NCBI GenBank assembly: GCA_903896925.1 | Contig: CAITZM010000175.1 | Coordinates: forward strand, 62,001-126,000 | Origin: an uncultured Lentisphaerota bacterium | Lineage (GTDB): Bacteria > Verrucomicrobiota > Kiritimatiellia > CAIQIC01 | Reading direction: 5' to 3' | DNA: 64,000 nucleotides | Part shown: piece by piece, positions 1 through 64,000 of the stretch | Layout: every line of letters begins with the position of its first letter | Position numbering within the stretch: the stretch's first letter is position 1 | Program-made: the position numbers and the translations under genes | Notes under the pieces: generated by a model | The model's input: the letters and a program-made list of their open reading frames with translations, nothing else | Told to the model about the DNA's origin: nothing | Databases searched by the model: none

Positions 1-1
1 C

Positions 2-3000
2 GTGAGCGCTGCCCTGCTCGACCTCAATGGGTTTGATCAAACGGTCGCGGGTGTGACGTCCGGCGCGGGCAGCAGCGGAGCCAAGGTGATCGGCAACTCG
101 GCGGGCGCTGGCGCCACCTTCACGGTCAGCAACTCCGACAACTATGTCTTCTTGGGCGGCTTCGGCGGCAATCTGAGCCTGGTCAAGGAGGGACCCGGCC
201 TGCTATCCATCGGCAACAGCGCGCACACGGGCAGCACCCTGATCAACAGCGGCATGTTGCAACTCGGCACCAACGGCGCCTTCGGCTCGCTCGGGCTGGG
301 GCCGGTGACGAATAGCGGCGTGTTGGCCTTCAACCGGTCCGACAGCTACACCGTGTTCAGCTCCATCACGGGCCCGGGTGTCTTGCTGCAGATGGGCAAT
401 GGCGTGACGCTCTTGAGTGGGCAGAACACCTTCACCGGCGGCCTCCTGATCACGAACGGCGAAGCCGGCGCGGTGCTGGACAGCGGCTGGGGTGCGGCAG
501 GCAACCTGATCAGCGTGAGCGGCGGCGCGCTCGCCGTCAATGGCACGACGATCCAGAGCATGGGACCGCACCCTCTGAACGCGGGTACCTTCAACGGCGG
601 AGTGGATGTATTCAGTCCTTATGGGGCCTTCGTCATCGCCACCAACCTGAGCGGCGGCAGCAGCTTGACCAAACTCGGCAAGGGCGTCCTGATCCTGCAG
701 GGTACGAACACCTATAACGGGGGCACGACCGTCAGCAACGGCACACTGCGCCTGCTGGCCGGCGGTGGCGACAACCTGCTGGCCGCGGACGGCGCGCTCA
801 ACCTGGTGGGCGGCACGCTTGATTTGGCGGGCAGCAGCCAGACAACGACCAGCCTGGTGTTGCAAGGCGGTAGCGTGCAGAACGGCAGCCTCACGGTCGC
901 CACCAGCAACCTGGTCCTGTCGGCGGGGATGGCCGCTGCTGCCCTGAACCTGCAGGGGAGCGCTCCGCTGGTCAAGATTGGCAGCGGGTATTTAGCGCTG
1001 CTGGGCAACAACACCTACAGCGGGGCGACCGTGTTGAGCAACGGCACGCTGGCGATTGTCAGCGATGCCAACATCGGCGGTTCGTCCGGCAGCACCATCA
1101 CGTTCGCGGGCGGCATCCTTGGTATCCTCGGCAATGCGCTGCCCAACCTCGACGGACACGACGTCAACTACAACACCTTCAACGGCGGGTTCGATATTGC
1201 CACGCCCGGCGTTGCCTTTACGCTGACCAACGCCATCAGTGACGGCGGCAGCCTCACCAAGGCGGGCCTGGGCACCTTGGTGCTGGCCGTAGCGAACAGC
1301 TATAGCGGGCCGACGATCATCAACGCGGGCACGCTGCAAGTGGACAACGGTGGGGCGACGGGGACGTTGGGCTCGGGCATCGTTACGAACAATGCCAGCC
1401 TGGTGTTCTTCCGGTCGGACAGCTATGGGGTAACCAATAACATCGTGGGCACCGGTGCCACCACGGTGCGCAGCGGCGTGCTGAACTACGGTGTCGGAGG
1501 CATCACGAACGGCCGGCTCTTCGTGGCCGACACGCCGGGCCTGAACGCAACGTTCAACCTGACCAGTGGCGTGGTGCGCATCACCCAGACCGCGAACAAT
1601 CAGTTCATCATTGGCAACGCCCCCAATGCGCTGGGCACCTTCAACATGAGCGGCGGCCTGCTGACGTCTTCCAATGAACTCTGGATCGCCGGTGGCGTGA
1701 GCAACAGCCGGGGCTTCTTCAATCTCACGGGCGGCTCGGTCGTGGTGAGCAACTGGACGGCTGTCGGCCGCGGTGCGGCGAACGGCTCGGTAGGCAACTA
1801 CGGCGAGTTGAACATCAGCGGCGGCGCGTGGAGCAACCAGGCGAATAACGGCATGACCATCGCCTCCTATGGCGGCAATACCGGCCGGGTGACGGTTACG
1901 GGTGGCAGTCTCTACGTCCAGAACGCGCTCTATGTGGGAGAAGGGAATGGCGCCGTGGCCACCGCGCCAGCGGTCGGTATGATGGTGATCGGGGGCGGCA
2001 CCGTTTATGCAGGCAATTCCCTGATGGTGGGGCAGAGCGCCGCCGGGATCGGCGCCCTCATTCAAACCGGCGGCGTTTTGAACGTGGCCGCCGGCGAGTT
2101 CGACATGGGCAATGCCAACGCGCTGAACTATGGCTTCTATATGAACGCGGGCGGCATCGCCTCGAACGCGAACTGGATGCAGGCCGGCCGCGGCGGCATG
2201 GGTGTCATCTATCTGGTCGGTGGCACCAACTTCATCAATGCCAGCAGCCAGGGTCTGTTGGCGGGTATGAGCGGGAGCGGCAGTTCCACCGGTGTGATCT
2301 ACATTGCGGGCGGTACGCTCCGCGACACGGGGCGTCTCGGCGTCGGCTGGGCTGGCAGCAGTCGCGCAGAAGTGACCATCGGAGGCAATTCCTCCGTCAT
2401 CATCGGCAGCGGCGGGGTGGAATTCAACCAGGCCAACACCACGATGTCGTTCTTGAACCTGAACGGCGGCACGCTTTCGACGTTGAATGTCTACAAGAAC
2501 GTGGCTGGCGGCTGGAGTGTGCTCAATCTCAATGGCGGTACGCTCCTGGCTCAGGGCAACCAGACCTTCATGGGGCCGGGCGCCGGTGGCGTGGGTGCAC
2601 TGGATGCTGCCTATGTATATGGTACTGGGGCGCTGATCGATTCCTCCAACTTCAACATCACCATTTCCCAGAACTTGCTGTCCCCGACGGGGCAAGGGGT
2701 GACGAGCATTCCTTGGAGCGGCTCGATGGTGGGTTATGTCGGTGCGCCCTATGTGGCGATCAGCGGCGGCGGCGGCACGGGCGCGACGGCGATAGCCCAG
2801 TTCGACTTCACCAGCGGTTCGGTGACGGGCATCCTGCTCACCAGCGCCGGGGTGGGGTATACGAGCACACCTACCGTGGCGCTGGTCGGTGGCGGTATTG
2901 CCAGCAACTACCTGGGCATAGCTTTCATCGGGGCCAACAACGCCGGAGCGGTGACCAAACAGGGTGGTGGGGCGCTGCTCTTGACGGGCACCAACACCTA

Positions 3001-6000
3001 TGCTGGCGGTTCGGTGATCAACAACGGCCTGCTGGTCTTCGCCTCGACCAACGCGATAGGCAGCGGCTTCGTCACCATCAATAATGGAGGCGCGCTGGGC
3101 GTGACTGGCTCCTATGGCAGTGCGTCGGCCTGGCTTGACAGCGGCAGGATCGCCACGAATTCCACCGGGGCCCTAGCGTTGGGCGCCGCCAACGCCGCCG
3201 AGGATATCAACTTCATGACGGCGGCCGGTGGTGTCTATAGCAATCTGTACGTCGGGGCGCTGTCGCCGGTGCTCTACTCCGGCGCGCTGTCCTTCTACAA
3301 TAATGATTATCGGCTGGGCGGGGGCGGCAGCACGTTGGCGCTAACCAACGATCTGGCCGGCAACACGCTGAACATCGGCCTGCCGGGCACCAGTGTGACC
3401 AACACGGTTGCGCTCAACGGTTTCCTCTCGTTTGTGGGCGGTATCGTGGTGAACAGCAACGCGGTTCTGAGCCTGGCCGGTCCGGCCCTCGGCACCATCA
3501 GCCTCACGAATGCCACCGTGCAGGTGCGTGGCGCGGCGGTGAACAGTCTGGCCCTCAACCCGGCCCTCGCCGGCAGCGTCACGTTCGACATCAACACGGC
3601 GGGCCACACCGTCACGCTGGGCGACAACCTGACAGCGGGTGGCCCCTTCACCAAGGCGGGTTCGGGGGTGTTGGCGCTCGGTGGTGCGAACTCATTCAGC
3701 AGCAATGTGACCGTAGCGGCGGGTGCGCTGCGAATCACCAGCAGCGATGCGCTTAATGGAACGGGCAGCAATGTCACGGTCGCCAGCGGCGCGGCGCTCC
3801 AGTTGCAGGGGGGCATCACCCCCGCGGCGGATGACCTGTTGACGTTGAACGGCGCCGGCGTGGCCAACGACGGCGCGCTGCGCAACATCGCCGGGAGCAA
3901 CACGTGGGCGGGTCCCATCACGCTGGGCAGTGCCTCGCGCGTCAATACGGACGCCGGTCTCCTGACGCTGTCCGGGCGCATCACCAACGGCACGAACCTG
4001 TTGACCGTCGGCGGGGTGGCTAACACGGTGATCAGCGGCCCGATTCTTGGCGGCACAGGCGGCCTGACCAAAGACGGCTCCGGCATCCTCACGCTGACCG
4101 GCAGCAACCTGTACACCGGCACCACGACCATCAGCGCGGGCGGTCTGGTGTTGGACTTCTCGCAGCCCGGCGCACCGCTCAACAACATCATCAACAACAC
4201 CGCCTTGGCGATGGGCTATAACGTGCTGGGCACGAACGCGTCGTTGCTGGTCATCGGGCAGGGGGCGGGCGTCACCACCCAGTCGTTCAACGGCGTGACG
4301 CTCAATCCGGGCAATAACTCCATCGTGGCCAGCAATTTTAATGGCGGCGGCACAACGGTTCTCAGGTTGGGCACGGTCACCCGCGCCACCGGCGGCGGTC
4401 TCCTTGACCTCACTCTGCCGGGCGGCAATGGCAGGATCACCACCACGAGCGCGACCAATACGGTTGGTATTTTTGACGCATGGGTGACGGTCAACAAGCA
4501 GGACTGGGCGGCGTTGAATGGCACGAGCTTCACCGCCTTTACCAACTACACCTTGGTCGATCCGTTCCTCAGGGTTATCCCTAGCCTGAACACGTACGCC
4601 GTCAAGGTGACGAGCGGGGTTGGCGTCACCAACTTCCTGGGGGTGGACCCCACCAGCATCAAGACCCTGTTGGTCAATGATCCGACCAAGAACCATGTCA
4701 TCGTCATGAGCGGTCAAACCCTGCGCATGGGTTCACCCGGTGCCATCATGCTGGCCAGCGGCTCCGGCGGTTTGACCGTGGGTACGAACGTCAACGATGG
4801 TTTTCTCACGGCGGGCAGCGATCTCACGCTGATCAATTATTCCACCAATACGCTCGTCATCAACTCTTCCTACACCAATGGGAGTTCGCTGACGATCAAT
4901 GGTGGTGGGCCGGTTGTTTTCAACGGCATCACTGCCAGCGCGGGTGCGACCTATCTCAATAATGGCGCGGTGAGGTTCAACAACCAGAACACCCTGACCG
5001 GTGCGGTCAATATCCGCGGTGGTACGGTGACCCTGTCCGGCACCAGCTTCAATACGTTGGGTGCGGTGACGCTTCAGGACAGCTCCACGTTGAACCTCAA
5101 CGGGCCGACAACCTTGGGGACGAACAGTATGATCGTGGGTTCGTTGGCAGGTGACCGTGCCACCGTCGTGATCGGCGCCAATGCGACGATGGCCAAGTTG
5201 TTGGTCGGTACTGTCAGCGGCGCGGCGGGCGCGGTCGTCCAGAACAGCGGCGCCGTACTCGCAGGTCCCGGAGTGGGCGGCGTGGATGTTTTAAGCCTGG
5301 GTAACGGCGGCTATGGTTATTACCAGCTGAACGGGGGCACGCTGCTCTCCGGGCAGTTTGCGCCGGGCGGTAGCGCGGCAGGTGGTACTGGCGTTTTCGA
5401 TCAATACGGCGGCGCGACGACGGTCAATGGGCAGTGGTTCATCTTGGGCTGGGGCGGCACGAGCCGGGGCGTGGTGAATCTGTTCAACGGTACGATGTCG
5501 TTCGTCACCAACCAGCAGCCTTTGACGTTGGGCTATACCGGCAACACCAATTTTGGCGCCATCAACCTGCTCGGCAGTTCGGTGGTCTTTGACACGACCG
5601 GTGGCACCAACGGTCTGCCGGTTGAAATGATGAGGACGGCCGGTAATTCGACCAGCGTGATCAACCTCAACAGCGGCACCTTGGAGGCCAATCAGATCAA
5701 GGCCAGCACAGCCGGTCTTTCACTGCTTAACTTCAATGGCGGCACGCTGCAGGTCAACGCCAGTTCGGTGTTCAGCAACACGTTCCTCACCGGTCTGACG
5801 GCGGCGACGATCTATTCCGGCGGAGCGACCCTGGACACGACGAACAACGCCAGCGTGACCATTCCGCAGAACCTCACCGGCCCGACCGGCTTCGGCTTGA
5901 CCGGCATTGCCTTGGCGAACAATGGCGCGGGCTATATCGGCGCGCCGGTGGTGGTGCTCACGGGCGGCAACGGCACGGGCGCCACGGCCATTGCACAGGT

Positions 6001-9000
6001 GGATCTGGGCAGCGGTCAGGTGACCAACCTGCTGATTACCAGCGCGGGTTCCGGCTATCTGCCCACGGATGCGCTGACGGTCCAGCTCCTCGGCGGCGGT
6101 TTCACGCGTGCGGCGACGCCCGGCACCTATCGCTGGGCGGCGAATGTCAACAGCGGCAGCCTGACGGTGAATGGCGGCGGCGTGCTGACGCTGACCGGCA
6201 CCAACTCCTATGGTGGCACCTCGATCGTCAACAGCGGCTCTCTGGTGTTCCAGCCCGCGTTGCTGACGACGAACAAGGTTGGCGGCCTTGGAGGCGAGGG
6301 CGCGGTTGTGCAGAACGGGCCCGGTGTGACCATCCTAGGTGGCGACAGCTCCACCTTCGCCGGGAGTGCGACGATCAATACGGGCACGCTGCAGTTCGCC
6401 ACGCTGAATTCGTTGCCGACCCATGCGCTCGGCGGTGTGCTGGTGACCAACCAAGGCGTGGCCGCCTTGGGTTTCACAGGCATTGAGGGCGCCAAGTCGT
6501 TGACCAATTTCAACACGACCTCGCCGGGTATCATCGCTTTCATGCCTGTCAGTGGCACGGATACGTTCAACTTCGCCGGGGCGGGTCTCTCCAATGCCTT
6601 TTTCGGGGGCCTGACCAGCGCCACGTTCGGCGGGACCTACACTCCCTATAACAATGCCTATCAGTTGACGGGCATCCGGGGCAACGCCCTGACCTTTACC
6701 AACGCCATCGGCGGCAGCAGTTCCGTCAGCATCGGTACGGGCTTCGGCGTCTCCTCCGGTCTGGTTGTGTTCACTGCGGCGAATAACACCTACAGCGGCC
6801 CGACGGTTATAGCTCCCAACAGCACCTTGCAAGCCGGCGCGGCTAATGTGATCGGCAGCCAATCCGCGGTGACGCTCAGCAATGGTGCGGTCTTCAACGT
6901 CGCCGGTTTCAACCAGTCACTCGGCTCGCTGGCCGGTCTCGGCAGCATCATCAACACCAATGCCAAGATGACCTTGACCGTCGGAGATAATGGTGCCAGC
7001 ACCCTGTTCGGCGGCACGATCAGCGGCAGCCAGGATCTGGTCAAGGCGGGCAGCGGCATCTTGAACCTGACGAACAGCAACTTCTACACGGGGTCGACCA
7101 TCGTCAATGGCGGCACGTTGCAACTGGCGCCGGCCCAGACCAACTATGCCGGGTTGTGGGAAACCTATACCAACGTGGCCAGCGTCTGGGCTCCGGTGGG
7201 CATGACCAAGCTGACAACCACCAGCTATCCGCGTTTTGCCGAAACCAACCTCGCCTCCATCGTGGGCACTCCGGCGTGGCCCAGTAACGCGCCACAAAAT
7301 GCCACCATGGGTTACCTCGGCTATGTCTACAACAATGCCGGCTCCAACGCCACGTGGACGTTTGCGGCCAACATAGACGACGGTTCCCAACTCTTGATTG
7401 ATGGCAGGCTGGTGCTGTCGTCCGCTGGCAACGCGACCGTGATGACCAATATCACACTCTCACCGGGGGCGCACTCGATCGACTATCGTATCCAGAATGG
7501 CACGGGCGGCTATGGCACCTACGGCCTCTTCGGCTCCGGTACCGGCATCGGCACCGGCGGCAGCATCGGATTTGGCTATGACCCGCTGGGACGTGGGCAA
7601 GCGGTCGCTGGGAACTACGTCATTCCGGCCGATCCGGGTAACGGCACCTTCTTCACCACGGCAGCCGGTGTGTTGCCCGCCGCCACGCCGCTCTATATCG
7701 CCACTGGCGCCACCGTGGACCTCAACGGCGCCGTCCAGAACATCGCGATGCTCTCCGACTACGCCGGTGGTGGCGGCCTCGTCACCAATACGGCGCTGGC
7801 GGCCAATGCGGTGCTCCAGATCGCCACGCTCGCCGGCAGCAACACTACCTTCAGCGGCAATATCAGCGACGCCTCCGAGTCCAACAACATCAGCCTGTGG
7901 ATCGGCGGTTCGGGCACCCAGGTCTTGGCTGGCACCAACAGCTATCACGGCGGCACGGTCATCTCCGGCGGCGTGCTGCAGTTTGCCCAGACCAGCGCCA
8001 TCTCGCCTTACAGCAACGTGCTGATCAATGCGGGTGGCACGCTCGCCAATGCCGGGGCCTACATCAATGTGAACGACTGGCTCAACAGCGGCAGCATCGC
8101 CAGCAATTCGGCCGGCAGCCTCGCGTTTACGACGGCGGCCAATCTGAGCGAAGCGGTCAACTTGGCGCTGGCGGGCGGCGGCCAGTACAGCAACCTGTAC
8201 CTGGGCGCCATTGGAAACATCACTTTCAACGGCACCGTGATCCCCGCGGCGGGCATCACGCGGCTCGGTGGCGGCGGCGGAAAATTGACCATCGCTAATC
8301 CCCTCGTCTCCGGCAGCGTGGCAATCGGTGGCGGTCTGGGCACGGTCGTGTTGTCCAATACCCTGAACACCTACACCAGCACGGTGCTCAACGCCGGCAT
8401 ATTGCAGGTCACCGCCGATGCCGCGCTGGGCACCGCGACCGCAGGGCAGACGAACATCACCTTCGCTCTGGGCGGTACGCTCCAGGCCGGCGCCCCCACT
8501 GTCGTGCTCGCGGCCACCCGCACCCTGTTGGTGACCAACGGGGTGCTCGGTACGCTCGACAACAACGGCAATTCTTTCACCATCAACGGGAACATTGTGG
8601 GCACCGGCACACTGGTTTCCACCGGCGCGGGCACCAACACGCTCGGCGGCCTGGCGAACACGGTGCAAGGCATCCAGGCGCGCAACGGCACGCTGATCTT
8701 CGCCCCGGGCAGTTCCAACAACATTGCCGGCGGCAACAGCACCAACATCTACGGCTTGCAAGTAGCACCGGTCACGGGTGACCGCGCGATCGTGCGCTTC
8801 AACCCGACCGCCGGCCAGACCAACATCATCCTTGGCACGCTGCGGGTGGGCAACGGCACCAACTCCGCCGGTGTGGTTTATCAGACCAGCGGCTTGGTCC
8901 TGCAAAACGGCGGCAACGCCAATCAGGACTTCGCCATTGGTTCCGGCGGCGGTTACGGCTACTACAAGTTGACGGGCGGCACGGTGGTGGGTAACCAGAT

Positions 9001-12000
9001 GGAGATCAGTTCGGTCAATACGGGCGCCGGCGGCGTCGGCGTCATGGATATCCTGGGTGGCACGGTGTCGCCGCAGCAGTACTTCATGATCGGCCGTTCA
9101 GCCAATGGCATCGGGGTGGTCACCGTGGCCAATGGCGGCGTGCTGAATGGAGCGGTCAATAACACCGCCGGGATCGCCTTCGGCTGGGACGGCAGTGCCA
9201 ACGGCTACGGCGTGCTCAATATTCTGAACGGCGGCCTGGTGAATGCGGGCATTGGTGGCAAGACGCTGGACCTCGGGGCCAATAGCGGGACCAACACCGG
9301 TATTGTCAACCTCAACCTGGGCGGTACGGCCATCGTGTCCCAGATCACCCGCAGCCAGGTGGGGACGGGTATCCTCAACTTCAACGGTGGCCTCCTGATC
9401 GCGAGCAACAACGCGAACGCCACGCTGATCAATAGCAACCTGTCGGGCGCCTACGTCTACCAGGGCGGGTTCAATATCTCCAACAATGTCAACAGCGCCG
9501 TGCTGCAGCCCTTGCTGGCGCCCACGGGGTACGGCGTCTCCGGTATCGGGCTGGCGGATGGTGGCACGAACTATCTTGGCGTGCCGGCGCTCCTGATCAC
9601 GGGCGGCAACGGCACGGGTGCCACGGCCATCGCGCAGATCAATGCGGCGGGCGTGATCACGAACATTCTGGTTACGAACTATGGCGTCGGCTATCTGCCG
9701 GGCGATGTGCTGACCGTCCAGGTGCTGGGCGGCGGTGCAAGCATCAACGGCCTGCCGGGTGTGGTGACTCTGGGCGCGAACGCCAGCGGCGGTCTGGTCA
9801 AGACAGGGCCAGGCATCCTGACGCTGGGCGGCAACAATACCTACACCGATCTCACGACCATTGTCGCCGGCCATCTCCAACTCGGCAGCGGTGGCACCTC
9901 CGGCTCCCTGGCCAACCCGAATGTAGTCTTCTCGAACACGGCGAGCTGGCTGGGCTTCAACCACAGCGACACGATCACCAACAGCCTCGTCTTGCAAACG
10001 CCCAACGGCAAACTTGCGGCCATCGTCCAGAATGGCAGCGGCATGCTGGTGCTGACAAACACCGTGCAGCAATTCAATGCGGCGGCCATCAGCAACGGTC
10101 TGATGTTCTTTGCCTCGGCCGCTGCGGTGCCGACGAATGCGACCGGCCGCAATAGCATCACCCTGGCCACCGGCGGTGGCGTGCTCGTGACGAACCTCTA
10201 CGGCAGCATCAACGGCTGGCTGAACAGCGGGATGATCACCAACATCCCCGGCGGCGGCATGCTGGCGTTGACGACCGGCGTCAACACCGAGAACGTCAAC
10301 TGGGTGGCGGCAAACGGCACCGTCTACAGCAACCAGTACATCGGCGTCGCCCCGGGCCATGTGGCGACCTTCCTGGGCTCGCTGACGCCGGTCGGCACCA
10401 ACTATCTCGTGGGTGGCGGCGGCGGCACCCTGGTCATCGGCAACGTCAACGCGTTCTCGGACGCGAATGCGTTGACCAACCGCAGCGTCGCCTTCGGCGC
10501 GGGTGGCCCGACCGGCGCCGTGTACGTGGTCGGCCCGCAGAACTACACCGGTGGCACGACGCTCACGAACACCATGGTTTCCATCAGCGCGGACAACAAC
10601 CTCGGGTATGGCAATCTCACCATCAATTCGGGTGGCGTGTTGCAGATCATGAATGCGCCGAATTTTGCGACCGTCAAGCAACTGGCGTTCAATGCGAACG
10701 GCACCATCAATCTGGGCCTGGACATCGCAACCGGCTCGACGGCCACGCTGTTCGGTGCGGTCAGCGTCACGGGCAATGGCAGCCAGCAATTTTACAAGTG
10801 GGGCGGCGGCACGCTGATCTTCAACGGCAACAATGTCACGGTCGGGGCTACCGGCCAGCGCTGGGCGTTCTCCGCCGGCACGACCATCGTGGACAGCAAT
10901 GCCGTGGTGAATTCCGCCTCGTCCTTCCAGATCGTCGGCTACAACAATGGCGACAACGCTGCGCTGCTGTTGCGCAACAACGGCGTATACATCACCAGCG
11001 GTAACGGCGCCAACAACCTGATTCTGGCCGACGCCGTCGGCAGCGCGGGCACGATGACTGTGCAGGACAACGCGCAGTTCCTGCAAAACGGGGGCGGCGG
11101 AACGTACATCGGCAACGGCGGCACGGGCATGCTCACGGTGAACGGCGGCAATGTGCTGCTGGGTGCCACGGTCCTAGGTTTCGCCGCCTCGGGTGTAGGC
11201 ACGATCAATGTGAATGGCGGCTCGCTGAGCGTAGGCAACCTGACCATCGGCAACGCCACGGGCGCGTTGGCCACGAACAACCTCAACGGCGGGGTGGAAC
11301 TCATCCGCGGCACCTATATCACGAAGGTCGGCGGCACGGCGGTCTTCAACTTCAACGGCGGCACGCTGCGCGCGGGCAACAACTTCGTCTTCTCGAATTT
11401 GTTCAATGTGGCGACGTTGAACGGCTTCTCCACCCTCGACAGCAGCAACTTCACGGTCACGCTGAATCAGGCCTTCACCGGCACCGGCTCGCTGACGAAG
11501 CAGGGCAGCGGCACGCTGCTGGTCAACAGCCCGAGCAACACCTTTGCGAACATCCAGGACAACGCGGGCCAGATCCAGTTCGCGGCCACGAGCGGGATGA
11601 CGCCAGGCCGGACGCTGACGATCAATGCCGGGGCTGCGGCGGGCTATTCCAGCGCCAATGCGAACGGTCTGGATCAGGGCTTCCTGCTGCGCGTGGCATC
11701 GAACTCGGTGGGCACGGTGGCGCTGGGCAGCAACAGCACCAGCAACCTCGACTTCAGCTTGGCCGGCGCCAACCTGACGAACGTCAGTCTGGGCGCCATC
11801 GGCACGACGCCGTGGACCTACAGCGGCGTACTCACGAATTTCGGCAGCACCTACCGTCTCGGCGGCGGCGGCGGCACGCTGGTGATCACCAACAACCTGA
11901 CGCCGGGCCCGGGCACCAACCTCGTCGCCTTTGGCAACGGCGGCCAAGGCACGTTGATCCTCACCGGAACGAACACGTGGACGAGCACGACCGTCAGCGG

Positions 12001-15000
12001 CGGCGTGGTCCGCTATGGCAGCACGAACGCGATGGGCCTGAACGTCACGGTGGCGTCGGGTGGCGCCATTGCCAATAATGGCGCGCTGGATACGAACCTC
12101 TTCGCTCAGCTCAACACCGGTTCTGCGGGCGCCTTTGTGTTCGTGGCGAACAACACGAACCCTGTGGCCGGCAACATCAATCTGGGCGCTTATCCGAACC
12201 TTAGCATCGGTGCGGCCGGCGGCTCGTGGACCAACGATGGCGCCATCCTGCCCTACGGCACCACCTACCAGCTCGGCGGCGGCGGCGGCACCCTGGTGCT
12301 CACCAACAGCGCGCTGAACGGCGCAGGTACGAATTTGGTCGCGTTCAGCGGCAGCAACGCTGGCACGCTTGTCCTGGCCGGCACGAACACCTTTGACGGC
12401 GGCACGACGATCGGTGCGTTGGGTAACGTCATCGCCACGACCATGGGCTTGGGCACGGGTGCGGCCACCAACAACGGTACGCTGACCTTCAATATGACTT
12501 CGACGGCTGGCGCTACCACGAACGGCGTGTTGCAAAACCTGCTCAGCGGCACGGGCAATCTGGTGCTCAACAACCAGATGCACGCGACTCAGTTGATCAT
12601 CACGAATAGCAACCCGTTCAGCGGTCCGGTCTATATCAACAGCGGCATGCTGTCGCTCTCGAACCAGACCTCGGGCCAGACCTCGTTGGCCAGCACGTCC
12701 ATCAATCTGGGCAACGGTATCTCGAATGCCTGGCTGCGGCTTTATGCCAACCAGCAGCTCAATCCGGCTGCCATCCTGAACGTGACCGGCGGCACCGCCA
12801 ATTCCAAGTTTGAGATGAACGGGTTTACCCAGACCGTGGCCGCCATCAACAGCGCCGGTGCGCTGGCCATCATCCAGAATATGGAAGTTGGCGGCTCGGG
12901 CTCGGGCCTGTTGATCGTTTCCAACGACACGGTGAACAGCCTGTGGGCCGGCTATATGCGCAACATGACCGGCACGCTGGCCTTGAACAAGGCGGGCGCG
13001 GCGCAGCTGACCTTGGTTGGCAATCAGATCGCCTACACCGGGGCGACCGTGGTGAATGGCGGCACTCTGCTGCTGAGCAACACCACGATCTTTGCCAGTC
13101 CCGTGACGGTCAACGGCGGCCAGTTGTTGCTGGCGACTCCGGGCAATACCACGGTGATGAGCCAGATGGTGACCAATAATGCCAACAACGGCCTCGGTTT
13201 CTCCGGCGGCACAACCTTCAGCATTGGCGGCCTCGCGGGCAACGGCAGCATCACGCTTTGGAGCCAGACGGGGGGCGGAGTGACGTTGAATGTCGGCGGC
13301 GGCAATTCGAATACGACCTACAGTGGCTCGCTCGCTGACGTCGGTCCGGGTAATTACTATCAAGGCAACCTGGTCAAGACGGGTTCCGGAACCCTGACGC
13401 TGACCGGCACGAACACCTATCATGGCTACACCCTGCTCAATGCGGGCATCCTGCAGGCCGATGCAGGCCTGGGCCTCTCGCCCTATGCCAACGTGAACTT
13501 CAACGGCGGCAGCCTGGCTTCCGTCCCCGGCTTGATCACCAATGCGGTGGGCCTTGGCGCCGGGCAGTTCAATATCCTCAACGGCGGCTTCAGCGCCGTC
13601 GGCACGCCGACCATCGTGTCGCTCGGTGGCGTGGGCAGTCCGTCGGGCCTGGCTTGGGGTACACCGTCGTTCTCGCCGACGACCTTCATGCTCAACGAAA
13701 CCAACGCCAACAACACGCTGACGCTCCTCAATAACATCGATCTGTTCGGCAACAACGCGGCGGTCGGCGCCAACGCGACCAATCCCAACGCCCTGGCGGT
13801 CATCAGCGGCGTGATCAGCGACAGCCTCGGGACCGGCAGCCTCATCAAGCGCGGCGGCGGAACGCTGGTGCTGGCGGGCGCGAACACGTATACGAACGGC
13901 ACCTTCATCGCGGGCGGCAATTTGGCCATGACCAACGACCTGCTCGGTGTGCCCGGCACTCCGCTGTTCCTCACGAACAACGGCGCCTTCGAGGCCAGCG
14001 GTAACTTCACGCTGAACAATCGCGCCGTGTTGGTGCAGACCGGCGGCGGCAAGATTAATGTGGATGCCGGGCTCACGTTGACCATCACGAACAATATTCT
14101 GGCGGCCGGTGGCGCGCTGACCAAGGTCGGCTCGGGCACGCTGCTGCTCACGGCAGGCCCGACGCGGAGCCAGCTGACCAATGGTCTCAATGCGAACGCG
14201 GGCGTGCTGCTGATGACCAACAACAATCTGTGGCTCAACAACAGCGCCGCCAACATTGGGCAGAATGTCGGCGATGCCGGCACGGTGATCTTGGGCGATA
14301 ATGCGGTCTGGGCCTCGACCAACATGCCTAATGGAACCGGTGGCCCCATTCTCGCCGTGGGCAATGCCGGTCGGGGTACGCTGATTATCCAAGGCAATGC
14401 CAACATTACCAACCGGCTTTACGTCGGCAACGCGGCGGGCAGCGCCGGCGCGGTCTATCAGCGCAGCGGCACCTCGGTCTGGTGGAACGGCACCGCGTCC
14501 GACGGCAAGATGGGCGTCAACGGGTATGGCTATTACGAGCTGGCTGGCGGCTCGATGATGCAGGCGGGTTTCTCCCAGATCGGCGCCAACCTGACCGGTG
14601 TCGGCGTGGTGGCTCAACTGGGCGGCAGCTTCGTCCAGCAGACGACCCTCGGTGGGCAGCTGGCCCTCAGTCGTGGCGGCGTTGGCGTCTATAACCTGCT
14701 CGGCGGCACCTTCGTTTCTTCGAATACGGTGAACCTGGGTGAAGCCAGCGATAACGCTTTGACGAACGGCGTGGCCATCTTCAACATGCTGGGCGGCTCG
14801 GCGCGGGTCGTTGGCAACATGAGCATGGCCAATCGCACCAATATGACCATGGCTGCGATCAACCTGGACGGCGGAGTGCTGACGGTCAACCAGATCCAGC
14901 GCGGCGTGACCTCCAATTCGCCGACGTTCGTCAACTTCAACGGCGGCACGCTGCAGGCGCGCCAGAACGGCGCCTTGTTCGGCACCGGCACCGCCGCGCC

Positions 15001-18000
15001 CGATGGCACCTATATCTATGCAAACGGCGGCACGCTCGACGCCAGCAACTTCATGGTAAGCGTGCCGGTCAACCTGCAGGCGCCGCAGGGCCAGGGCGTG
15101 ACGAGCATATCCCTGGGAGCACCCACGCTCGCCGGCTATGTCGGCTCGCCCTACGTCCAGATCTCCGGCGGCGGCGGCACCGGCGCGACGGCCTATGCGC
15201 AGTTCGATTCCGCCCAGGGGCTCGTCACCGGCATCGTCATGACCAGCTATGGCTACGGCTACACCGCCGACCCGACGGTCACGCTGCTGGGCAACACCAC
15301 GAACAGCTTGGGCACGATGACCCGCGCGGCCAACACCAGCGGCAGCCTGACGGTGAACGGCACCACCAACGGCGTGCTGTTCCTCTCCGGCGTGAACACC
15401 TATGCCGGCGGTACGATCGTCAATGGTGGCAACCTGCTCTTCACGGGCGCCTCGGCGCTGCCCGCCAGCGGCAACGTGCTGGTCAACTTCGCCGGCAGCC
15501 TGGGCGTGACGAACGCCAGTTCCCCGTTCACCAGCGCCGCCGCCTGGCTGACCAGCGGGCGCATCAGCACCCTTTCCACCGGCACGCTCTCGCTGGCGTA
15601 TAACTCGGCGGCCGGCGAGACACTTGACTTTAACGCCATGGGCTTCGACAGCCTTTCGCTGGGCGCGGTCGCCGGCATGACGGTGACGAACAGCGCCAAC
15701 ATCGTGCCCAACAGCCTGACGTACCGGCTGGGCGGCGGGTGGGGCACGCTGGTCATCACGAACAACCTGCTGTTGGGTAACTCGCTCAACGCGTTCGGCA
15801 GCGGGTCGGGCGGCAAGCTGATCCTCGGTGGCAGCAACTATTTCCCCAACGGTGTCACCATCAATCCCATCGGCGTGGTGCAGGCGAATTCGCCCTACGC
15901 GTTGGGTGGCATGACAAACATTGTGGTGCCCTATGGCGCCACGCTGGCCAACGGCTTCGCGATGGATAACGCCTTCCTGGGCACGATCAGCAGCCTCTCG
16001 TCCGGCACGCTGGCGCTGGCGGCGAGCACCCCCAATCCGCTCGATTTCAATACGCCGGGGTTGCCCTCGGTCAGCTTGGGCGCGGTGGGGACGGTGACCA
16101 ACAACAGCAGCCTGATAACTCCGTACGCGGGTGTCTATCGCTTGGGTGGCGGCTGGGGCACGTTGGTGCTCACCAACAATGGCTTGACCGGTGCCGGCCG
16201 TAGTGTCGTCGCCTTCGACAGCGGCTCGGGCGGCTCCCTGGTGCTGGGCGGGACGAATGACTATGCTGGCGGCACATGGATTGGCGCGCTCGGCACGGCG
16301 GCGGTTTCCACCGTAAGCCTTGGCAGCGGGGCGGTCACCAACAACGGCGTGTTGATGTTCTCCCAGACAGCGAGCGGGACCAACGCCAATAGTATCGGCG
16401 GGACGGGTGTCTTGATGTTCACCAACACGGGTTTGATTGCGCTGACCGGCCTCAACACCTACAGCGGCGGGACCGTGGTCACCACCAACAGCTGGCTGCA
16501 TATCAACACCCCCAATGCGCTGGGCGTGGGCAGTCTGACCCTCACCAACAGCGGCCTGCTTCAGTTCAGCGGTGGGCTTACCATCACCAATGCCGTGACG
16601 ATCTATGGCGGCGATGGTGCGGGCAAGCAGAGCAATTTCCGCGGCAGCCTGCAAAGCACCAATGGCAACAACGTTTGGGCCGGCCTCATCACCCTCAGCA
16701 CGGGTAGTGGCCGGGTTGATGTGGAATCCGATCAACTGCGGGTGGTCGGCGGCGTCGCCGGCACGAGCAGCCTCATTCTTCAGCCGCAAACCGGGGCCAA
16801 TCTGATCGTGGATACAACGCCGATTCTGCTGCCGGGCCAGACGGTGACGTTCACGGGCGGCGGCACGAACTGGCTCAACGTCGGCAGCAATAACTTCGCC
16901 AATGCCAATTTCAACTTCGGCAGCACTGTGCTCAAGCTCGGTCTGGACAACGCCCTGCCGACCGGCGTCAACATGACCATCGGTGGCAACAACTCGGGCG
17001 ACACGAGCAGTCCCCAGTTCTGGCTGAACGGCTATAATCAGACGATCAGCAACCTGACGGTGGCCTGCTCCAATCAGATCAGCCTCAACACGATCAACGT
17101 GGGCACCAACACCTTGACGGTCAACGGCAACATGACCGTGGGCTCGACGCTCTCCAACAGCACCACCCGGTTGGCGGTGACCGGCTCGGGCGCGCTGATC
17201 GTCAACAAGGTCGGCGGTATCATCCAGATCGGCAATAATTCGGCCGACAACGGCAACACGGTGGGTAACCAGGGCAACCGGGCGACAAACGATATGAGCG
17301 CACTTGGCACGTTCGTTGCCAATCTGGGCAGCACCGGCCGGTTCATCATCGGCGATCCCAATGTGCAGGGTAACGCCCAAAACGACGCTGGCGACCGGTC
17401 CACGGTGATCCTGGCCACCAACAGCACGATCGTCGCCGGGGCGCTCAATATCGGTGACAATAACCAGTTCTCCTCCCTGCAGACGTTGCGGTTGGGTGCT
17501 GGCGTCAACATCATCAATGCCAGCACAGTCACCGTGGGCGCAGCGATGGGCGGCCGGTCGTATGGTTTGCTGCAGTTCAATGGCGCGACCGGTTCGCTGG
17601 CCTTGTCCAACACGGTGGGTGGTCGCGCCGAAATGGTGGTGGCCAGCTCAACGCCCGGTGTGAGTACGGGGGCCGCCATCACGGGCACCGTGAACCTGGT
17701 CAGTCATCCGGTCGACCTCTACCTGGGCGACTTGCTGTTGGGCAATGCGCTGCCCACAGCCTTGGGCAATAACAGCGGTGACCGGCTCGGCTTCTTCTCG
17801 TTTGACTCCGGTACCTTGGATGTGACGAACATCCTGATGGGCTCACGCGCGGGCACGGTGATTGTGAACGCCAACTCCTCCTATGGGTATTTGACGATCA
17901 GTGGCGGCGTGGCGCGTATCGGCCAGATCGCCATGGCGACCAACTACAACTGGTTTGTCAGCGCAGGGTCGAACAACAGCGGCAAGGCCAATGCCTATGT

Positions 18001-19759
18001 GAACCTGCTCGGGGGCAGCGTGACGGTCAGCAACGGCATCACGCGTGGTCTGGGGGGCGGATCCAACGGCATTGCCCAGGTCAACCTCGCGGGCGCGTCG
18101 CTCGACATGAACGGCAGCGCCATCGGCGGCGCCGGCCTGCTGTACGGCGTGTCGTTCAACGCCAGCAACGGCGTGTTGCAGAATCTTGGCCAGCTCAACG
18201 GCGGCACCACACCGTTGGTCAAGGCGGGCAACGGCACCTTGCTGGTGCTGGGCAACAACACCTACAGCGGCGGCACGCTGGTCAGCGCCGGTCTCCTGCA
18301 ACTGGGCGATGGCGTGGCCAACAACGGCTCCGTGCAGGGCCCTATCACGAACAATGCCCAGCTGGCGTTCGCCAATCCGTTCGACCAGACCTTCGGAGGC
18401 ATCGTCAGCGGCCCGGGCAGCCTGACCAAGTCCGGCAGCGGCCAGTTGACCCTGTCCGCCATGAACACGTTCACCGGCGCCACGACCAACAACGCCGGCA
18501 CGCTGCGGCTCGGCGACGGCGTGGCGCACAACGGCACGGTGGGCGGCAACATCGTGAACAACTCGACGCTGCAGTTCGCGAACCCGAAAGCCCAGACCTT
18601 TGGCGGCACGATCAGCGGTTCGGGCGGACTGGTAAAGACGGGCGCCGGTGTGCTCACGCTGGCGGCGGTCAACTCCTATGCGGGCAACACCTTCATCAGC
18701 AACGGCACGGTGCGGCTCGGTCTGGCTAATGCGCTGCCGGCGACTGCGGTCGCTGCAGGCCCGGCCGGGACCCTTGACCTGGCTGGTTTCAACCAGGTGC
18801 TGACCGGCGTGGATGGCTATCAGGGCGTCATCACCAACTCGTCTGTGGCCAGCACGTTGACGGTGAGCCTGAGCACCACGCAGAACTTCGGCGGCACGCT
18901 GGCCGGTCCGGCCAACTTCACCCTGCAGGGCGGCGGCCAGCTGAACCTGTCCGGGCACACCAGCGCGAGCTACTCGGGCAACGTCCTCGTCTCCAATGCC
19001 ACCTTGATGGTCTCGGGTTCACTGACCACCGGCGGCCTGATCGGTGTCTATAATGGCGGCACGGTGGGCGGCACGGGCCAGCTGGGCGCTGTGCAGGTGT
19101 ACAGCGGCGGTATCTACAGTCCCGGCTTGAGCGGCCCCGGCGCCCAACTCGCCCACAGCCTCACCCTCGATGGCGGCCAGTTCCGCTCGGAGATCGTGAC
19201 GACCAACAACTTCGGCCACTTGACCCTCACCTCGGGCCTGACCCTCGTGACCGGCACGACCAACTACCTGCATCTCGCCCTGCAAAATTATATGTTGCAG
19301 GATGGCGCCAGCTATCTGCTCGTCCAGGACGATTCCAGCACGCCTTGGAATGGCAGCGTGTTTACCCTCGATGATCCGCTGGGTCCGAACAACGGACTGG
19401 TCCTGACCAACGGCACCACTTTCCTGGCCTTGGGCGGCGCCGCGGGCACGAATACGTTCACCCTCGCCTATGATTTCGACTCCATCAGCGGCACGACCGG
19501 CAGCGGCAACGATCTCCTGTTGCAGCTCGTCCCGGCACCGGCACCGGCCAATCTACAGCCGCTGAGCAGCGCCGCCCCGCCAAGCGACAGCCCGGAAGCG
19601 GCGTCGGCCGGTCTCCAGGCGCTGAGCGGCGCCGCCCCGCTGAACGTCATCCCGGAGCCGGCACCGGTCCAGCTGCTGCTGATCTTCGGTGCGGCGTACT
19701 GCGTGCGCCGCTGCCTGGGCCGGAAGCACAGTCACAGCGACAAAGGGACGCAGATATGA
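2..19759 (+). CDS. Giant autotransporter-associated beta-strand repeat (PATR) protein with C-terminal PEP-CTERM sorting signal; 5' end outside the window
   Basis: 6585-aa open frame reaching the window edge. Dozens of repeats of the type 'GxGxLxLxGxNTYxGGTxxxxGxLxxG'. C-terminus 'NVIPEPAPVQLLLIFGAAYCVRRCLGRK' (PEP motif, TM helix, Arg-rich end). No signal peptide at the apparent start, so the gene is truncated. Confidence 0.93.
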   Translation: MSAALLDLNGFDQTVAGVTSGAGSSGAKVIGNSAGAGATFTVSNSDNYVFLGGFGGNLSLVKEGPGLLSIGNSAHTGSTLINSGMLQLGTNGAFGSLGLGPVTNSGVLAFNRSDSYTVFSSITGPGVLLQMGNGVTLLSGQNTFTGGLLITNGEAGAVLDSGWGAAGNLISVSGGALAVNGTTIQSMGPHPLNAGTFNGGVDVFSPYGAFVIATNLSGGSSLTKLGKGVLILQGTNTYNGGTTVSNGTLRLLAGGGDNLLAADGALNLVGGTLDLAGSSQTTTSLVLQGGSVQNGSLTVATSNLVLSAGMAAAALNLQGSAPLVKIGSGYLALLGNNTYSGATVLSNGTLAIVSDANIGGSSGSTITFAGGILGILGNALPNLDGHDVNYNTFNGGFDIATPGVAFTLTNAISDGGSLTKAGLGTLVLAVANSYSGPTIINAGTLQVDNGGATGTLGSGIVTNNASLVFFRSDSYGVTNNIVGTGATTVRSGVLNYGVGGITNGRLFVADTPGLNATFNLTSGVVRITQTANNQFIIGNAPNALGTFNMSGGLLTSSNELWIAGGVSNSRGFFNLTGGSVVVSNWTAVGRGAANGSVGNYGELNISGGAWSNQANNGMTIASYGGNTGRVTVTGGSLYVQNALYVGEGNGAVATAPAVGMMVIGGGTVYAGNSLMVGQSAAGIGALIQTGGVLNVAAGEFDMGNANALNYGFYMNAGGIASNANWMQAGRGGMGVIYLVGGTNFINASSQGLLAGMSGSGSSTGVIYIAGGTLRDTGRLGVGWAGSSRAEVTIGGNSSVIIGSGGVEFNQANTTMSFLNLNGGTLSTLNVYKNVAGGWSVLNLNGGTLLAQGNQTFMGPGAGGVGALDAAYVYGTGALIDSSNFNITISQNLLSPTGQGVTSIPWSGSMVGYVGAPYVAISGGGGTGATAIAQFDFTSGSVTGILLTSAGVGYTSTPTVALVGGGIASNYLGIAFIGANNAGAVTKQGGGALLLTGTNTYAGGSVINNGLLVFASTNAIGSGFVTINNGGALGVTGSYGSASAWLDSGRIATNSTGALALGAANAAEDINFMTAAGGVYSNLYVGALSPVLYSGALSFYNNDYRLGGGGSTLALTNDLAGNTLNIGLPGTSVTNTVALNGFLSFVGGIVVNSNAVLSLAGPALGTISLTNATVQVRGAAVNSLALNPALAGSVTFDINTAGHTVTLGDNLTAGGPFTKAGSGVLALGGANSFSSNVTVAAGALRITSSDALNGTGSNVTVASGAALQLQGGITPAADDLLTLNGAGVANDGALRNIAGSNTWAGPITLGSASRVNTDAGLLTLSGRITNGTNLLTVGGVANTVISGPILGGTGGLTKDGSGILTLTGSNLYTGTTTISAGGLVLDFSQPGAPLNNIINNTALAMGYNVLGTNASLLVIGQGAGVTTQSFNGVTLNPGNNSIVASNFNGGGTTVLRLGTVTRATGGGLLDLTLPGGNGRITTTSATNTVGIFDAWVTVNKQDWAALNGTSFTAFTNYTLVDPFLRVIPSLNTYAVKVTSGVGVTNFLGVDPTSIKTLLVNDPTKNHVIVMSGQTLRMGSPGAIMLASGSGGLTVGTNVNDGFLTAGSDLTLINYSTNTLVINSSYTNGSSLTINGGGPVVFNGITASAGATYLNNGAVRFNNQNTLTGAVNIRGGTVTLSGTSFNTLGAVTLQDSSTLNLNGPTTLGTNSMIVGSLAGDRATVVIGANATMAKLLVGTVSGAAGAVVQNSGAVLAGPGVGGVDVLSLGNGGYGYYQLNGGTLLSGQFAPGGSAAGGTGVFDQYGGATTVNGQWFILGWGGTSRGVVNLFNGTMSFVTNQQPLTLGYTGNTNFGAINLLGSSVVFDTTGGTNGLPVEMMRTAGNSTSVINLNSGTLEANQIKASTAGLSLLNFNGGTLQVNASSVFSNTFLTGLTAATIYSGGATLDTTNNASVTIPQNLTGPTGFGLTGIALANNGAGYIGAPVVVLTGGNGTGATAIAQVDLGSGQVTNLLITSAGSGYLPTDALTVQLLGGGFTRAATPGTYRWAANVNSGSLTVNGGGVLTLTGTNSYGGTSIVNSGSLVFQPALLTTNKVGGLGGEGAVVQNGPGVTILGGDSSTFAGSATINTGTLQFATLNSLPTHALGGVLVTNQGVAALGFTGIEGAKSLTNFNTTSPGIIAFMPVSGTDTFNFAGAGLSNAFFGGLTSATFGGTYTPYNNAYQLTGIRGNALTFTNAIGGSSSVSIGTGFGVSSGLVVFTAANNTYSGPTVIAPNSTLQAGAANVIGSQSAVTLSNGAVFNVAGFNQSLGSLAGLGSIINTNAKMTLTVGDNGASTLFGGTISGSQDLVKAGSGILNLTNSNFYTGSTIVNGGTLQLAPAQTNYAGLWETYTNVASVWAPVGMTKLTTTSYPRFAETNLASIVGTPAWPSNAPQNATMGYLGYVYNNAGSNATWTFAANIDDGSQLLIDGRLVLSSAGNATVMTNITLSPGAHSIDYRIQNGTGGYGTYGLFGSGTGIGTGGSIGFGYDPLGRGQAVAGNYVIPADPGNGTFFTTAAGVLPAATPLYIATGATVDLNGAVQNIAMLSDYAGGGGLVTNTALAANAVLQIATLAGSNTTFSGNISDASESNNISLWIGGSGTQVLAGTNSYHGGTVISGGVLQFAQTSAISPYSNVLINAGGTLANAGAYINVNDWLNSGSIASNSAGSLAFTTAANLSEAVNLALAGGGQYSNLYLGAIGNITFNGTVIPAAGITRLGGGGGKLTIANPLVSGSVAIGGGLGTVVLSNTLNTYTSTVLNAGILQVTADAALGTATAGQTNITFALGGTLQAGAPTVVLAATRTLLVTNGVLGTLDNNGNSFTINGNIVGTGTLVSTGAGTNTLGGLANTVQGIQARNGTLIFAPGSSNNIAGGNSTNIYGLQVAPVTGDRAIVRFNPTAGQTNIILGTLRVGNGTNSAGVVYQTSGLVLQNGGNANQDFAIGSGGGYGYYKLTGGTVVGNQMEISSVNTGAGGVGVMDILGGTVSPQQYFMIGRSANGIGVVTVANGGVLNGAVNNTAGIAFGWDGSANGYGVLNILNGGLVNAGIGGKTLDLGANSGTNTGIVNLNLGGTAIVSQITRSQVGTGILNFNGGLLIASNNANATLINSNLSGAYVYQGGFNISNNVNSAVLQPLLAPTGYGVSGIGLADGGTNYLGVPALLITGGNGTGATAIAQINAAGVITNILVTNYGVGYLPGDVLTVQVLGGGASINGLPGVVTLGANASGGLVKTGPGILTLGGNNTYTDLTTIVAGHLQLGSGGTSGSLANPNVVFSNTASWLGFNHSDTITNSLVLQTPNGKLAAIVQNGSGMLVLTNTVQQFNAAAISNGLMFFASAAAVPTNATGRNSITLATGGGVLVTNLYGSINGWLNSGMITNIPGGGMLALTTGVNTENVNWVAANGTVYSNQYIGVAPGHVATFLGSLTPVGTNYLVGGGGGTLVIGNVNAFSDANALTNRSVAFGAGGPTGAVYVVGPQNYTGGTTLTNTMVSISADNNLGYGNLTINSGGVLQIMNAPNFATVKQLAFNANGTINLGLDIATGSTATLFGAVSVTGNGSQQFYKWGGGTLIFNGNNVTVGATGQRWAFSAGTTIVDSNAVVNSASSFQIVGYNNGDNAALLLRNNGVYITSGNGANNLILADAVGSAGTMTVQDNAQFLQNGGGGTYIGNGGTGMLTVNGGNVLLGATVLGFAASGVGTINVNGGSLSVGNLTIGNATGALATNNLNGGVELIRGTYITKVGGTAVFNFNGGTLRAGNNFVFSNLFNVATLNGFSTLDSSNFTVTLNQAFTGTGSLTKQGSGTLLVNSPSNTFANIQDNAGQIQFAATSGMTPGRTLTINAGAAAGYSSANANGLDQGFLLRVASNSVGTVALGSNSTSNLDFSLAGANLTNVSLGAIGTTPWTYSGVLTNFGSTYRLGGGGGTLVITNNLTPGPGTNLVAFGNGGQGTLILTGTNTWTSTTVSGGVVRYGSTNAMGLNVTVASGGAIANNGALDTNLFAQLNTGSAGAFVFVANNTNPVAGNINLGAYPNLSIGAAGGSWTNDGAILPYGTTYQLGGGGGTLVLTNSALNGAGTNLVAFSGSNAGTLVLAGTNTFDGGTTIGALGNVIATTMGLGTGAATNNGTLTFNMTSTAGATTNGVLQNLLSGTGNLVLNNQMHATQLIITNSNPFSGPVYINSGMLSLSNQTSGQTSLASTSINLGNGISNAWLRLYANQQLNPAAILNVTGGTANSKFEMNGFTQTVAAINSAGALAIIQNMEVGGSGSGLLIVSNDTVNSLWAGYMRNMTGTLALNKAGAAQLTLVGNQIAYTGATVVNGGTLLLSNTTIFASPVTVNGGQLLLATPGNTTVMSQMVTNNANNGLGFSGGTTFSIGGLAGNGSITLWSQTGGGVTLNVGGGNSNTTYSGSLADVGPGNYYQGNLVKTGSGTLTLTGTNTYHGYTLLNAGILQADAGLGLSPYANVNFNGGSLASVPGLITNAVGLGAGQFNILNGGFSAVGTPTIVSLGGVGSPSGLAWGTPSFSPTTFMLNETNANNTLTLLNNIDLFGNNAAVGANATNPNALAVISGVISDSLGTGSLIKRGGGTLVLAGANTYTNGTFIAGGNLAMTNDLLGVPGTPLFLTNNGAFEASGNFTLNNRAVLVQTGGGKINVDAGLTLTITNNILAAGGALTKVGSGTLLLTAGPTRSQLTNGLNANAGVLLMTNNNLWLNNSAANIGQNVGDAGTVILGDNAVWASTNMPNGTGGPILAVGNAGRGTLIIQGNANITNRLYVGNAAGSAGAVYQRSGTSVWWNGTASDGKMGVNGYGYYELAGGSMMQAGFSQIGANLTGVGVVAQLGGSFVQQTTLGGQLALSRGGVGVYNLLGGTFVSSNTVNLGEASDNALTNGVAIFNMLGGSARVVGNMSMANRTNMTMAAINLDGGVLTVNQIQRGVTSNSPTFVNFNGGTLQARQNGALFGTGTAAPDGTYIYANGGTLDASNFMVSVPVNLQAPQGQGVTSISLGAPTLAGYVGSPYVQISGGGGTGATAYAQFDSAQGLVTGIVMTSYGYGYTADPTVTLLGNTTNSLGTMTRAANTSGSLTVNGTTNGVLFLSGVNTYAGGTIVNGGNLLFTGASALPASGNVLVNFAGSLGVTNASSPFTSAAAWLTSGRISTLSTGTLSLAYNSAAGETLDFNAMGFDSLSLGAVAGMTVTNSANIVPNSLTYRLGGGWGTLVITNNLLLGNSLNAFGSGSGGKLILGGSNYFPNGVTINPIGVVQANSPYALGGMTNIVVPYGATLANGFAMDNAFLGTISSLSSGTLALAASTPNPLDFNTPGLPSVSLGAVGTVTNNSSLITPYAGVYRLGGGWGTLVLTNNGLTGAGRSVVAFDSGSGGSLVLGGTNDYAGGTWIGALGTAAVSTVSLGSGAVTNNGVLMFSQTASGTNANSIGGTGVLMFTNTGLIALTGLNTYSGGTVVTTNSWLHINTPNALGVGSLTLTNSGLLQFSGGLTITNAVTIYGGDGAGKQSNFRGSLQSTNGNNVWAGLITLSTGSGRVDVESDQLRVVGGVAGTSSLILQPQTGANLIVDTTPILLPGQTVTFTGGGTNWLNVGSNNFANANFNFGSTVLKLGLDNALPTGVNMTIGGNNSGDTSSPQFWLNGYNQTISNLTVACSNQISLNTINVGTNTLTVNGNMTVGSTLSNSTTRLAVTGSGALIVNKVGGIIQIGNNSADNGNTVGNQGNRATNDMSALGTFVANLGSTGRFIIGDPNVQGNAQNDAGDRSTVILATNSTIVAGALNIGDNNQFSSLQTLRLGAGVNIINASTVTVGAAMGGRSYGLLQFNGATGSLALSNTVGGRAEMVVASSTPGVSTGAAITGTVNLVSHPVDLYLGDLLLGNALPTALGNNSGDRLGFFSFDSGTLDVTNILMGSRAGTVIVNANSSYGYLTISGGVARIGQIAMATNYNWFVSAGSNNSGKANAYVNLLGGSVTVSNGITRGLGGGSNGIAQVNLAGASLDMNGSAIGGAGLLYGVSFNASNGVLQNLGQLNGGTTPLVKAGNGTLLVLGNNTYSGGTLVSAGLLQLGDGVANNGSVQGPITNNAQLAFANPFDQTFGGIVSGPGSLTKSGSGQLTLSAMNTFTGATTNNAGTLRLGDGVAHNGTVGGNIVNNSTLQFANPKAQTFGGTISGSGGLVKTGAGVLTLAAVNSYAGNTFISNGTVRLGLANALPATAVAAGPAGTLDLAGFNQVLTGVDGYQGVITNSSVASTLTVSLSTTQNFGGTLAGPANFTLQGGGQLNLSGHTSASYSGNVLVSNATLMVSGSLTTGGLIGVYNGGTVGGTGQLGAVQVYSGGIYSPGLSGPGAQLAHSLTLDGGQFRSEIVTTNNFGHLTLTSGLTLVTGTTNYLHLALQNYMLQDGASYLLVQDDSSTPWNGSVFTLDDPLGPNNGLVLTNGTTFLALGGAAGTNTFTLAYDFDSISGTTGSGNDLLLQLVPAPAPANLQPLSSAAPPSDSPEAASAGLQALSGAAPLNVIPEPAPVQLLLIFGAAYCVRRCLGRKHSHSDKGTQI
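19531..19665 (+). repeat. 60-bp (20-aa) degenerate tandem repeat covering the PEP-CTERM linker
   Basis: Units begin at 19531, 19591 and (partial) 19651. Translations: VPAPAPANLQPLSSAAPPSD / SPEAASAGLQALSGAAPLNV / IPEPAPVQLLL. 'gctgagcRgcgccgccccgc' recurs exactly 60 nt apart. Confidence 0.8.
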
Positions 19760-22700
19760 CATTAACATTCGTGGACAATATGAAAATGCCAAGGCTCCTC
19801 GGGATCCCGGCCCTGCTGTTGCTGCTGGGCGCCCTCACCGTGCAGGCTCAGCACACCCCGCTGCACTCCTTCACGGGCGGCGCGGGTGAGGGTGCTTTCC
19901 CCAAAGGTTCGCTGACCCTGTCCGGCACGACGCTGTTCGGCATGACATCACAGGGTGGTGCTGCCGGCAAGGGTGTGATCTTCACGATGGATACGGACGG
20001 CTCGGGCTACAATACGCTGCACGCGTTCGCCGGAGGCGCGGGTGATGGGGCGGGTCCTTATGCGGGCAGTTTGTTGCTGTCCGGCACGAACCTGTACGGC
20101 CTGACCGCGCAGGGCGGCACCGGTAATGGCGTGCTGTTCACGGTCAATAAGGACGGGTCAGGCTATACCAACCTGCACACGTTCACCAGCGGCGCGGGCG
20201 ATGGCAACAGCCCCTACGGTTCATTGACCATGTCCGGCACGAACCTCTACGGCATGACCTTATATGGCGGTAGCAACAGCTTGGGCGTGGTGTTCAGAAT
20301 CAACAAGGATGGTTCAGGCTATACCAACCTGCACACCTTCACGGGCGGCGTGTGGGATGGCAAGTGGCCCCAAGGCGCCTTGACGCTGTCGGGCACGAAC
20401 CTGTACGGCATGACTTCGCAGGGTGGACCCTTGGATCGAGGGGTGCTCTTCACCATCAATGCGGATGGCTCGGGCTATACGAATTTGCACGCGTTCGTCG
20501 GCGGCCCGTTCGATGGCTCGAAGCCCCACGGCTCCCTGACCCTCTCCGGTACGAATCTGTATGGCATGACGTACTCCGGTTCCAGCAGTGATCTCGGCGT
20601 GGTTTTCAAGATCAATACGGACGGCTCGGGTTACACCCATCTGCACGCGTTCGCCGGCGGCACCAACGATGGCGCGCTGCCCCATGGTTCCCTGGCGCTG
20701 ATGGGTTCCACCCTGAAGGGTATGACGTCGTCGGGCGGCGCCAGCGGCCTGGGCGTGCTTTTCCAGGTCAACACCGACGGTTCAGGCTATAACCTGCTGC
20801 ACACGTTTGCCGGCGGCGCGGGCGATGGCGCGGCGCCCTATGACTCGCTGACGCTGTTGTCGGACTCGACGTTCTACGGTATGACCCAGAACGGCGGCGT
20901 CAGCAACAGCGGCATGGTCTTCGCCTTGTCCGCGGTCGCTGTGACGACCGCTGCCAGCCCGACCAATGCCGGGGGTGTGACCGGCTCAGGCTTTTATGCG
21001 GAGGGCAACACGGTGCAGCTTACGGCGGTGGCGTCCAACGGCTGGCTGTTCACAGGCTGGAATGATGGCGCCACGAATAATCCCTATAGCATCACCGTGC
21101 CCCCGACGAGCATCGCCTACACGGCGAACTTTGCCCGGGCCAGCCTGGTGACCGTGGTGGCCAGTCCGACCAACGCCGGCAGTGTGGCGGGGGGGGGCAA
21201 CTATTTCGTCGGGAGCAACGCCGTGCTGACGGCGACGGCGTCGAACAACTGGCTCTTTCTCAGTTGGACCGGGGGCGTGACGAACAACCCCTGGATCCTT
21301 CCCGTACCCGAGACCAATGCCACCTACACGGCGACGTTTGTCGCCACGGCCACGATCACGGCGGGCGCCAATACGAACGATGGCGGCAGCGTGACGGGCA
21401 GCGGCGTTTTTCTCATCGGCAGCAACGCCGTCTTGGCGGCCACCGCCTCGAACAACTGGCTGTTCATCAGCTGGAGCGACGGGGTGACGAACAACCCGCG
21501 GACGGTGGTGGTGGCCTCGAACATGACGTACACCGCGGTCTTCGCGCCGACCGTGCTGATCACGGTACTGGCCAGCCCCCCGGACAACGGCAGCGTGACG
21601 GGTGGCGGCACCTATGTGGTGGGCAGCAATGCCGTCCTCACGGCGACGCCGTCGAACCTCTGGCGCTTCATCAGCTGGTCCGACAGCGTGACCAATAATC
21701 CGCGCACGGTGGTGGTGCCCTCCGGCGGGGGCACCTACACGGCGAACTTCAGTCCGTTGGGCACGGTGGTCGTGCAGGCCAGTCCGACCAACGGCGGCAG
21801 CGTGACCGGCGGAGGCCTGTATCTCATTGGTTCCAACGCCACAGTGACGGCCACGGCGTCGAACAGCTGGCGGTTCCTGAACTGGAATGGCAGCCTCACG
21901 AACAATCCGTTGAGCTTCACGGTGGCCTCCGGCACGGCCACGTACATAGCCAACTTTGCCGCGCTTCGCTCGCTGACGGTACTGGCGAGTCCGGGCCACG
22001 GCGGCAGCGTGACCGGCGGCGGTCAATATGTCGTGGGCTCCAATGCCACCCTGTCAGCGACGGCGTCGAATGGGTGGGTGTTCACGAGCTGGGTCGATGG
22101 GAATAATGCCAATCCCCGGACCATCATCATGCCGTCCAGCAATGTGACCTACACGGCCACTTTTGTTCCCGTATCACTCAGCGTGGCCCTGGGCCGCGCG
22201 TTGAATGCGACCAATCTGATCTGGCAGACGGGCGGCAACGGCACCTGGTTCCCGACCAACACGGTTTCGCGCGACGGCCAGTCGGCCCAGAGTGGCGCGG
22301 TCGCCGGTGGCCAGCAGTCCTGGATCCAGGTCGTCACCAACGGGCCGGGTTCGATAAGCTTCTGGTGGAAGCTCGCCTCGGAAATCAGCGACGTCCTGCA
22401 ATTCAGCGTGAACGGCCAGGTGCAGGGGCAGTTGACGACCAGCGCCGACTGGCAGCAAGTGGCCGTCTTTCTCGCTTCGACCAATACCTATACGTTGCGC
22501 TGGACCTATGCCAAGCAGGCCTATTCGGGCGTGTCTCCGAACGCCGGGTGGCTGGATCTGGTGACGTGGTCGCCCTGTCCCTACGCGACGAATGCGCCCC
22601 AGGTGTTCTATCAGGATCCGACCGGCCTGTTGGCTAGCTGGGTGCTCGATAGCGCCGGCGGCTTCCGGTTCGCGCGCATCCTCTCCAACACCGGCGGCTG

Positions 22701-23301
22701 GGCGCTGAAGTGTGCCGGCGACGTCGATGGCGACAGCGTCAGCGACCTGCTCTTCCAGAACGCGGCCGGCGATGCCGCGGGCTGGTTCATGAACGCGGAC
22801 GGTTCCACGCGCAGCGCCCGCTACTGGTTCAACCTCAGCGGCTGGGACATCAGGGCCTGCGGCGACTACGAAGGCATCGGCCGCGGCCAGCTGTTCTTCC
22901 AGAACGCCGCGGGCGTCGCGGCGTATTGGCGTATCGATACCAATGGCAACTATCAGGCGGCCATACCCCTGGGCAGCATGGTCGGCTGGAAACTCCGCGG
23001 CGCAGGCGATCTGGATGGCGACCATAAAGCCGAGTTGTTCTGGCAGAACGCCGCCGGCACCGTGGCCATCTGGTTCCACAATCCCGACGGCAGCATCCGT
23101 GGCGCCGTGCCATTCGGCTCCACCGGCGACTGGGCGCTCTGCGGAGTGGCGGATATCGATGGCGACCACATCAGCGATCTCGTCTGGCAGAACTCCGCCG
23201 GTCAAACGGGCGGCTGGTTCATGAACAGCAACGGCACCGCCCGAGCCGCCAGCTACTGGTGGGGCACCGGTGCCTGGAAACTCAAAGCCGCCGGACGGTG
23301 A
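19756..23301 (+). CDS. Secreted repeat protein: GloVer-type (TIGR03803-like) repeats, InlB-like repeats, lectin-like segment and C-terminal FG-GAP/VCBS-like repeats
   Basis: Seven 'LHxFxGGxxDGxxPxGSLTLSGTNLYGMTxxGGxxxxGVxFxxNxDGSGY' repeats, six ~69-aa 'ASPTNxGSVTGGGxYxxGSNAxLTATASNxWxFxSWxxGxTNNP' repeats, and four 'DxDGDxxxDLxxQNxAG' repeats. Signal peptide MKMPRLLGIPALLLLLGALTVQAQ. ATG at 19756 overlaps the upstream TGA (ATGA); an in-frame ATG at 19780 is an alternative start. Confidence 0.9.
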   Translation: MTLTFVDNMKMPRLLGIPALLLLLGALTVQAQHTPLHSFTGGAGEGAFPKGSLTLSGTTLFGMTSQGGAAGKGVIFTMDTDGSGYNTLHAFAGGAGDGAGPYAGSLLLSGTNLYGLTAQGGTGNGVLFTVNKDGSGYTNLHTFTSGAGDGNSPYGSLTMSGTNLYGMTLYGGSNSLGVVFRINKDGSGYTNLHTFTGGVWDGKWPQGALTLSGTNLYGMTSQGGPLDRGVLFTINADGSGYTNLHAFVGGPFDGSKPHGSLTLSGTNLYGMTYSGSSSDLGVVFKINTDGSGYTHLHAFAGGTNDGALPHGSLALMGSTLKGMTSSGGASGLGVLFQVNTDGSGYNLLHTFAGGAGDGAAPYDSLTLLSDSTFYGMTQNGGVSNSGMVFALSAVAVTTAASPTNAGGVTGSGFYAEGNTVQLTAVASNGWLFTGWNDGATNNPYSITVPPTSIAYTANFARASLVTVVASPTNAGSVAGGGNYFVGSNAVLTATASNNWLFLSWTGGVTNNPWILPVPETNATYTATFVATATITAGANTNDGGSVTGSGVFLIGSNAVLAATASNNWLFISWSDGVTNNPRTVVVASNMTYTAVFAPTVLITVLASPPDNGSVTGGGTYVVGSNAVLTATPSNLWRFISWSDSVTNNPRTVVVPSGGGTYTANFSPLGTVVVQASPTNGGSVTGGGLYLIGSNATVTATASNSWRFLNWNGSLTNNPLSFTVASGTATYIANFAALRSLTVLASPGHGGSVTGGGQYVVGSNATLSATASNGWVFTSWVDGNNANPRTIIMPSSNVTYTATFVPVSLSVALGRALNATNLIWQTGGNGTWFPTNTVSRDGQSAQSGAVAGGQQSWIQVVTNGPGSISFWWKLASEISDVLQFSVNGQVQGQLTTSADWQQVAVFLASTNTYTLRWTYAKQAYSGVSPNAGWLDLVTWSPCPYATNAPQVFYQDPTGLLASWVLDSAGGFRFARILSNTGGWALKCAGDVDGDSVSDLLFQNAAGDAAGWFMNADGSTRSARYWFNLSGWDIRACGDYEGIGRGQLFFQNAAGVAAYWRIDTNGNYQAAIPLGSMVGWKLRGAGDLDGDHKAELFWQNAAGTVAIWFHNPDGSIRGAVPFGSTGDWALCGVADIDGDHISDLVWQNSAGQTGGWFMNSNGTARAASYWWGTGAWKLKAAGR

Positions 23302-23403
23302 TGTGCGCACTCGACAGCGGCTGCCCGTGGCCTGTAGCTCGGGGCCGGAGTTGCCGGCCTGATTGGCGTTGAATCAAAGAGGTTCGAAGCCTATACTGCG
23401 GGC

Positions 23404-26163
23404 ATGAAATCTTCTCGCTGCGCCCTGTCGATTTTCGGTGCCGGCATCGCGCTTATGGCGGCCGGTTCGTCTGCGGTCCGCGCGGAGGTGCCGAGCCTCT
23501 CGGTCTCCAACGTCACCATCGTCGCCGGCAAGGTGTTTACCCTGCCGCTGGACGGCTACGATGCCGCGGGCCGGGCCTTGACCTTCTCCGTGGTGTCCAA
23601 CAGCATGACCAACCTGGCCACCAAGCTGGTCACCACCAACCACCTGCTGCGCCTCAATGTCAGCGTTACGGGCATCACCATCCAGACCAACTTCACCGGC
23701 AGCAGCTACACGACCAACATCAGCATGGGGCAGGGCACCAATGCGCTGTTTGTCTTCGATGCGGGCAGTCCGGCCTGCGATGGTGTCTATTATTGGAACT
23801 CCAATGTCGTCAACAATGTCGGGGCGCTGGGCGCGTATACCAATGCCAGCGCCATGATGCTTTTTGTCCACCCTTCTTTCGGGGCCTGGGACTTCAATGA
23901 CTTGACGGCTGACTATTATAACGCCAGCAAGCCGGATGGGATCTGGACGGTGGGCTCCGGCGTCGCGCCGCCGCCGCACTCCGCTTTTGACGGGGACACG
24001 CCCGGGGCGCTCATCATCACGACCAACGGGGTGACGACCTATGTGACCAACTCCACCGCGGTCACGGGCGACCTCGTGCTGGAGTTGTTCGAGCACCTCA
24101 CTCCGAAGACCACCGCGCGCATCATCAGTCTGGTCAACAGCAACTTTTACAACGGGCTGATCTTCCATCGCGTGATGCAAAACTTCATGGCGCAGGGCGG
24201 CGACCCGCTCGGCAACGGCACCGGCGGTTCCGGCGTAAAGTTCGATGACGAATTCGTTGCCGGGCTGACGTTCGAGGGCTTCGGCCAGCTCGCGCTGGCG
24301 AACAGCGGGTTCCAAACCTCGGGCACCTTGGGTCGCGACAACAACGATTCGCAGTTTTTCATCACCGCGCCCAACCTGTCGGTGGCCGGCGTCGCGCCGC
24401 CCCAGCACCTGAACTATCGGCATACGATTTTCGGTCAATTGACCCACGGCTTCGACCTGTTCAGCCGGGTCATGGGCACGGCAGTGGATGCCAATGCTCG
24501 TCCGCTGAACAACGTGGTGATCAACTCGGCCGCCATCATCACCAACCGGCAGTCAGCCGTGCTCTACCTCACCGCGCCCACCAACACCTCCGGGTCCGCC
24601 AACCTCACCGTGCAGGCGCAAAGCAGCAGCGGGTCCACGCAGGTGACGTTCCGTGTGACCTTGTCTCCCAACGTGGTGCACGATCCGCCGTTCTTCGCGC
24701 CGATGCCCGCCAGTCTGGTCACCACGCAGAACATGACCGTCACCTTCCCGGCCGGGTGGTATGGGGGGAGCAGCAACAACCTCGGCCTGTGGGATGCCGA
24801 CACCGGTGCGTCGGTAAATGACATCCAGGTCTCCTTGTACAACGGGTACTGGTACCTGACGCCCAGGGCCAACTTTATCGGCCACGAGAACCTGCTGTTC
24901 AGCATCTACGATGGGTACGACCACAATGGCGATGGCGTGCTCGGCAGCCAGCTCGGGGCCGACCTCAGGGCCGCGCAGGAATATGACACGCAACGCGTCA
25001 GCCTCACGGTGATCCAGCCGAACATTGGCGCGGCGGTCAATATGCCGGGCCTCTTCTGGAGTACGGGCGACAGCACCAACGGCAGCGCCACCTGGTACCG
25101 GGAGACGGGCACCACCCACGACGGTTCCGCGGCGCTGCAAAGCGGAGCTCTTGGCACCGTGACCAGCAGCAATAGCCTGTATTCCTGGACCCAGATCACG
25201 ACCAACGGCCCCGGTTCCCTGATTTTCTGGTGGAAGGCCTCGACGGGCACCAATGCCTCGCTCGGCCTGTTCATCAATGGTGTGCTGGTCAGCTCGCTCA
25301 CCGGCAACGCCGGCTGGCAGCAGTATGCCACCTACCTGAGCAATACGGGTGCGGTCACCATCACGTGGGCGTACATCAAGAGCCGTGGCGTCAGCGGCGG
25401 GTCGGATTGCGGCTGGATCGATGAGGTCGCCTGGTCGCCGTGCCCGTATGCCCGGAATGTGCCCCAGATCTTTTACCAGAATTCGAGCGGCCTGCTGGCG
25501 AGCTGGGTGGTCGGGACCAACGCCAGCTTCCGGTTCGCGCGCATCCTCTCCAACACCGGCACCTGGGCGTTGAAAGCCGCCGGCGATGTGGATGGCGACG
25601 GCGTCAGCGACCTGCTGTTTGAAACGCCGGGCGGTGACGCCGCGGGTTGGTTTATGAATGCGGATGGCACCACGCGCAGTGCGCGCTACTGGTTCAACCT
25701 GGGCAACTGGGAGATCAAGGCCTGCGGCGATTACGATGGCGCCGGCCGCAGCCAGATGTTCTTCCAGAACACCGCCGGCGTGGCGGCGTACTGGCGCCTG
25801 GAGACCAACGGCAATTTCGTGGCTGCCGTGCCCTTGGGCTCCATGGGAGGATGGAAGCTGCGCGGCGCGGGCGACCTCGATGGGGACGGCAAGGCCGAGC
25901 TGTTCTGGCAGAACGCCGCCGGCACGGTCGTGATCTGGTACCACAACGTCGACGGCAGCATCCGCGGCGGGACGCCGTTCAACACCGGCGACTGGGCCCT
26001 GTGTGGGGTGGACGACATCGACGGCGACCACGTCAGCGACCTGGTCTGGCAGAATTCCGCCGGCCTCACGGGCGGCTGGTTCATGAACAGCAACGGCACT
26101 GCGCGTGCCGCCAGCTACTGGTGGGGAACAGGCGACTGGAAACTCAAGGCCACCGGTCACTAA
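23404..26163 (+). CDS. Secreted cyclophilin-type peptidyl-prolyl isomerase fused to a C-terminal FG-GAP/VCBS-like cassette
   Basis: Cyclophilin motifs 'DLVLELFEHLTPKTTARIISLVNSNFYNGLIFHRVMQNFMAQGGDPLGNGTGG' and 'NDSQFFIT'. Signal peptide at the N-terminus. The C-terminal ~380 aa is nearly identical to the preceding gene. Confidence 0.9.
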   Translation: MKSSRCALSIFGAGIALMAAGSSAVRAEVPSLSVSNVTIVAGKVFTLPLDGYDAAGRALTFSVVSNSMTNLATKLVTTNHLLRLNVSVTGITIQTNFTGSSYTTNISMGQGTNALFVFDAGSPACDGVYYWNSNVVNNVGALGAYTNASAMMLFVHPSFGAWDFNDLTADYYNASKPDGIWTVGSGVAPPPHSAFDGDTPGALIITTNGVTTYVTNSTAVTGDLVLELFEHLTPKTTARIISLVNSNFYNGLIFHRVMQNFMAQGGDPLGNGTGGSGVKFDDEFVAGLTFEGFGQLALANSGFQTSGTLGRDNNDSQFFITAPNLSVAGVAPPQHLNYRHTIFGQLTHGFDLFSRVMGTAVDANARPLNNVVINSAAIITNRQSAVLYLTAPTNTSGSANLTVQAQSSSGSTQVTFRVTLSPNVVHDPPFFAPMPASLVTTQNMTVTFPAGWYGGSSNNLGLWDADTGASVNDIQVSLYNGYWYLTPRANFIGHENLLFSIYDGYDHNGDGVLGSQLGADLRAAQEYDTQRVSLTVIQPNIGAAVNMPGLFWSTGDSTNGSATWYRETGTTHDGSAALQSGALGTVTSSNSLYSWTQITTNGPGSLIFWWKASTGTNASLGLFINGVLVSSLTGNAGWQQYATYLSNTGAVTITWAYIKSRGVSGGSDCGWIDEVAWSPCPYARNVPQIFYQNSSGLLASWVVGTNASFRFARILSNTGTWALKAAGDVDGDGVSDLLFETPGGDAAGWFMNADGTTRSARYWFNLGNWEIKACGDYDGAGRSQMFFQNTAGVAAYWRLETNGNFVAAVPLGSMGGWKLRGAGDLDGDGKAELFWQNAAGTVVIWYHNVDGSIRGGTPFNTGDWALCGVDDIDGDHVSDLVWQNSAGLTGGWFMNSNGTARAASYWWGTGDWKLKATGH

Positions 26164-26294
26164 GTGCCCGGGGAGCGCTGCCTGGGCCGGAGCCCCGGCA
26201 AGGCGCGCCGTTGCTGCGCCGGGACACGGAAACTGCTTGACCCGGCGCGGCGGCGGCGGTAGAGACTTGTGACGCAATTGAAGGAGTTTAAAAC

Positions 26295-27671
26295 ATGGCC
26301 GAAGTACAACTAGACGATGTGTCGCGGCGCTTGCGCGACACGTTTGAAAAAGGATTTGCCGCCTTTGAGCGCAGCAACCTGGATTATGCCATCAGCATGT
26401 TCGAGGCGGTGGTGGAGCAGGAGCCGCGGCTGCTGAAGGCGCGCAAATACCTGCGTGCCGCCGAAGTACGCAAGTTTCTGGACGCCGGCAGCGGCAAGTC
26501 CAAGCACGTGAGCGCGCTCCTGGGCAACCTGCCGGGCTTGATGAAGGCGAAGATGCTGCTCAAGAAAAAGCCGGAGCAGGCGCTCGCGGTGATGGAGAAG
26601 CTGCTCAAGGCCGATCCGCTGCAGGAGCAGTTCATCGATCTGTTCGCGCAGGCGGCGGTGGGCGCGGGCCTGCCCGAGGCGGCCATCCAGACGCTGGAGG
26701 TCGCGCGGGAATACGACCCCGAAAATATCCTGCTCTTGCGCCGGCTGGCGCAGCTCTATCGCGACATGGGCAAGACGCATGAGGCGCGCCTGTGCTACGA
26801 GGTGGTCGCGCGGATCAAGCCCAACGATCCGGTCTCCATCAAGAACTACAAGGATTCCATCGCGCTGGATACGATGAAGAAGGGCGGGTGGGAGTCGGCC
26901 ACGAGTCATCGCGAGTTGATCAAGGACAAGAATGAAGCGGCGAGCCTCGAGACCGACAACAAGGCGGTCAAGTCGGAGGCTGACCTCGATTCCCTGATCA
27001 CCGAATTCCGGCAGCGCATCGAGCGCGAACCGGAGAACATCAACTACCGCCGCGTGCTGGCCGAGCATTGTGCGCGCGCCAAGCGCTACGACGAGGCGTT
27101 GGCCGTGCTGCGCGAGGCGCAGCGGGTCACCGGCCGCGCCGACCCGCAGGTGGACCGCGCCATCAGCAGCATCACCATCCAGCAGTTCGAGATGGCGATC
27201 GAGAAGGCCCAGGCGGCGGGCGATACGGCGGCGGCCACGGCCAGCGAGACGGCCAGGGCCGATTTCATCTTCGCGAACACCAAAGATCTCGTCACGCGCT
27301 ACCCGAACGACCTGCAATTCCGCTACGACCTCGCCGTGCTCTTCTATGAGCGCGGGATGATCATGGAGGCCATCGAGGAACTGCAATTGGCCCAGCGCAA
27401 TCCGCAGCGGCGCACACGGGCGCTCTACTACCTCGCTCTCTGCTTCAAGAGCAAGCAGCAGTACGACATCGCGCTGGAGCAGCTAGAGAAGGCCGCCGAG
27501 GAGCTCAGCCTGATGGACGATACGAAGAAGGACATCGTCTACGAGATGGGCCTGCTGCTCGATGCGATGGGGAAGACCGACAAGGCCGTCGAGCGCTTCA
27601 AAGAGATTTATGGGGTGGACATCCGCTACAAGGATGTGGCGCAGCGTATCGAGCAGGCTTACAAGCGCTGA
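26295..27671 (+). CDS. Tetratricopeptide-repeat protein
   Basis: 458 aa with TPR-like helices ('ALYYLALCFKSKQQYDIALEQLEKA', 'NLDYAISMFEAVVEQEPRLLKARKYL'). AAGGAG-like RBS at 26280. Confidence 0.8.
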   Translation: MAEVQLDDVSRRLRDTFEKGFAAFERSNLDYAISMFEAVVEQEPRLLKARKYLRAAEVRKFLDAGSGKSKHVSALLGNLPGLMKAKMLLKKKPEQALAVMEKLLKADPLQEQFIDLFAQAAVGAGLPEAAIQTLEVAREYDPENILLLRRLAQLYRDMGKTHEARLCYEVVARIKPNDPVSIKNYKDSIALDTMKKGGWESATSHRELIKDKNEAASLETDNKAVKSEADLDSLITEFRQRIEREPENINYRRVLAEHCARAKRYDEALAVLREAQRVTGRADPQVDRAISSITIQQFEMAIEKAQAAGDTAAATASETARADFIFANTKDLVTRYPNDLQFRYDLAVLFYERGMIMEAIEELQLAQRNPQRRTRALYYLALCFKSKQQYDIALEQLEKAAEELSLMDDTKKDIVYEMGLLLDAMGKTDKAVERFKEIYGVDIRYKDVAQRIEQAYKR

Positions 27672-28656
27672 GCGGCCACGCTACCGCGCCGTTGTCACGC
27701 TGCTGGCCGGCCTGCTGGCGACCGGCTGCGGCTACCACACTTCCGGACCGGCCGCGCCGGGCTGCCCGGCGACCCCGCGTGCGGGTCCGGGCGAATTCTC
27801 CGTGATGACGTGCAACCTGCGGGGTTGCGGCGTTGCCGACCGCGAGGAGGCCCCCCTCCAGGCTGAATCCAAGCCGGAGTCCGAGCGGGCCGCCGTGGCC
27901 GCCGTGCTCGCGGTGGCGCGGCCCGACGTGCTCGCCGTGCAGGAGATGGGCGGTCCCGACTTTTTCGCCAATTTCCGCGCGGAACTGAAAACCCAGGGTC
28001 TTGACTATCCCCATGCTGAGTATCTGGAGTGCGGGCGGCGCCAACCGAACCTGGCGCTGCTGAGCCGTTTTCCGATCGTTGCGCGCGATCCGCACACCAA
28101 CGATGTCTACCGCATCGGCGCCGCGCAGGTGCCGGTGGCCCGCGGTTTCCTCGATGTGTCGATCGCCGTCAGCCCCAGTTATTCCTTCCGCATCCTGGTG
28201 GCGCAGCTCAAGTCGAAGGTCTTCCACCCGCTTGGCCAGTCCGAGATGCGCCGCAATGAGGCTCGGCTCCTCCATCATCATGTCCGCGATGCGCTCAAGG
28301 CGAACCCGGCGCTCAACCTGCTTGTCGTCGGCGACCTGAGCGATGGCCCGGCCTCTGCCGTACTGCGCGAACTCCGCGGCGAGCGCCCGCCCTGTCTCGA
28401 GGATGTGCGCCCCGCGGATGCGCTCGGCGACACGTGGACGCATTTCTCAGCACAGGGGGACGTCTATGAGCGGCTGGACTACATCCTCGTCAGTCGCGGC
28501 ATGCTGCCTGAACTGGTGCGCGAAAAAACCTGTGCGGTCCGGCATCCGCTGATGTTGAGGGGATCCGACCACCGGCCGCTCATGGCGGTGTTCCAGGCGC
28601 ACGACCAAGAGGGCCCGGCGACCGGGGCGGCGGCAGGCGCAGCGGGGGTGCGTTAA
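27634..28656 (+). CDS. Endonuclease/exonuclease/phosphatase family lipoprotein (start uncertain)
   Basis: 'FSVMTCNLRG', 'VLAVQEMGG', 'RLDYILVSRGM', 'GSDHRPLMAVF' are EEP-fold motifs. 'LLAGLLATGCGYH' is a lipobox. The 5' end overlaps the TPR gene. Confidence 0.75.
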   Translation: MWRSVSSRLTSAERPRYRAVVTLLAGLLATGCGYHTSGPAAPGCPATPRAGPGEFSVMTCNLRGCGVADREEAPLQAESKPESERAAVAAVLAVARPDVLAVQEMGGPDFFANFRAELKTQGLDYPHAEYLECGRRQPNLALLSRFPIVARDPHTNDVYRIGAAQVPVARGFLDVSIAVSPSYSFRILVAQLKSKVFHPLGQSEMRRNEARLLHHHVRDALKANPALNLLVVGDLSDGPASAVLRELRGERPPCLEDVRPADALGDTWTHFSAQGDVYERLDYILVSRGMLPELVREKTCAVRHPLMLRGSDHRPLMAVFQAHDQEGPATGAAAGAAGVR

Positions 28657-29015
28657 CGTTTGGTGGCCGCTTGTACCGGCACGGCCATCAGCTGGTAGGT
28701 GTGCGTCCGGTTCGGTTCTTCCGTCACATGCAACTCGATGGGCTCCCCGGTGCCGCGCAGGTTGATGGCGTTCGGCAGCGGCTTCCATTGCGACGACGTG
28801 AAGCGGTCGCCCACCATGACGGTATAGACCAGATCCCTCCGGGAGTCCCAGCGCAGGGTGGTCTGGCCGTTGGCGCTGGCGGAGATCAGGCGCGTTTCGA
28901 TCTTATGCTTTTCGGCATCCGTCGGGACGCGTACACAGCCGGAAAAAAGAACAAGCGCGGCCAAAGCCGTGCCCGTCTGAGCCTTCCAACCGGATGATTG
29001 CTCCTGTGGCTTCAT
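28653..29015 (-). CDS. Small hypothetical lipoprotein
   Basis: From MKPQEQSSGWKAQTGTALAALVLFSGCVRVPTD (lipobox LFSGC) to the TAA at 28653. Upstream of this start the ORF is low-complexity Arg/Pro antisense noise. Confidence 0.6.
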   Translation of the reverse strand: MKPQEQSSGWKAQTGTALAALVLFSGCVRVPTDAEKHKIETRLISASANGQTTLRWDSRRDLVYTVMVGDRFTSSQWKPLPNAINLRGTGEPIELHVTEEPNRTHTYQLMAVPVQAATKR

Positions 29016-29025
29016 GCGGCCCCGT

Positions 29026-29667
29026 TTATTTCGAGGACGCTTTGGTGGTTGTCTTCTCCGCATCGGTCTTCTTCGAGTCCGTCGGCTCGATGACCGCGGC
29101 CGGCGCACCGGAGGTGGACTTCTTGGCGTCATCCCGGCGGCGGAGCGTGATGGGTTCGCCGACCTTGTGCTTGTAGATGGTGTCCTGGCGCACGGAGGCG
29201 TTGATGTCCTCGGTCTTCATGTTGTAACGGGTCGAGAACCACTGCCAGTCCTCGCTCCGGAACTTCAAGGCTGCGCCGGCCGCATTCAGGATGTCCGGCG
29301 TGCCGAGTCCGGGAATCTTCTGCACCTTGCCCGCCCACGCGCTCATCGTCGCGAAGGCCTCGGGCACGAGCTTCTCGTCGCCGATGACGAGCGTCTGGGT
29401 GGGTTTTGTGGGCAGGAACTTGCCATCCACGAATTCGTCAAGAGGCAGGAAATCCCACCCGGTCCCGTTCCAGATGTGGACCAGGGGCTTCGGTGTGGAG
29501 GCCTCGCCCTGGTAGCTTACCAGCGTCACTCCGCAGCGCGCCGCCAGGTCCAAGCCCACCTGGATCACGCTGGTCCGCGCCGGCGCCACGACCACGGTTC
29601 CACCGGCCCAAGCCGCCGTGCTCGCCGCCAACATGCCCGCCGTCATCCAACTCAAATAATTTTTCAT
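29026..29667 (-). CDS. Hypothetical secreted protein
   Basis: MKNYLSWMTAGMLAASTAAWAGG signal peptide; balanced amino-acid composition; purine-rich RBS upstream. Confidence 0.65.
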   Translation of the reverse strand: MKNYLSWMTAGMLAASTAAWAGGTVVVAPARTSVIQVGLDLAARCGVTLVSYQGEASTPKPLVHIWNGTGWDFLPLDEFVDGKFLPTKPTQTLVIGDEKLVPEAFATMSAWAGKVQKIPGLGTPDILNAAGAALKFRSEDWQWFSTRYNMKTEDINASVRQDTIYKHKVGEPITLRRRDDAKKSTSGAPAAVIEPTDSKKTDAEKTTTKASSK

Positions 29668-29834
29668 CTTCAAACTCCTTCGCGCCTCTCGCGAAACGCG
29701 CGGCACTATAGCATGCGCCCGGCGATTTGTTCAATCCCCTGTGCGGTTGGCACCGCGTTCAACCCGCGGACCGCGCGTGCTCGTCCGCCTTTCTGTTTGC
29801 CGGCGTGGTGCGGCAGGGCGTAGCATCCTGCCTC

Positions 29835-32537
29835 ATGAAAGCGAATTTCCTGCTCCTGTTGGCCTGCGGGCTGGTCCGCGCCGCCGCGGCCGAGCCGGGT
29901 GACCTGGTCTTCAACGGCGCCTTCGAAGAGTTGGTGGACGGACGGCCCGCCGGGTGGGAAGCCAGTGGTGCATCGACGGTGGTGCAGAAGCTGGCCTCCG
30001 ATCAGGGCCGCGACGGCAGGCGTTGTGCGCGGCTCGAATGTACGGCGTTCAGCGGCGACAGCCCCAGCTCGCATGCGATGCTCTGCCAGGTCGGCCGCAT
30101 CGCCGTGCGCAAGGGGCAGTGGTATCGGCTGACCTTCTTGGCCAAGGCTGCGGGGCTCACGGCGGGCGGCATCGATGTGGCCCTGACCAACACGCGGCTG
30201 TGGGCCAATGCCGGGCTTGAGGACACCTTCATCCCGCAAGCCCAGTGGCAACGTTTCGAGTTGCTGTTCCGAGCGAAGGAGGCTTTGCCCTCCGCGACCA
30301 GCCGCCTGCAGTTCTGGTTCAAGGGTACGGGCACGCTCTGGCTCGACGAGGTCTCGCTGGTGGCATCGGAGGTGGGGCCGGAGTGGTACCCGCAGATCGA
30401 CACGGCGGGAGTAAAGAACTTCGTGCCCAACAGCAGCTTCGAATGCGGCGCGGCGAACTGGGGCAGCCTCACCTGGGGGCTGAGCGGCTGGGCCGGCAAT
30501 CTCTATCGACTGGAAGGCGAACTCGACGCGGCTGCGCCGCAGCACGGCGGGCACAGCCTGAAGATCGCGCTCGCCGCGCGCACGCTGCCGGTGTTCTGGT
30601 TCGACTACTATGACCCCGTCCGCGAGCCGGTGCGCCGCGTGCTCGCGGCGAACAAGGGCTGGTTCCGGGTCAAGCCGGGTGAGCAGCTGACGCTCTCTGC
30701 CTGGCTGCGCGCCGATGCGGATGGCGTCGCCGTGCAGTTCGTCGTCAACGAGTGTAATGGCTGGTCGCAGAAGAAGCTGATGAGCGCCGGCAAGGAATGG
30801 CAGCGCTGCGCGTTCAGCTTTGCGCCACACCAGTCGTTTATCTTCATTGGTATCGGTCCTGACCTCGACGCCTCCCGCCGCGAAGCTGCGACGCTTTGGC
30901 TCGACGCCGTCCAGCTGGAACGCGGCGCGCAGATGACGGCCTATGAGCCGCGTACGCCTGTCGAGTCGTTCATCGCGAGCACTGCCGAGGGCAACATCTT
31001 CATGAAGCCCGCGGAGGGGCTGCAACTCGTTGCCCGCACGTTCAACAACGGTGACGCGGCCGCCAGGGTGACCGGCCGTTTGCGGGTGGAGAATTTCTTT
31101 GGGAAGCCGGCCGGTTCGGCCTACACGAATTTCGAAGTGCCGGCACATGGTGTCATGGAGGTGCCGTATGCGCATTTCAGCGCACCGCAGCAGGGCTTCT
31201 TCCGCGTCGACTGGATGGTGGGCGGCGCGACCCAGTCGTTGCGCGCGGCCGTCATCACGCCGGCCGACGCGAGCGCCACGGACTCGCCGCTGGGTTTCAA
31301 CCACGCCTATCCGTGGGATTACCTTGTGCGGCTGGCGCGGGCCGCCGGTGTCGTCTGGTGGCGCGACTGGTCGGCGAAATGGCAGACCGTCGAGCCGGCG
31401 CCGGGCCGGTTCGACTTCGCTGCCGCCGATGCGCAGATCCAGCGCGTGCAGGCGCTCGACGCCGAGGTCGAGGTGTTGCTGCCGTTCCCTGCGGCCAACT
31501 GGTCCTCCAGCGCGCCGTCCGCGGTCGTGGCGCGGGCCGCCTCGGGGAAATATCCGGACTCCCGCATGCCCGTCGCGTTCGCGCCCAAGGACCAGAGCGA
31601 CTTCGACCGCTACGCAGTCGAGGTCGTGCGCCACTACCGCGGCGTGCAGCCGCGGGCGGTGACGACGTATCAGGTGCTCAACGAGCCGGTCTACACGAGC
31701 TATGCGCTGCCGCAGCAGCAGGGCTACGGGATGGCTGACTACCTGCGCCTGCTCGGCTCCGCCTCCCGTGCGATGAAAGCCGCCGATCCGCAGTGCCGCA
31801 TCGTCGGCGGCCTCAGCGCGAACCTGGGCTCCGGGCACACGCGCGAGTTCATCGAGCAGGGAGGCCTGGATGCGTGCGACGTGTTCGACCTGCACATGTA
31901 TAACCCGTGCATCCCCGCCGAGACGTTCACCCGGCCGTTGGTCGAACTCGAAAAGCTGATGTGTGCGCATGGCGGTCCCAAGCCGGTCTGGATCACCGAG
32001 TGGGGTTGCTACGCCGATGACGACCCGGCGTGTTTCCCGGAGACCGTCGGCGATGCCACGATGAACCGCTGCAAGTGGCCGAGCGAGCGCGCCGCGACCG
32101 AGCACATCGTCAAGTTCACCGCCCTCGCCTTCGGGCACGGTGTCCGCAAGATCTTCTTCCACGCCGGCACCTGCGGCACCATCAACCACACCGATGCCGG
32201 CGGCGTGCTGTTCGAGTACGGTGGCGCGCCGCGCCAGATGTACGCCGGCGTCGCGGCGCTCAACCGCCTGCTCGGCGTGCCGGAGGCCTGTGCGATGGCC
32301 GTCGAGCGCGACGAGTTGCGCGCCTATGTGTTCCAGAAAAAATCCGACGCCGTGGCCGTCGTGTGGTCCGCCTCGCAACCGCCAGTGGAGCTGAAACTGC
32401 TGGAAAGCGTGCAGGCCTTCGACCTCATGGGCAACGCGCTGCCGCAGCGCGCCCTCAAGCTGACCGCCACGCCGGTCTATCTGCAAGCCGCCCGGGCCGC
32501 GGACCTGAAGGGTCTTTTCACAACCTTGGGAAAGTGA
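29835..32537 (+). CDS. Secreted glycoside-hydrolase-like protein (carbohydrate-binding N-terminus plus GH39/GH5-like TIM barrel)
   Basis: MKANFLLLLACGLVRAAAAE signal. Two lectin-like segments ('LVFNGAFEELVDGRPAGWEASG', 'NFVPNSSFECGAANWG'). Barrel motifs 'WWRDWSAKWQTVEPAPGRFDF', 'YQVLNEPVYTSYALP', 'PVWITEWGCY'. Confidence 0.75.
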   Translation: MKANFLLLLACGLVRAAAAEPGDLVFNGAFEELVDGRPAGWEASGASTVVQKLASDQGRDGRRCARLECTAFSGDSPSSHAMLCQVGRIAVRKGQWYRLTFLAKAAGLTAGGIDVALTNTRLWANAGLEDTFIPQAQWQRFELLFRAKEALPSATSRLQFWFKGTGTLWLDEVSLVASEVGPEWYPQIDTAGVKNFVPNSSFECGAANWGSLTWGLSGWAGNLYRLEGELDAAAPQHGGHSLKIALAARTLPVFWFDYYDPVREPVRRVLAANKGWFRVKPGEQLTLSAWLRADADGVAVQFVVNECNGWSQKKLMSAGKEWQRCAFSFAPHQSFIFIGIGPDLDASRREAATLWLDAVQLERGAQMTAYEPRTPVESFIASTAEGNIFMKPAEGLQLVARTFNNGDAAARVTGRLRVENFFGKPAGSAYTNFEVPAHGVMEVPYAHFSAPQQGFFRVDWMVGGATQSLRAAVITPADASATDSPLGFNHAYPWDYLVRLARAAGVVWWRDWSAKWQTVEPAPGRFDFAAADAQIQRVQALDAEVEVLLPFPAANWSSSAPSAVVARAASGKYPDSRMPVAFAPKDQSDFDRYAVEVVRHYRGVQPRAVTTYQVLNEPVYTSYALPQQQGYGMADYLRLLGSASRAMKAADPQCRIVGGLSANLGSGHTREFIEQGGLDACDVFDLHMYNPCIPAETFTRPLVELEKLMCAHGGPKPVWITEWGCYADDDPACFPETVGDATMNRCKWPSERAATEHIVKFTALAFGHGVRKIFFHAGTCGTINHTDAGGVLFEYGGAPRQMYAGVAALNRLLGVPEACAMAVERDELRAYVFQKKSDAVAVVWSASQPPVELKLLESVQAFDLMGNALPQRALKLTATPVYLQAARAADLKGLFTTLGK

Positions 32538-32546
32538 CGGCCCATA

Positions 32547-32598
32547 CTGTAGCCGCATGCGTCAGCATGCGGCCAAGGTCTTACTAACGCGGCTACAG
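32547..32598. repeat. Palindromic intergenic element, CTGTAGC...GCTACAG family
   Basis: Outer arms CTGTAGCCGC (32547-32556) and GCGGCTACAG (32589-32598) are perfect complements. Inner perfect 8-bp stem CCGCATGC-GTCA-GCATGCGG (32553-32572). Confidence 0.8.
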
Positions 32599-32893
32599 AT
32601 GCTTTCCCAGTCTTCCTTCTATTCCCAAGGCTTCTGAAAAGCGAAGTTAATCTGGCGAGCGACCGTTTCCGGCTGGCTGGGAGCGGCGGCTTTCCAGCCG
32701 CTGCAGGGAGAACGCTGGTCGCGAGTTTTGCTTGCGTTGTACGGTTGATGGCTGTGATGGGGGGGGGGGCATGGCGGCGTGACACGCCGCCCTCCACTGT
32801 GGAGGGCAGTGCCAGTTCGTGTTTGCGAGTTGGCTGGCCAAGCCCTCCTGACCGATGGGCTCTCCGCACGGTCTTGGACCTTAAAGGACCCGG

Positions 32894-32910
32894 TTTTCCA
32901 GCCCTTGGAA
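32894..32910. repeat. TTTTCCAAGCCTTGGAA-like motif (degenerate copy)
   Basis: TTTTCCAGCCCTTGGAA, 15/17 identity to the copy at 38623; lies just 3' of the glycosyltransferase stop. Confidence 0.5.
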
Positions 32911-32914
32911 TGGA

Positions 32915-34924
32915 TCACTTCGGCGCGAAGGCGCGCAGTTCGGCGAGGCTCCACCAGGAGCGCGGATGGGCCTCGGTCAGCACCAGGCGGAGGTGGCGCA
33001 CGGTCACCGGCGGGAAGGCCACGGTGAAGTGATCGCCGTACACGTTGAAGCGCGGCTGGCCATTCTCCCAGAACATCAGGGAGCCCTGTGCCGAGGAGTC
33101 TTGGAGGGTGCGCCACGCCGTCCCATCGTCGGAAGCCTCGACGCGGAAGGCCCCGGGCGTGTCGGTGCAGTTTGGCCCGAGGTCGCAGCGCAGCAGGCAG
33201 ACGCTGTGGGGCGCTCCGAAATCCACGGCAAAGGACATGCCCTTTTGCTGCGGCACGCCGGTCTCCCAGCTCGTCCCCGTTTTCCCGTCGAGCACGCGCG
33301 CGGCTTGTTCGGTTTTCACGCTGGCGCTCGCCTGCCAGCCGGTGCGCGGCAGTTCGACCAGTTCCCGGCGGCCGTAGGGTGGGACGAAATCGTGATAAAC
33401 CACGAAGTGGCCGACCTGTTCCTGCTTGAATTGTGCGCCGATGTTCTTGAGGGGCACGGCGAAGTCGCCGGGGAAAAAGCGCAGGGTGGGGTGGGCGACA
33501 AAGGCGACGTTGGTCGCGGCGTCGAGCACGTCCTTGAACTTCACGTCACTGGCGCGGCGCGGGAAGCGCTCGTTGTAGGGCTCCCCGAAGATGATCTGCT
33601 CGGCCGCCTCGTAGGTGCAGCGGTAGGCGATCCAGTAGTGCGCGTAGACGCGGTTGATGTGGTGCGCCGTGAGCCATTGGTGCAGCGGGCGCGAGTCGGG
33701 CAGCTCGAGGTCCATCGCCATGACCTTCGGGTCGCGCCAGTGCCGGGCGAGCAGGGCGACGCCCCAACACTGGCCGGCGACGAGCACGGCGAGCAGCGCC
33801 CAGAACAGCCAGCGCGATTTCGTGCGCAGCTGATCCAAGCCGATGGCGAGCAACACCGGCAGCGCCGACATGATCGGCAGGAGGTAGCGCACATCCTTCC
33901 AGTCGGAGCGCGAACTGCGGCAGAAGGTGAAGAGGGCTGCGCCGGCCAGCGTGGTCAGCAGGATGACGCCGTCGGCGCTCTTCAGCGAGAGCAGCGGCAG
34001 GCGTGCGAACATCCGCCAGCGGCTGCACAGCGCCCAGAGGATGGCCCCGATCCAGATCAGGCCGACCGCCCAGGCCAGCGCGAGCGGCAGGCTGGTGAAG
34101 TGCTCGCTGTCGCCGTACAGCATCACCTTCGCGCCGACGAGGAAATGCAGGGTTCCTGAACAGGTGGTCTGGAGCAGTTCCCAGGAACGGTGCCACGACG
34201 CGGTCTGGCCGACATCGCGGAACGTCGCGCCGTGGTGGATGTAGTTATAGGCGAGCAGCGGCAGCGCGCCGAGGCCGAAGGCCGCGGCACCGGCCCAGGC
34301 CTCGCGCCGCAGGAAGAGCAGCTTGTCGCGCAGGAACAGGATCAGCACGGCGACGCCGATGTAGCTGACCATGAGGATGTGCAGCCAGAAGGAAAAACCG
34401 AGCAGGAAGCCCAGGGCGACGAACTTGGCGAGGCGGCGCGGTTCGTCGCTCCGGAAGGCGAGGTCGTGGATGAGCACGAGCGCGAACGAGCCGAGCGTGA
34501 TGCAGGCGAGGTAGTTGTCCGGCGGGATCAGCGCGCCGTTCATGGCGAGATAGGGTGGGGGGATGACCAGCAGCGCCAGCAGCGTCACGCCGGCCGACGC
34601 GCCGCCGATGCGCCGCGCGAGCTGCCAGCTGGCGAACAGGAACAGGAAGCACATCAGCAGTGCGTAGATACGGACCGCAAAGATGGTCGGGCCGAACAGC
34701 GCAATCGTGCCGGCCTGGAAGAACGATTCCTGCGTGCCCATGTAGGACTGGCCCCAATAGACGACGGGGAATTCGCCCCGGAGGATGTGCATGGCCATCA
34801 GGCCCGGCCAGGCCTCGTCCGAGGAAAAGGGCACGGTTTGCAGCGCGAAGCCGAAGAAGCCGAGGCGGAAGAGCGCCGCCAGAATCACGAGAATCCAAAT
34901 GAGTCGTTTCACGCGGCGCACCAT
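32915..34924 (-). CDS. GT-C family (GT39/ArnT-like) membrane glycosyltransferase with C-terminal discoidin (F5/8 type C)-like domain
   Basis: Multiple TM helices; 'FSSDEAWPGLMAMHILRGEFPVVYWGQSYMGTQE' is typical of PMT_2-like luminal loop 1. C-terminal 'ASASVKTEQAARVLDGKTGTSWETG...FAVDFGAPHSVCLLRCDLG...FRVEASDDGTAWRTL...VRHLRLVLTE' is F5/8-type. Confidence 0.82.
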   Translation of the reverse strand: MVRRVKRLIWILVILAALFRLGFFGFALQTVPFSSDEAWPGLMAMHILRGEFPVVYWGQSYMGTQESFFQAGTIALFGPTIFAVRIYALLMCFLFLFASWQLARRIGGASAGVTLLALLVIPPPYLAMNGALIPPDNYLACITLGSFALVLIHDLAFRSDEPRRLAKFVALGFLLGFSFWLHILMVSYIGVAVLILFLRDKLLFLRREAWAGAAAFGLGALPLLAYNYIHHGATFRDVGQTASWHRSWELLQTTCSGTLHFLVGAKVMLYGDSEHFTSLPLALAWAVGLIWIGAILWALCSRWRMFARLPLLSLKSADGVILLTTLAGAALFTFCRSSRSDWKDVRYLLPIMSALPVLLAIGLDQLRTKSRWLFWALLAVLVAGQCWGVALLARHWRDPKVMAMDLELPDSRPLHQWLTAHHINRVYAHYWIAYRCTYEAAEQIIFGEPYNERFPRRASDVKFKDVLDAATNVAFVAHPTLRFFPGDFAVPLKNIGAQFKQEQVGHFVVYHDFVPPYGRRELVELPRTGWQASASVKTEQAARVLDGKTGTSWETGVPQQKGMSFAVDFGAPHSVCLLRCDLGPNCTDTPGAFRVEASDDGTAWRTLQDSSAQGSLMFWENGQPRFNVYGDHFTVAFPPVTVRHLRLVLTEAHPRSWWSLAELRAFAPK

Positions 34925-35014
34925 AGAACGGAGTGACGCCGGAATAAAACCTTTTTTCACTTCGGGAATTCGATTGCGCGGAAGCGGCACGCCCCACTAT
35001 CCTCCGCGCCGACG

Positions 35015-35836
35015 ATGAGCGCCGGTTACATCCATAGCTTCACGCCCCGCGAACAGCAGCGCCTGATCGAGCAGGCCGAGTTCCTCGTGCCGTGGCTGCA
35101 CCGCCACATGGAGTACGCCGGTTGTGCGCGCGTGCTGGAGGTCGGCTGCGGCGTCGGTGCGCAACTGCGCGTGCTGGCGCGGCGTTTCCCGGCGACGCGG
35201 TTCACCGGCCTCGACGCGGCGCCGGAGCAGATCGAACGCGCGCGGGTCCTGCTCGCGAACCCCATCGCCGAGGGACGCGTGGAGCTGGCGCAGGGCTCGG
35301 CCTATGCGCTGCCTTTCCCCGCGGGGGCCTTTGACGGTGCGTTCTTCTGTTGGGTGTTCGAACATCTGGACCAGCCGGCCACGGCGCTGCGCGAGGCGGC
35401 GCGGGTGTTGAAACCAGGCGGCGTGCTGTTCGCCTCCGAGGTTTTCAACGCCGGCGTCTATTGCGATCCGCCGCGCGGCGCGCTGATGGCGTATTGGAGC
35501 GCCTTCAACCAGCTCCAGCGCGAGTTCGGCGGACATCCCGATGTCGGTGTGCGGCTGGCGAACCTCGCTGTGGCGGCCGGCTTGAGCGACGTGGAACTGC
35601 GCGACATTGCGCCGCACCTGGATGGCCGGCTCGCGCCTGCGGAGCGCAAAGCCATGGCGGATTATTTCTGCGCGATTTTCTCCAGCGGTGCGCCGGAACT
35701 CATGCGGCGCGGCCGCGTCACCCCGGAACTGGTCGCCGCGATGCAGCGCGATTTTGCCGCGATTGCGGGCGAACCGGACGCGATCATGGTCTACACCGCG
35801 TTTCAGCTGCGCGCGGTCAAGCCTGCGAGCGGCTGA
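35015..35836 (+). CDS. Class I SAM-dependent methyltransferase
   Basis: Motif I 'VLEVGCGVGAQLRVLA', 'FTGLDAAPEQIERAR', 'GAFDGAFFCWVFEHLDQPATALREAARVLKPGGVLFASE'. Confidence 0.88.
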   Translation: MSAGYIHSFTPREQQRLIEQAEFLVPWLHRHMEYAGCARVLEVGCGVGAQLRVLARRFPATRFTGLDAAPEQIERARVLLANPIAEGRVELAQGSAYALPFPAGAFDGAFFCWVFEHLDQPATALREAARVLKPGGVLFASEVFNAGVYCDPPRGALMAYWSAFNQLQREFGGHPDVGVRLANLAVAAGLSDVELRDIAPHLDGRLAPAERKAMADYFCAIFSSGAPELMRRGRVTPELVAAMQRDFAAIAGEPDAIMVYTAFQLRAVKPASG

Positions 35837-35881
35837 AGTTGGTTCGTGCTACGTTTTATGGTGTTGCTGGAGTCACTGGAT

Positions 35882-36784
35882 TTACGCCTGCTCCGCAATC
35901 CAGCCTTCGCGGCCGGGCTGGGTGAAGGGCACGACGCGGCCGGCCGGTAACGCGGTCAGGTCGGCAGGCAGCAGCGCGCCGAGCGGGACGACCTGCCAGC
36001 CGCGCCGCATAACCTCGGCGAGAAACTCGCGGAACATGTTGTGGCACAGGATGCCCTCGACCTCGGCATGGATCGTCAGCACGTTGAGCGCGCCGGGCTT
36101 GAGTTGGGCGAGCAGCGCGGCGTTATACCCCGCGTTGGTCAGGCCGTCGCGGCCGATGACTTCGTCGTAGGTCGGCAGCGTCGTCGGGACCTGCGGCTGA
36201 GCGAGCGTCTGGCCGGAGACGAGCGGGCGGAAGAGGCTGGTGCCGCGCACGTCGCTGTTGTAGCGGAAGGGCAGTTTCGACTTGGCCAGCAACGTCGCCT
36301 CGTTGCATTTCCAGCCCGGCGCGGCGGAGCAGTCGGGCTGGCGGCCGAGAAGCTGCGCGAGGGCGTCGCTGCCCAGCGCGAGCTGCGCCGACTGGAAGGC
36401 CGCGCCGCCCCCCTCCATCCGCATCTGCCAGGCGTGATGGTCCCAGGCGTGCAGGCCGACCTCGTGGCCGCTGGCCGCGGTTTTTCGGATGACAGAGCCG
36501 AAGGCCTTCCCGATCAGCGATCCCGGCCAGAAGGTGCCGCGCAGCAGGATGTCCCAGCCGTAGAGCGAGGCCCCGCCGGAGCGCAGCATTTTCAGAAAAA
36601 ACTGCGGTTTGATCAGCCGCCAGAGGTGCCGACCCATGTTGTCCGGCCCGACGGAAAAGAAAAACGAGCCGCGTACGCCGGCCTCGTCCAGCGCGCGCAC
36701 GATGGGCAGGACGCCCTCGCGCGTGCCACGGAAGGTGTCCACATCAATCTTCAGTCCCAGTTGCATAAGCGTCTCGTTTCTCAC
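35882..36784 (-). CDS. arnD: Polysaccharide deacetylase, ArnD-like (4-deoxy-4-formamido-L-arabinose-phosphoundecaprenol deformylase family)
   Basis: 'LGLKIDVDTFRGTREGVLPIVRALDEAGVRGSFFFSVGPDNMGRHLWRL', 'HEVGLHAWDHHAWQ', 'SAAPGWKCNE'. GTG at 36784 overlaps the upstream stop; ATG at 36766 is an alternative start. Confidence 0.82.
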   Translation of the reverse strand: MRNETLMQLGLKIDVDTFRGTREGVLPIVRALDEAGVRGSFFFSVGPDNMGRHLWRLIKPQFFLKMLRSGGASLYGWDILLRGTFWPGSLIGKAFGSVIRKTAASGHEVGLHAWDHHAWQMRMEGGGAAFQSAQLALGSDALAQLLGRQPDCSAAPGWKCNEATLLAKSKLPFRYNSDVRGTSLFRPLVSGQTLAQPQVPTTLPTYDEVIGRDGLTNAGYNAALLAQLKPGALNVLTIHAEVEGILCHNMFREFLAEVMRRGWQVVPLGALLPADLTALPAGRVVPFTQPGREGWIAEQA

Positions 36785-37443
36785 CCGATCAGCGCCGGCA
36801 GATCCGCCAGCGTGGCGAGCACCGCATCCGCGCCCGCGGCGAGCAGGGCGGCGCGGTCATAGGCGCCGGTGGTGACGCCGATCGTGCGGGCGCCCGCGGC
36901 GTGCCCGGCGTGCATGTCGTCGGGCGTGTCGCCGACCATCACGGCCTGCGCCGGCGGCACCGAGAGCTGCGCGCAAGCGGTCAGCACGGCCTCCGGGGCC
37001 GGCTTGACCTGCTGCACATGTTCCAGCGCGACGATGGTGGCAAAATCCACGCCGAAGCCGAAGCCTTCGAGAATGTAGCGCGCGCCGTGTTCGGAACGGC
37101 TGGTGGCGATCCCCAGTTTGACGCGGGGGCGGAGCTGGTCGAGGCAGGCGCGCAAGCCCGGCATCTCGCGCGTCTGCGCCAGGCAGACCGGCCAGAACGC
37201 CGCGCGGTAGGCATCGACATGGGCCTGCACGCGTGCCGGCCCGGCGGCCGGTTCCAAGGTCTGGAAGATCTCGTAGAGGGGCCTTCCAATCCTGGGAAGA
37301 ATTTCCGCGCGCGGCAGCGGTGCGCGGCCGTGCGCGACGAGCGCGGCGTTGAGCGAGTGGCAGATCGCCTCGGTGGCGTCGAATAACGTGCCGTCGAAAT
37401 CGAAAATCACGGCGCGGATGTTGGTAAAATGTGACGCTTGCAT
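36781..37443 (-). CDS. HAD-superfamily hydrolase (phosphoglycolate phosphatase-like)
   Basis: 'VIFDFDGTLFDAT', 'GIATSRSEHG', 'KPAPEAVL', 'VMVGDTPDDMHAG' are the four HAD motifs. Confidence 0.88.
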   Translation of the reverse strand: MQASHFTNIRAVIFDFDGTLFDATEAICHSLNAALVAHGRAPLPRAEILPRIGRPLYEIFQTLEPAAGPARVQAHVDAYRAAFWPVCLAQTREMPGLRACLDQLRPRVKLGIATSRSEHGARYILEGFGFGVDFATIVALEHVQQVKPAPEAVLTACAQLSVPPAQAVMVGDTPDDMHAGHAAGARTIGVTTGAYDRAALLAAGADAVLATLADLPALIG

Positions 37444-37661
37444 CGCGCCGCATCAAACCACGAACGGCCGGCCAAAAAAAGCAGAAAGAAGAAAGAGGAT
37501 GAAGGATACGGGAGGTGTGATGCGAGATAGGGGCGTCTGAAGTCCTGTGGTCAACATCCGACGGCCTGATTTTCACGTACCATTTTTCCGCTGCCCTTAT
37601 CCCGCAGCTCGTATCTCGCATCTCTCTTTGCGTGCGGGGCGCGGAGGTGTATTGTCCACAC

Positions 37662-38609
37662 ATGCATTTTCGCTTCACATTGTTGGGCCTGGCGCTGCTG
37701 GCGCTGGCCGGCGCGGCGCGTGCGCAGACTCCGGCCGCGGGCGCCAACGCCGGCCAGTCGCGCGATATCACACAGGCCACCACGCTTGGTCCACCGCTCA
37801 AGCCCGGCCTGCACGAGATGATCTCGGTGGGCACGCGCTGGCTGCCCGACGTGGAGTGGGATACAGGCGGCCGCGCGCGGGTCGCACGGGCAAGCCTGTC
37901 CGGCGGCCTGAGCTATTTCCAGTCGCCGACGATGCAATACGGGCTGATGGCCGATCATGAAGTAAGCCGCTACGAATTTGCCGGCCCCGCGGTGGATCCG
38001 CTCTGGGATGCGCAACCCGGTGAGATGCGGGTCGAACGCGTCATGGCCAACCTGCGCCTGCCGTTGGACAAGGACTGGTCACTGTTTGCCGCCGTGGATG
38101 GCTCGTGGGCGCTGGCGCGCGGCGCGAGCTATGCCGACTCCTTCACCTGGGGTGGCATGGTCAGCGCCCGCGGCCAGGTGGCGACGAACTTCGCTTTTAC
38201 CTTTGGCCTGTTCGCCCATACGCGGCTGGAGGCGAATGTGCGCGTGCTACCGATCCCCGGAATCGAGTGGCAGATCAACGAGGACTGGAAGCTGGCGACG
38301 GCGCAGGGCCTGACGCTGACGCGCAAAATCAACCGGCGCTGGCAGGCCGACCTCGCCGTGCTGGTGGAAAACCGCGAATACCGGATGCCGGCGGAGCAGC
38401 CGTTCGCGGGCGGCATCTTCCGCGACCGCAGCGTGCCGCTGATCACGAACCTGCGCTGGTCGCCCAATCCCGGGATGTTCGCCCAGCTCTCGGTCGGCGT
38501 CAGCCCGTGGCAGCAGCAGCGCCTGACCGACCGCCCTGACGCGCCCGACCTGACCGAGCAAAGCCACTGGACGCCCAGCCTCGCGCTCACCGCCGGCCTG
38601 CGGTTCTGA
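37662..38609 (+). CDS. Outer-membrane beta-barrel-like hypothetical protein (possibly DUF6268-like)
   Basis: Signal MHFRFTLLGLALLALAGAARAQ; alternating amphipathic strands; aromatic/Phe C-terminus (...ALTAGLRF). Confidence 0.6.
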   Translation: MHFRFTLLGLALLALAGAARAQTPAAGANAGQSRDITQATTLGPPLKPGLHEMISVGTRWLPDVEWDTGGRARVARASLSGGLSYFQSPTMQYGLMADHEVSRYEFAGPAVDPLWDAQPGEMRVERVMANLRLPLDKDWSLFAAVDGSWALARGASYADSFTWGGMVSARGQVATNFAFTFGLFAHTRLEANVRVLPIPGIEWQINEDWKLATAQGLTLTRKINRRWQADLAVLVENREYRMPAEQPFAGGIFRDRSVPLITNLRWSPNPGMFAQLSVGVSPWQQQRLTDRPDAPDLTEQSHWTPSLALTAGLRF

Positions 38610-38622
38610 ATGGTTCGATGGT

Positions 38623-38641
38623 TTTTCCAAGCCTTGGAAAA
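38623..38641. promoter_or_regulatory. Palindrome TTTTCCAAGCCTTGGAAAA
   Basis: Perfect 8-nt arms TTTTCCAA/TTGGAAAA around GCC, 27 bp upstream of the ATG at 38668. Related copies at 51022 and 32894. Confidence 0.55.
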
Positions 38642-38667
38642 CCCTGCGCAAACGCTACACTGCCGCC

Positions 38668-39570
38668 ATGAATTGGCATGTGCGGTTGATGACAGGGCTG
38701 CTTGTCTGGTGCGGAGTGGCGGCTTGGGCCGTGGTCGCGCCGCCGCCAAACTTCACGGGCATCGTGTTGGATGATGACCAGGCGGAATACACCGGCGAAT
38801 GGGGCGACCGCGCCAAGCAAACGCCGCTGGTCGGCAAGGGCTATCACCACGACAACAACAATGAGCGGGGCCAGAAGCGCGCGTGCTTCACGCCGGACAT
38901 TCCGGCGGCGGGCGCCTACGAGGTCCAGCCCGACAGCCTTGCGATCACCGACTGGTACATGGACTCGCACGCGTGCACCACCAACAGCCGCCCGGGCTTC
39001 CGGTATGACGGCAAGCTGATCCTGACGGAGGAGTCGCGCCCGGGCCAGATTCCCTACCGCTCACTGTTGCCGCAGGGCGTGGATAATCTGCTGGTGCCGG
39101 TCTGCCTCTCCGCCACGCACATCGCGTGGGGCGCGGTGCGGCTGGAGCCGGTCTGGATGGAGATCGGCGACGCGGCCGGCTTGGCCGCCGGGCTCGCGAA
39201 GAAATACGGCGTGACGCCCGCCGCGCTGGACGCCGACCTGCTGGTGCGTGCGCTGTGCGAGGCTGGTTTCCTGGTCTCGTTCTTCAACGACAAGCAGCCG
39301 CTGTTGCCCGAACTCCAGTATTTCGGAACGAAAGGGTTCTTCCACGACTACAACGCCCGCCTTGATGAGGTCCTGCGCGCGGCTACCGCCAAGGTCTGGG
39401 CCGAGGGCTTCGCGAAGCTGCGCGCGGGGCGGCTCGATGCCAACGCCTTGGCACAGGCCGTGGCCATCGCCGAACAAGCCGAACCGGCAGCGCAGGGGAC
39501 CTGTCTTACCCGCGGCGCGGTGCTCCGCCAGATGTGGATGGAGTTGAACCCAAAACGAACCAACCCATGA
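38668..39570 (+). CDS. Secreted protein with golvesin/xanthan-lyase-CBD-like domain
   Basis: Signal MNWHVRLMTGLLVWCGVAAWA. 'GIVLDDDQAEYTGEWGDRAKQTPLVGKGYHHDNNNERGQKRACFTPDIPAAGAYEVQ' resembles golvesin C-terminal domains. Confidence 0.6.
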   Translation: MNWHVRLMTGLLVWCGVAAWAVVAPPPNFTGIVLDDDQAEYTGEWGDRAKQTPLVGKGYHHDNNNERGQKRACFTPDIPAAGAYEVQPDSLAITDWYMDSHACTTNSRPGFRYDGKLILTEESRPGQIPYRSLLPQGVDNLLVPVCLSATHIAWGAVRLEPVWMEIGDAAGLAAGLAKKYGVTPAALDADLLVRALCEAGFLVSFFNDKQPLLPELQYFGTKGFFHDYNARLDEVLRAATAKVWAEGFAKLRAGRLDANALAQAVAIAEQAEPAAQGTCLTRGAVLRQMWMELNPKRTNP

Positions 39571-41021
39571 AGAAATTCACCCTAAAACTGATGATGTTGT
39601 TGGCCGTTTTCGCCTGCGGGACCGCGTGGGCGGACACGCTGAAGCCGCGGTATCTGTTTCTCGATCCGGCCCTGTTGCCGGAGATGGACAGGGTCGCGCT
39701 CCACGTCAACCCGCCGCAGCAGCGCGAACTCGTCATCCGCCCTGACCAGCCGTGGGAACAGTTGATGATCACCTTCTATCTCACCATCCGCGAGGAGGGG
39801 GGCACGCTGCGGATGTGGTACACCTGCCGTGACAAGGCCAAGCGGCCCAACGTGGGTTATGCCGAATCGCGCGATGGCATCCACTGGACGAAACCCAGCC
39901 TGGGCCTGGTCGACTACGCGGGCAGCAAGGAGAACAACCTCGTGGGCCTGACCTCGCTCGAGGGCGCGGTGATGGTGGATCCCAACGTACCGGCGCAGGA
40001 GCGCTACACCTATGTGACCCATCAATGGAAGGAAGGCCTGGTCCGGTTTTATTCCCCCGATGGGCTCCACTGGCAGCGCGACAAGACCACCTTGCTGCGC
40101 CTCGGTGCGGACACGCAGAACATCACGTTCTGGGACGAGCGACTCCAGAAATACGTCCTCTATCTGCGCGGCTGGCAGCGGGGCGCGGACAAGAAGCTCT
40201 ATCGCACCGTCGTGCGCACGGAGCTGCCCAACCTGACCACGCCGCTGACGAACGCCCCTTCGCGCACAAGCCTGTTTCCTTGGGGCAAGGACAACATCGC
40301 CGTGATTGGCCACGAGTTCCCGACGGTGTTCACCGCTGACGAAAACGATCCGCCGAACAGCGACGTGTATACCATCGCCGCCCAGCCTTACCCGCTCGAC
40401 AACCGCTGGTATCTCGGCTTCCCTTCGATGTTCCAGCGCGAGCAGCGTATCAGCGACGGCCGGCTGGAGGTGCAGTTCATCGGCAGCCGCGACGGCAGCA
40501 CGTGGCAGCGCTACGACCGCACGCCCTATGTGCCCCTGGGCCTGGCCGGTTCACCGAGCGCGAACATGACCTTCATGGGCGCCGGCCTCATCGTGCGCGG
40601 CGATGAGATCTGGCAGTACGGCACCGGCTATGCCTCGCACCACGGCGACGCGGCCGCGCGCGAGCGCCAGACGGATGGCGTCATCTATCGCTACGTCCAA
40701 CGCGTGGACGGCTTTGTCTCGCTCGATTTCGGGGCGTCGGCGGGCCGGTGCATCACCGCGCCCGTGCCCGTGGCTGGCACACGCCTGCTGCTCAACGTGG
40801 ATACCGGCGCGCTGGGCTGCCTGCGCGTGGCCTTGTTGGACGCCGCGGGGCATCCGCTCGCCGGTTTCAGTGCCGACGATTGCACCGTGTTGCGCACGAA
40901 CTCCACGCATGCCGAGGTGGCGTGGAAGGACCGCGGCGATGTGGCCACGCTCAAGGATCGGGACGTGCGCGTGTCGTTCACCGGTTCGCGCGCCAAGCTC
41001 TACAGCTTCCGCTTCGAATGA
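39567..41021 (+). CDS. Secreted five-bladed beta-propeller protein (GH32/43-like fold)
   Basis: Signal MKKFTLKLMMLLAVFACGTAWA. 'LRMWYTCRDKAKRPNVGYAESRDGIHWTKPSLGLVDYAGSKENNLV', 'YSPDGLHWQRD', 'GSRDGSTWQRY' are propeller-blade motifs. Start overlaps the previous stop (ATGA). Confidence 0.75.
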   Translation: MKKFTLKLMMLLAVFACGTAWADTLKPRYLFLDPALLPEMDRVALHVNPPQQRELVIRPDQPWEQLMITFYLTIREEGGTLRMWYTCRDKAKRPNVGYAESRDGIHWTKPSLGLVDYAGSKENNLVGLTSLEGAVMVDPNVPAQERYTYVTHQWKEGLVRFYSPDGLHWQRDKTTLLRLGADTQNITFWDERLQKYVLYLRGWQRGADKKLYRTVVRTELPNLTTPLTNAPSRTSLFPWGKDNIAVIGHEFPTVFTADENDPPNSDVYTIAAQPYPLDNRWYLGFPSMFQREQRISDGRLEVQFIGSRDGSTWQRYDRTPYVPLGLAGSPSANMTFMGAGLIVRGDEIWQYGTGYASHHGDAAARERQTDGVIYRYVQRVDGFVSLDFGASAGRCITAPVPVAGTRLLLNVDTGALGCLRVALLDAAGHPLAGFSADDCTVLRTNSTHAEVAWKDRGDVATLKDRDVRVSFTGSRAKLYSFRFE

Positions 41022-42478
41022 GGACCATGAGGCTCACCGGTTTCATCCTGTTGCTCGCCTGCTGCGGCCTGGCGCAGGCCGGGGAGGTCGTGCCGCGGCC
41101 CATCGCGTTGCGCGAGCTGCCGCTGCTGTTCGCCGACGATGGCGGCATCGCCATGCGCACCAACGTCACGCGTGCACTGCATCCGGCGCGCACGCGCAGT
41201 GCGCCCGTGCTCGAGGCCGACCAGCCGTGGGAAGCGTCGCGCGTCTACGTCTATGGTTCGGTCTATTTCGACGAGGCCACGCACCAGCTCCGTCTCTGGT
41301 ACATGAGCCGCGCGCAAGCGTTCAAGGGCGACGCCGTGCTCTACGCCACGAGCGCCGATGGCGTACACTGGCTCAAGCCCGCGCTCGGCCTGCACGCGTT
41401 CGCGGGCACGCAGACGAACAACATCGTCTTCGGCATCCACAGCCCCAGCGTGCTGCTCGACAGGCGCGAGCCGGACCCGGCGAAACGCTACAAGCTGCTC
41501 GGCTCGGGGACGGGCGGCTATCACGCCGCTTTTTCTGCCGATGGCTTGCACTGGACGCGCTACGCAAGCAATCCCGTGCTGAAATTTGGCGACACCATCA
41601 CGCTGGCGCAGGATCCCGCGACCGGCGAGTACCTGGCCTACCACAAGCGACCCGCCACGGTGCGCGGGTTTGGGCGCCGCGTCGTGTGGCTGGCGCGCAG
41701 CCGCGACTTCCAGACCTGGACGGAGCCGGAACTGGTCTTCGCACCCGACGCCGCCGATGACGCGTGGGCCGCCGCACCGCAGCAGCGCACGGAGGTGTAC
41801 AACATGTCCGTCTTCCCGCACGCCGCCGGCTTCATCGGACTGCCGACGATGTTCCGCGTCACCGCCGCGCGGCGGCCGAAGGCCGGACTTACGCCCGGCC
41901 AGAGCCCCGACGATGGCCCGATCGAGGTCCAACTCGCCACCAGCCCCGACGGCCGCGCGTGGCAGCGCACCGAGCCGCGGCTGAACATGATCGGGTGCGG
42001 AGCGCCCGGTACGTTCGATGGCGGTGCGATCCTTGGCGTCTCCAGCACCTCCGTGGATGTCGGCGACGAAACGTGGGTCTATTACACCGCGCTGACCACG
42101 ACCCACGGCGGCGCGCTGCCGGCCAAACGCCTCTCGATCGGTCGCGCCGAGTGGCGACGCCACGGCTTCGTCTCGCTCGATGCAGGTGCCGCCGTGGGAC
42201 GCATCGAGACCAAACCTGTGCATTGTGGCGCGGCGGCGCTGATCCTCAACGCCGATGCCAGCCGGGGACAAGTGCGTGTGGCGCTGCTCGAAGCGGATGG
42301 TCGGCCCATGCCCGGTTGCAGCCTGGCCGACTGCACGCCTCTGACGGCCGATGCGACGCGCTGGGTCGTCCGCTGGCAAAACGCCGCCAACGTTCCCACC
42401 AATCGGCCCGTCCGTGTCGTCGTGGAACTGACCAACGCCCGGCTCTTCAGCCTTGCCAGCGATACGCCGCGTCCTTAA
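41018..42478 (+). CDS. Secreted five-bladed beta-propeller protein, paralog of the preceding gene
   Basis: 'LRLWYMSRAQAFKGDAVLYATSADGVHWLKPALGLHAFAGTQTNNIV' aligns with the upstream gene. Signal MRTMRLTGFILLLACCGLAQA. ATGA overlap with the previous stop. Confidence 0.78.
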   Translation: MRTMRLTGFILLLACCGLAQAGEVVPRPIALRELPLLFADDGGIAMRTNVTRALHPARTRSAPVLEADQPWEASRVYVYGSVYFDEATHQLRLWYMSRAQAFKGDAVLYATSADGVHWLKPALGLHAFAGTQTNNIVFGIHSPSVLLDRREPDPAKRYKLLGSGTGGYHAAFSADGLHWTRYASNPVLKFGDTITLAQDPATGEYLAYHKRPATVRGFGRRVVWLARSRDFQTWTEPELVFAPDAADDAWAAAPQQRTEVYNMSVFPHAAGFIGLPTMFRVTAARRPKAGLTPGQSPDDGPIEVQLATSPDGRAWQRTEPRLNMIGCGAPGTFDGGAILGVSSTSVDVGDETWVYYTALTTTHGGALPAKRLSIGRAEWRRHGFVSLDAGAAVGRIETKPVHCGAAALILNADASRGQVRVALLEADGRPMPGCSLADCTPLTADATRWVVRWQNAANVPTNRPVRVVVELTNARLFSLASDTPRP

Positions 42479-42519
42479 GCCATTGCGTTGAGAATGCCTT
42501 TTCGCGAGGCATCGTCTTT

Positions 42520-42590
42520 GTGGGTGGGGTTTCCAGCCCCGCGCTCATGGCCGTGTGGTTCTATTTCGCGGGGCTGGAAGCCCCGCCCAC
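42520..42590. repeat. Intergenic inverted repeat (24-nt arms, 23-nt spacer)
   Basis: GTGGGTGGGGTTTCCAGCCCCGCG (42520-42543) versus CGCGGGGCTGGAAGCCCCGCCCAC (42567-42590), 22/24 complementary. Confidence 0.85.
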
Positions 42591-42609
42591 ACAGGTCGAT
42601 TTTCTGTTG

Positions 42610-42660
42610 CTGTAGCGGCGACCTGGGGTCGCCGACGGCGGTCGCAGAACGCAGCTACAG
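42610..42660. repeat. Palindromic intergenic element, CTGTAGC...GCTACAG family
   Basis: CTGTAGC (42610-42616) / GCTACAG (42654-42660), with inner perfect 7-bp stem GGCGACC-TGG-GGTCGCC (42617-42633). Confidence 0.75.
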
Positions 42661-42727
42661 AAGATGCTGTTCCTGTTTTCCCGATTTCCTCATTCATTTC
42701 TCCGCGAGCCCCCGCTACACTGCGGTC

Positions 42728-43864
42728 ATGAATTCAATCATGCGGGTGTGGGCAGGGCTGCTCATGGCGGCTGGGGCGGCGCGGGCGGCGGAACTTCCGG
42801 TGGTGGACCTGTCGGGCGATGAGTCGCGGCGCGTGGTCATCGCGCAGGGCACCGACAAGATCTATCAGGGGCATCCGACGACGCTGCTGCTGCCGGATGG
42901 CAAAACCCTTTTCGCCGTGTGGACGCTCGGCCACGGCGGCTCGTCCGGCCCGATGGCACGGAGCGACGATGGCGGCAAGACCTGGACGCGGATGGACGAC
43001 CAACTGCCGGCCGGCTTCAAGTCGCACCATAACTGCCCCAGCATCTATCGCCTGCTGGATCCGCAGGGCAAGGCGCGGCTGTGGGTCTTCTCGGCGTGGC
43101 GCGGCACGCGCGGCGGGCCGGATGCGATGCCCAGCATCATGAGCGAGGATGACGGCAAGACGTGGAAGGAAATGCCGCCGCTCGGCGAAAAATTCAAATG
43201 CGTGATGACCTTCAGCAGCATCGTGAGGCTCAAGGATGGCTCCTACCTCGGCCTCTATCACCGCGGCCCCGGCGGGGCCGACAAGGCGCCGCTGGGCGTG
43301 CTCCAGACGATCACGAAGGACGGCGGCTTCACCTGGTCGGAGCCGCGCACGGTCGCGAAAGTTGCCGGCAAGAATCTGTGCGAGCCGTTTGTCTTCCGCG
43401 CACCCGAGGGCGGCGAGCTGTGCGCCCTGCTGCGCGAGAACACGCACAAAGGTTGCAGCATGCTGATGTTCAGCCGCGATGAGGGCGCCACGTGGAGCGA
43501 GCCCAAGGACACGCCGTGGGGCCTGACCGGCGACCGCCACATGGGCGTGCAGACGAAGGACGGCCGGCTCGTGGTCGCCTTCCGCGACCAGGCGCCGGGC
43601 AGCGCCACCAAGGGCCACTTCGTCGCGTGGGTCGGCACCTACGACGACATCAAGCTGGGCAAACCCGGCCAATATCGCATCAAGCTGCTCCACAGCTACG
43701 CCGCCGGCGATTGCGGCTATCCGGGACTGGAACTGCTGCCCGATGGCACGCTGGTCGCCACCACCTACATCAAGTACCGCCCCGGCGCCGAGAAGCAATC
43801 GGATGTGAGCACGCGCTTCACGCTGGCCGAGACCGACCGGCTCGCCGCCGTCAGCCAGAAATAA
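42728..43864 (+). CDS. Secreted sialidase-family (BNR/Asp-box) protein
   Basis: Four Asp boxes: [32 protein letters not shown]. Signal [20 protein letters not shown]. Confidence 0.85.
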
Positions 43865-44151
43865 AGCTCCACACCCTGCGCAGGGCGAACCAGGGAACGC
43901 TGCCATGAAGGCATTGCTGGTGCCCTGTTCATTGCGGAGATGTGCGTCATGGAACGGCGGTCGGGCTTGTCCTGTGCCCGTTTAGGCCCGGGTCCGTTTG
44001 CTTCGGGTTGCGGCGTGCGTGGCGTGGACCGGAACGCGGGCGCGCTTTTCGCGTCCGTCCGGTGGCGTGCGTAATATATATTCATCAATAACCTTCTTGT
44101 CTTATTGGCGCTTTTTCAAAGTGTCGTTTTTTGCACGAAGCGGTACGAACC

Positions 44152-44181
44152 TTGACAAGTGTTTTGTGAATCGGTAAGGAT
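44152..44181 (+). promoter_or_regulatory. Possible sigma70-like promoter upstream of the hdr/mvh operon
   Basis: Perfect TTGACA at 44152-44157; weak -10 candidate TAAGGAT at 44175 (17-bp spacing); AT-richer than surroundings. The weak -10 makes this tentative. Confidence 0.3.
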
Positions 44182-44252
44182 GTGATGAGATAAGAAACAA
44201 CTTGGCAGTTAGCCCTTTAGCTGCCCACCGAACGTTTCACCAAGGTAGGGTC

Positions 44253-44891
44253 ATGAAAATTGAACGGACCATCAAGTATGAGGCGGACCGGGTCAAGGGT
44301 TTCGGCGACGAGGTCAGCAGCGTACCCGGCTGCGAGAAGTTGCAAGCCTGTATCCAGTGCGGCACGTGCTCCGGCGTGTGCCCGCTGAGCATCTACATGG
44401 ATTACTCCCCGCGCCAGGTGATGGCCATGGTGCGGTCGGATTTCAAAAACGAGGTACTCACGAGCCACACCGTCTGGCTGTGTGCATCATGTTATCAGTG
44501 TACGGTGGATTGCCCGCGCGAGATCCGCATCACCGATATCATGTATGAGCTCAAGCAGCGTGCGCTCCAGGAGGGCATCTATCCGAAGAAGTTCTCCATC
44601 CCCGTGCTCGCCAAGGAATTCTACAAGATGGTCTACCGCTACGGCCGCGTCAGCGAGAACCTCCTGGCCATGACGATGTTCCTGAAGTCGAGCCCGCTGG
44701 AGGCGCTGAAGATGTGGCGGCTCGGGCTGGGCCTGATCCTGCGCGGCCGCTTCCCGCTCACGCTGGAGAAGATCAAGCGCCGCGACGAACTCGGCCGCAT
44801 GATGAAGGTGGTGGACCAGGTGAAGATCAACAAGCTGCATGATGAACTGAAACAGGCACGCCAACATGTGGCGGCCAGGAGCCAGGCATGA
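44253..44891 (+). CDS. hdrC: CoB-CoM heterodisulfide reductase-like subunit C (HdrC)
   Basis: Two [4Fe-4S] motifs, CIQCGTCSGVCPLS and CASCYQCTVDCPREI; adjacent to hdrB and hdrA. Confidence 0.9.
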   Translation: MKIERTIKYEADRVKGFGDEVSSVPGCEKLQACIQCGTCSGVCPLSIYMDYSPRQVMAMVRSDFKNEVLTSHTVWLCASCYQCTVDCPREIRITDIMYELKQRALQEGIYPKKFSIPVLAKEFYKMVYRYGRVSENLLAMTMFLKSSPLEALKMWRLGLGLILRGRFPLTLEKIKRRDELGRMMKVVDQVKINKLHDELKQARQHVAARSQA

Positions 44892-45775
44892 CCACGAAAT
44901 ATTCCTATTTCCCGGGGTGCTCGCTCAAGGGCATCGGCCGCGCCTACGAGGAGAGCCTGTTGCCGGTCCTGCGCGCATTGGACGTGGAGTTGGAGGAACT
45001 GGAGGACTGGAACTGCTGCGGCGCGACGGCCTACATGGCGATTGACGAGGTCAAGGCCTGTGTGCTTGCCTCGCGCAACCTGGCGATGGCAGAGAAGCTG
45101 GGCCACAAGGAGCTGGTCGCGCCGTGCAGCGCCTGTTATCTGGTGTTGAACAAGACGAAGCACTACCTGCAGGATTCGCCCGCCGTGCGCGGCGTCATCG
45201 AAAAGGCGCTGGCCGAGGTCAACATGACCTACAGCGGCAACACGCCGGTGCGGCATCCGCTGGATGTGATGATCCATAGCATCGGCCTCGACGCGATCAA
45301 ACAGCGCGTCAAGCGCCCCTTGACCGGGCTGAAAGTGGCGCCCTACTACGGCTGCCAGATCGTGCGGCCCTATTCAACCTTCGATGACCAGTATAACCCG
45401 ACGACGATGGACCGGCTGCTGGAGGCGATCGGCTGTACGATCGTGCATTTCCCGCTCAAGACCCGCTGCTGCGGCGCGAGCCTGACGGGCACGTTGCCCG
45501 AACCGGGACTGCTGTGCGCCCGGGACATTCTCGCGGAAGCCATCACGCGGGGCGCCGACCTGATCGCCACCGTCTGTCCGCTGTGCCAGTTCAACCTGGA
45601 CGGCTATCACGACAAGATCGCCAAGAAGTGGGGGCCGCACCGGATCCCGACGGTCTATTTTACGCAGTTGATGGGCCTGGCCTTCGGGCTGGGCGAACGC
45701 GAGTTGGGCCTGCACCGGGGGTTCGTTCCGATGCAGCCGCTGCCGGCTCCCGTGCCGGTCGGGGTGGGGGTGTGA
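44888..45775 (+). CDS. hdrB: Heterodisulfide reductase-like subunit B (HdrB), two CCG domains
   Basis: 'YFPGCSLKG', 'WNCCGATAY...APCSACYLVL' and 'TRCCGASLTG...CPLCQFNLD' are paired CCG cysteine motifs. ATGA overlap with hdrC. Confidence 0.92.
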   Translation: MTTKYSYFPGCSLKGIGRAYEESLLPVLRALDVELEELEDWNCCGATAYMAIDEVKACVLASRNLAMAEKLGHKELVAPCSACYLVLNKTKHYLQDSPAVRGVIEKALAEVNMTYSGNTPVRHPLDVMIHSIGLDAIKQRVKRPLTGLKVAPYYGCQIVRPYSTFDDQYNPTTMDRLLEAIGCTIVHFPLKTRCCGASLTGTLPEPGLLCARDILAEAITRGADLIATVCPLCQFNLDGYHDKIAKKWGPHRIPTVYFTQLMGLAFGLGERELGLHRGFVPMQPLPAPVPVGVGV

Positions 45776-45811
45776 GGCGCAACGCGGGACTTTCCCGGTG
45801 GAGCAAAGCAC

Positions 45812-47824
45812 ATGGATAAGCCAAGCAAGCAAACGGTTCGCATAGGATTTTATATCTGCCACTGCGGCTCGAACATTGCCGCCATGGTGGATTGTCCGGC
45901 CGTGGCCCGGTTTGTCGGGACCCTGCCGCACGTCGTGCTCTCGCGCGACTACAAGTACATGTGTTCCGACCCCGGTCAGGAGCTGATCCAGAAGGACATC
46001 TCCGAGCACCAGCTCAACCGCGTGGTGGTGGCCTCGTGCTCGCCGCTGTTGCACGAGCACACGTTCCGCGGCGCCGTCGAGGCCGGCGGGCTGAACCCGT
46101 TCTTCTTCCACATGGTCAACATCCGCGAACACGACTCGTGGGTGCATACCGATCCGGCCGAGGCCACCGCGAAGGCCAAGGAGCTGGCGCACGCCGCGAT
46201 CATGCGCGTGGCCATGCACAAGGCCTTGGAAGTGAAAAAAGTCCCGGTCCATCCGGACGTGCTCGTCGTCGGCGGCGGCATTGCGGGCATCCACGCGGCG
46301 CTGACGCTGGCGAACGCTGGCAAGAAGGTCTTCCTCGTCGAGCGCGAGCCGTCCATCGGCGGCCACATGGCCCAGTTCGACAAGACGTTCCCGACGCTCG
46401 ACTGCGCGGCGTGCATCCTGACGCCGAAGATGTCGGCCGTCGGCACGCACCCGAACATCACGCTGCTCTCCTACTCCGAGGTCACCAAGCTCGACGGCTA
46501 CGTGGGCAACTACACGGCGACCGTGAAGCGCAAACCCCGCTACATCAGCGAGGACAAGTGCACCGGCTGCCAGGAGTGCATCGCGAACTGTGTTTACAAG
46601 GAGCCGAAGTTCCCCGACGAGTTCAACGAGGGGCTCGGCAAGCGCAAGCCGGTCTACATCCCGTTCCCGCAGGCCACCCCGCAGGTGGTCGTGATCGACC
46701 CGCAGACCTGCCTGAACTTCCGCAACGGCGAGCTGACGGGCAAGTGCAAGAAGTCCTGCGTCGCCGCGTGCGGGGACAAGGAGGCGATCGATTTCAGCCA
46801 GACGGAAACCTTCCAGGAACTGAAAGTCGGCACGGTCATCGTCACGACCGGCTTCCAGGCCTTTGACGCGAAGCGCATGCCGCAGTACGGCTACGGGAAA
46901 TTCCCGAACGTGTACACCGCGCTCGAGATCGAGCGGCTGGTCAACACGTCCGGCCCGACCGCCGGCCACGTCGTCCTGCGCGACGGGAAGACGGAGCCCA
47001 GGAGCATCGGCATCATCCACTGCGTCGGCAGCCGCGACAAGAAGACCAACCGCTGGTGCTCGCGCGTGTGCTGCATGTTCTCGCTGAAGCTCGCGCATCT
47101 CCTCAAGGAGCACACCGGCGCCGAAGTCTATAATTTCTACATCGACATGCGCGCGCCGGGCAAGGGCTACGAGGAATTCTACGACAAGCTGCTTGAGGAG
47201 GGCGTGCACTTCATCCGCGGGCGCGTCGGCGAGGTCACGGACTGGGCCCGGACGCCGGACGAGGAGGGCAAGCTGGTCATCCGCGTCGAGGATACGCTCG
47301 CCGGCTACGTGCGGCGCATCCCCTTCGACATGGTCGTGCTCGCCACCGGTCTCGAGCCCCACGCCGATGCGCAGGACGTGCGCCGGATGCTTAACATGAG
47401 CTGCGGGTCGGAAGGCTTCTTCCTCGAGCGCCACCCGAAACTGGCGCCGGTCAGCACCTTCACCGAGGGCATCTTCCTCGCCGGCTGCTGCCAGGGTCCG
47501 CGCGACATCCCCGACACCGTCGCCCAGGCCGGCGCCGCCGCCGCCGAGGCGCTCGCCCTGATCGACAAGGGCTTCATCGAGCAGGAGCCGAACACCGCCT
47601 TCATCCTCGAGGACGAGTGCTGCGGCTGCAAGTCCTGCATCCCGCTGTGCCCCTATACCGCGATCACGTTCGACGCCGCCAATAAGAAGGCCGTGATCAA
47701 CGAGGCGCTCTGCAAGGGCTGCGGCACCTGTGTCGCCGCGTGCCCGTCCGGCACGATCGTTCAGAACCTGTTCGACGACGAGGAAATCTTCAGCGAAATC
47801 GAGGGAGTGCTCGCCCATGAGTAA
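45812..47824 (+). CDS. hdrA: Heterodisulfide reductase-like subunit A (HdrA), FAD and multiple [4Fe-4S]
   Basis: FAD motif 'VLVVGGGIAGIHAALTLANAGKKVFLVEREPSIGGHMAQFDKTFPTLDCAACILTPKM'; ferredoxin motifs CTGCQECIANC, CCGCKSCIPLCPY, CKGCGTCVAACPSG. Confidence 0.95.
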   Translation: MDKPSKQTVRIGFYICHCGSNIAAMVDCPAVARFVGTLPHVVLSRDYKYMCSDPGQELIQKDISEHQLNRVVVASCSPLLHEHTFRGAVEAGGLNPFFFHMVNIREHDSWVHTDPAEATAKAKELAHAAIMRVAMHKALEVKKVPVHPDVLVVGGGIAGIHAALTLANAGKKVFLVEREPSIGGHMAQFDKTFPTLDCAACILTPKMSAVGTHPNITLLSYSEVTKLDGYVGNYTATVKRKPRYISEDKCTGCQECIANCVYKEPKFPDEFNEGLGKRKPVYIPFPQATPQVVVIDPQTCLNFRNGELTGKCKKSCVAACGDKEAIDFSQTETFQELKVGTVIVTTGFQAFDAKRMPQYGYGKFPNVYTALEIERLVNTSGPTAGHVVLRDGKTEPRSIGIIHCVGSRDKKTNRWCSRVCCMFSLKLAHLLKEHTGAEVYNFYIDMRAPGKGYEEFYDKLLEEGVHFIRGRVGEVTDWARTPDEEGKLVIRVEDTLAGYVRRIPFDMVVLATGLEPHADAQDVRRMLNMSCGSEGFFLERHPKLAPVSTFTEGIFLAGCCQGPRDIPDTVAQAGAAAAEALALIDKGFIEQEPNTAFILEDECCGCKSCIPLCPYTAITFDAANKKAVINEALCKGCGTCVAACPSGTIVQNLFDDEEIFSEIEGVLAHE

Positions 47825-48344
47825 CGAATGGCAACCGCGCATCGTTGCGTTTTTCTGCAACTGGTGCACCTACACCGCGGCGGACCTGGCCGGCGTCTCG
47901 CGCCTGAAGTACGCCTCCAACACGCGCGTCATCCGGCTGATGTGCTCCGGCCGCGTGGACCCGCAGTTCATCCTCGACGCGCTCGCCAAGGGCGCCGACG
48001 CCGTCCTCATCGGCGGCTGCCATCCCTTCGACTGCCACTATGCCGAGGGGAACTACAAGTGCCTGCGCCGGTTCCAGCTGCTCAAGCGCATGCTGATGGA
48101 CATGGGCATCGAGGCCGGGCGCTTGCGGCTGGAGTGGATCTCCGCCGCCGAGGGCGAGAAGGTCAAGCGCGTGATCAACGAACTGACCGAGACCGTCCGC
48201 CAGCTCGGCCCGCTCGGCATCCCGCAGCAGTTCGCCGAATGGGACAAGGAAATGGAACAGTTCGCCGCCCACGTGGAGGCGGGTGAGGCGTTGAAGACGC
48301 CCTGCGCCGAACATGCCCCGACCCAGGAGCCCGCTCATGTCTAA
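47817..48344 (+). CDS. mvhD: MvhD-like iron-sulfur subunit (F420-non-reducing hydrogenase delta)
   Basis: 'VAFFCNWCTYTAADLAGVSRLKYASNTRVIRLMCSGRVDPQFILDALAKGADAVLIGGCHPFDCHY' is typical of MvhD. 8-bp overlap with hdrA. Confidence 0.92.
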   Translation: MSNEWQPRIVAFFCNWCTYTAADLAGVSRLKYASNTRVIRLMCSGRVDPQFILDALAKGADAVLIGGCHPFDCHYAEGNYKCLRRFQLLKRMLMDMGIEAGRLRLEWISAAEGEKVKRVINELTETVRQLGPLGIPQQFAEWDKEMEQFAAHVEAGEALKTPCAEHAPTQEPAHV

Positions 48345-49311
48345 ACCCAAAGTCGCTTTCTACTGGTGTGCCTCGTGCGGCGGCTGCGAAGAGACCGTCG
48401 TGGACCTCGCCGAGGATATTCTCGGCGTGGTCGAAAAGGTGGACATCGTCCTCTGGCCGGTTGCGATGGACTTCAAGTACAAGGACATCGAGGCCATGCC
48501 CGACAAGTCCATCACCGCCACCTTCCTCAACGGGGCGATCCGTTCGACCGAGCAGGAGGAGATGGCGCGTATGCTGCGCCGCAAGAGCGTGTTCCTGATC
48601 GCCTACGGCGCCTGCGCGCACACCGGCGGCATCCCGGCGCTCGCCAACCAGTTCCCGCGCGAGCAGATCCTCAAGTTCAACTACGAGGATGCTCCCACGC
48701 TCGTCCCGGGCGAGAAGACGCGCCCGCAGCTCTCGTGCACCGAGGACGGCCGCACGGTGACACTGCCCCAGCTGCACAACGTGGTGCGCGCCCTCGACCA
48801 GGTCGTGGACGTGGACTACTACGTCCCCGGCTGCCCTCCGACCCCGAAAATAACGCGCGCTGCCGTGGACGCGCTGCTCTCCGGCAACCTCCCCCCTAAG
48901 GGCACGGTCATCGGCCCGGACCACGCGCTGTGCGAAGAGTGCGAGCGCAAGGACACCAAGCCCGACAAGTGGGACTTCGTCGAGTTTAAGCGGCCGCATC
49001 AGAAATTGATGGATGAGAAATGCTTTCTCGCGCAGGGCGTCGTTTGCATGGGCCCGGCCACGCGCGCCGGCTGCGAAGCGGCCTGCACCTCCGGCGGCAT
49101 GCCCTGCACCGGTTGCTTCGGCGGGACCTCCCGCGTGCGCGACCAGGGCGCCAAGATCCTGTCCTCGATCTGCTCCAACCTCGCCGCGAAGGAGGAGGAC
49201 GAGATCGACAAGACGCTCGCCGGCATCCCCGATCCCGTCGGCACCTTCTACCGCTACGGTCTGGCCAAGAGCATCCTCCGCCGCAAGCTGAACCTTCCCT
49301 CCAACCCTTGA
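48337..49311 (+). CDS. mvhG: [NiFe]-hydrogenase small subunit (MvhG-like)
   Basis: N-terminal 'YWCASCGGCEETVVDLAEDIL', 'VPGCPPTPKI', C-terminal Cys cluster 'GPATRAGCEAACTSGGMPCTGCFGG'. Confidence 0.92.
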   Translation: MSKPKVAFYWCASCGGCEETVVDLAEDILGVVEKVDIVLWPVAMDFKYKDIEAMPDKSITATFLNGAIRSTEQEEMARMLRRKSVFLIAYGACAHTGGIPALANQFPREQILKFNYEDAPTLVPGEKTRPQLSCTEDGRTVTLPQLHNVVRALDQVVDVDYYVPGCPPTPKITRAAVDALLSGNLPPKGTVIGPDHALCEECERKDTKPDKWDFVEFKRPHQKLMDEKCFLAQGVVCMGPATRAGCEAACTSGGMPCTGCFGGTSRVRDQGAKILSSICSNLAAKEEDEIDKTLAGIPDPVGTFYRYGLAKSILRRKLNLPSNP

Positions 49312-49326
49312 GGCATAAGAACCGTT

Positions 49327-50856
49327 ATGAATTCCGAAGCTGAAAAAGTCTTTAATGCCGGTGCTGTCCGCGCGAATGCCGCCTACGCCGGCGCGCGCCG
49401 CAACATCACGATCAACCCCATCACCCGCCTCGAAGGCCACGGCAAAATCGATATCTTCCTCGACGGCAAGGGTGATGTCGAACGCGCCTATCTACAGGTG
49501 CCGGAGCTGCGCGGCTTCGAGGTTTTCAGCCTCGGCCGGCCCGCCGAGGACATGCCGCAGATCACCAGTCGCATCTGCGGCGTCTGCCCCACGGCCCATC
49601 ACATGGCCGCGACCAAGGCGCTCGACAGCCTCTACAACGTCGAGCCGACCTCCGCGGGCCGTAAGATCCGCGAGTTGGTCTACAACGCCTTCACGCTGGA
49701 AGATCATGCGCTGCACGTCTTCGTCCTGGGTGGTCCCGACTTTATCGTCGGCCCCGAGGCACCGCCGGAACTGCGCAACATCGTCGGCGTCATCGGCAAG
49801 GTCGGCCTCGAGGCGGGTAAAAAGGTCATCTCGATGCGCCGCCGCGTCCGCGAGATCACGAGCTACTTCGGCGGCAAGGTCGTGCATCCCGTGCTCGGCC
49901 TGCCCGGCGGCGTCAGCAAGGCGCTCAAGGCCGAGGATCTGGCGAAGTTCAAGGAACTCGCCAAGGACGGCGTCGAGTTCGCCGACTGGACGCTCGGCGT
50001 CTTCAACGCGATCGTCCTCGACAATCCCGATTACGTGACGATGATCACGTCCGACGCCTATACCCACAAGACCTGCTACATGGGCACGGTGGACGCCAAC
50101 AACAAGGTCAACTTCTACGACGGTGCGACCCGTGTCGTCGACTGCAACGGCAAGGAAGTCTGCAAGTTCACCGCGCGGCAATACCGCGACTTCATCGCCG
50201 AGCACACCGAACCGTGGTCCTACATGAAGTTCACCTTCCTCAAGAACCGCGGCTGGAACGGGTTTGCCGAAGGACCTGAGAGCAGCATCTACTCCGTCGG
50301 CCCGCTCGCGCGGCTCAACGCCGCCGACGGGATGGCCACGCCCAAGGCGCAGGCGGCCTACGAGGAGTTTTACAAGACCCTTGGCGGCAAGCCGGTCCAC
50401 CACACGCTAGCCAACCACTGGGCGCGCGTCATCGAGATGATCTACGCCGCCGAGCGGATCGAGGAGTTGCTGAACGATCCCGAGATCACCAGCCCCGACG
50501 TGCGCCGCATCCCGACCGCCATCCCCACCGAGGGCATGGGCATCGTCGAGGCCCCGCGCGGCACGCTGTTCCACCATTACAAGACTGATGCGAACGGCCT
50601 GATCACGATGGCGAACATGGTCGTCGCCACCGGCAACAACGCCGCCCGCATCGCCATGAGCGTCGACCGCGCCGCCAAGGGACTGATCAAGGGCGGACAC
50701 GTCACTGAGGGCCTGCTGAACAAGGTCGAGATGGCCTTCCGCGCCTACGACCCGTGCCTCGGCTGCGCCACCCACACGCTCCCCGGGCACATGCCGCTGA
50801 TGGCCAAGATCTACAATCCGCAGCGGGAAGTGATTCAGGAATTGATCCAAGACTGA
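49327..50856 (+). CDS. mvhA: [NiFe]-hydrogenase large subunit (MvhA-like, group 3 type)
   Basis: L1 motif RICGVCPTAHH, L2 motif DPCLGCATH, N-terminal 'NPITRLEGHGKIDIFL'. Confidence 0.94.
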   Translation: MNSEAEKVFNAGAVRANAAYAGARRNITINPITRLEGHGKIDIFLDGKGDVERAYLQVPELRGFEVFSLGRPAEDMPQITSRICGVCPTAHHMAATKALDSLYNVEPTSAGRKIRELVYNAFTLEDHALHVFVLGGPDFIVGPEAPPELRNIVGVIGKVGLEAGKKVISMRRRVREITSYFGGKVVHPVLGLPGGVSKALKAEDLAKFKELAKDGVEFADWTLGVFNAIVLDNPDYVTMITSDAYTHKTCYMGTVDANNKVNFYDGATRVVDCNGKEVCKFTARQYRDFIAEHTEPWSYMKFTFLKNRGWNGFAEGPESSIYSVGPLARLNAADGMATPKAQAAYEEFYKTLGGKPVHHTLANHWARVIEMIYAAERIEELLNDPEITSPDVRRIPTAIPTEGMGIVEAPRGTLFHHYKTDANGLITMANMVVATGNNAARIAMSVDRAAKGLIKGGHVTEGLLNKVEMAFRAYDPCLGCATHTLPGHMPLMAKIYNPQREVIQELIQD

Positions 50857-50905
50857 TCGTCCTCGTCGTTGAACAACAGGCGAGGGCGCCGGCGTTTCTT
50901 CCCAT

Positions 50906-50980
50906 GTAGGGGCGCTGTCTTGCTGCGCCCGTTCGTTGCGCTTCCCACACACAGCGGGCGCAGCAAGACTGCGCCCCTAC
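50906..50980. repeat. Intergenic inverted repeat (26-nt arms, 23-nt spacer)
   Basis: GTAGGGGCGCTGTCTTGCTGCGCCCG (50906-50931) versus CGGGCGCAGCAAGACTGCGCCCCTAC (50955-50980), 25/26 complementary; 50 bp downstream of mvhA. Confidence 0.88.
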
Positions 50981-51021
50981 AAAGCATCTGCTTTTCCGTT
51001 TTTCCGGCCTTCGCATCAATC

Positions 51022-51039
51022 TTTTCCAAACCTTGGAAG
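51022..51039. repeat. TTTTCCAAaCCTTGGAAg palindrome
   Basis: TTCCAA-ACC-TTGGAA core; matches the motif at 38623. Confidence 0.5.
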
Positions 51040-51086
51040 TGCTCCGAACAACAGCCCCTTCTGGAGCGGTTGACTATATCCGCTGA

Positions 51087-51111
51087 CGGCGGTCACAGAC
51101 CGCCGCTACAG
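51087..51111. repeat. Hairpin of the TGTAGCGGCGGTC family
   Basis: CGGCGGTC-ACA-GACCGCCG perfect 8-bp stem followed by CTACAG, as in the elements at 32547 and 42610. Confidence 0.65.
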
Positions 51112-51385
51112 CAGACGGCGCAGCAAAATTCCTGTGGGCGGGGCTTTCACGGCTTCGTGCGGCACTACGCCGGTGCGAGTAAGTCCCTCGAAATCAACCG
51201 GACACGAGCATGAGGAACACAGGAAAACAGGAACGACAAGAATTGCACTGCGAAAGACGCGCAGCGCGCGAATTGTCGGAGGCCGCGCCCAGTCCCACTC
51301 CGCCGCACCCCATAAAGGAACACAAGTCAGATTATTTATATGGCGGATGACCGGAGCGGAGCAGAAGGCTGCAGTCATTTGGTAG

Positions 51386-51406
51386 GGCGGGCGCGCCGCG
51401 CCCGCC
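51386..51406. repeat. GC-rich hairpin GGCGGGCG-CGCCG-CGCCCGCC
   Basis: Perfect 8-bp arms at 51386-51393 and 51399-51406 in noncoding DNA. Confidence 0.55.
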
Positions 51407-51585
51407 GCCAGATAAACCAACCGGGAAAGCGGGAGGAAAGCCGGCCGAAAGAAAAATAGACGGACAGAAAAAAACAGAAGAAGGCATTTCATTAAAGCGG
51501 CAGTCGGAAATCTTCAATCATCCATTGCGAGATCCGCCGATGCAAATGGAGTTGCAGGCCCTCGCGAGCAAGCTGGAAGAATTGA

Positions 51586-51709
51586 ACCGCCAAGGTGCCA
51601 AGCTCGCCAAGAAGAAAACCCAAGATGGAAGCCGTTAGAATCATCCGTCTCCTTAGTCCTCTGTCGGTCCACTCTTCACCGGACTTGGCGAACTTGGCGT
51701 CATGGCGGT
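51586..51709. repeat. Imperfect inverted repeat of a 'GCCAAG' element
   Basis: ACCGCCAAGGTGCCAAGCTCGCCAAG (51586-51611) versus CTTGGCGAACTTGGCGTCATGGCGGT (51684-51709); most of the 26 positions are complementary. Confidence 0.6.
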
Positions 51710-51852
51710 GGACCCTCAGCGGCTTCGCTGGCACCATCGTAACTCGTTTGTGTAGCCAGGTGTCTGCGCCGGCTTTTGTGGAAGTTGTGCGGCTCGCGAG
51801 GACGCTCGCCCTCCCGCGGGGATGTGTCAATTTACGGTTGAGGTCACGGGAC

Positions 51853-52707
51853 TTACTTACCCAAGCACTTTTCGATTGCTGCCGCCGTGTGGATGGCCGT
51901 CGTATCGAAGACGGGCAGGCCGATGTCTTTCTGCTGGAGCAGCAGCGGGATTTCAGTGCAGCCGAGGATGATGCCGGCGGCACCGTCTTCCTTGATGAGC
52001 CGTTCGATGATCTGCAGGAAACGGCGCTTGGCGGCCGGCTCGATCTGCCCCCGGCACAGTTCGTCGAAAATGATGGTGTTGATATAGTCGCGCTCCTGGA
52101 GGTTGGGCGTGACAACCTTGAGGCCGCGCCGCTCCAGCCGCCCGCGATAGAAGGGCTGCTCCATGGTGTACTTGGTGCCCAGCAACGCCACGGTGCGCAC
52201 GCCCTTTGCCTGTACTGCGGCGGCGGTCGCATCGGCGATGTTCAGGATGGGGATTCCCACCTCTTTCTCGATGTGGTCGGCCTGCGAATTCAAGGTGTTG
52301 GAGGCGATGACGAGGAAGTCCGCGCCGCCGCGCTTGAGCCGCTGCGCGGCATCCACCAGGGTGGCACGCAGCGGCACCCAGTCGCCGCGATCGCTCAAGC
52401 GCTCCTGCTTGGAAAACTCGTCGAACTCGATGGAAAACATCAGAATCTGCGCGGAGTGCAGGCCACCCAAGCGGTCGCGGATCATCTCGTTCATCAGGCG
52501 ATAGTATTCGGCGGACGAAACCCAGCTGACGCCGCCGATGATGCCGATGGTCTTGATCGGCTGTTGGGGTGTGACGGCCGTGCCCTGGAGCGATGCGCGG
52601 GCCGTCGCCTGCCGCGCATCCGCCGCGTTTTGCGTGGCGCATCCGCTGAACGCCATGCTGATCAAAAGTACCAGGCCCAACTGGTGCTGCTTCCCTATCG
52701 TGTTCAT
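51853..52707 (-). CDS. Aspartate/glutamate racemase-family lipoprotein
   Basis: 'IKTIGIIGGVSWVSSAEYYRLMNE', 'DFLVIASNTLN', 'AGIILGCTEIPLLL'. N-terminal lipobox 'LVLLISMAFSGCATQ'. Confidence 0.85.
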   Translation of the reverse strand: MNTIGKQHQLGLVLLISMAFSGCATQNAADARQATARASLQGTAVTPQQPIKTIGIIGGVSWVSSAEYYRLMNEMIRDRLGGLHSAQILMFSIEFDEFSKQERLSDRGDWVPLRATLVDAAQRLKRGGADFLVIASNTLNSQADHIEKEVGIPILNIADATAAAVQAKGVRTVALLGTKYTMEQPFYRGRLERRGLKVVTPNLQERDYINTIIFDELCRGQIEPAAKRRFLQIIERLIKEDGAAGIILGCTEIPLLLQQKDIGLPVFDTTAIHTAAAIEKCLGK

Positions 52708-52862
52708 CGATCGGTCTGCTTTCGTTAATAGTTGGATGAGCCACATTACCCATCCGTAGCGGTGCCACGTCTTGCGGGCACAGAAGTGGTGGACAGGCTA
52801 GGGCTACTTGCTTGTTATTCAAAGGTAAAGTAGCGGCACGTGTCGTGCGGATAAGCCTGTTG

Positions 52863-53735
52863 TCACGGCCTTGTCGTTGTCTCTTCCTCGCGACGGAAGA
52901 CGGGCTGGACCGGCGCGATACCCAAGGTGGCCGCCACCTTCAGCGAGGCGGCCAGATCGTTCACGAGGGGGAATTCGATGCCCAGGGCGAAGAGCGTCCG
53001 CAGTTGTTCGGGTTGGACGGTGCCAAAATAGTTGATGCGCACGCCGTGCTTCTTCAACTCCTTCACGTACCCCGGCATGTTGGTGGATACCTTGCCGGTG
53101 AGTTGGATGAAGGCTGCTTTCCTGCTCACGGTCAGCTCGACGTAATCCCAGGCATCCCGCTGCCTTTCCATGTTGCAGATTAGAATCTGGGGATTCACGG
53201 TTTGTGCCCCCTTGGCAGCGGCTGCATTGCATGCGAGGAAAGCCTGTTGGAGCCGACCCTGTTGGACGAGCACCTCGGCCGCCTGCCGGCCGGCTGCTTC
53301 ATCGCCCTTGAGGTGGACATTGAGCCAGATGTTGACCGGCATCAGGGCGAGTGTCTCTTCCAGCGTGGGGATTTGCTCGCCTTTGAAGTCCGGCGACTTC
53401 CAGCTGCCCGCATCCAGCTGTCTCAGTTCCTGGAAGGTGAGCGCGGCAACTTTACCTTTCCCGTTCGTGGTCCGGTTGACCGTGGGGTCGTGCATGATGA
53501 CGAGCTTCTGATCCTTCGTCAGCTGCGCATCGAATTCGATCATGTGCGCGCCGCAGCGGATGGCCTCGCGAAAGGCGGCCAGGGTGTTCTCCGGATGGGT
53601 GCTCATCGCGCCGCGATGGGCGCACAGTCCGCGGCCGGGCAGCACCTCGGCGGCGGGCTGCACGTTGCTCCCGGCCCGGGCGCCACCGAGCCCCAGAAAA
53701 AGCAGCGCCACCAGAAATCGCAACGAAGGGTGCAT
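52863..53735 (-). CDS. Glycerophosphodiester phosphodiesterase-family protein, secreted
   Basis: 'CAHRGAMSTHPENTLAAFREAIRCGAHMIEFDAQLTKDQKLVIMHDPTVNRTTNGKG', 'IPTLEETLAL' (GDPD signature). Signal peptide MHPSLRFLVALLFLGLGGARAG. Confidence 0.9.
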   Translation of the reverse strand: MHPSLRFLVALLFLGLGGARAGSNVQPAAEVLPGRGLCAHRGAMSTHPENTLAAFREAIRCGAHMIEFDAQLTKDQKLVIMHDPTVNRTTNGKGKVAALTFQELRQLDAGSWKSPDFKGEQIPTLEETLALMPVNIWLNVHLKGDEAAGRQAAEVLVQQGRLQQAFLACNAAAAKGAQTVNPQILICNMERQRDAWDYVELTVSRKAAFIQLTGKVSTNMPGYVKELKKHGVRINYFGTVQPEQLRTLFALGIEFPLVNDLAASLKVAATLGIAPVQPVFRREEETTTRP

Positions 53736-53835
53736 AAGCTTGTCCGTCCATCGCCGTCGCCATTGTTCGGCTGAGCCGATGCTACGGCGGCGCGGGTAGG
53801 GGAGGCAAGCGCGCAAAGGTGGCATCGCTACGCGC

Positions 53836-55089
53836 TCAATGGGCGGAAAGCTTGGCGTGCTCCCACGCCACGGCCCCGGGCGCGGACCAGGTAGGGATGC
53901 CCAAGCTGCTGCGCACGCGTTCCTGAACCAGCAGCGCCCGGCGGTACGCCCGTGTGATGCTTTCGTTTACCTTCGTGTCATACAGGTCCAGCAGCAGATT
54001 GCGGGGCGCGAACAGGCCTGACTTGGTGCGGTCCCGCCACGCTCTGACATAGCTCAGGTATTTCTCATAGTCGGCGTTCACCGTGGCCTCGGACAGGCCC
54101 TGCACCTCGCTGACCATCTCGGCCAGGCCCGCGGGCGTGATGCGCCGGTGCTCGGCGATCTTGCGTGAGAAGTCCAGGGTGGTTTTCTGGGAGTTGAGGA
54201 TGTGCTTGGCCTGGGTGACGTTGAGTCCTTTCCAGCCCGCATTCAGCCAGGCGAAGTTGGCCACCGCGGTTTCGTTGGAACTGAGTGCGATGTAGACGCT
54301 CAGCGTGGTGGAATGAAATATTTGGGACGTCATCCAGGTCATGCCGGCGACATTCAGCCCCGGCTTTTCGCTGTAATAGAAGAGACCGCGGTCGAGCGGA
54401 CCCACCAGGGCGCCGCGGTTGCTGAGGGTGGAAGGCGCGGTCGTTTCGGCACAGGAGAACAGGACCTCGCGGCCGCCGACCTTGCACCGGAGAAACGTGC
54501 GCGTGTTGGCGTAGGAGAAATAACTGCCCGACTCCGGGTTCGGGGTGATTTCTTCCGTGCCCTTGATCTCGCTCGTCACGTACTGTTGGGCGCCGGTCGG
54601 GCCCGCCTTGATGCAGGCATAGGCCTGCTGCATGGCGTTGCTGTCCTGGCAGGCCGAGTAACGCAGCGAGGCCGGGAAGACGGCGTAGTCGGGAATCCCG
54701 GGGTTGAAGTTGAGGTCCAGATAATGCTGCAAGGGCGCCGCGATTGTAACGATGTACGCCGCGCCTTCCGCGCTGGCGAGCGGCGGAAGTTTCCAGCCGC
54801 TGTCCTGGGCGCTCGCCTGGATGACGAAGTCGACCAGCGCGCTTTCCTCGGCCGGGATGAAGGGGTGCTGCCCGGGCTTGGCGACAAAAGCAAACAGGTG
54901 GTCCACCGCGCTTTTGGCGGAGGCGGGGAAGGGGCGCATGTTCTCGAGAATAGCGGCGGCCGAGGACGCCTGCTTGCCGGCTTCAACTGCGACCGGCGTG
55001 CCGCTGGTGTTGTCCTGGCCCGAGGCGGATGAGATGGTCGCGGCCCAACAAAAGGCAACCCCTGTCAAGATGGCCGGCAAAATGTTCAT
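53836..55089 (-). CDS. Hypothetical secreted protein
   Basis: MNILPAILTGVAFCWAATISSASGQ signal; coherent full-length composition; no family recognised. Confidence 0.65.
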   Translation of the reverse strand: MNILPAILTGVAFCWAATISSASGQDNTSGTPVAVEAGKQASSAAAILENMRPFPASAKSAVDHLFAFVAKPGQHPFIPAEESALVDFVIQASAQDSGWKLPPLASAEGAAYIVTIAAPLQHYLDLNFNPGIPDYAVFPASLRYSACQDSNAMQQAYACIKAGPTGAQQYVTSEIKGTEEITPNPESGSYFSYANTRTFLRCKVGGREVLFSCAETTAPSTLSNRGALVGPLDRGLFYYSEKPGLNVAGMTWMTSQIFHSTTLSVYIALSSNETAVANFAWLNAGWKGLNVTQAKHILNSQKTTLDFSRKIAEHRRITPAGLAEMVSEVQGLSEATVNADYEKYLSYVRAWRDRTKSGLFAPRNLLLDLYDTKVNESITRAYRRALLVQERVRSSLGIPTWSAPGAVAWEHAKLSAH

Positions 55090-55308
55090 GTCTGTTAATT
55101 CTAATGAAAAGGGGGCCCGCTTCGCAAGGCGATTCAGAACGGTTTTGCGCGGCCCCGCCGGGCGATGGCTTCGAAAGGCCGGACAGGCTGCAGGCCGCTG
55201 ACTGCGGAGGGCCTGCCCGACGCTCGTGAACAACTGGGCCTGCGAGCGACGCCGCGCGGCGACAGGTGGTGGTGCGTTTATAGCCGCGAGGTACCGGAGG
55301 AAATCGTC

Positions 55309-56499
55309 CTATTTCAGCGCATCCTCCGCCGACTTGCCGATGACATCCATGCTGCGCTGGAGCGGGTCCGTCTTGGCCCGCGCCGGCGAGGGTGCCACCG
55401 TGCGCGGCGCCTGGTAGGTCCGCAGCAATTCCAGGACCCGGGCAATCTCTTTGTCCGCGACATTCATCCGCTTGAGACAGCGGCGCACCTCGGCGGAATT
55501 TTCATCCTCGTAGGCCAGCGGAACCGCCTGCCTGAACAGGGTGGCTACCGGGTCTTGGGTGGCCAGCACCTGTTGCATCCGCGCCATTTTTTCGCCCTGC
55601 AGGACGGCCACCTGGCGATCGGCGGCGGCCCGTTGCTCCTGGATGCTGCGCCGCAGTGCCGCCTCCTGTTCGGCGGCCTGCCGTTTGAGCTCGCGCTGTT
55701 TTTGGTCGAAGGGTTCGGTCTCTTTGAGCAGCAGCAGTCCCCACTGGCTGAGCAGCCGGATTTCCTCCTGCGTCAGCTTGCGCGCGCCAGCCGCCTGGCC
55801 GGGAGCGACGATGGTGACCCAGAAACCATCCACGCGCGACTCCGCCGGCTTCTGTCCGACCAGTGCGAGCGGCGGACCGACCACGGTGTTCCACGTCACG
55901 CCGACGACCGGGATGATGATGGTGTTCACCCCGAGATTCCAGACACCGGCGACGGCGGAATCGAGCGCGTGATAGGCGGGGACTATGGCGGCCCCGCTGA
56001 CGAGGCCTCCCGCGGTGCCGACGGTGCCCAGCGCGCCGCGGAACACGGTTTCGACGGTGGATTCCAAAAAGGCCCACGGATAGGCGAGCCACCAACCGAA
56101 GACGCGATGCTGGGTGCGCTCGCGGGCCACGGAGAAGTTATCGCCCCAAGCCCGCGGAATACCCTTGATCGTAAACCCCAGGCCGCACTCCTTCAGCGCC
56201 CAGTCGAAGCACGCCATGCTGCCTTCTTTCAGCGAGTGGTATTTATTGGCTTCGATGTATTCGTGGAAGTCAGCGCCGGCATCCTTGAGATGTTCCCAGG
56301 CATAGCTGGCGGGTGGCGAGTACCCGGGACAAATCCAGACGTCATACCAGGTTCCTGCCGCATCCTGTATCCGGCCCAGGCGCAGCAAATCTTTCTTTTG
56401 CTGCCAGGACAGGAAATAGCCGGGATCCTCGGCCCTGGCCAGCGGGGACAGGCCCAGGAGGAAGGCTGCACAGAGTGTGCCCAAGATTGCTCGTTTCAT
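55309..56499 (-). CDS. Hypothetical secreted protein
   Basis: MKRAILGTLCAAFLLGLSPLARAEDPG signal; coiled-coil region 'QKQRELKRQAAEQEAALRRSIQEQRAAADRQ'; no family recognised. Confidence 0.65.
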   Translation of the reverse strand: MKRAILGTLCAAFLLGLSPLARAEDPGYFLSWQQKKDLLRLGRIQDAAGTWYDVWICPGYSPPASYAWEHLKDAGADFHEYIEANKYHSLKEGSMACFDWALKECGLGFTIKGIPRAWGDNFSVARERTQHRVFGWWLAYPWAFLESTVETVFRGALGTVGTAGGLVSGAAIVPAYHALDSAVAGVWNLGVNTIIIPVVGVTWNTVVGPPLALVGQKPAESRVDGFWVTIVAPGQAAGARKLTQEEIRLLSQWGLLLLKETEPFDQKQRELKRQAAEQEAALRRSIQEQRAAADRQVAVLQGEKMARMQQVLATQDPVATLFRQAVPLAYEDENSAEVRRCLKRMNVADKEIARVLELLRTYQAPRTVAPSPARAKTDPLQRSMDVIGKSAEDALK

Positions 56500-56753
56500 T
56501 TGGTCATCCATTCTTTGCCGGAATTCCGGAGAGGGCGAGGTAGACACCGCGCCCCGGCGGTGCAACGCAGTGAAGCTGCGATGCGGCTCTTTTTATTTAG
56601 GCTACGGCGAAACGGGTGGTGTGTGCAAGCGCAGAAGCGGCGGTGCAGAAGCGGCGGCATGGAAGCGTCCCGCTTGCGGGAGCGTGTGGGCTGCGGGGAA
56701 AAATTGCGGAAATATCATTGGACAAGCTTGTGTCTGATCATTAGTTTCCCCGT

Positions 56754-57875
56754 ATGCGTTGCTTGAACATCATCGGGTGCGTAGCCCTCTGCACCTCGTT
56801 GTGTACTGCGCAGCAGTTTCCTCAGGATGTGTTGCCGGCGCGCGAGGACTTTGAGGTGGGCCTGCAAATGGCCGAGAAGCAGGAGCAGGAGCGCCTTGCG
56901 GCCGTCGGCGATACCTATCTCCGGAAGCTCCGCGAACTGGCGCAACAACAGCAGGCCAAAGGACGTTTCCGGGGGCTGGTTACGTTGCGCGATGAGATCG
57001 CCCGGTTTGCCAAGGCGCGCACGTTCCCGGACCATCCTGTGGAGGAACCGGTCGAGCTGCGCGAGGCCCAAGCGGTTTTTCAGCTCAAATGGCAACAGAC
57101 CCAGTACAGCAACGAGTTTGCGATCGTCAAGCTGGCGGAGCGCTATGTGCAGGCGCTGGCGGTCCCCCGCGAGGCCTTGGCCAACGGCACCACGATGGAA
57201 CGTGTGTACGCACTGGATGCGGAGTGCGACCGGGTGGTGGGCCTGCCGCGGCTGCGCCAGGCACTGGCGGCCACGAAGATCCGCCCCCCCGCGGCCCTGC
57301 CCAAGTCCCCGACGGGCACCGTGGCGGACGCCGGCTTGAGTGAAGCGCGCCTCCGTCATCCGTTGGATATCTTCCGGCCTTCCAACGAGCCGCTCTCGGC
57401 CACGATCGGTTGCGAGGTGCGGGCCGTGGTCTTTGAAGACCTGTCGCAATTGAAAAGCCGCAAAACGGCGGGCGCGGGCAGTTCGTACCGTTCGCTGGAG
57501 GGGCAGGTCGGGTACGTGCCCCGCATCACACTGACCTGTCACCGTGGTGAGTTGCTGTCGGGCAGCCGGCTGGTGATTGAATATTTCAGCCGTTCGCTGC
57601 CCGACCACATCCTCCATCATGAGGTGGTGGAAAGGATCTTGTTGCCGTGGTTGGAGCGCGGCAAGAGCTATACGGTGGAAGCCAAGGGAGTGCAGCTCAC
57701 CCGGTCGGAACAGGTCAATGTGATCCAAACGGCGGGCGTTTCCGTGAGCCATGCCGGGGCCGAATTCTATGGCGTGATCCTGCACCTCCTGGACCCGGAC
57801 GGACGTGTTTTATGGCACCGTTTTTCGCCCCAGGCGCTCGAGCGCGAACTCGCCGCTGTACCGCCGGACAAATAA
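56754..57875 (+). CDS. Hypothetical secreted protein
   Basis: MRCLNIIGCVALCTSLCTAQQ signal; helical N-terminal half then beta-rich C-terminal half; no family recognised. Confidence 0.65.
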   Translation: MRCLNIIGCVALCTSLCTAQQFPQDVLPAREDFEVGLQMAEKQEQERLAAVGDTYLRKLRELAQQQQAKGRFRGLVTLRDEIARFAKARTFPDHPVEEPVELREAQAVFQLKWQQTQYSNEFAIVKLAERYVQALAVPREALANGTTMERVYALDAECDRVVGLPRLRQALAATKIRPPAALPKSPTGTVADAGLSEARLRHPLDIFRPSNEPLSATIGCEVRAVVFEDLSQLKSRKTAGAGSSYRSLEGQVGYVPRITLTCHRGELLSGSRLVIEYFSRSLPDHILHHEVVERILLPWLERGKSYTVEAKGVQLTRSEQVNVIQTAGVSVSHAGAEFYGVILHLLDPDGRVLWHRFSPQALERELAAVPPDK

Positions 57876-57987
57876 GCCGCGCGTGACCGGGCGGACCGAC
57901 CGCCGAACCGGTGCTTGAGAAGTCTTATTTTCAACGCAACCCGTGTGTCCTTGCCTCACGCGCCGGTGGTCTGCGATACTCACGCCC

Positions 57988-58563
57988 ATGAGCCAACAGC
58001 AGACCGCCAGCCAGCCGCCGCATGAGGTCACCATCTATGCCGATGGGGCCGCCTCCCCGAATCCCGGGCGCGGCGGTTACGGCGTGATTCTCATCCGCGA
58101 TGGGCAACGGCAGGAGCTTTCCGGCGGCGTCCGCAAGACCACCAACAACCGCATGGAAATTCTCGGCGCCATCGTCGGCCTGCGCGCCTTGAACGGGCAG
58201 AAGGCCAAGGTGATGATTTACAGCGACTCCAGGTATGTGGTCGACATGTTCAATGGGGGCTATGCCGAGAAATGGCGCCGGGCCAACTGGACCCGCAACA
58301 AGGGCAAGGATGCGGCGCTGAATCCCGACCTATGGAACGAGCTGCTGAACCTGGCCGCGCTGCACGACGTCAGGTTCACCTGGGTGCGCGGGCATGGGAG
58401 CAACCTGGACAATGCGCGCTGTGACGAGCTGGCGGTGGCCGCGCGGTGCCAGCGCGAACTGCCCATCGATGCCGGTTATGAGCAGGTGGTGCGGCCTGCG
58501 GCGCCCCGGCAACTGGCGCTGTTCGATGGGTTGCCGGGTGTGCTGTCAGCCTCAACACCCTAA
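57988..58563 (+). CDS. rnhA: Ribonuclease HI
   Basis: 'VTIYADGAASPNPGRGGYGVIL', 'TTNNRMEILGAI', 'IYSDSRYVV', 'WVRGHGSNLDNARCDELA': the D-E-D-D catalytic set is present. Confidence 0.92.
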   Translation: MSQQQTASQPPHEVTIYADGAASPNPGRGGYGVILIRDGQRQELSGGVRKTTNNRMEILGAIVGLRALNGQKAKVMIYSDSRYVVDMFNGGYAEKWRRANWTRNKGKDAALNPDLWNELLNLAALHDVRFTWVRGHGSNLDNARCDELAVAARCQRELPIDAGYEQVVRPAAPRQLALFDGLPGVLSASTP

Positions 58564-58635
58564 AAGCGCAGTCTTAGTCTGATCCTTTTAAAGGGTATTA
58601 TTTTCGGTGTCCGGCCCCGGCCCAATGACGGTGTG

Positions 58636-59227
58636 ATGGACCTCAACACGGCGTTGGTCGGGTGCAGCCTGTCCGGGCTCACCACAGGTGTCGGCTCCAG
58701 CATACTGACGATGAACGGTGGCGTGCTGAATGTGAACTCGAATGGGGTACTCGCCTAGCGGCCCGGGGCGGGCAACATCACGGGCATGACGAACCTCGCC
58801 GGCACGCTGTTGGTTGGCGGCAGCACGCCTGCGGCGCGGGCGAAGTGGTGCTCAACGGCGGTTCTCTCGGTGTCGACAACGGCGGCGGCCGGGCGGTGCC
58901 CAACACCTTCAACCTGCGCGAGGCCAGCAGCACCGTGGATTTGACCGGCGGCAACCTGACGACCTCCGGCGTGTTCAGCAACAGCGGTGCACTGGTCGTG
59001 CAGGGCGGCGGCAAGCTGGATCTGACCGGGTTGACCGGCTCGAGCTTCCCCGGCAACGTGCTTGTCTCCAACGCCACGGTGCAGGTTCAGGCTCGCTGAC
59101 CACCGGAGGCGGCAACGACATCCTGTTGACCGTCATCCCGGAGCCGGCCTCGGTGAACCTGCTGGTGATGATGGGCGCGGCCTACTGCCTCCGCCGCCGC
59201 CTGCTCCGGAAGCGGTCCCGCATGTAG
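58636..59227 (+). pseudogene. Decayed remnant of a PATR/PEP-CTERM protein gene
   Basis: Frame A MDLNTALVGCSLSGLTTGVGSSILTMNGGVLNVNSNGVLA* (TAG at 58756). Homology resumes in another frame as GAGEVVLNGGSLGVDNGGG...LTGSSFPGNVLVSNATVQVQAR*, then in a third as SLTTGGGNDILLTVIPEPASVNLLVMMGAAYCLRRRLLRKRSRM. Confidence 0.85.
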
Positions 59228-59334
59228 CCCTGATCCGCCTGCACGGGGTGAACAAAAGCTGACGAAGAGAACGAAGTGCAGAGTGTCTGCGGAAGTCACA
59301 AGCAGGACCGCCGCCACAAAACCAACCTCTTGTG

Positions 59335-59356
59335 CGCGGGGTTTTCCAGCCCCGCG
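59335..59356. repeat. Hairpin CGCGGGG-TTTTCCAG-CCCCGCG
   Basis: Perfect 7-bp arms; sequence similar to one arm of the 42520 inverted repeat (GGGGTTTCCAGCCCCGCG). Confidence 0.6.
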
Positions 59357-59824
59357 AACCAAACCCAATAAAGCCTGAGCATCTGGCTCGCCATCACAGC
59401 AGACCGTGGACGCGGCGTCCCGCCGCATAAAACCAACACACAGAAGCGCACAGGGCTGGCTGACCATGTCGTGCAACGCACGCTGGAGGGGATGGCGCTC
59501 TTCGTTAAGGCCCACCACGCGTGGCTGCTGCTAGACCCCGCCGCCAGCGTCCGCCTGTTGTTCTGCGCTCTGCCGCGTCCTGTTCGGCGGGCTGCAACCC
59601 CGCTTCGTAGACCCCAAGCCGCGTTTGGTAGCCGCACCCTTGCATCCCTGAGGCCTGTCGGGCATTTAGGCGGCGGTGGCAGGCCACCGGGGGAGCGGGT
59701 GAGCCTCGCGGGAGGGGCACGGACGTAATCATTATAGTTGTACGCGAATCTCGTGTGATCGAAGCATGAACGGAAGAATTATCCGGCGACTACTGACGAC
59801 AGAAACCCTGAGCGAGAGCAGCCT

Positions 59825-60103
59825 TTGAGCCTTTATAATTATCGAACCCACAAGCGGAATGAGGGCGGGCAGGCGGCCGGCGCTGCGCCGCTCCCGGCGC
59901 CATGCAAGCAGGTCACCTACGGACGGCCGACGAGGTTCAGCGATCACCTGCTCACCGGCTTGTTATACTTGGTTGTTATCGCGGCTCTTATCGTGGGCGT
60001 TAGCGTCATCGCTATCCTGGGGATCCGGACGCTGGGAAACGATCGCCGTCAGCCTGCCAACATGGCCCTCGATAAAACGCCCACCGCCTTTGCAGACCCC
60101 TGA
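59825..60103 (+). CDS. Possible small single-TM membrane protein
   Basis: 92-aa ORF with a convincing TM stretch (LLTGLLYLVVIAALIVGVSVIAILGI); no family recognised; could be spurious. Confidence 0.3.
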   Translation: MSLYNYRTHKRNEGGQAAGAAPLPAPCKQVTYGRPTRFSDHLLTGLLYLVVIAALIVGVSVIAILGIRTLGNDRRQPANMALDKTPTAFADP

Positions 60104-60142
60104 TACTGTCGGCCCGGGCTTGTGCGTCAGACTCGACCGTGT

Positions 60143-63100
60143 TTATTTCGCAGGTTGATACCAGAGCGATTCCCAGTAACGGCGGTCGAGGTCGTAGACA
60201 TCCACCTTCTGTTTGGCGGGGTCGAAATCGGGCGGGAGGACGCCGTAGCGTTTCATCTCGCGCAGGTAGGCGGGGCGCGGCGTGAAGTTCGGCATGTTGA
60301 ACCGCGTCATGCTGTCGAGCATCGCCTTGCCGGCCTGGACGCCGGCGAGCAGCAGCTGGTAGTCCGGGTCGTTGGTGTTGGCGAAGACAGCCGGGCACTT
60401 TTTCGCGCTCTTCGGATCGGCGGGCGGCGCGTTGGTGGCCCAGCCGCCGCCGGCCTTGGCGAGCGGCGCGAGCAGGAGCAGCGACTTCTCCGGCCGGCTC
60501 AGGTTGAAGACGATATGACGGCTGAACCGGATGCGCGGGTCGCCGAGGTTCGGCATCCAGAACGAGATGTTGCCCTCGTCGGAGAGGCTGTGTGGTAGTT
60601 GCATGCCGGCCTGGCCGTGGCAGCTCAGGCAGCGGCGGTCGAGCGCCTGCGCGGCGTTGCGCACGGCGGCAAACTTCTCGTCGGAGCGGTCGAGGTTGTT
60701 CTGCGTGTAGCCGCCGACCATGCCGCAGCCGAGCGCGGCATAGGTGCCCGGCCACGTCGCGGCGGAATTGATCCAGTAGCGTACCATGTCTTTCTCGCCG
60801 GCACTGAGCTTCACGTCGTGATGGGCCGGTTCCAGCTTCTGCATCAGCGGGCTGGCCGAGTCGCCGAGCGCGCGCGGCGGATAGTTGCTCTTCGGCTGGT
60901 TGCGCCCGTCGGCCACCTGCCGGTGGAGGGTGAGCATCACGTAGCTGTGCGAATACATCGGGCCTTGGTCGCCCGTCAGCAGCATGTGCCCGGAGGGCTT
61001 GTCCGGGTTGTGGCAGCTGATGCAGTGGCGGTTCCAGATCGGCTGGACGTCGCGCGAATAGTCGATGACCTCAGGTATGCCGGGAACGGGCGCGATCCGG
61101 CTGGGTGCGCGGCGCATGGCGAGCGTGGTGTTGCCGCCGGCGGGGATCTTGTCCATCGTCGCCGTGCGCGGCTCGTGGCAGCCGATGCAGCCGCTGCGCT
61201 CGCCGGGCATGACGGTGCAGAAGCTCTGCATCCGCTTGACCGAGCGGCCCTGCTCGTCGAGGGCGACGAAGAAGCAGGCGCGCAGCGCCGGGAGCTCGAA
61301 ATAGGCCGAGCCGTCGGCTTCGACTGGCACGGTGCCGAGGATGCGCTCGAGGGTGAAGCTGCCGCCGTAGGTCAGCGGCTCCATGCCGCCGGTGTAGTTG
61401 ATCGGCTTGGGCAGCGACTCGAGGATGAGCAGCTTCTTGATCTCGCCGGGCTTGATGCCCTCCATGTTGCGGCCCTGATAGACGTTCATGCACGCGAGCA
61501 CGCCGGTGGCCTGCTCCGGCTTGGTGCGCGTGGGAATCTGCATTTCGAGGGGGTGGGGGAGCAGCGGGCGCGGCTCGTGCATCGTCACATCGGCCCACTC
61601 GGCCGGCAGCGCGTAGACCTGCAGGCTCTTGCCGGCGGCGTCGTACAGCCGGATCTCGCGGTCTGTCGCCACGAGAAACGCGTTGGTCGAAAGCGGGAAC
61701 GGGTCGCGGATGTTCGGCGCCGCGCTGATGTTGTGGAGCATCGCCATCTCGTCCGGCCCCTTGCGGACGTTGACCGTGGCGAGGTAGCCCACATGCTCGC
61801 GCCCGCCGTGGCCCGGCGAATTGATCAGCGCGATCCCGTCGGAGTTCGGGATCGGCTTGGCGTCGATGAAGACGCTGCCCGGATGCATGTTGCCGAAGAA
61901 GATCATCTGGCTGGTGCCGTCGGGATACATCGTCCAGAGGTGGTGATAGTGCACCTGCGAGCGGTCCACATATTCCCAGCGTTGGTAGGCGATGCGCCCG
62001 TCGGACAGCATCCACGGCGTGTTGTCCTGTTCGAGGTTGGCAGACAACACCTGGACGTTCCGGCCGTCGGCGTCGCAGCGATGGATGGTGGCCACGTGTG
62101 TCAGCCAGCAGTTGACCCAGCGTTTGCAGCGGCTGGAGACGAACACGATGCCGCCATCGGGCAGCCAACTGGGCTCGATGTCGTCATATTGCCCGTCGGT
62201 CAGCTGCTTCAGGCCGGTACCGTCGGAGTTGATCTTGTAGAGGTGAAACTGCTCCGTGCCACCCTTGCGCCAGGCGAAGACGATGGTGCGGCCGTCATAA
62301 TGCACCGCCGGGTCGCGCACGGTGCCCGCCACGTCGTCCACGAGCAGTTGGGTCGCGCCGGTTTCGAGGTCCAGCTTCACCAGCCGGCCGCCGACGCCAT
62401 AGCACGGGTGGGCGTCTTCCGGTGCGTAATAGCCGAAGTTCGCGTACCAGTGGCCCTCGGCGATCTGCGTGCGCGTCGCGAACACGATTTCGCGGACCCC
62501 GTGCTGGTCCAGTTCGCGTGCCGCGAGCGCATGATCCTCCGGCACCGTCACGGTCTTGGGCTTCAGCGTCAGCCAGGGCATCGTCAGGCTCGCCGCATGG
62601 CCCATGGGCAGGCTGTTGGTGCCGCTGCTCCACAGCACGCGCGGATTGGTCTTGGAGGGCGCCAGCGCGAAGAGCGGCACCTTGCCGCCCGCGTTGCAAA
62701 CCAGCAGGCGATTGCTCTCCAGGATCTGGAACCCGGCGAACCAGCGGATGCCGAGGGCGGGGAAATCCTTGGCGCTGACCTCCCACATCACGCGGTTGGC
62801 CAGGTTGTAGGCGATGATGCCCGTCTGGCCGCTGACGATGATCAGGCCATCCGGCAGCGCGGCCACGGAGAACGGACGGAACGGCGTCTTGAGTTCGCGG
62901 ACCAGCTTGCCCTCCACGTCATATTCGCGGACGGCCTTGGCCGATTCTTCGGCGACGAGGACGTGTCCGTTGGGGGTGAAGCGCGCGTGGCGCATCGCGC
63001 TGTGGCCGGGGGCGCTCTGGATGTGGATGGTTTTCTCCACGGCGCCCTTGCCGTTGACCAGCAGGACTTCCGCCTTGCTCGCATTCCCGATCAGCGTGCG

Positions 63101-63454
63101 CCCGTCGAGCAGCCGCTGGCATGACCACACCTGGCCCGTCGTCTGGAATTGAAACACGATCTGCTTCTGCGGGGTCACTTCCATCACGCCGGAGGGGTTG
63201 TCATTGCGCTTGGAGTCGTACTTGTTGTTGTAGCAGAACAGCACGTTGCCGTTGGTCGTCACCTGCACATCGCGCGCCATCTCGGCGGGGAATTCCCACG
63301 TCACCTTGCCGCGCTCGTCATAGCGCTGGATCTTGCCGGTGGCTTCCGCGGTGTAGAAGACCGGCGGAAACGCCACGGGCGCCGGCGCGGCGCGCACACC
63401 CGCGCCGATCACCAGCGTGCCCGCCAACCACCCGGCCAAGTTTTTCAGGTTCAT
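60143..63454 (-). CDS. Multidomain c-type cytochrome resembling the hydrazine synthase alpha subunit (beta-propeller, PD40/TolB-like segment, heme c C-terminus)
   Basis: Signal MNLKNLAGWLAGTLVIGAGVRA. N-terminal propeller ('IQRYDERGKVTWEFPAEMARDVQVTTNGNVLFCYNN'); PD40 motifs ('INSDGTGLKQLTDGQYDDIEPSWLPDGGIVFVSSRCKRWVNC'). Three CxxCH: CIGCH (61175-61189), CISCH (61010-61024), CLSCH (60617-60631). Confidence 0.8.
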   Translation of the reverse strand: MNLKNLAGWLAGTLVIGAGVRAAPAPVAFPPVFYTAEATGKIQRYDERGKVTWEFPAEMARDVQVTTNGNVLFCYNNKYDSKRNDNPSGVMEVTPQKQIVFQFQTTGQVWSCQRLLDGRTLIGNASKAEVLLVNGKGAVEKTIHIQSAPGHSAMRHARFTPNGHVLVAEESAKAVREYDVEGKLVRELKTPFRPFSVAALPDGLIIVSGQTGIIAYNLANRVMWEVSAKDFPALGIRWFAGFQILESNRLLVCNAGGKVPLFALAPSKTNPRVLWSSGTNSLPMGHAASLTMPWLTLKPKTVTVPEDHALAARELDQHGVREIVFATRTQIAEGHWYANFGYYAPEDAHPCYGVGGRLVKLDLETGATQLLVDDVAGTVRDPAVHYDGRTIVFAWRKGGTEQFHLYKINSDGTGLKQLTDGQYDDIEPSWLPDGGIVFVSSRCKRWVNCWLTHVATIHRCDADGRNVQVLSANLEQDNTPWMLSDGRIAYQRWEYVDRSQVHYHHLWTMYPDGTSQMIFFGNMHPGSVFIDAKPIPNSDGIALINSPGHGGREHVGYLATVNVRKGPDEMAMLHNISAAPNIRDPFPLSTNAFLVATDREIRLYDAAGKSLQVYALPAEWADVTMHEPRPLLPHPLEMQIPTRTKPEQATGVLACMNVYQGRNMEGIKPGEIKKLLILESLPKPINYTGGMEPLTYGGSFTLERILGTVPVEADGSAYFELPALRACFFVALDEQGRSVKRMQSFCTVMPGERSGCIGCHEPRTATMDKIPAGGNTTLAMRRAPSRIAPVPGIPEVIDYSRDVQPIWNRHCISCHNPDKPSGHMLLTGDQGPMYSHSYVMLTLHRQVADGRNQPKSNYPPRALGDSASPLMQKLEPAHHDVKLSAGEKDMVRYWINSAATWPGTYAALGCGMVGGYTQNNLDRSDEKFAAVRNAAQALDRRCLSCHGQAGMQLPHSLSDEGNISFWMPNLGDPRIRFSRHIVFNLSRPEKSLLLLAPLAKAGGGWATNAPPADPKSAKKCPAVFANTNDPDYQLLLAGVQAGKAMLDSMTRFNMPNFTPRPAYLREMKRYGVLPPDFDPAKQKVDVYDLDRRYWESLWYQPAK

Positions 63455-63746
63455 AAACGGCTCCTCTGACCCACGCAGAACAAACGAGTCGCGCGCTTAA
63501 AAATTGCAGGCCGACGCAGGCTTTTTCACTGCAGCGCGGCGACCGCGGCTTGGAGAGCCACGCGACCTTGTGTCAGCCCTGCTGGCGACCGCTCCAAAGG
63601 CGAAAATCAACGCGCCGTGAGCAGCAACAGAAGCGTACCGATCATGCGGCACAAGTACCGCAGCAAAAGCATGGCTATATACCAACTTGCTTGATCCCTA
63701 GACGCAGCGGCAGCAGTGGCTTTGGCGGCCTGGAGGGCCGCAGGAG

Positions 63747-63886
63747 GGTAGCCGGTGGCGCAAGCCACCGGAAAATGATTTCAGCAAATTTATCCGCCCC
63801 GACAGGGGCGGCGGAATTCCGGCGCCCCTCCGGGGCGCATGGGTGGGGTGTTTGCGCGTGTCCGGTGGCTCGCGCCGCCGGCTACC
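63747..63886. repeat. 140-bp palindromic intergenic element with 26-bp terminal inverted repeats (MITE/REP-like)
   Basis: GGTAGCCGGTGGCGCAAGCCACCGGA (63747-63772) versus TCCGGTGGCTCGCGCCGCCGGCTACC (63861-63886), 24/26 complementary. Internal perfect hairpins CCGCCCC-GACA-GGGGCGG (63794-63811) and GCGCCCC-TCC-GGGGCGC (63822-63838). Confidence 0.85.
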
Positions 63887-63923
63887 TTGCGTCGGCCCTG
63901 CCGGGTCTCTGGTCGCCCCTGGC

Positions 63924-64000
63924 TCAGGCTTGCGCCGCACCTGCATGGAGTTCCAACCCCAATGCTCCGACCACTTTCAAGATCGTGTCAAAGCCGGGGC
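63924..64000 (-). CDS. C-terminus of a probable HigA/XRE-like addiction-module antitoxin (truncated by window end)
   Basis: Minus-strand frame reads ...PGFDTILKVVGALGLELHAGAAQA*, resembling the 'xxFxTxLKVLxALGLxL' tail of type II antitoxins. Not in the supplied ORF track because it is truncated. Confidence 0.55.
   Translation of the reverse strand, partial: PGFDTILKVVGALGLELHAGAAQA

Follow-up and report, generated by a model that had tools for sequence, protein, structure and literature searches.

A lake-dwelling member of the Verrucomicrobia/Lentisphaerae group encodes a 7,636-aa protein, probably a fibrous component of the surface or matrix whose sorting depends on a PEP-CTERM/exosortase system. 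That an exosortase processes it and that it is displayed at the surface are inferred from the family to which it belongs. The argument draws on the complete reading frame, on the repeats and predicted fold of the body, on a C-terminal end common to many proteins of the same genome, and on the export genes of the host.

Results

Frame and start of the giant gene

The window, i.e., the whole 64,000-nt stretch analyzed, corresponds to G000:C175:62001-126000 in a 7.22-Mb host genome (191 contigs, 94.75% complete, 0.64% contamination). The portion of the giant gene inside the window is an open frame on the plus strand (2..19759), whose TGA ends at 19759. The first-pass annotation had concluded that this frame, longer than 19.7 kb and running off the window, belongs to a still larger protein, and the upstream contig proved it right. 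On the same contig (G000:C175), the frame continues to a TGA at contig 58825, and its first ATG lies at contig 58849 (window -3151), with AAGTAAGG just 5' of it. The whole gene spans window -3151 to 19759 (G000:C175:58849-81759, plus strand) and specifies 7,636 aa, not 6,585, in a single unbroken frame. The start codons form an ATGATG at contig 58849/58852 with AAGTAAGGCGACG ahead of them. The N-terminus, MMNIHRKMVRACSVLLGMVLTVQAQ, is a Sec signal peptide upstream of the window (MNIHRKMVRACSVLLGMVLTVQAQ, by inspection) and is followed by TNFVWTNAVGGNWN, a typical beginning for PATR proteins of this host. Since GC3 is 0.78-0.89 in each 500-codon block and the dN/dS ratio to its paralogues is about 0.55, the frame is coding. 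An RpoN-type promoter 5' of the gene, sought by eye only, was rejected for its wrong spacing.

PATR repeats, solenoid body, and GTGATA domains

The PATR repeats claimed in the first-pass annotation were confirmed by the TIGR02601 profile (NCBIfam), which matched 20 stretches in one half of the giant (E 1.2e-60) and 11 in the other (E 8.5e-30), 31 in total. Pfam PF12951 found 15 and 8 stretches, and a PATR model trained on the genome found 36 repeats. These form clusters separated by PATR-free intervals that reach about 700 aa; five repeats lie at 176..1343 on the plus strand (aa 1110-1140, 1179-1205, 1272-1303, 1373-1404, and 1468-1499), and the last cluster lies at 18212..19015 on the same strand (aa 7122-7153, 7191-7222, 7260-7291, and 7356-7389). 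A stretch resembling PA14, noticed by eye in the first half, was discarded, as it lacked Pfam support.

The suggested beta-solenoid was also borne out, as both segments submitted to AlphaFold were modeled in this fold, with moderate confidence (pLDDT 66-70). The first, a PATR-free stretch with its flanks (aa 1671-2110; 1859..3178, plus strand), was modeled from 8 related sequences as a regular solenoid with rungs of roughly 25-29 aa, interrupted by the first GTGATA domain (pTM 0.77; pLDDT 70 on average and 77-92 in most blocks outside the insert). A PDB fold search with this model returned no significant match. The inserted domain itself (2687..2941, plus strand), which follows the pattern GYxGxPxVxxxGGxGTGATAxAxx...VTxxxxTSxGxGYxxxPxVxLxGG, is poorly folded in the model (pLDDT about 30). 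It occurs four times in the giant, at aa 1976, 3042, 4255, and 6110 (window about 2774, 5972, 9611, and 15176), and again in the other giants of the host. Its patterns also match short segments in Proteobacteria, Flavobacteriales, WPS-2, and other groups, and no Pfam name was found for it; the domain may be a mobile module.

The C-terminal end

The solenoid ends in a region of the autotransporter passenger type (18926..19528, plus strand) that partly matches the passengers EprS, fusolisin, and ShdA and is common to PATR/PEP-CTERM proteins of the host ranging from 790 to 7,636 aa. By sequence, the C-terminal body matches the solved passengers 8e7f (E 1e-11), 5ke1 (E 1.9e-6), and 8axg (E 9.4e-6). 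The AlphaFold model of this segment shows a beta-solenoid, then a disordered linker, and a single helix immediately C-terminal to the PEP box; its best PDB fold matches are the SepA and pertactin passengers (E about 2e-4), which are partial (TM values of 0.14-0.26 and about 0.2-0.35). Pfam and NCBIfam profile searches detected no C-terminal barrel (PF03797/TIGR01414) in the giant, and Pfam gave no match to a PF18883-type autochaperone. The first-pass claim that a PEP-CTERM tail takes the place of the barrel is thus upheld as to the missing barrel.

The linker preceding the tail (19530..19649, plus strand) comprises 40 proline/alanine-rich residues predicted to be disordered (pLDDT <50). It consists of two tandem 60-nt units, a third, partial unit being the PEP box itself, and it is found in the giant only, being missing from eight other aligned proteins. 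The tail (19646..19726, plus strand) comprises VIPEPAP (PEP codons at 19652-19660), a hydrophobic helix, and RRCLGRK, the complete C-terminus reading VIPEPAPVQLLLIFGAAYCVRRCLGRKHSHSDKGTQI. The last 537 aa of the giant can be aligned with eight other PATR proteins of the host, with an invariant PEP; the alignment of the tails is gap-free across the PEP box and the greater part of the helix.

Nonetheless, the curated models TIGR02595 and PF07589 do not match the giant's tail, TIGR02595 not even at E<=1, whereas in the same alignment TIGR02595 matches the tails of all eight other proteins and PF07589 matches seven of them. Because TIGR02595 gave no match on this tail alone, a genome-specific model was built from 15 other tails of the host, leaving out that of the giant, which scored 28.1 bits against it (best of 2,000 shuffles, 7.4). 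The PEP-CTERM signal read in the first-pass annotation therefore stands as to its letters and its likeness to the host's own tails, but not as to the curated profile.

The TIGR02595 failure could be a sign of weakened exosortase recognition. At the extreme of such drift, exosortases would no longer recognize the tail at all, leaving the giant nonfunctional or simply held in the inner membrane through its C-terminal helix. The profile failure that sets this tail apart within the alignment, the duplicated linker, and the remains of a decayed PATR/PEP-CTERM gene on the same contig, whose tail is similar, would all fit this scenario. We nevertheless deem it unlikely, given that the PEP box, the hydrophobic stretch, and the arginines are all retained, that the tail scores as stated against those of the host, that 23 kb of frame contain no stop, and that the family is under purifying selection.

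Exosortases and export genes of the host

The first-pass annotation proposed searching the genome for an exosortase, and two were found above the TIGR02602 cut-off (E 1.5e-45 and 1.2e-41), so the genome does not lack the enzyme. One, on contig C188, adjoins an EpsI-like protein and a WbaP-type EPS glycosyltransferase and has, by inspection, the PCSGLR, NCARI, and YH motifs expected of exosortases; the other, on C32, adjoins a WecG/TagA-type glycosyltransferase. Both stay below the cut-offs of named subtypes (e.g., XrtA). Exosortases were also found in 12 of 12 relatives tested. Elsewhere, the host genome contains 17 TIGR02595 matches and three Wza-type polysaccharide exporters (PF02563).

The sole PF03797 match in the genome is a stand-alone barrel of 441 aa on contig C13, without PATR repeats. 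This protein (G000:C13:115694-117019; L080:9694-11019) has a signal peptide and almost no passenger. Such a separate barrel might carry the giant across the outer membrane in the manner of a split autotransporter, and the barrel is complete while the giant retains PATR repeats and a passenger-type C-terminal region. This arrangement is nonetheless improbable: the C13 barrel is unlinked to any PATR gene seen, about 15 PATR proteins would depend on it alone, and these bear sorting tails of their own.

Paralogues and integrity of the assembly

The host encodes 15 PATR-bearing proteins of at least 790 aa, a count that leaves out a frame on C166 starting like an anti-sigma factor. Thirteen of them have their stop inside a contig, and 12 of these 13 end in a PEP-CTERM-type tail, the exception being C117:89624-95479. 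The combination of PATR and PEP-CTERM, which the first-pass annotation had presented as an exception, is instead the rule among the complete PATR proteins of this host and is common in other Verrucomicrobiota and in some Planctomycetes. Fourteen of the host's PATR proteins add up to 49,925 aa, equivalent to 2.1% of the genome.

Two further giants run off contig ends, one on C187 with no fewer than 7,785 aa and one on C33 with no fewer than 7,051 aa. Both are collinear with the giant, with about 45% identity in BLAST alignments over 3,939 and 4,761 columns, respectively; by aligned codons, identity is 51% over 3,599 and 4,333 positions, with dN/dS of 0.54-0.55. This suggests, from sequence comparison, an ancient duplication of a gene that was already giant. 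The assembly chimera contemplated in the first-pass annotation left no sign and is ruled out for practical purposes by uniform GC3 and the collinear giant paralogues. That the giant is a plain type Va autotransporter deprived of its barrel by loss or misassembly (chimera or truncation) is hardly credible, even though PATR repeats usually occur in autotransporters and the assembly breaks two other giants at contig ends, because the gene lies in the interior of a 156-kb contig and has uniform GC3, its paralogues are collinear over most of the length, and twelve PATR proteins of the host, as well as congeners, share the same ending.

The assembly breaks within giant PATR genes at the start of C187 and the end of C33, and short-read assemblies will undercount such giants. 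C118 and C124 were considered as the missing ends of broken giants and rejected, their tails being of another protein kind. The start of C135 holds an orphan 89-aa PEP-CTERM tail that fits the giant PATR family and is not joined to the broken giants. Within the window, 58731-59220 is a decayed PATR/PEP-CTERM gene, in which PATR-type sequence in one frame gives way, after a shift of frame and what looks like an internal deletion, to GGGNDILLTVIPEPASVNLLVMMGAAYCLRRRLLRKRSRM*; the tail of this remnant is similar to that of the giant.

Distribution beyond the genome

The shared C-terminal module is present in five of six genomes of the host's family; elsewhere in the class and phylum, matches are weak and confined to few genomes (10/390). 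A search for related loci, made with the solenoid alignment, found homologous solenoid segments of congeners in frames of 2,111-4,770 aa. PATR proteins bearing tails of the PEP-CTERM type are also found outside the genus, in a Verrucomicrobiaceae metagenome-assembled genome (MAG) (L178; 5,257 aa, 21 PATR), Chthoniobacter flavus (L156; 1,169 aa), Verrucomicrobium sp. BvORR106 (L159; 2,483 aa), a Lentisphaerae MAG (L128), and Planctomycetes (L145, L170, and L175). Three proteins of the same set (L154, L138, and L169) have a barrel-like or different tail. The giant is a very large member of a widespread architecture, not a new system. This statement relies on our genome searches, since a search of the literature accessible to us for PATR together with PEP-CTERM found no paper.

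Downstream genes

The gene downstream of the giant (19756..23301, plus strand) overlaps its stop by 4 nt (ATGA) and is probably cotranslated with it. It encodes a secreted protein of 1,181 aa with 7 GloVer repeats, 6 InlB-B-like repeats, and FG-GAP, without PEP-CTERM. The next gene (23404..26163, plus strand) specifies 919 aa with a cyclophilin-like peptidyl-prolyl isomerase domain (aa 213-379) and an FG-GAP-like C-terminus, and its product is perhaps a folding helper for the giant. Both secreted proteins (window 19756-26163) have in common an FG-GAP-like C-terminus of the form ...WFMNSNGTARAASYWWGTG.WKLKA.G, a third copy of which lies at C175:38274-40289. Farther along, the minus-strand gene at window 60143-63454 and L079:14959-18000 match the alpha subunit of hydrazine synthase weakly and in part; both proteins are probably beta-propellers.

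Discussion

As a probable exosortase substrate, the giant would be exported by Sec and retained in the inner membrane by its PEP-CTERM tail. An exosortase would then cleave at the PEP box and transfer the new C-terminus to another molecule. The chain would subsequently pass the outer membrane, probably unfolded and probably together with exopolysaccharide, and fold outside the cell into a long adhesive or structural fiber of the cell coat or biofilm. Taking about 7,500 aa, with about 26 aa and 0.48 nm per rung, we estimate that the folded solenoid would measure roughly 140 nm. Unfolded transit is favored because this length far exceeds the width of the periplasm. A bolder extension, which we advance only tentatively, is that barrel-less PATR/PEP-CTERM giants take a route across the outer membrane that differs from type V secretion, in which unfolded transit, possibly coupled to exopolysaccharide export, is driven by PATR folding outside, much as in autotransporters. 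If true, Verrucomicrobiota and Planctomycetes would have a separate export route for giant solenoids.

Zoogloea and Aquincola form flocs by means of PEP-CTERM proteins. Where PEP-CTERM proteins are encoded, exosortase, EPS genes, and an outer membrane are found as well (Haft et al. 2006, PMC1569441), and nine such proteins have been detected by mass spectrometry in Akkermansia (PMC4960237). The exosortase CrtB is required for biofilm, and the outer-membrane route of PEP-CTERM proteins has been stated as unclear (PMC12188702). Proteins of this class are needed for flocs and biofilms (PMC12188702), and a solenoid of 7,636 residues sharpens the question of how they cross the outer membrane. The interest of the giant thus lies in its scale and in this step rather than in a new system. 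Its family deploys autotransporter-type passengers without a barrel, and its size series, which extends from 790 to over 7,700 aa and has a single shared C-terminal module, is suited to tests in cultured relatives such as Chthoniobacter or Verrucomicrobium.

Among known systems, the giant resembles PEP-CTERM/exosortase substrates (TIGR02595, PF07589) in its Sec signal, its PEP box followed by a hydrophobic helix and a basic tail, and its Thr/Asn/Ser/Gly-rich body, in a host with exosortase and EPS genes and many substrates per genome. It departs from them in its far larger size, its PATR beta-helix, a tail below the curated model, and the extra 40-aa linker. With type Va passengers bearing PATR (ShdA, Ssp/EprS, fusolisin, pertactin, and antigen 43), it shares these repeats and the passenger-type C-terminal end, but it has a PEP-CTERM tail instead of the C-terminal 12-strand barrel. 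The proteins L178, L159, and L156 of other Verrucomicrobiota have the same architecture and homologous solenoid segments, although they are shorter and differ in body composition. Finally, the giant surface proteins of Omnitrophota, Giant1-5 of Apilactobacillus (PMC12863079), and those of a huge-protein survey (PMC11573180) are comparable in size class and likely surface role but differ from the giant in domains and anchoring.
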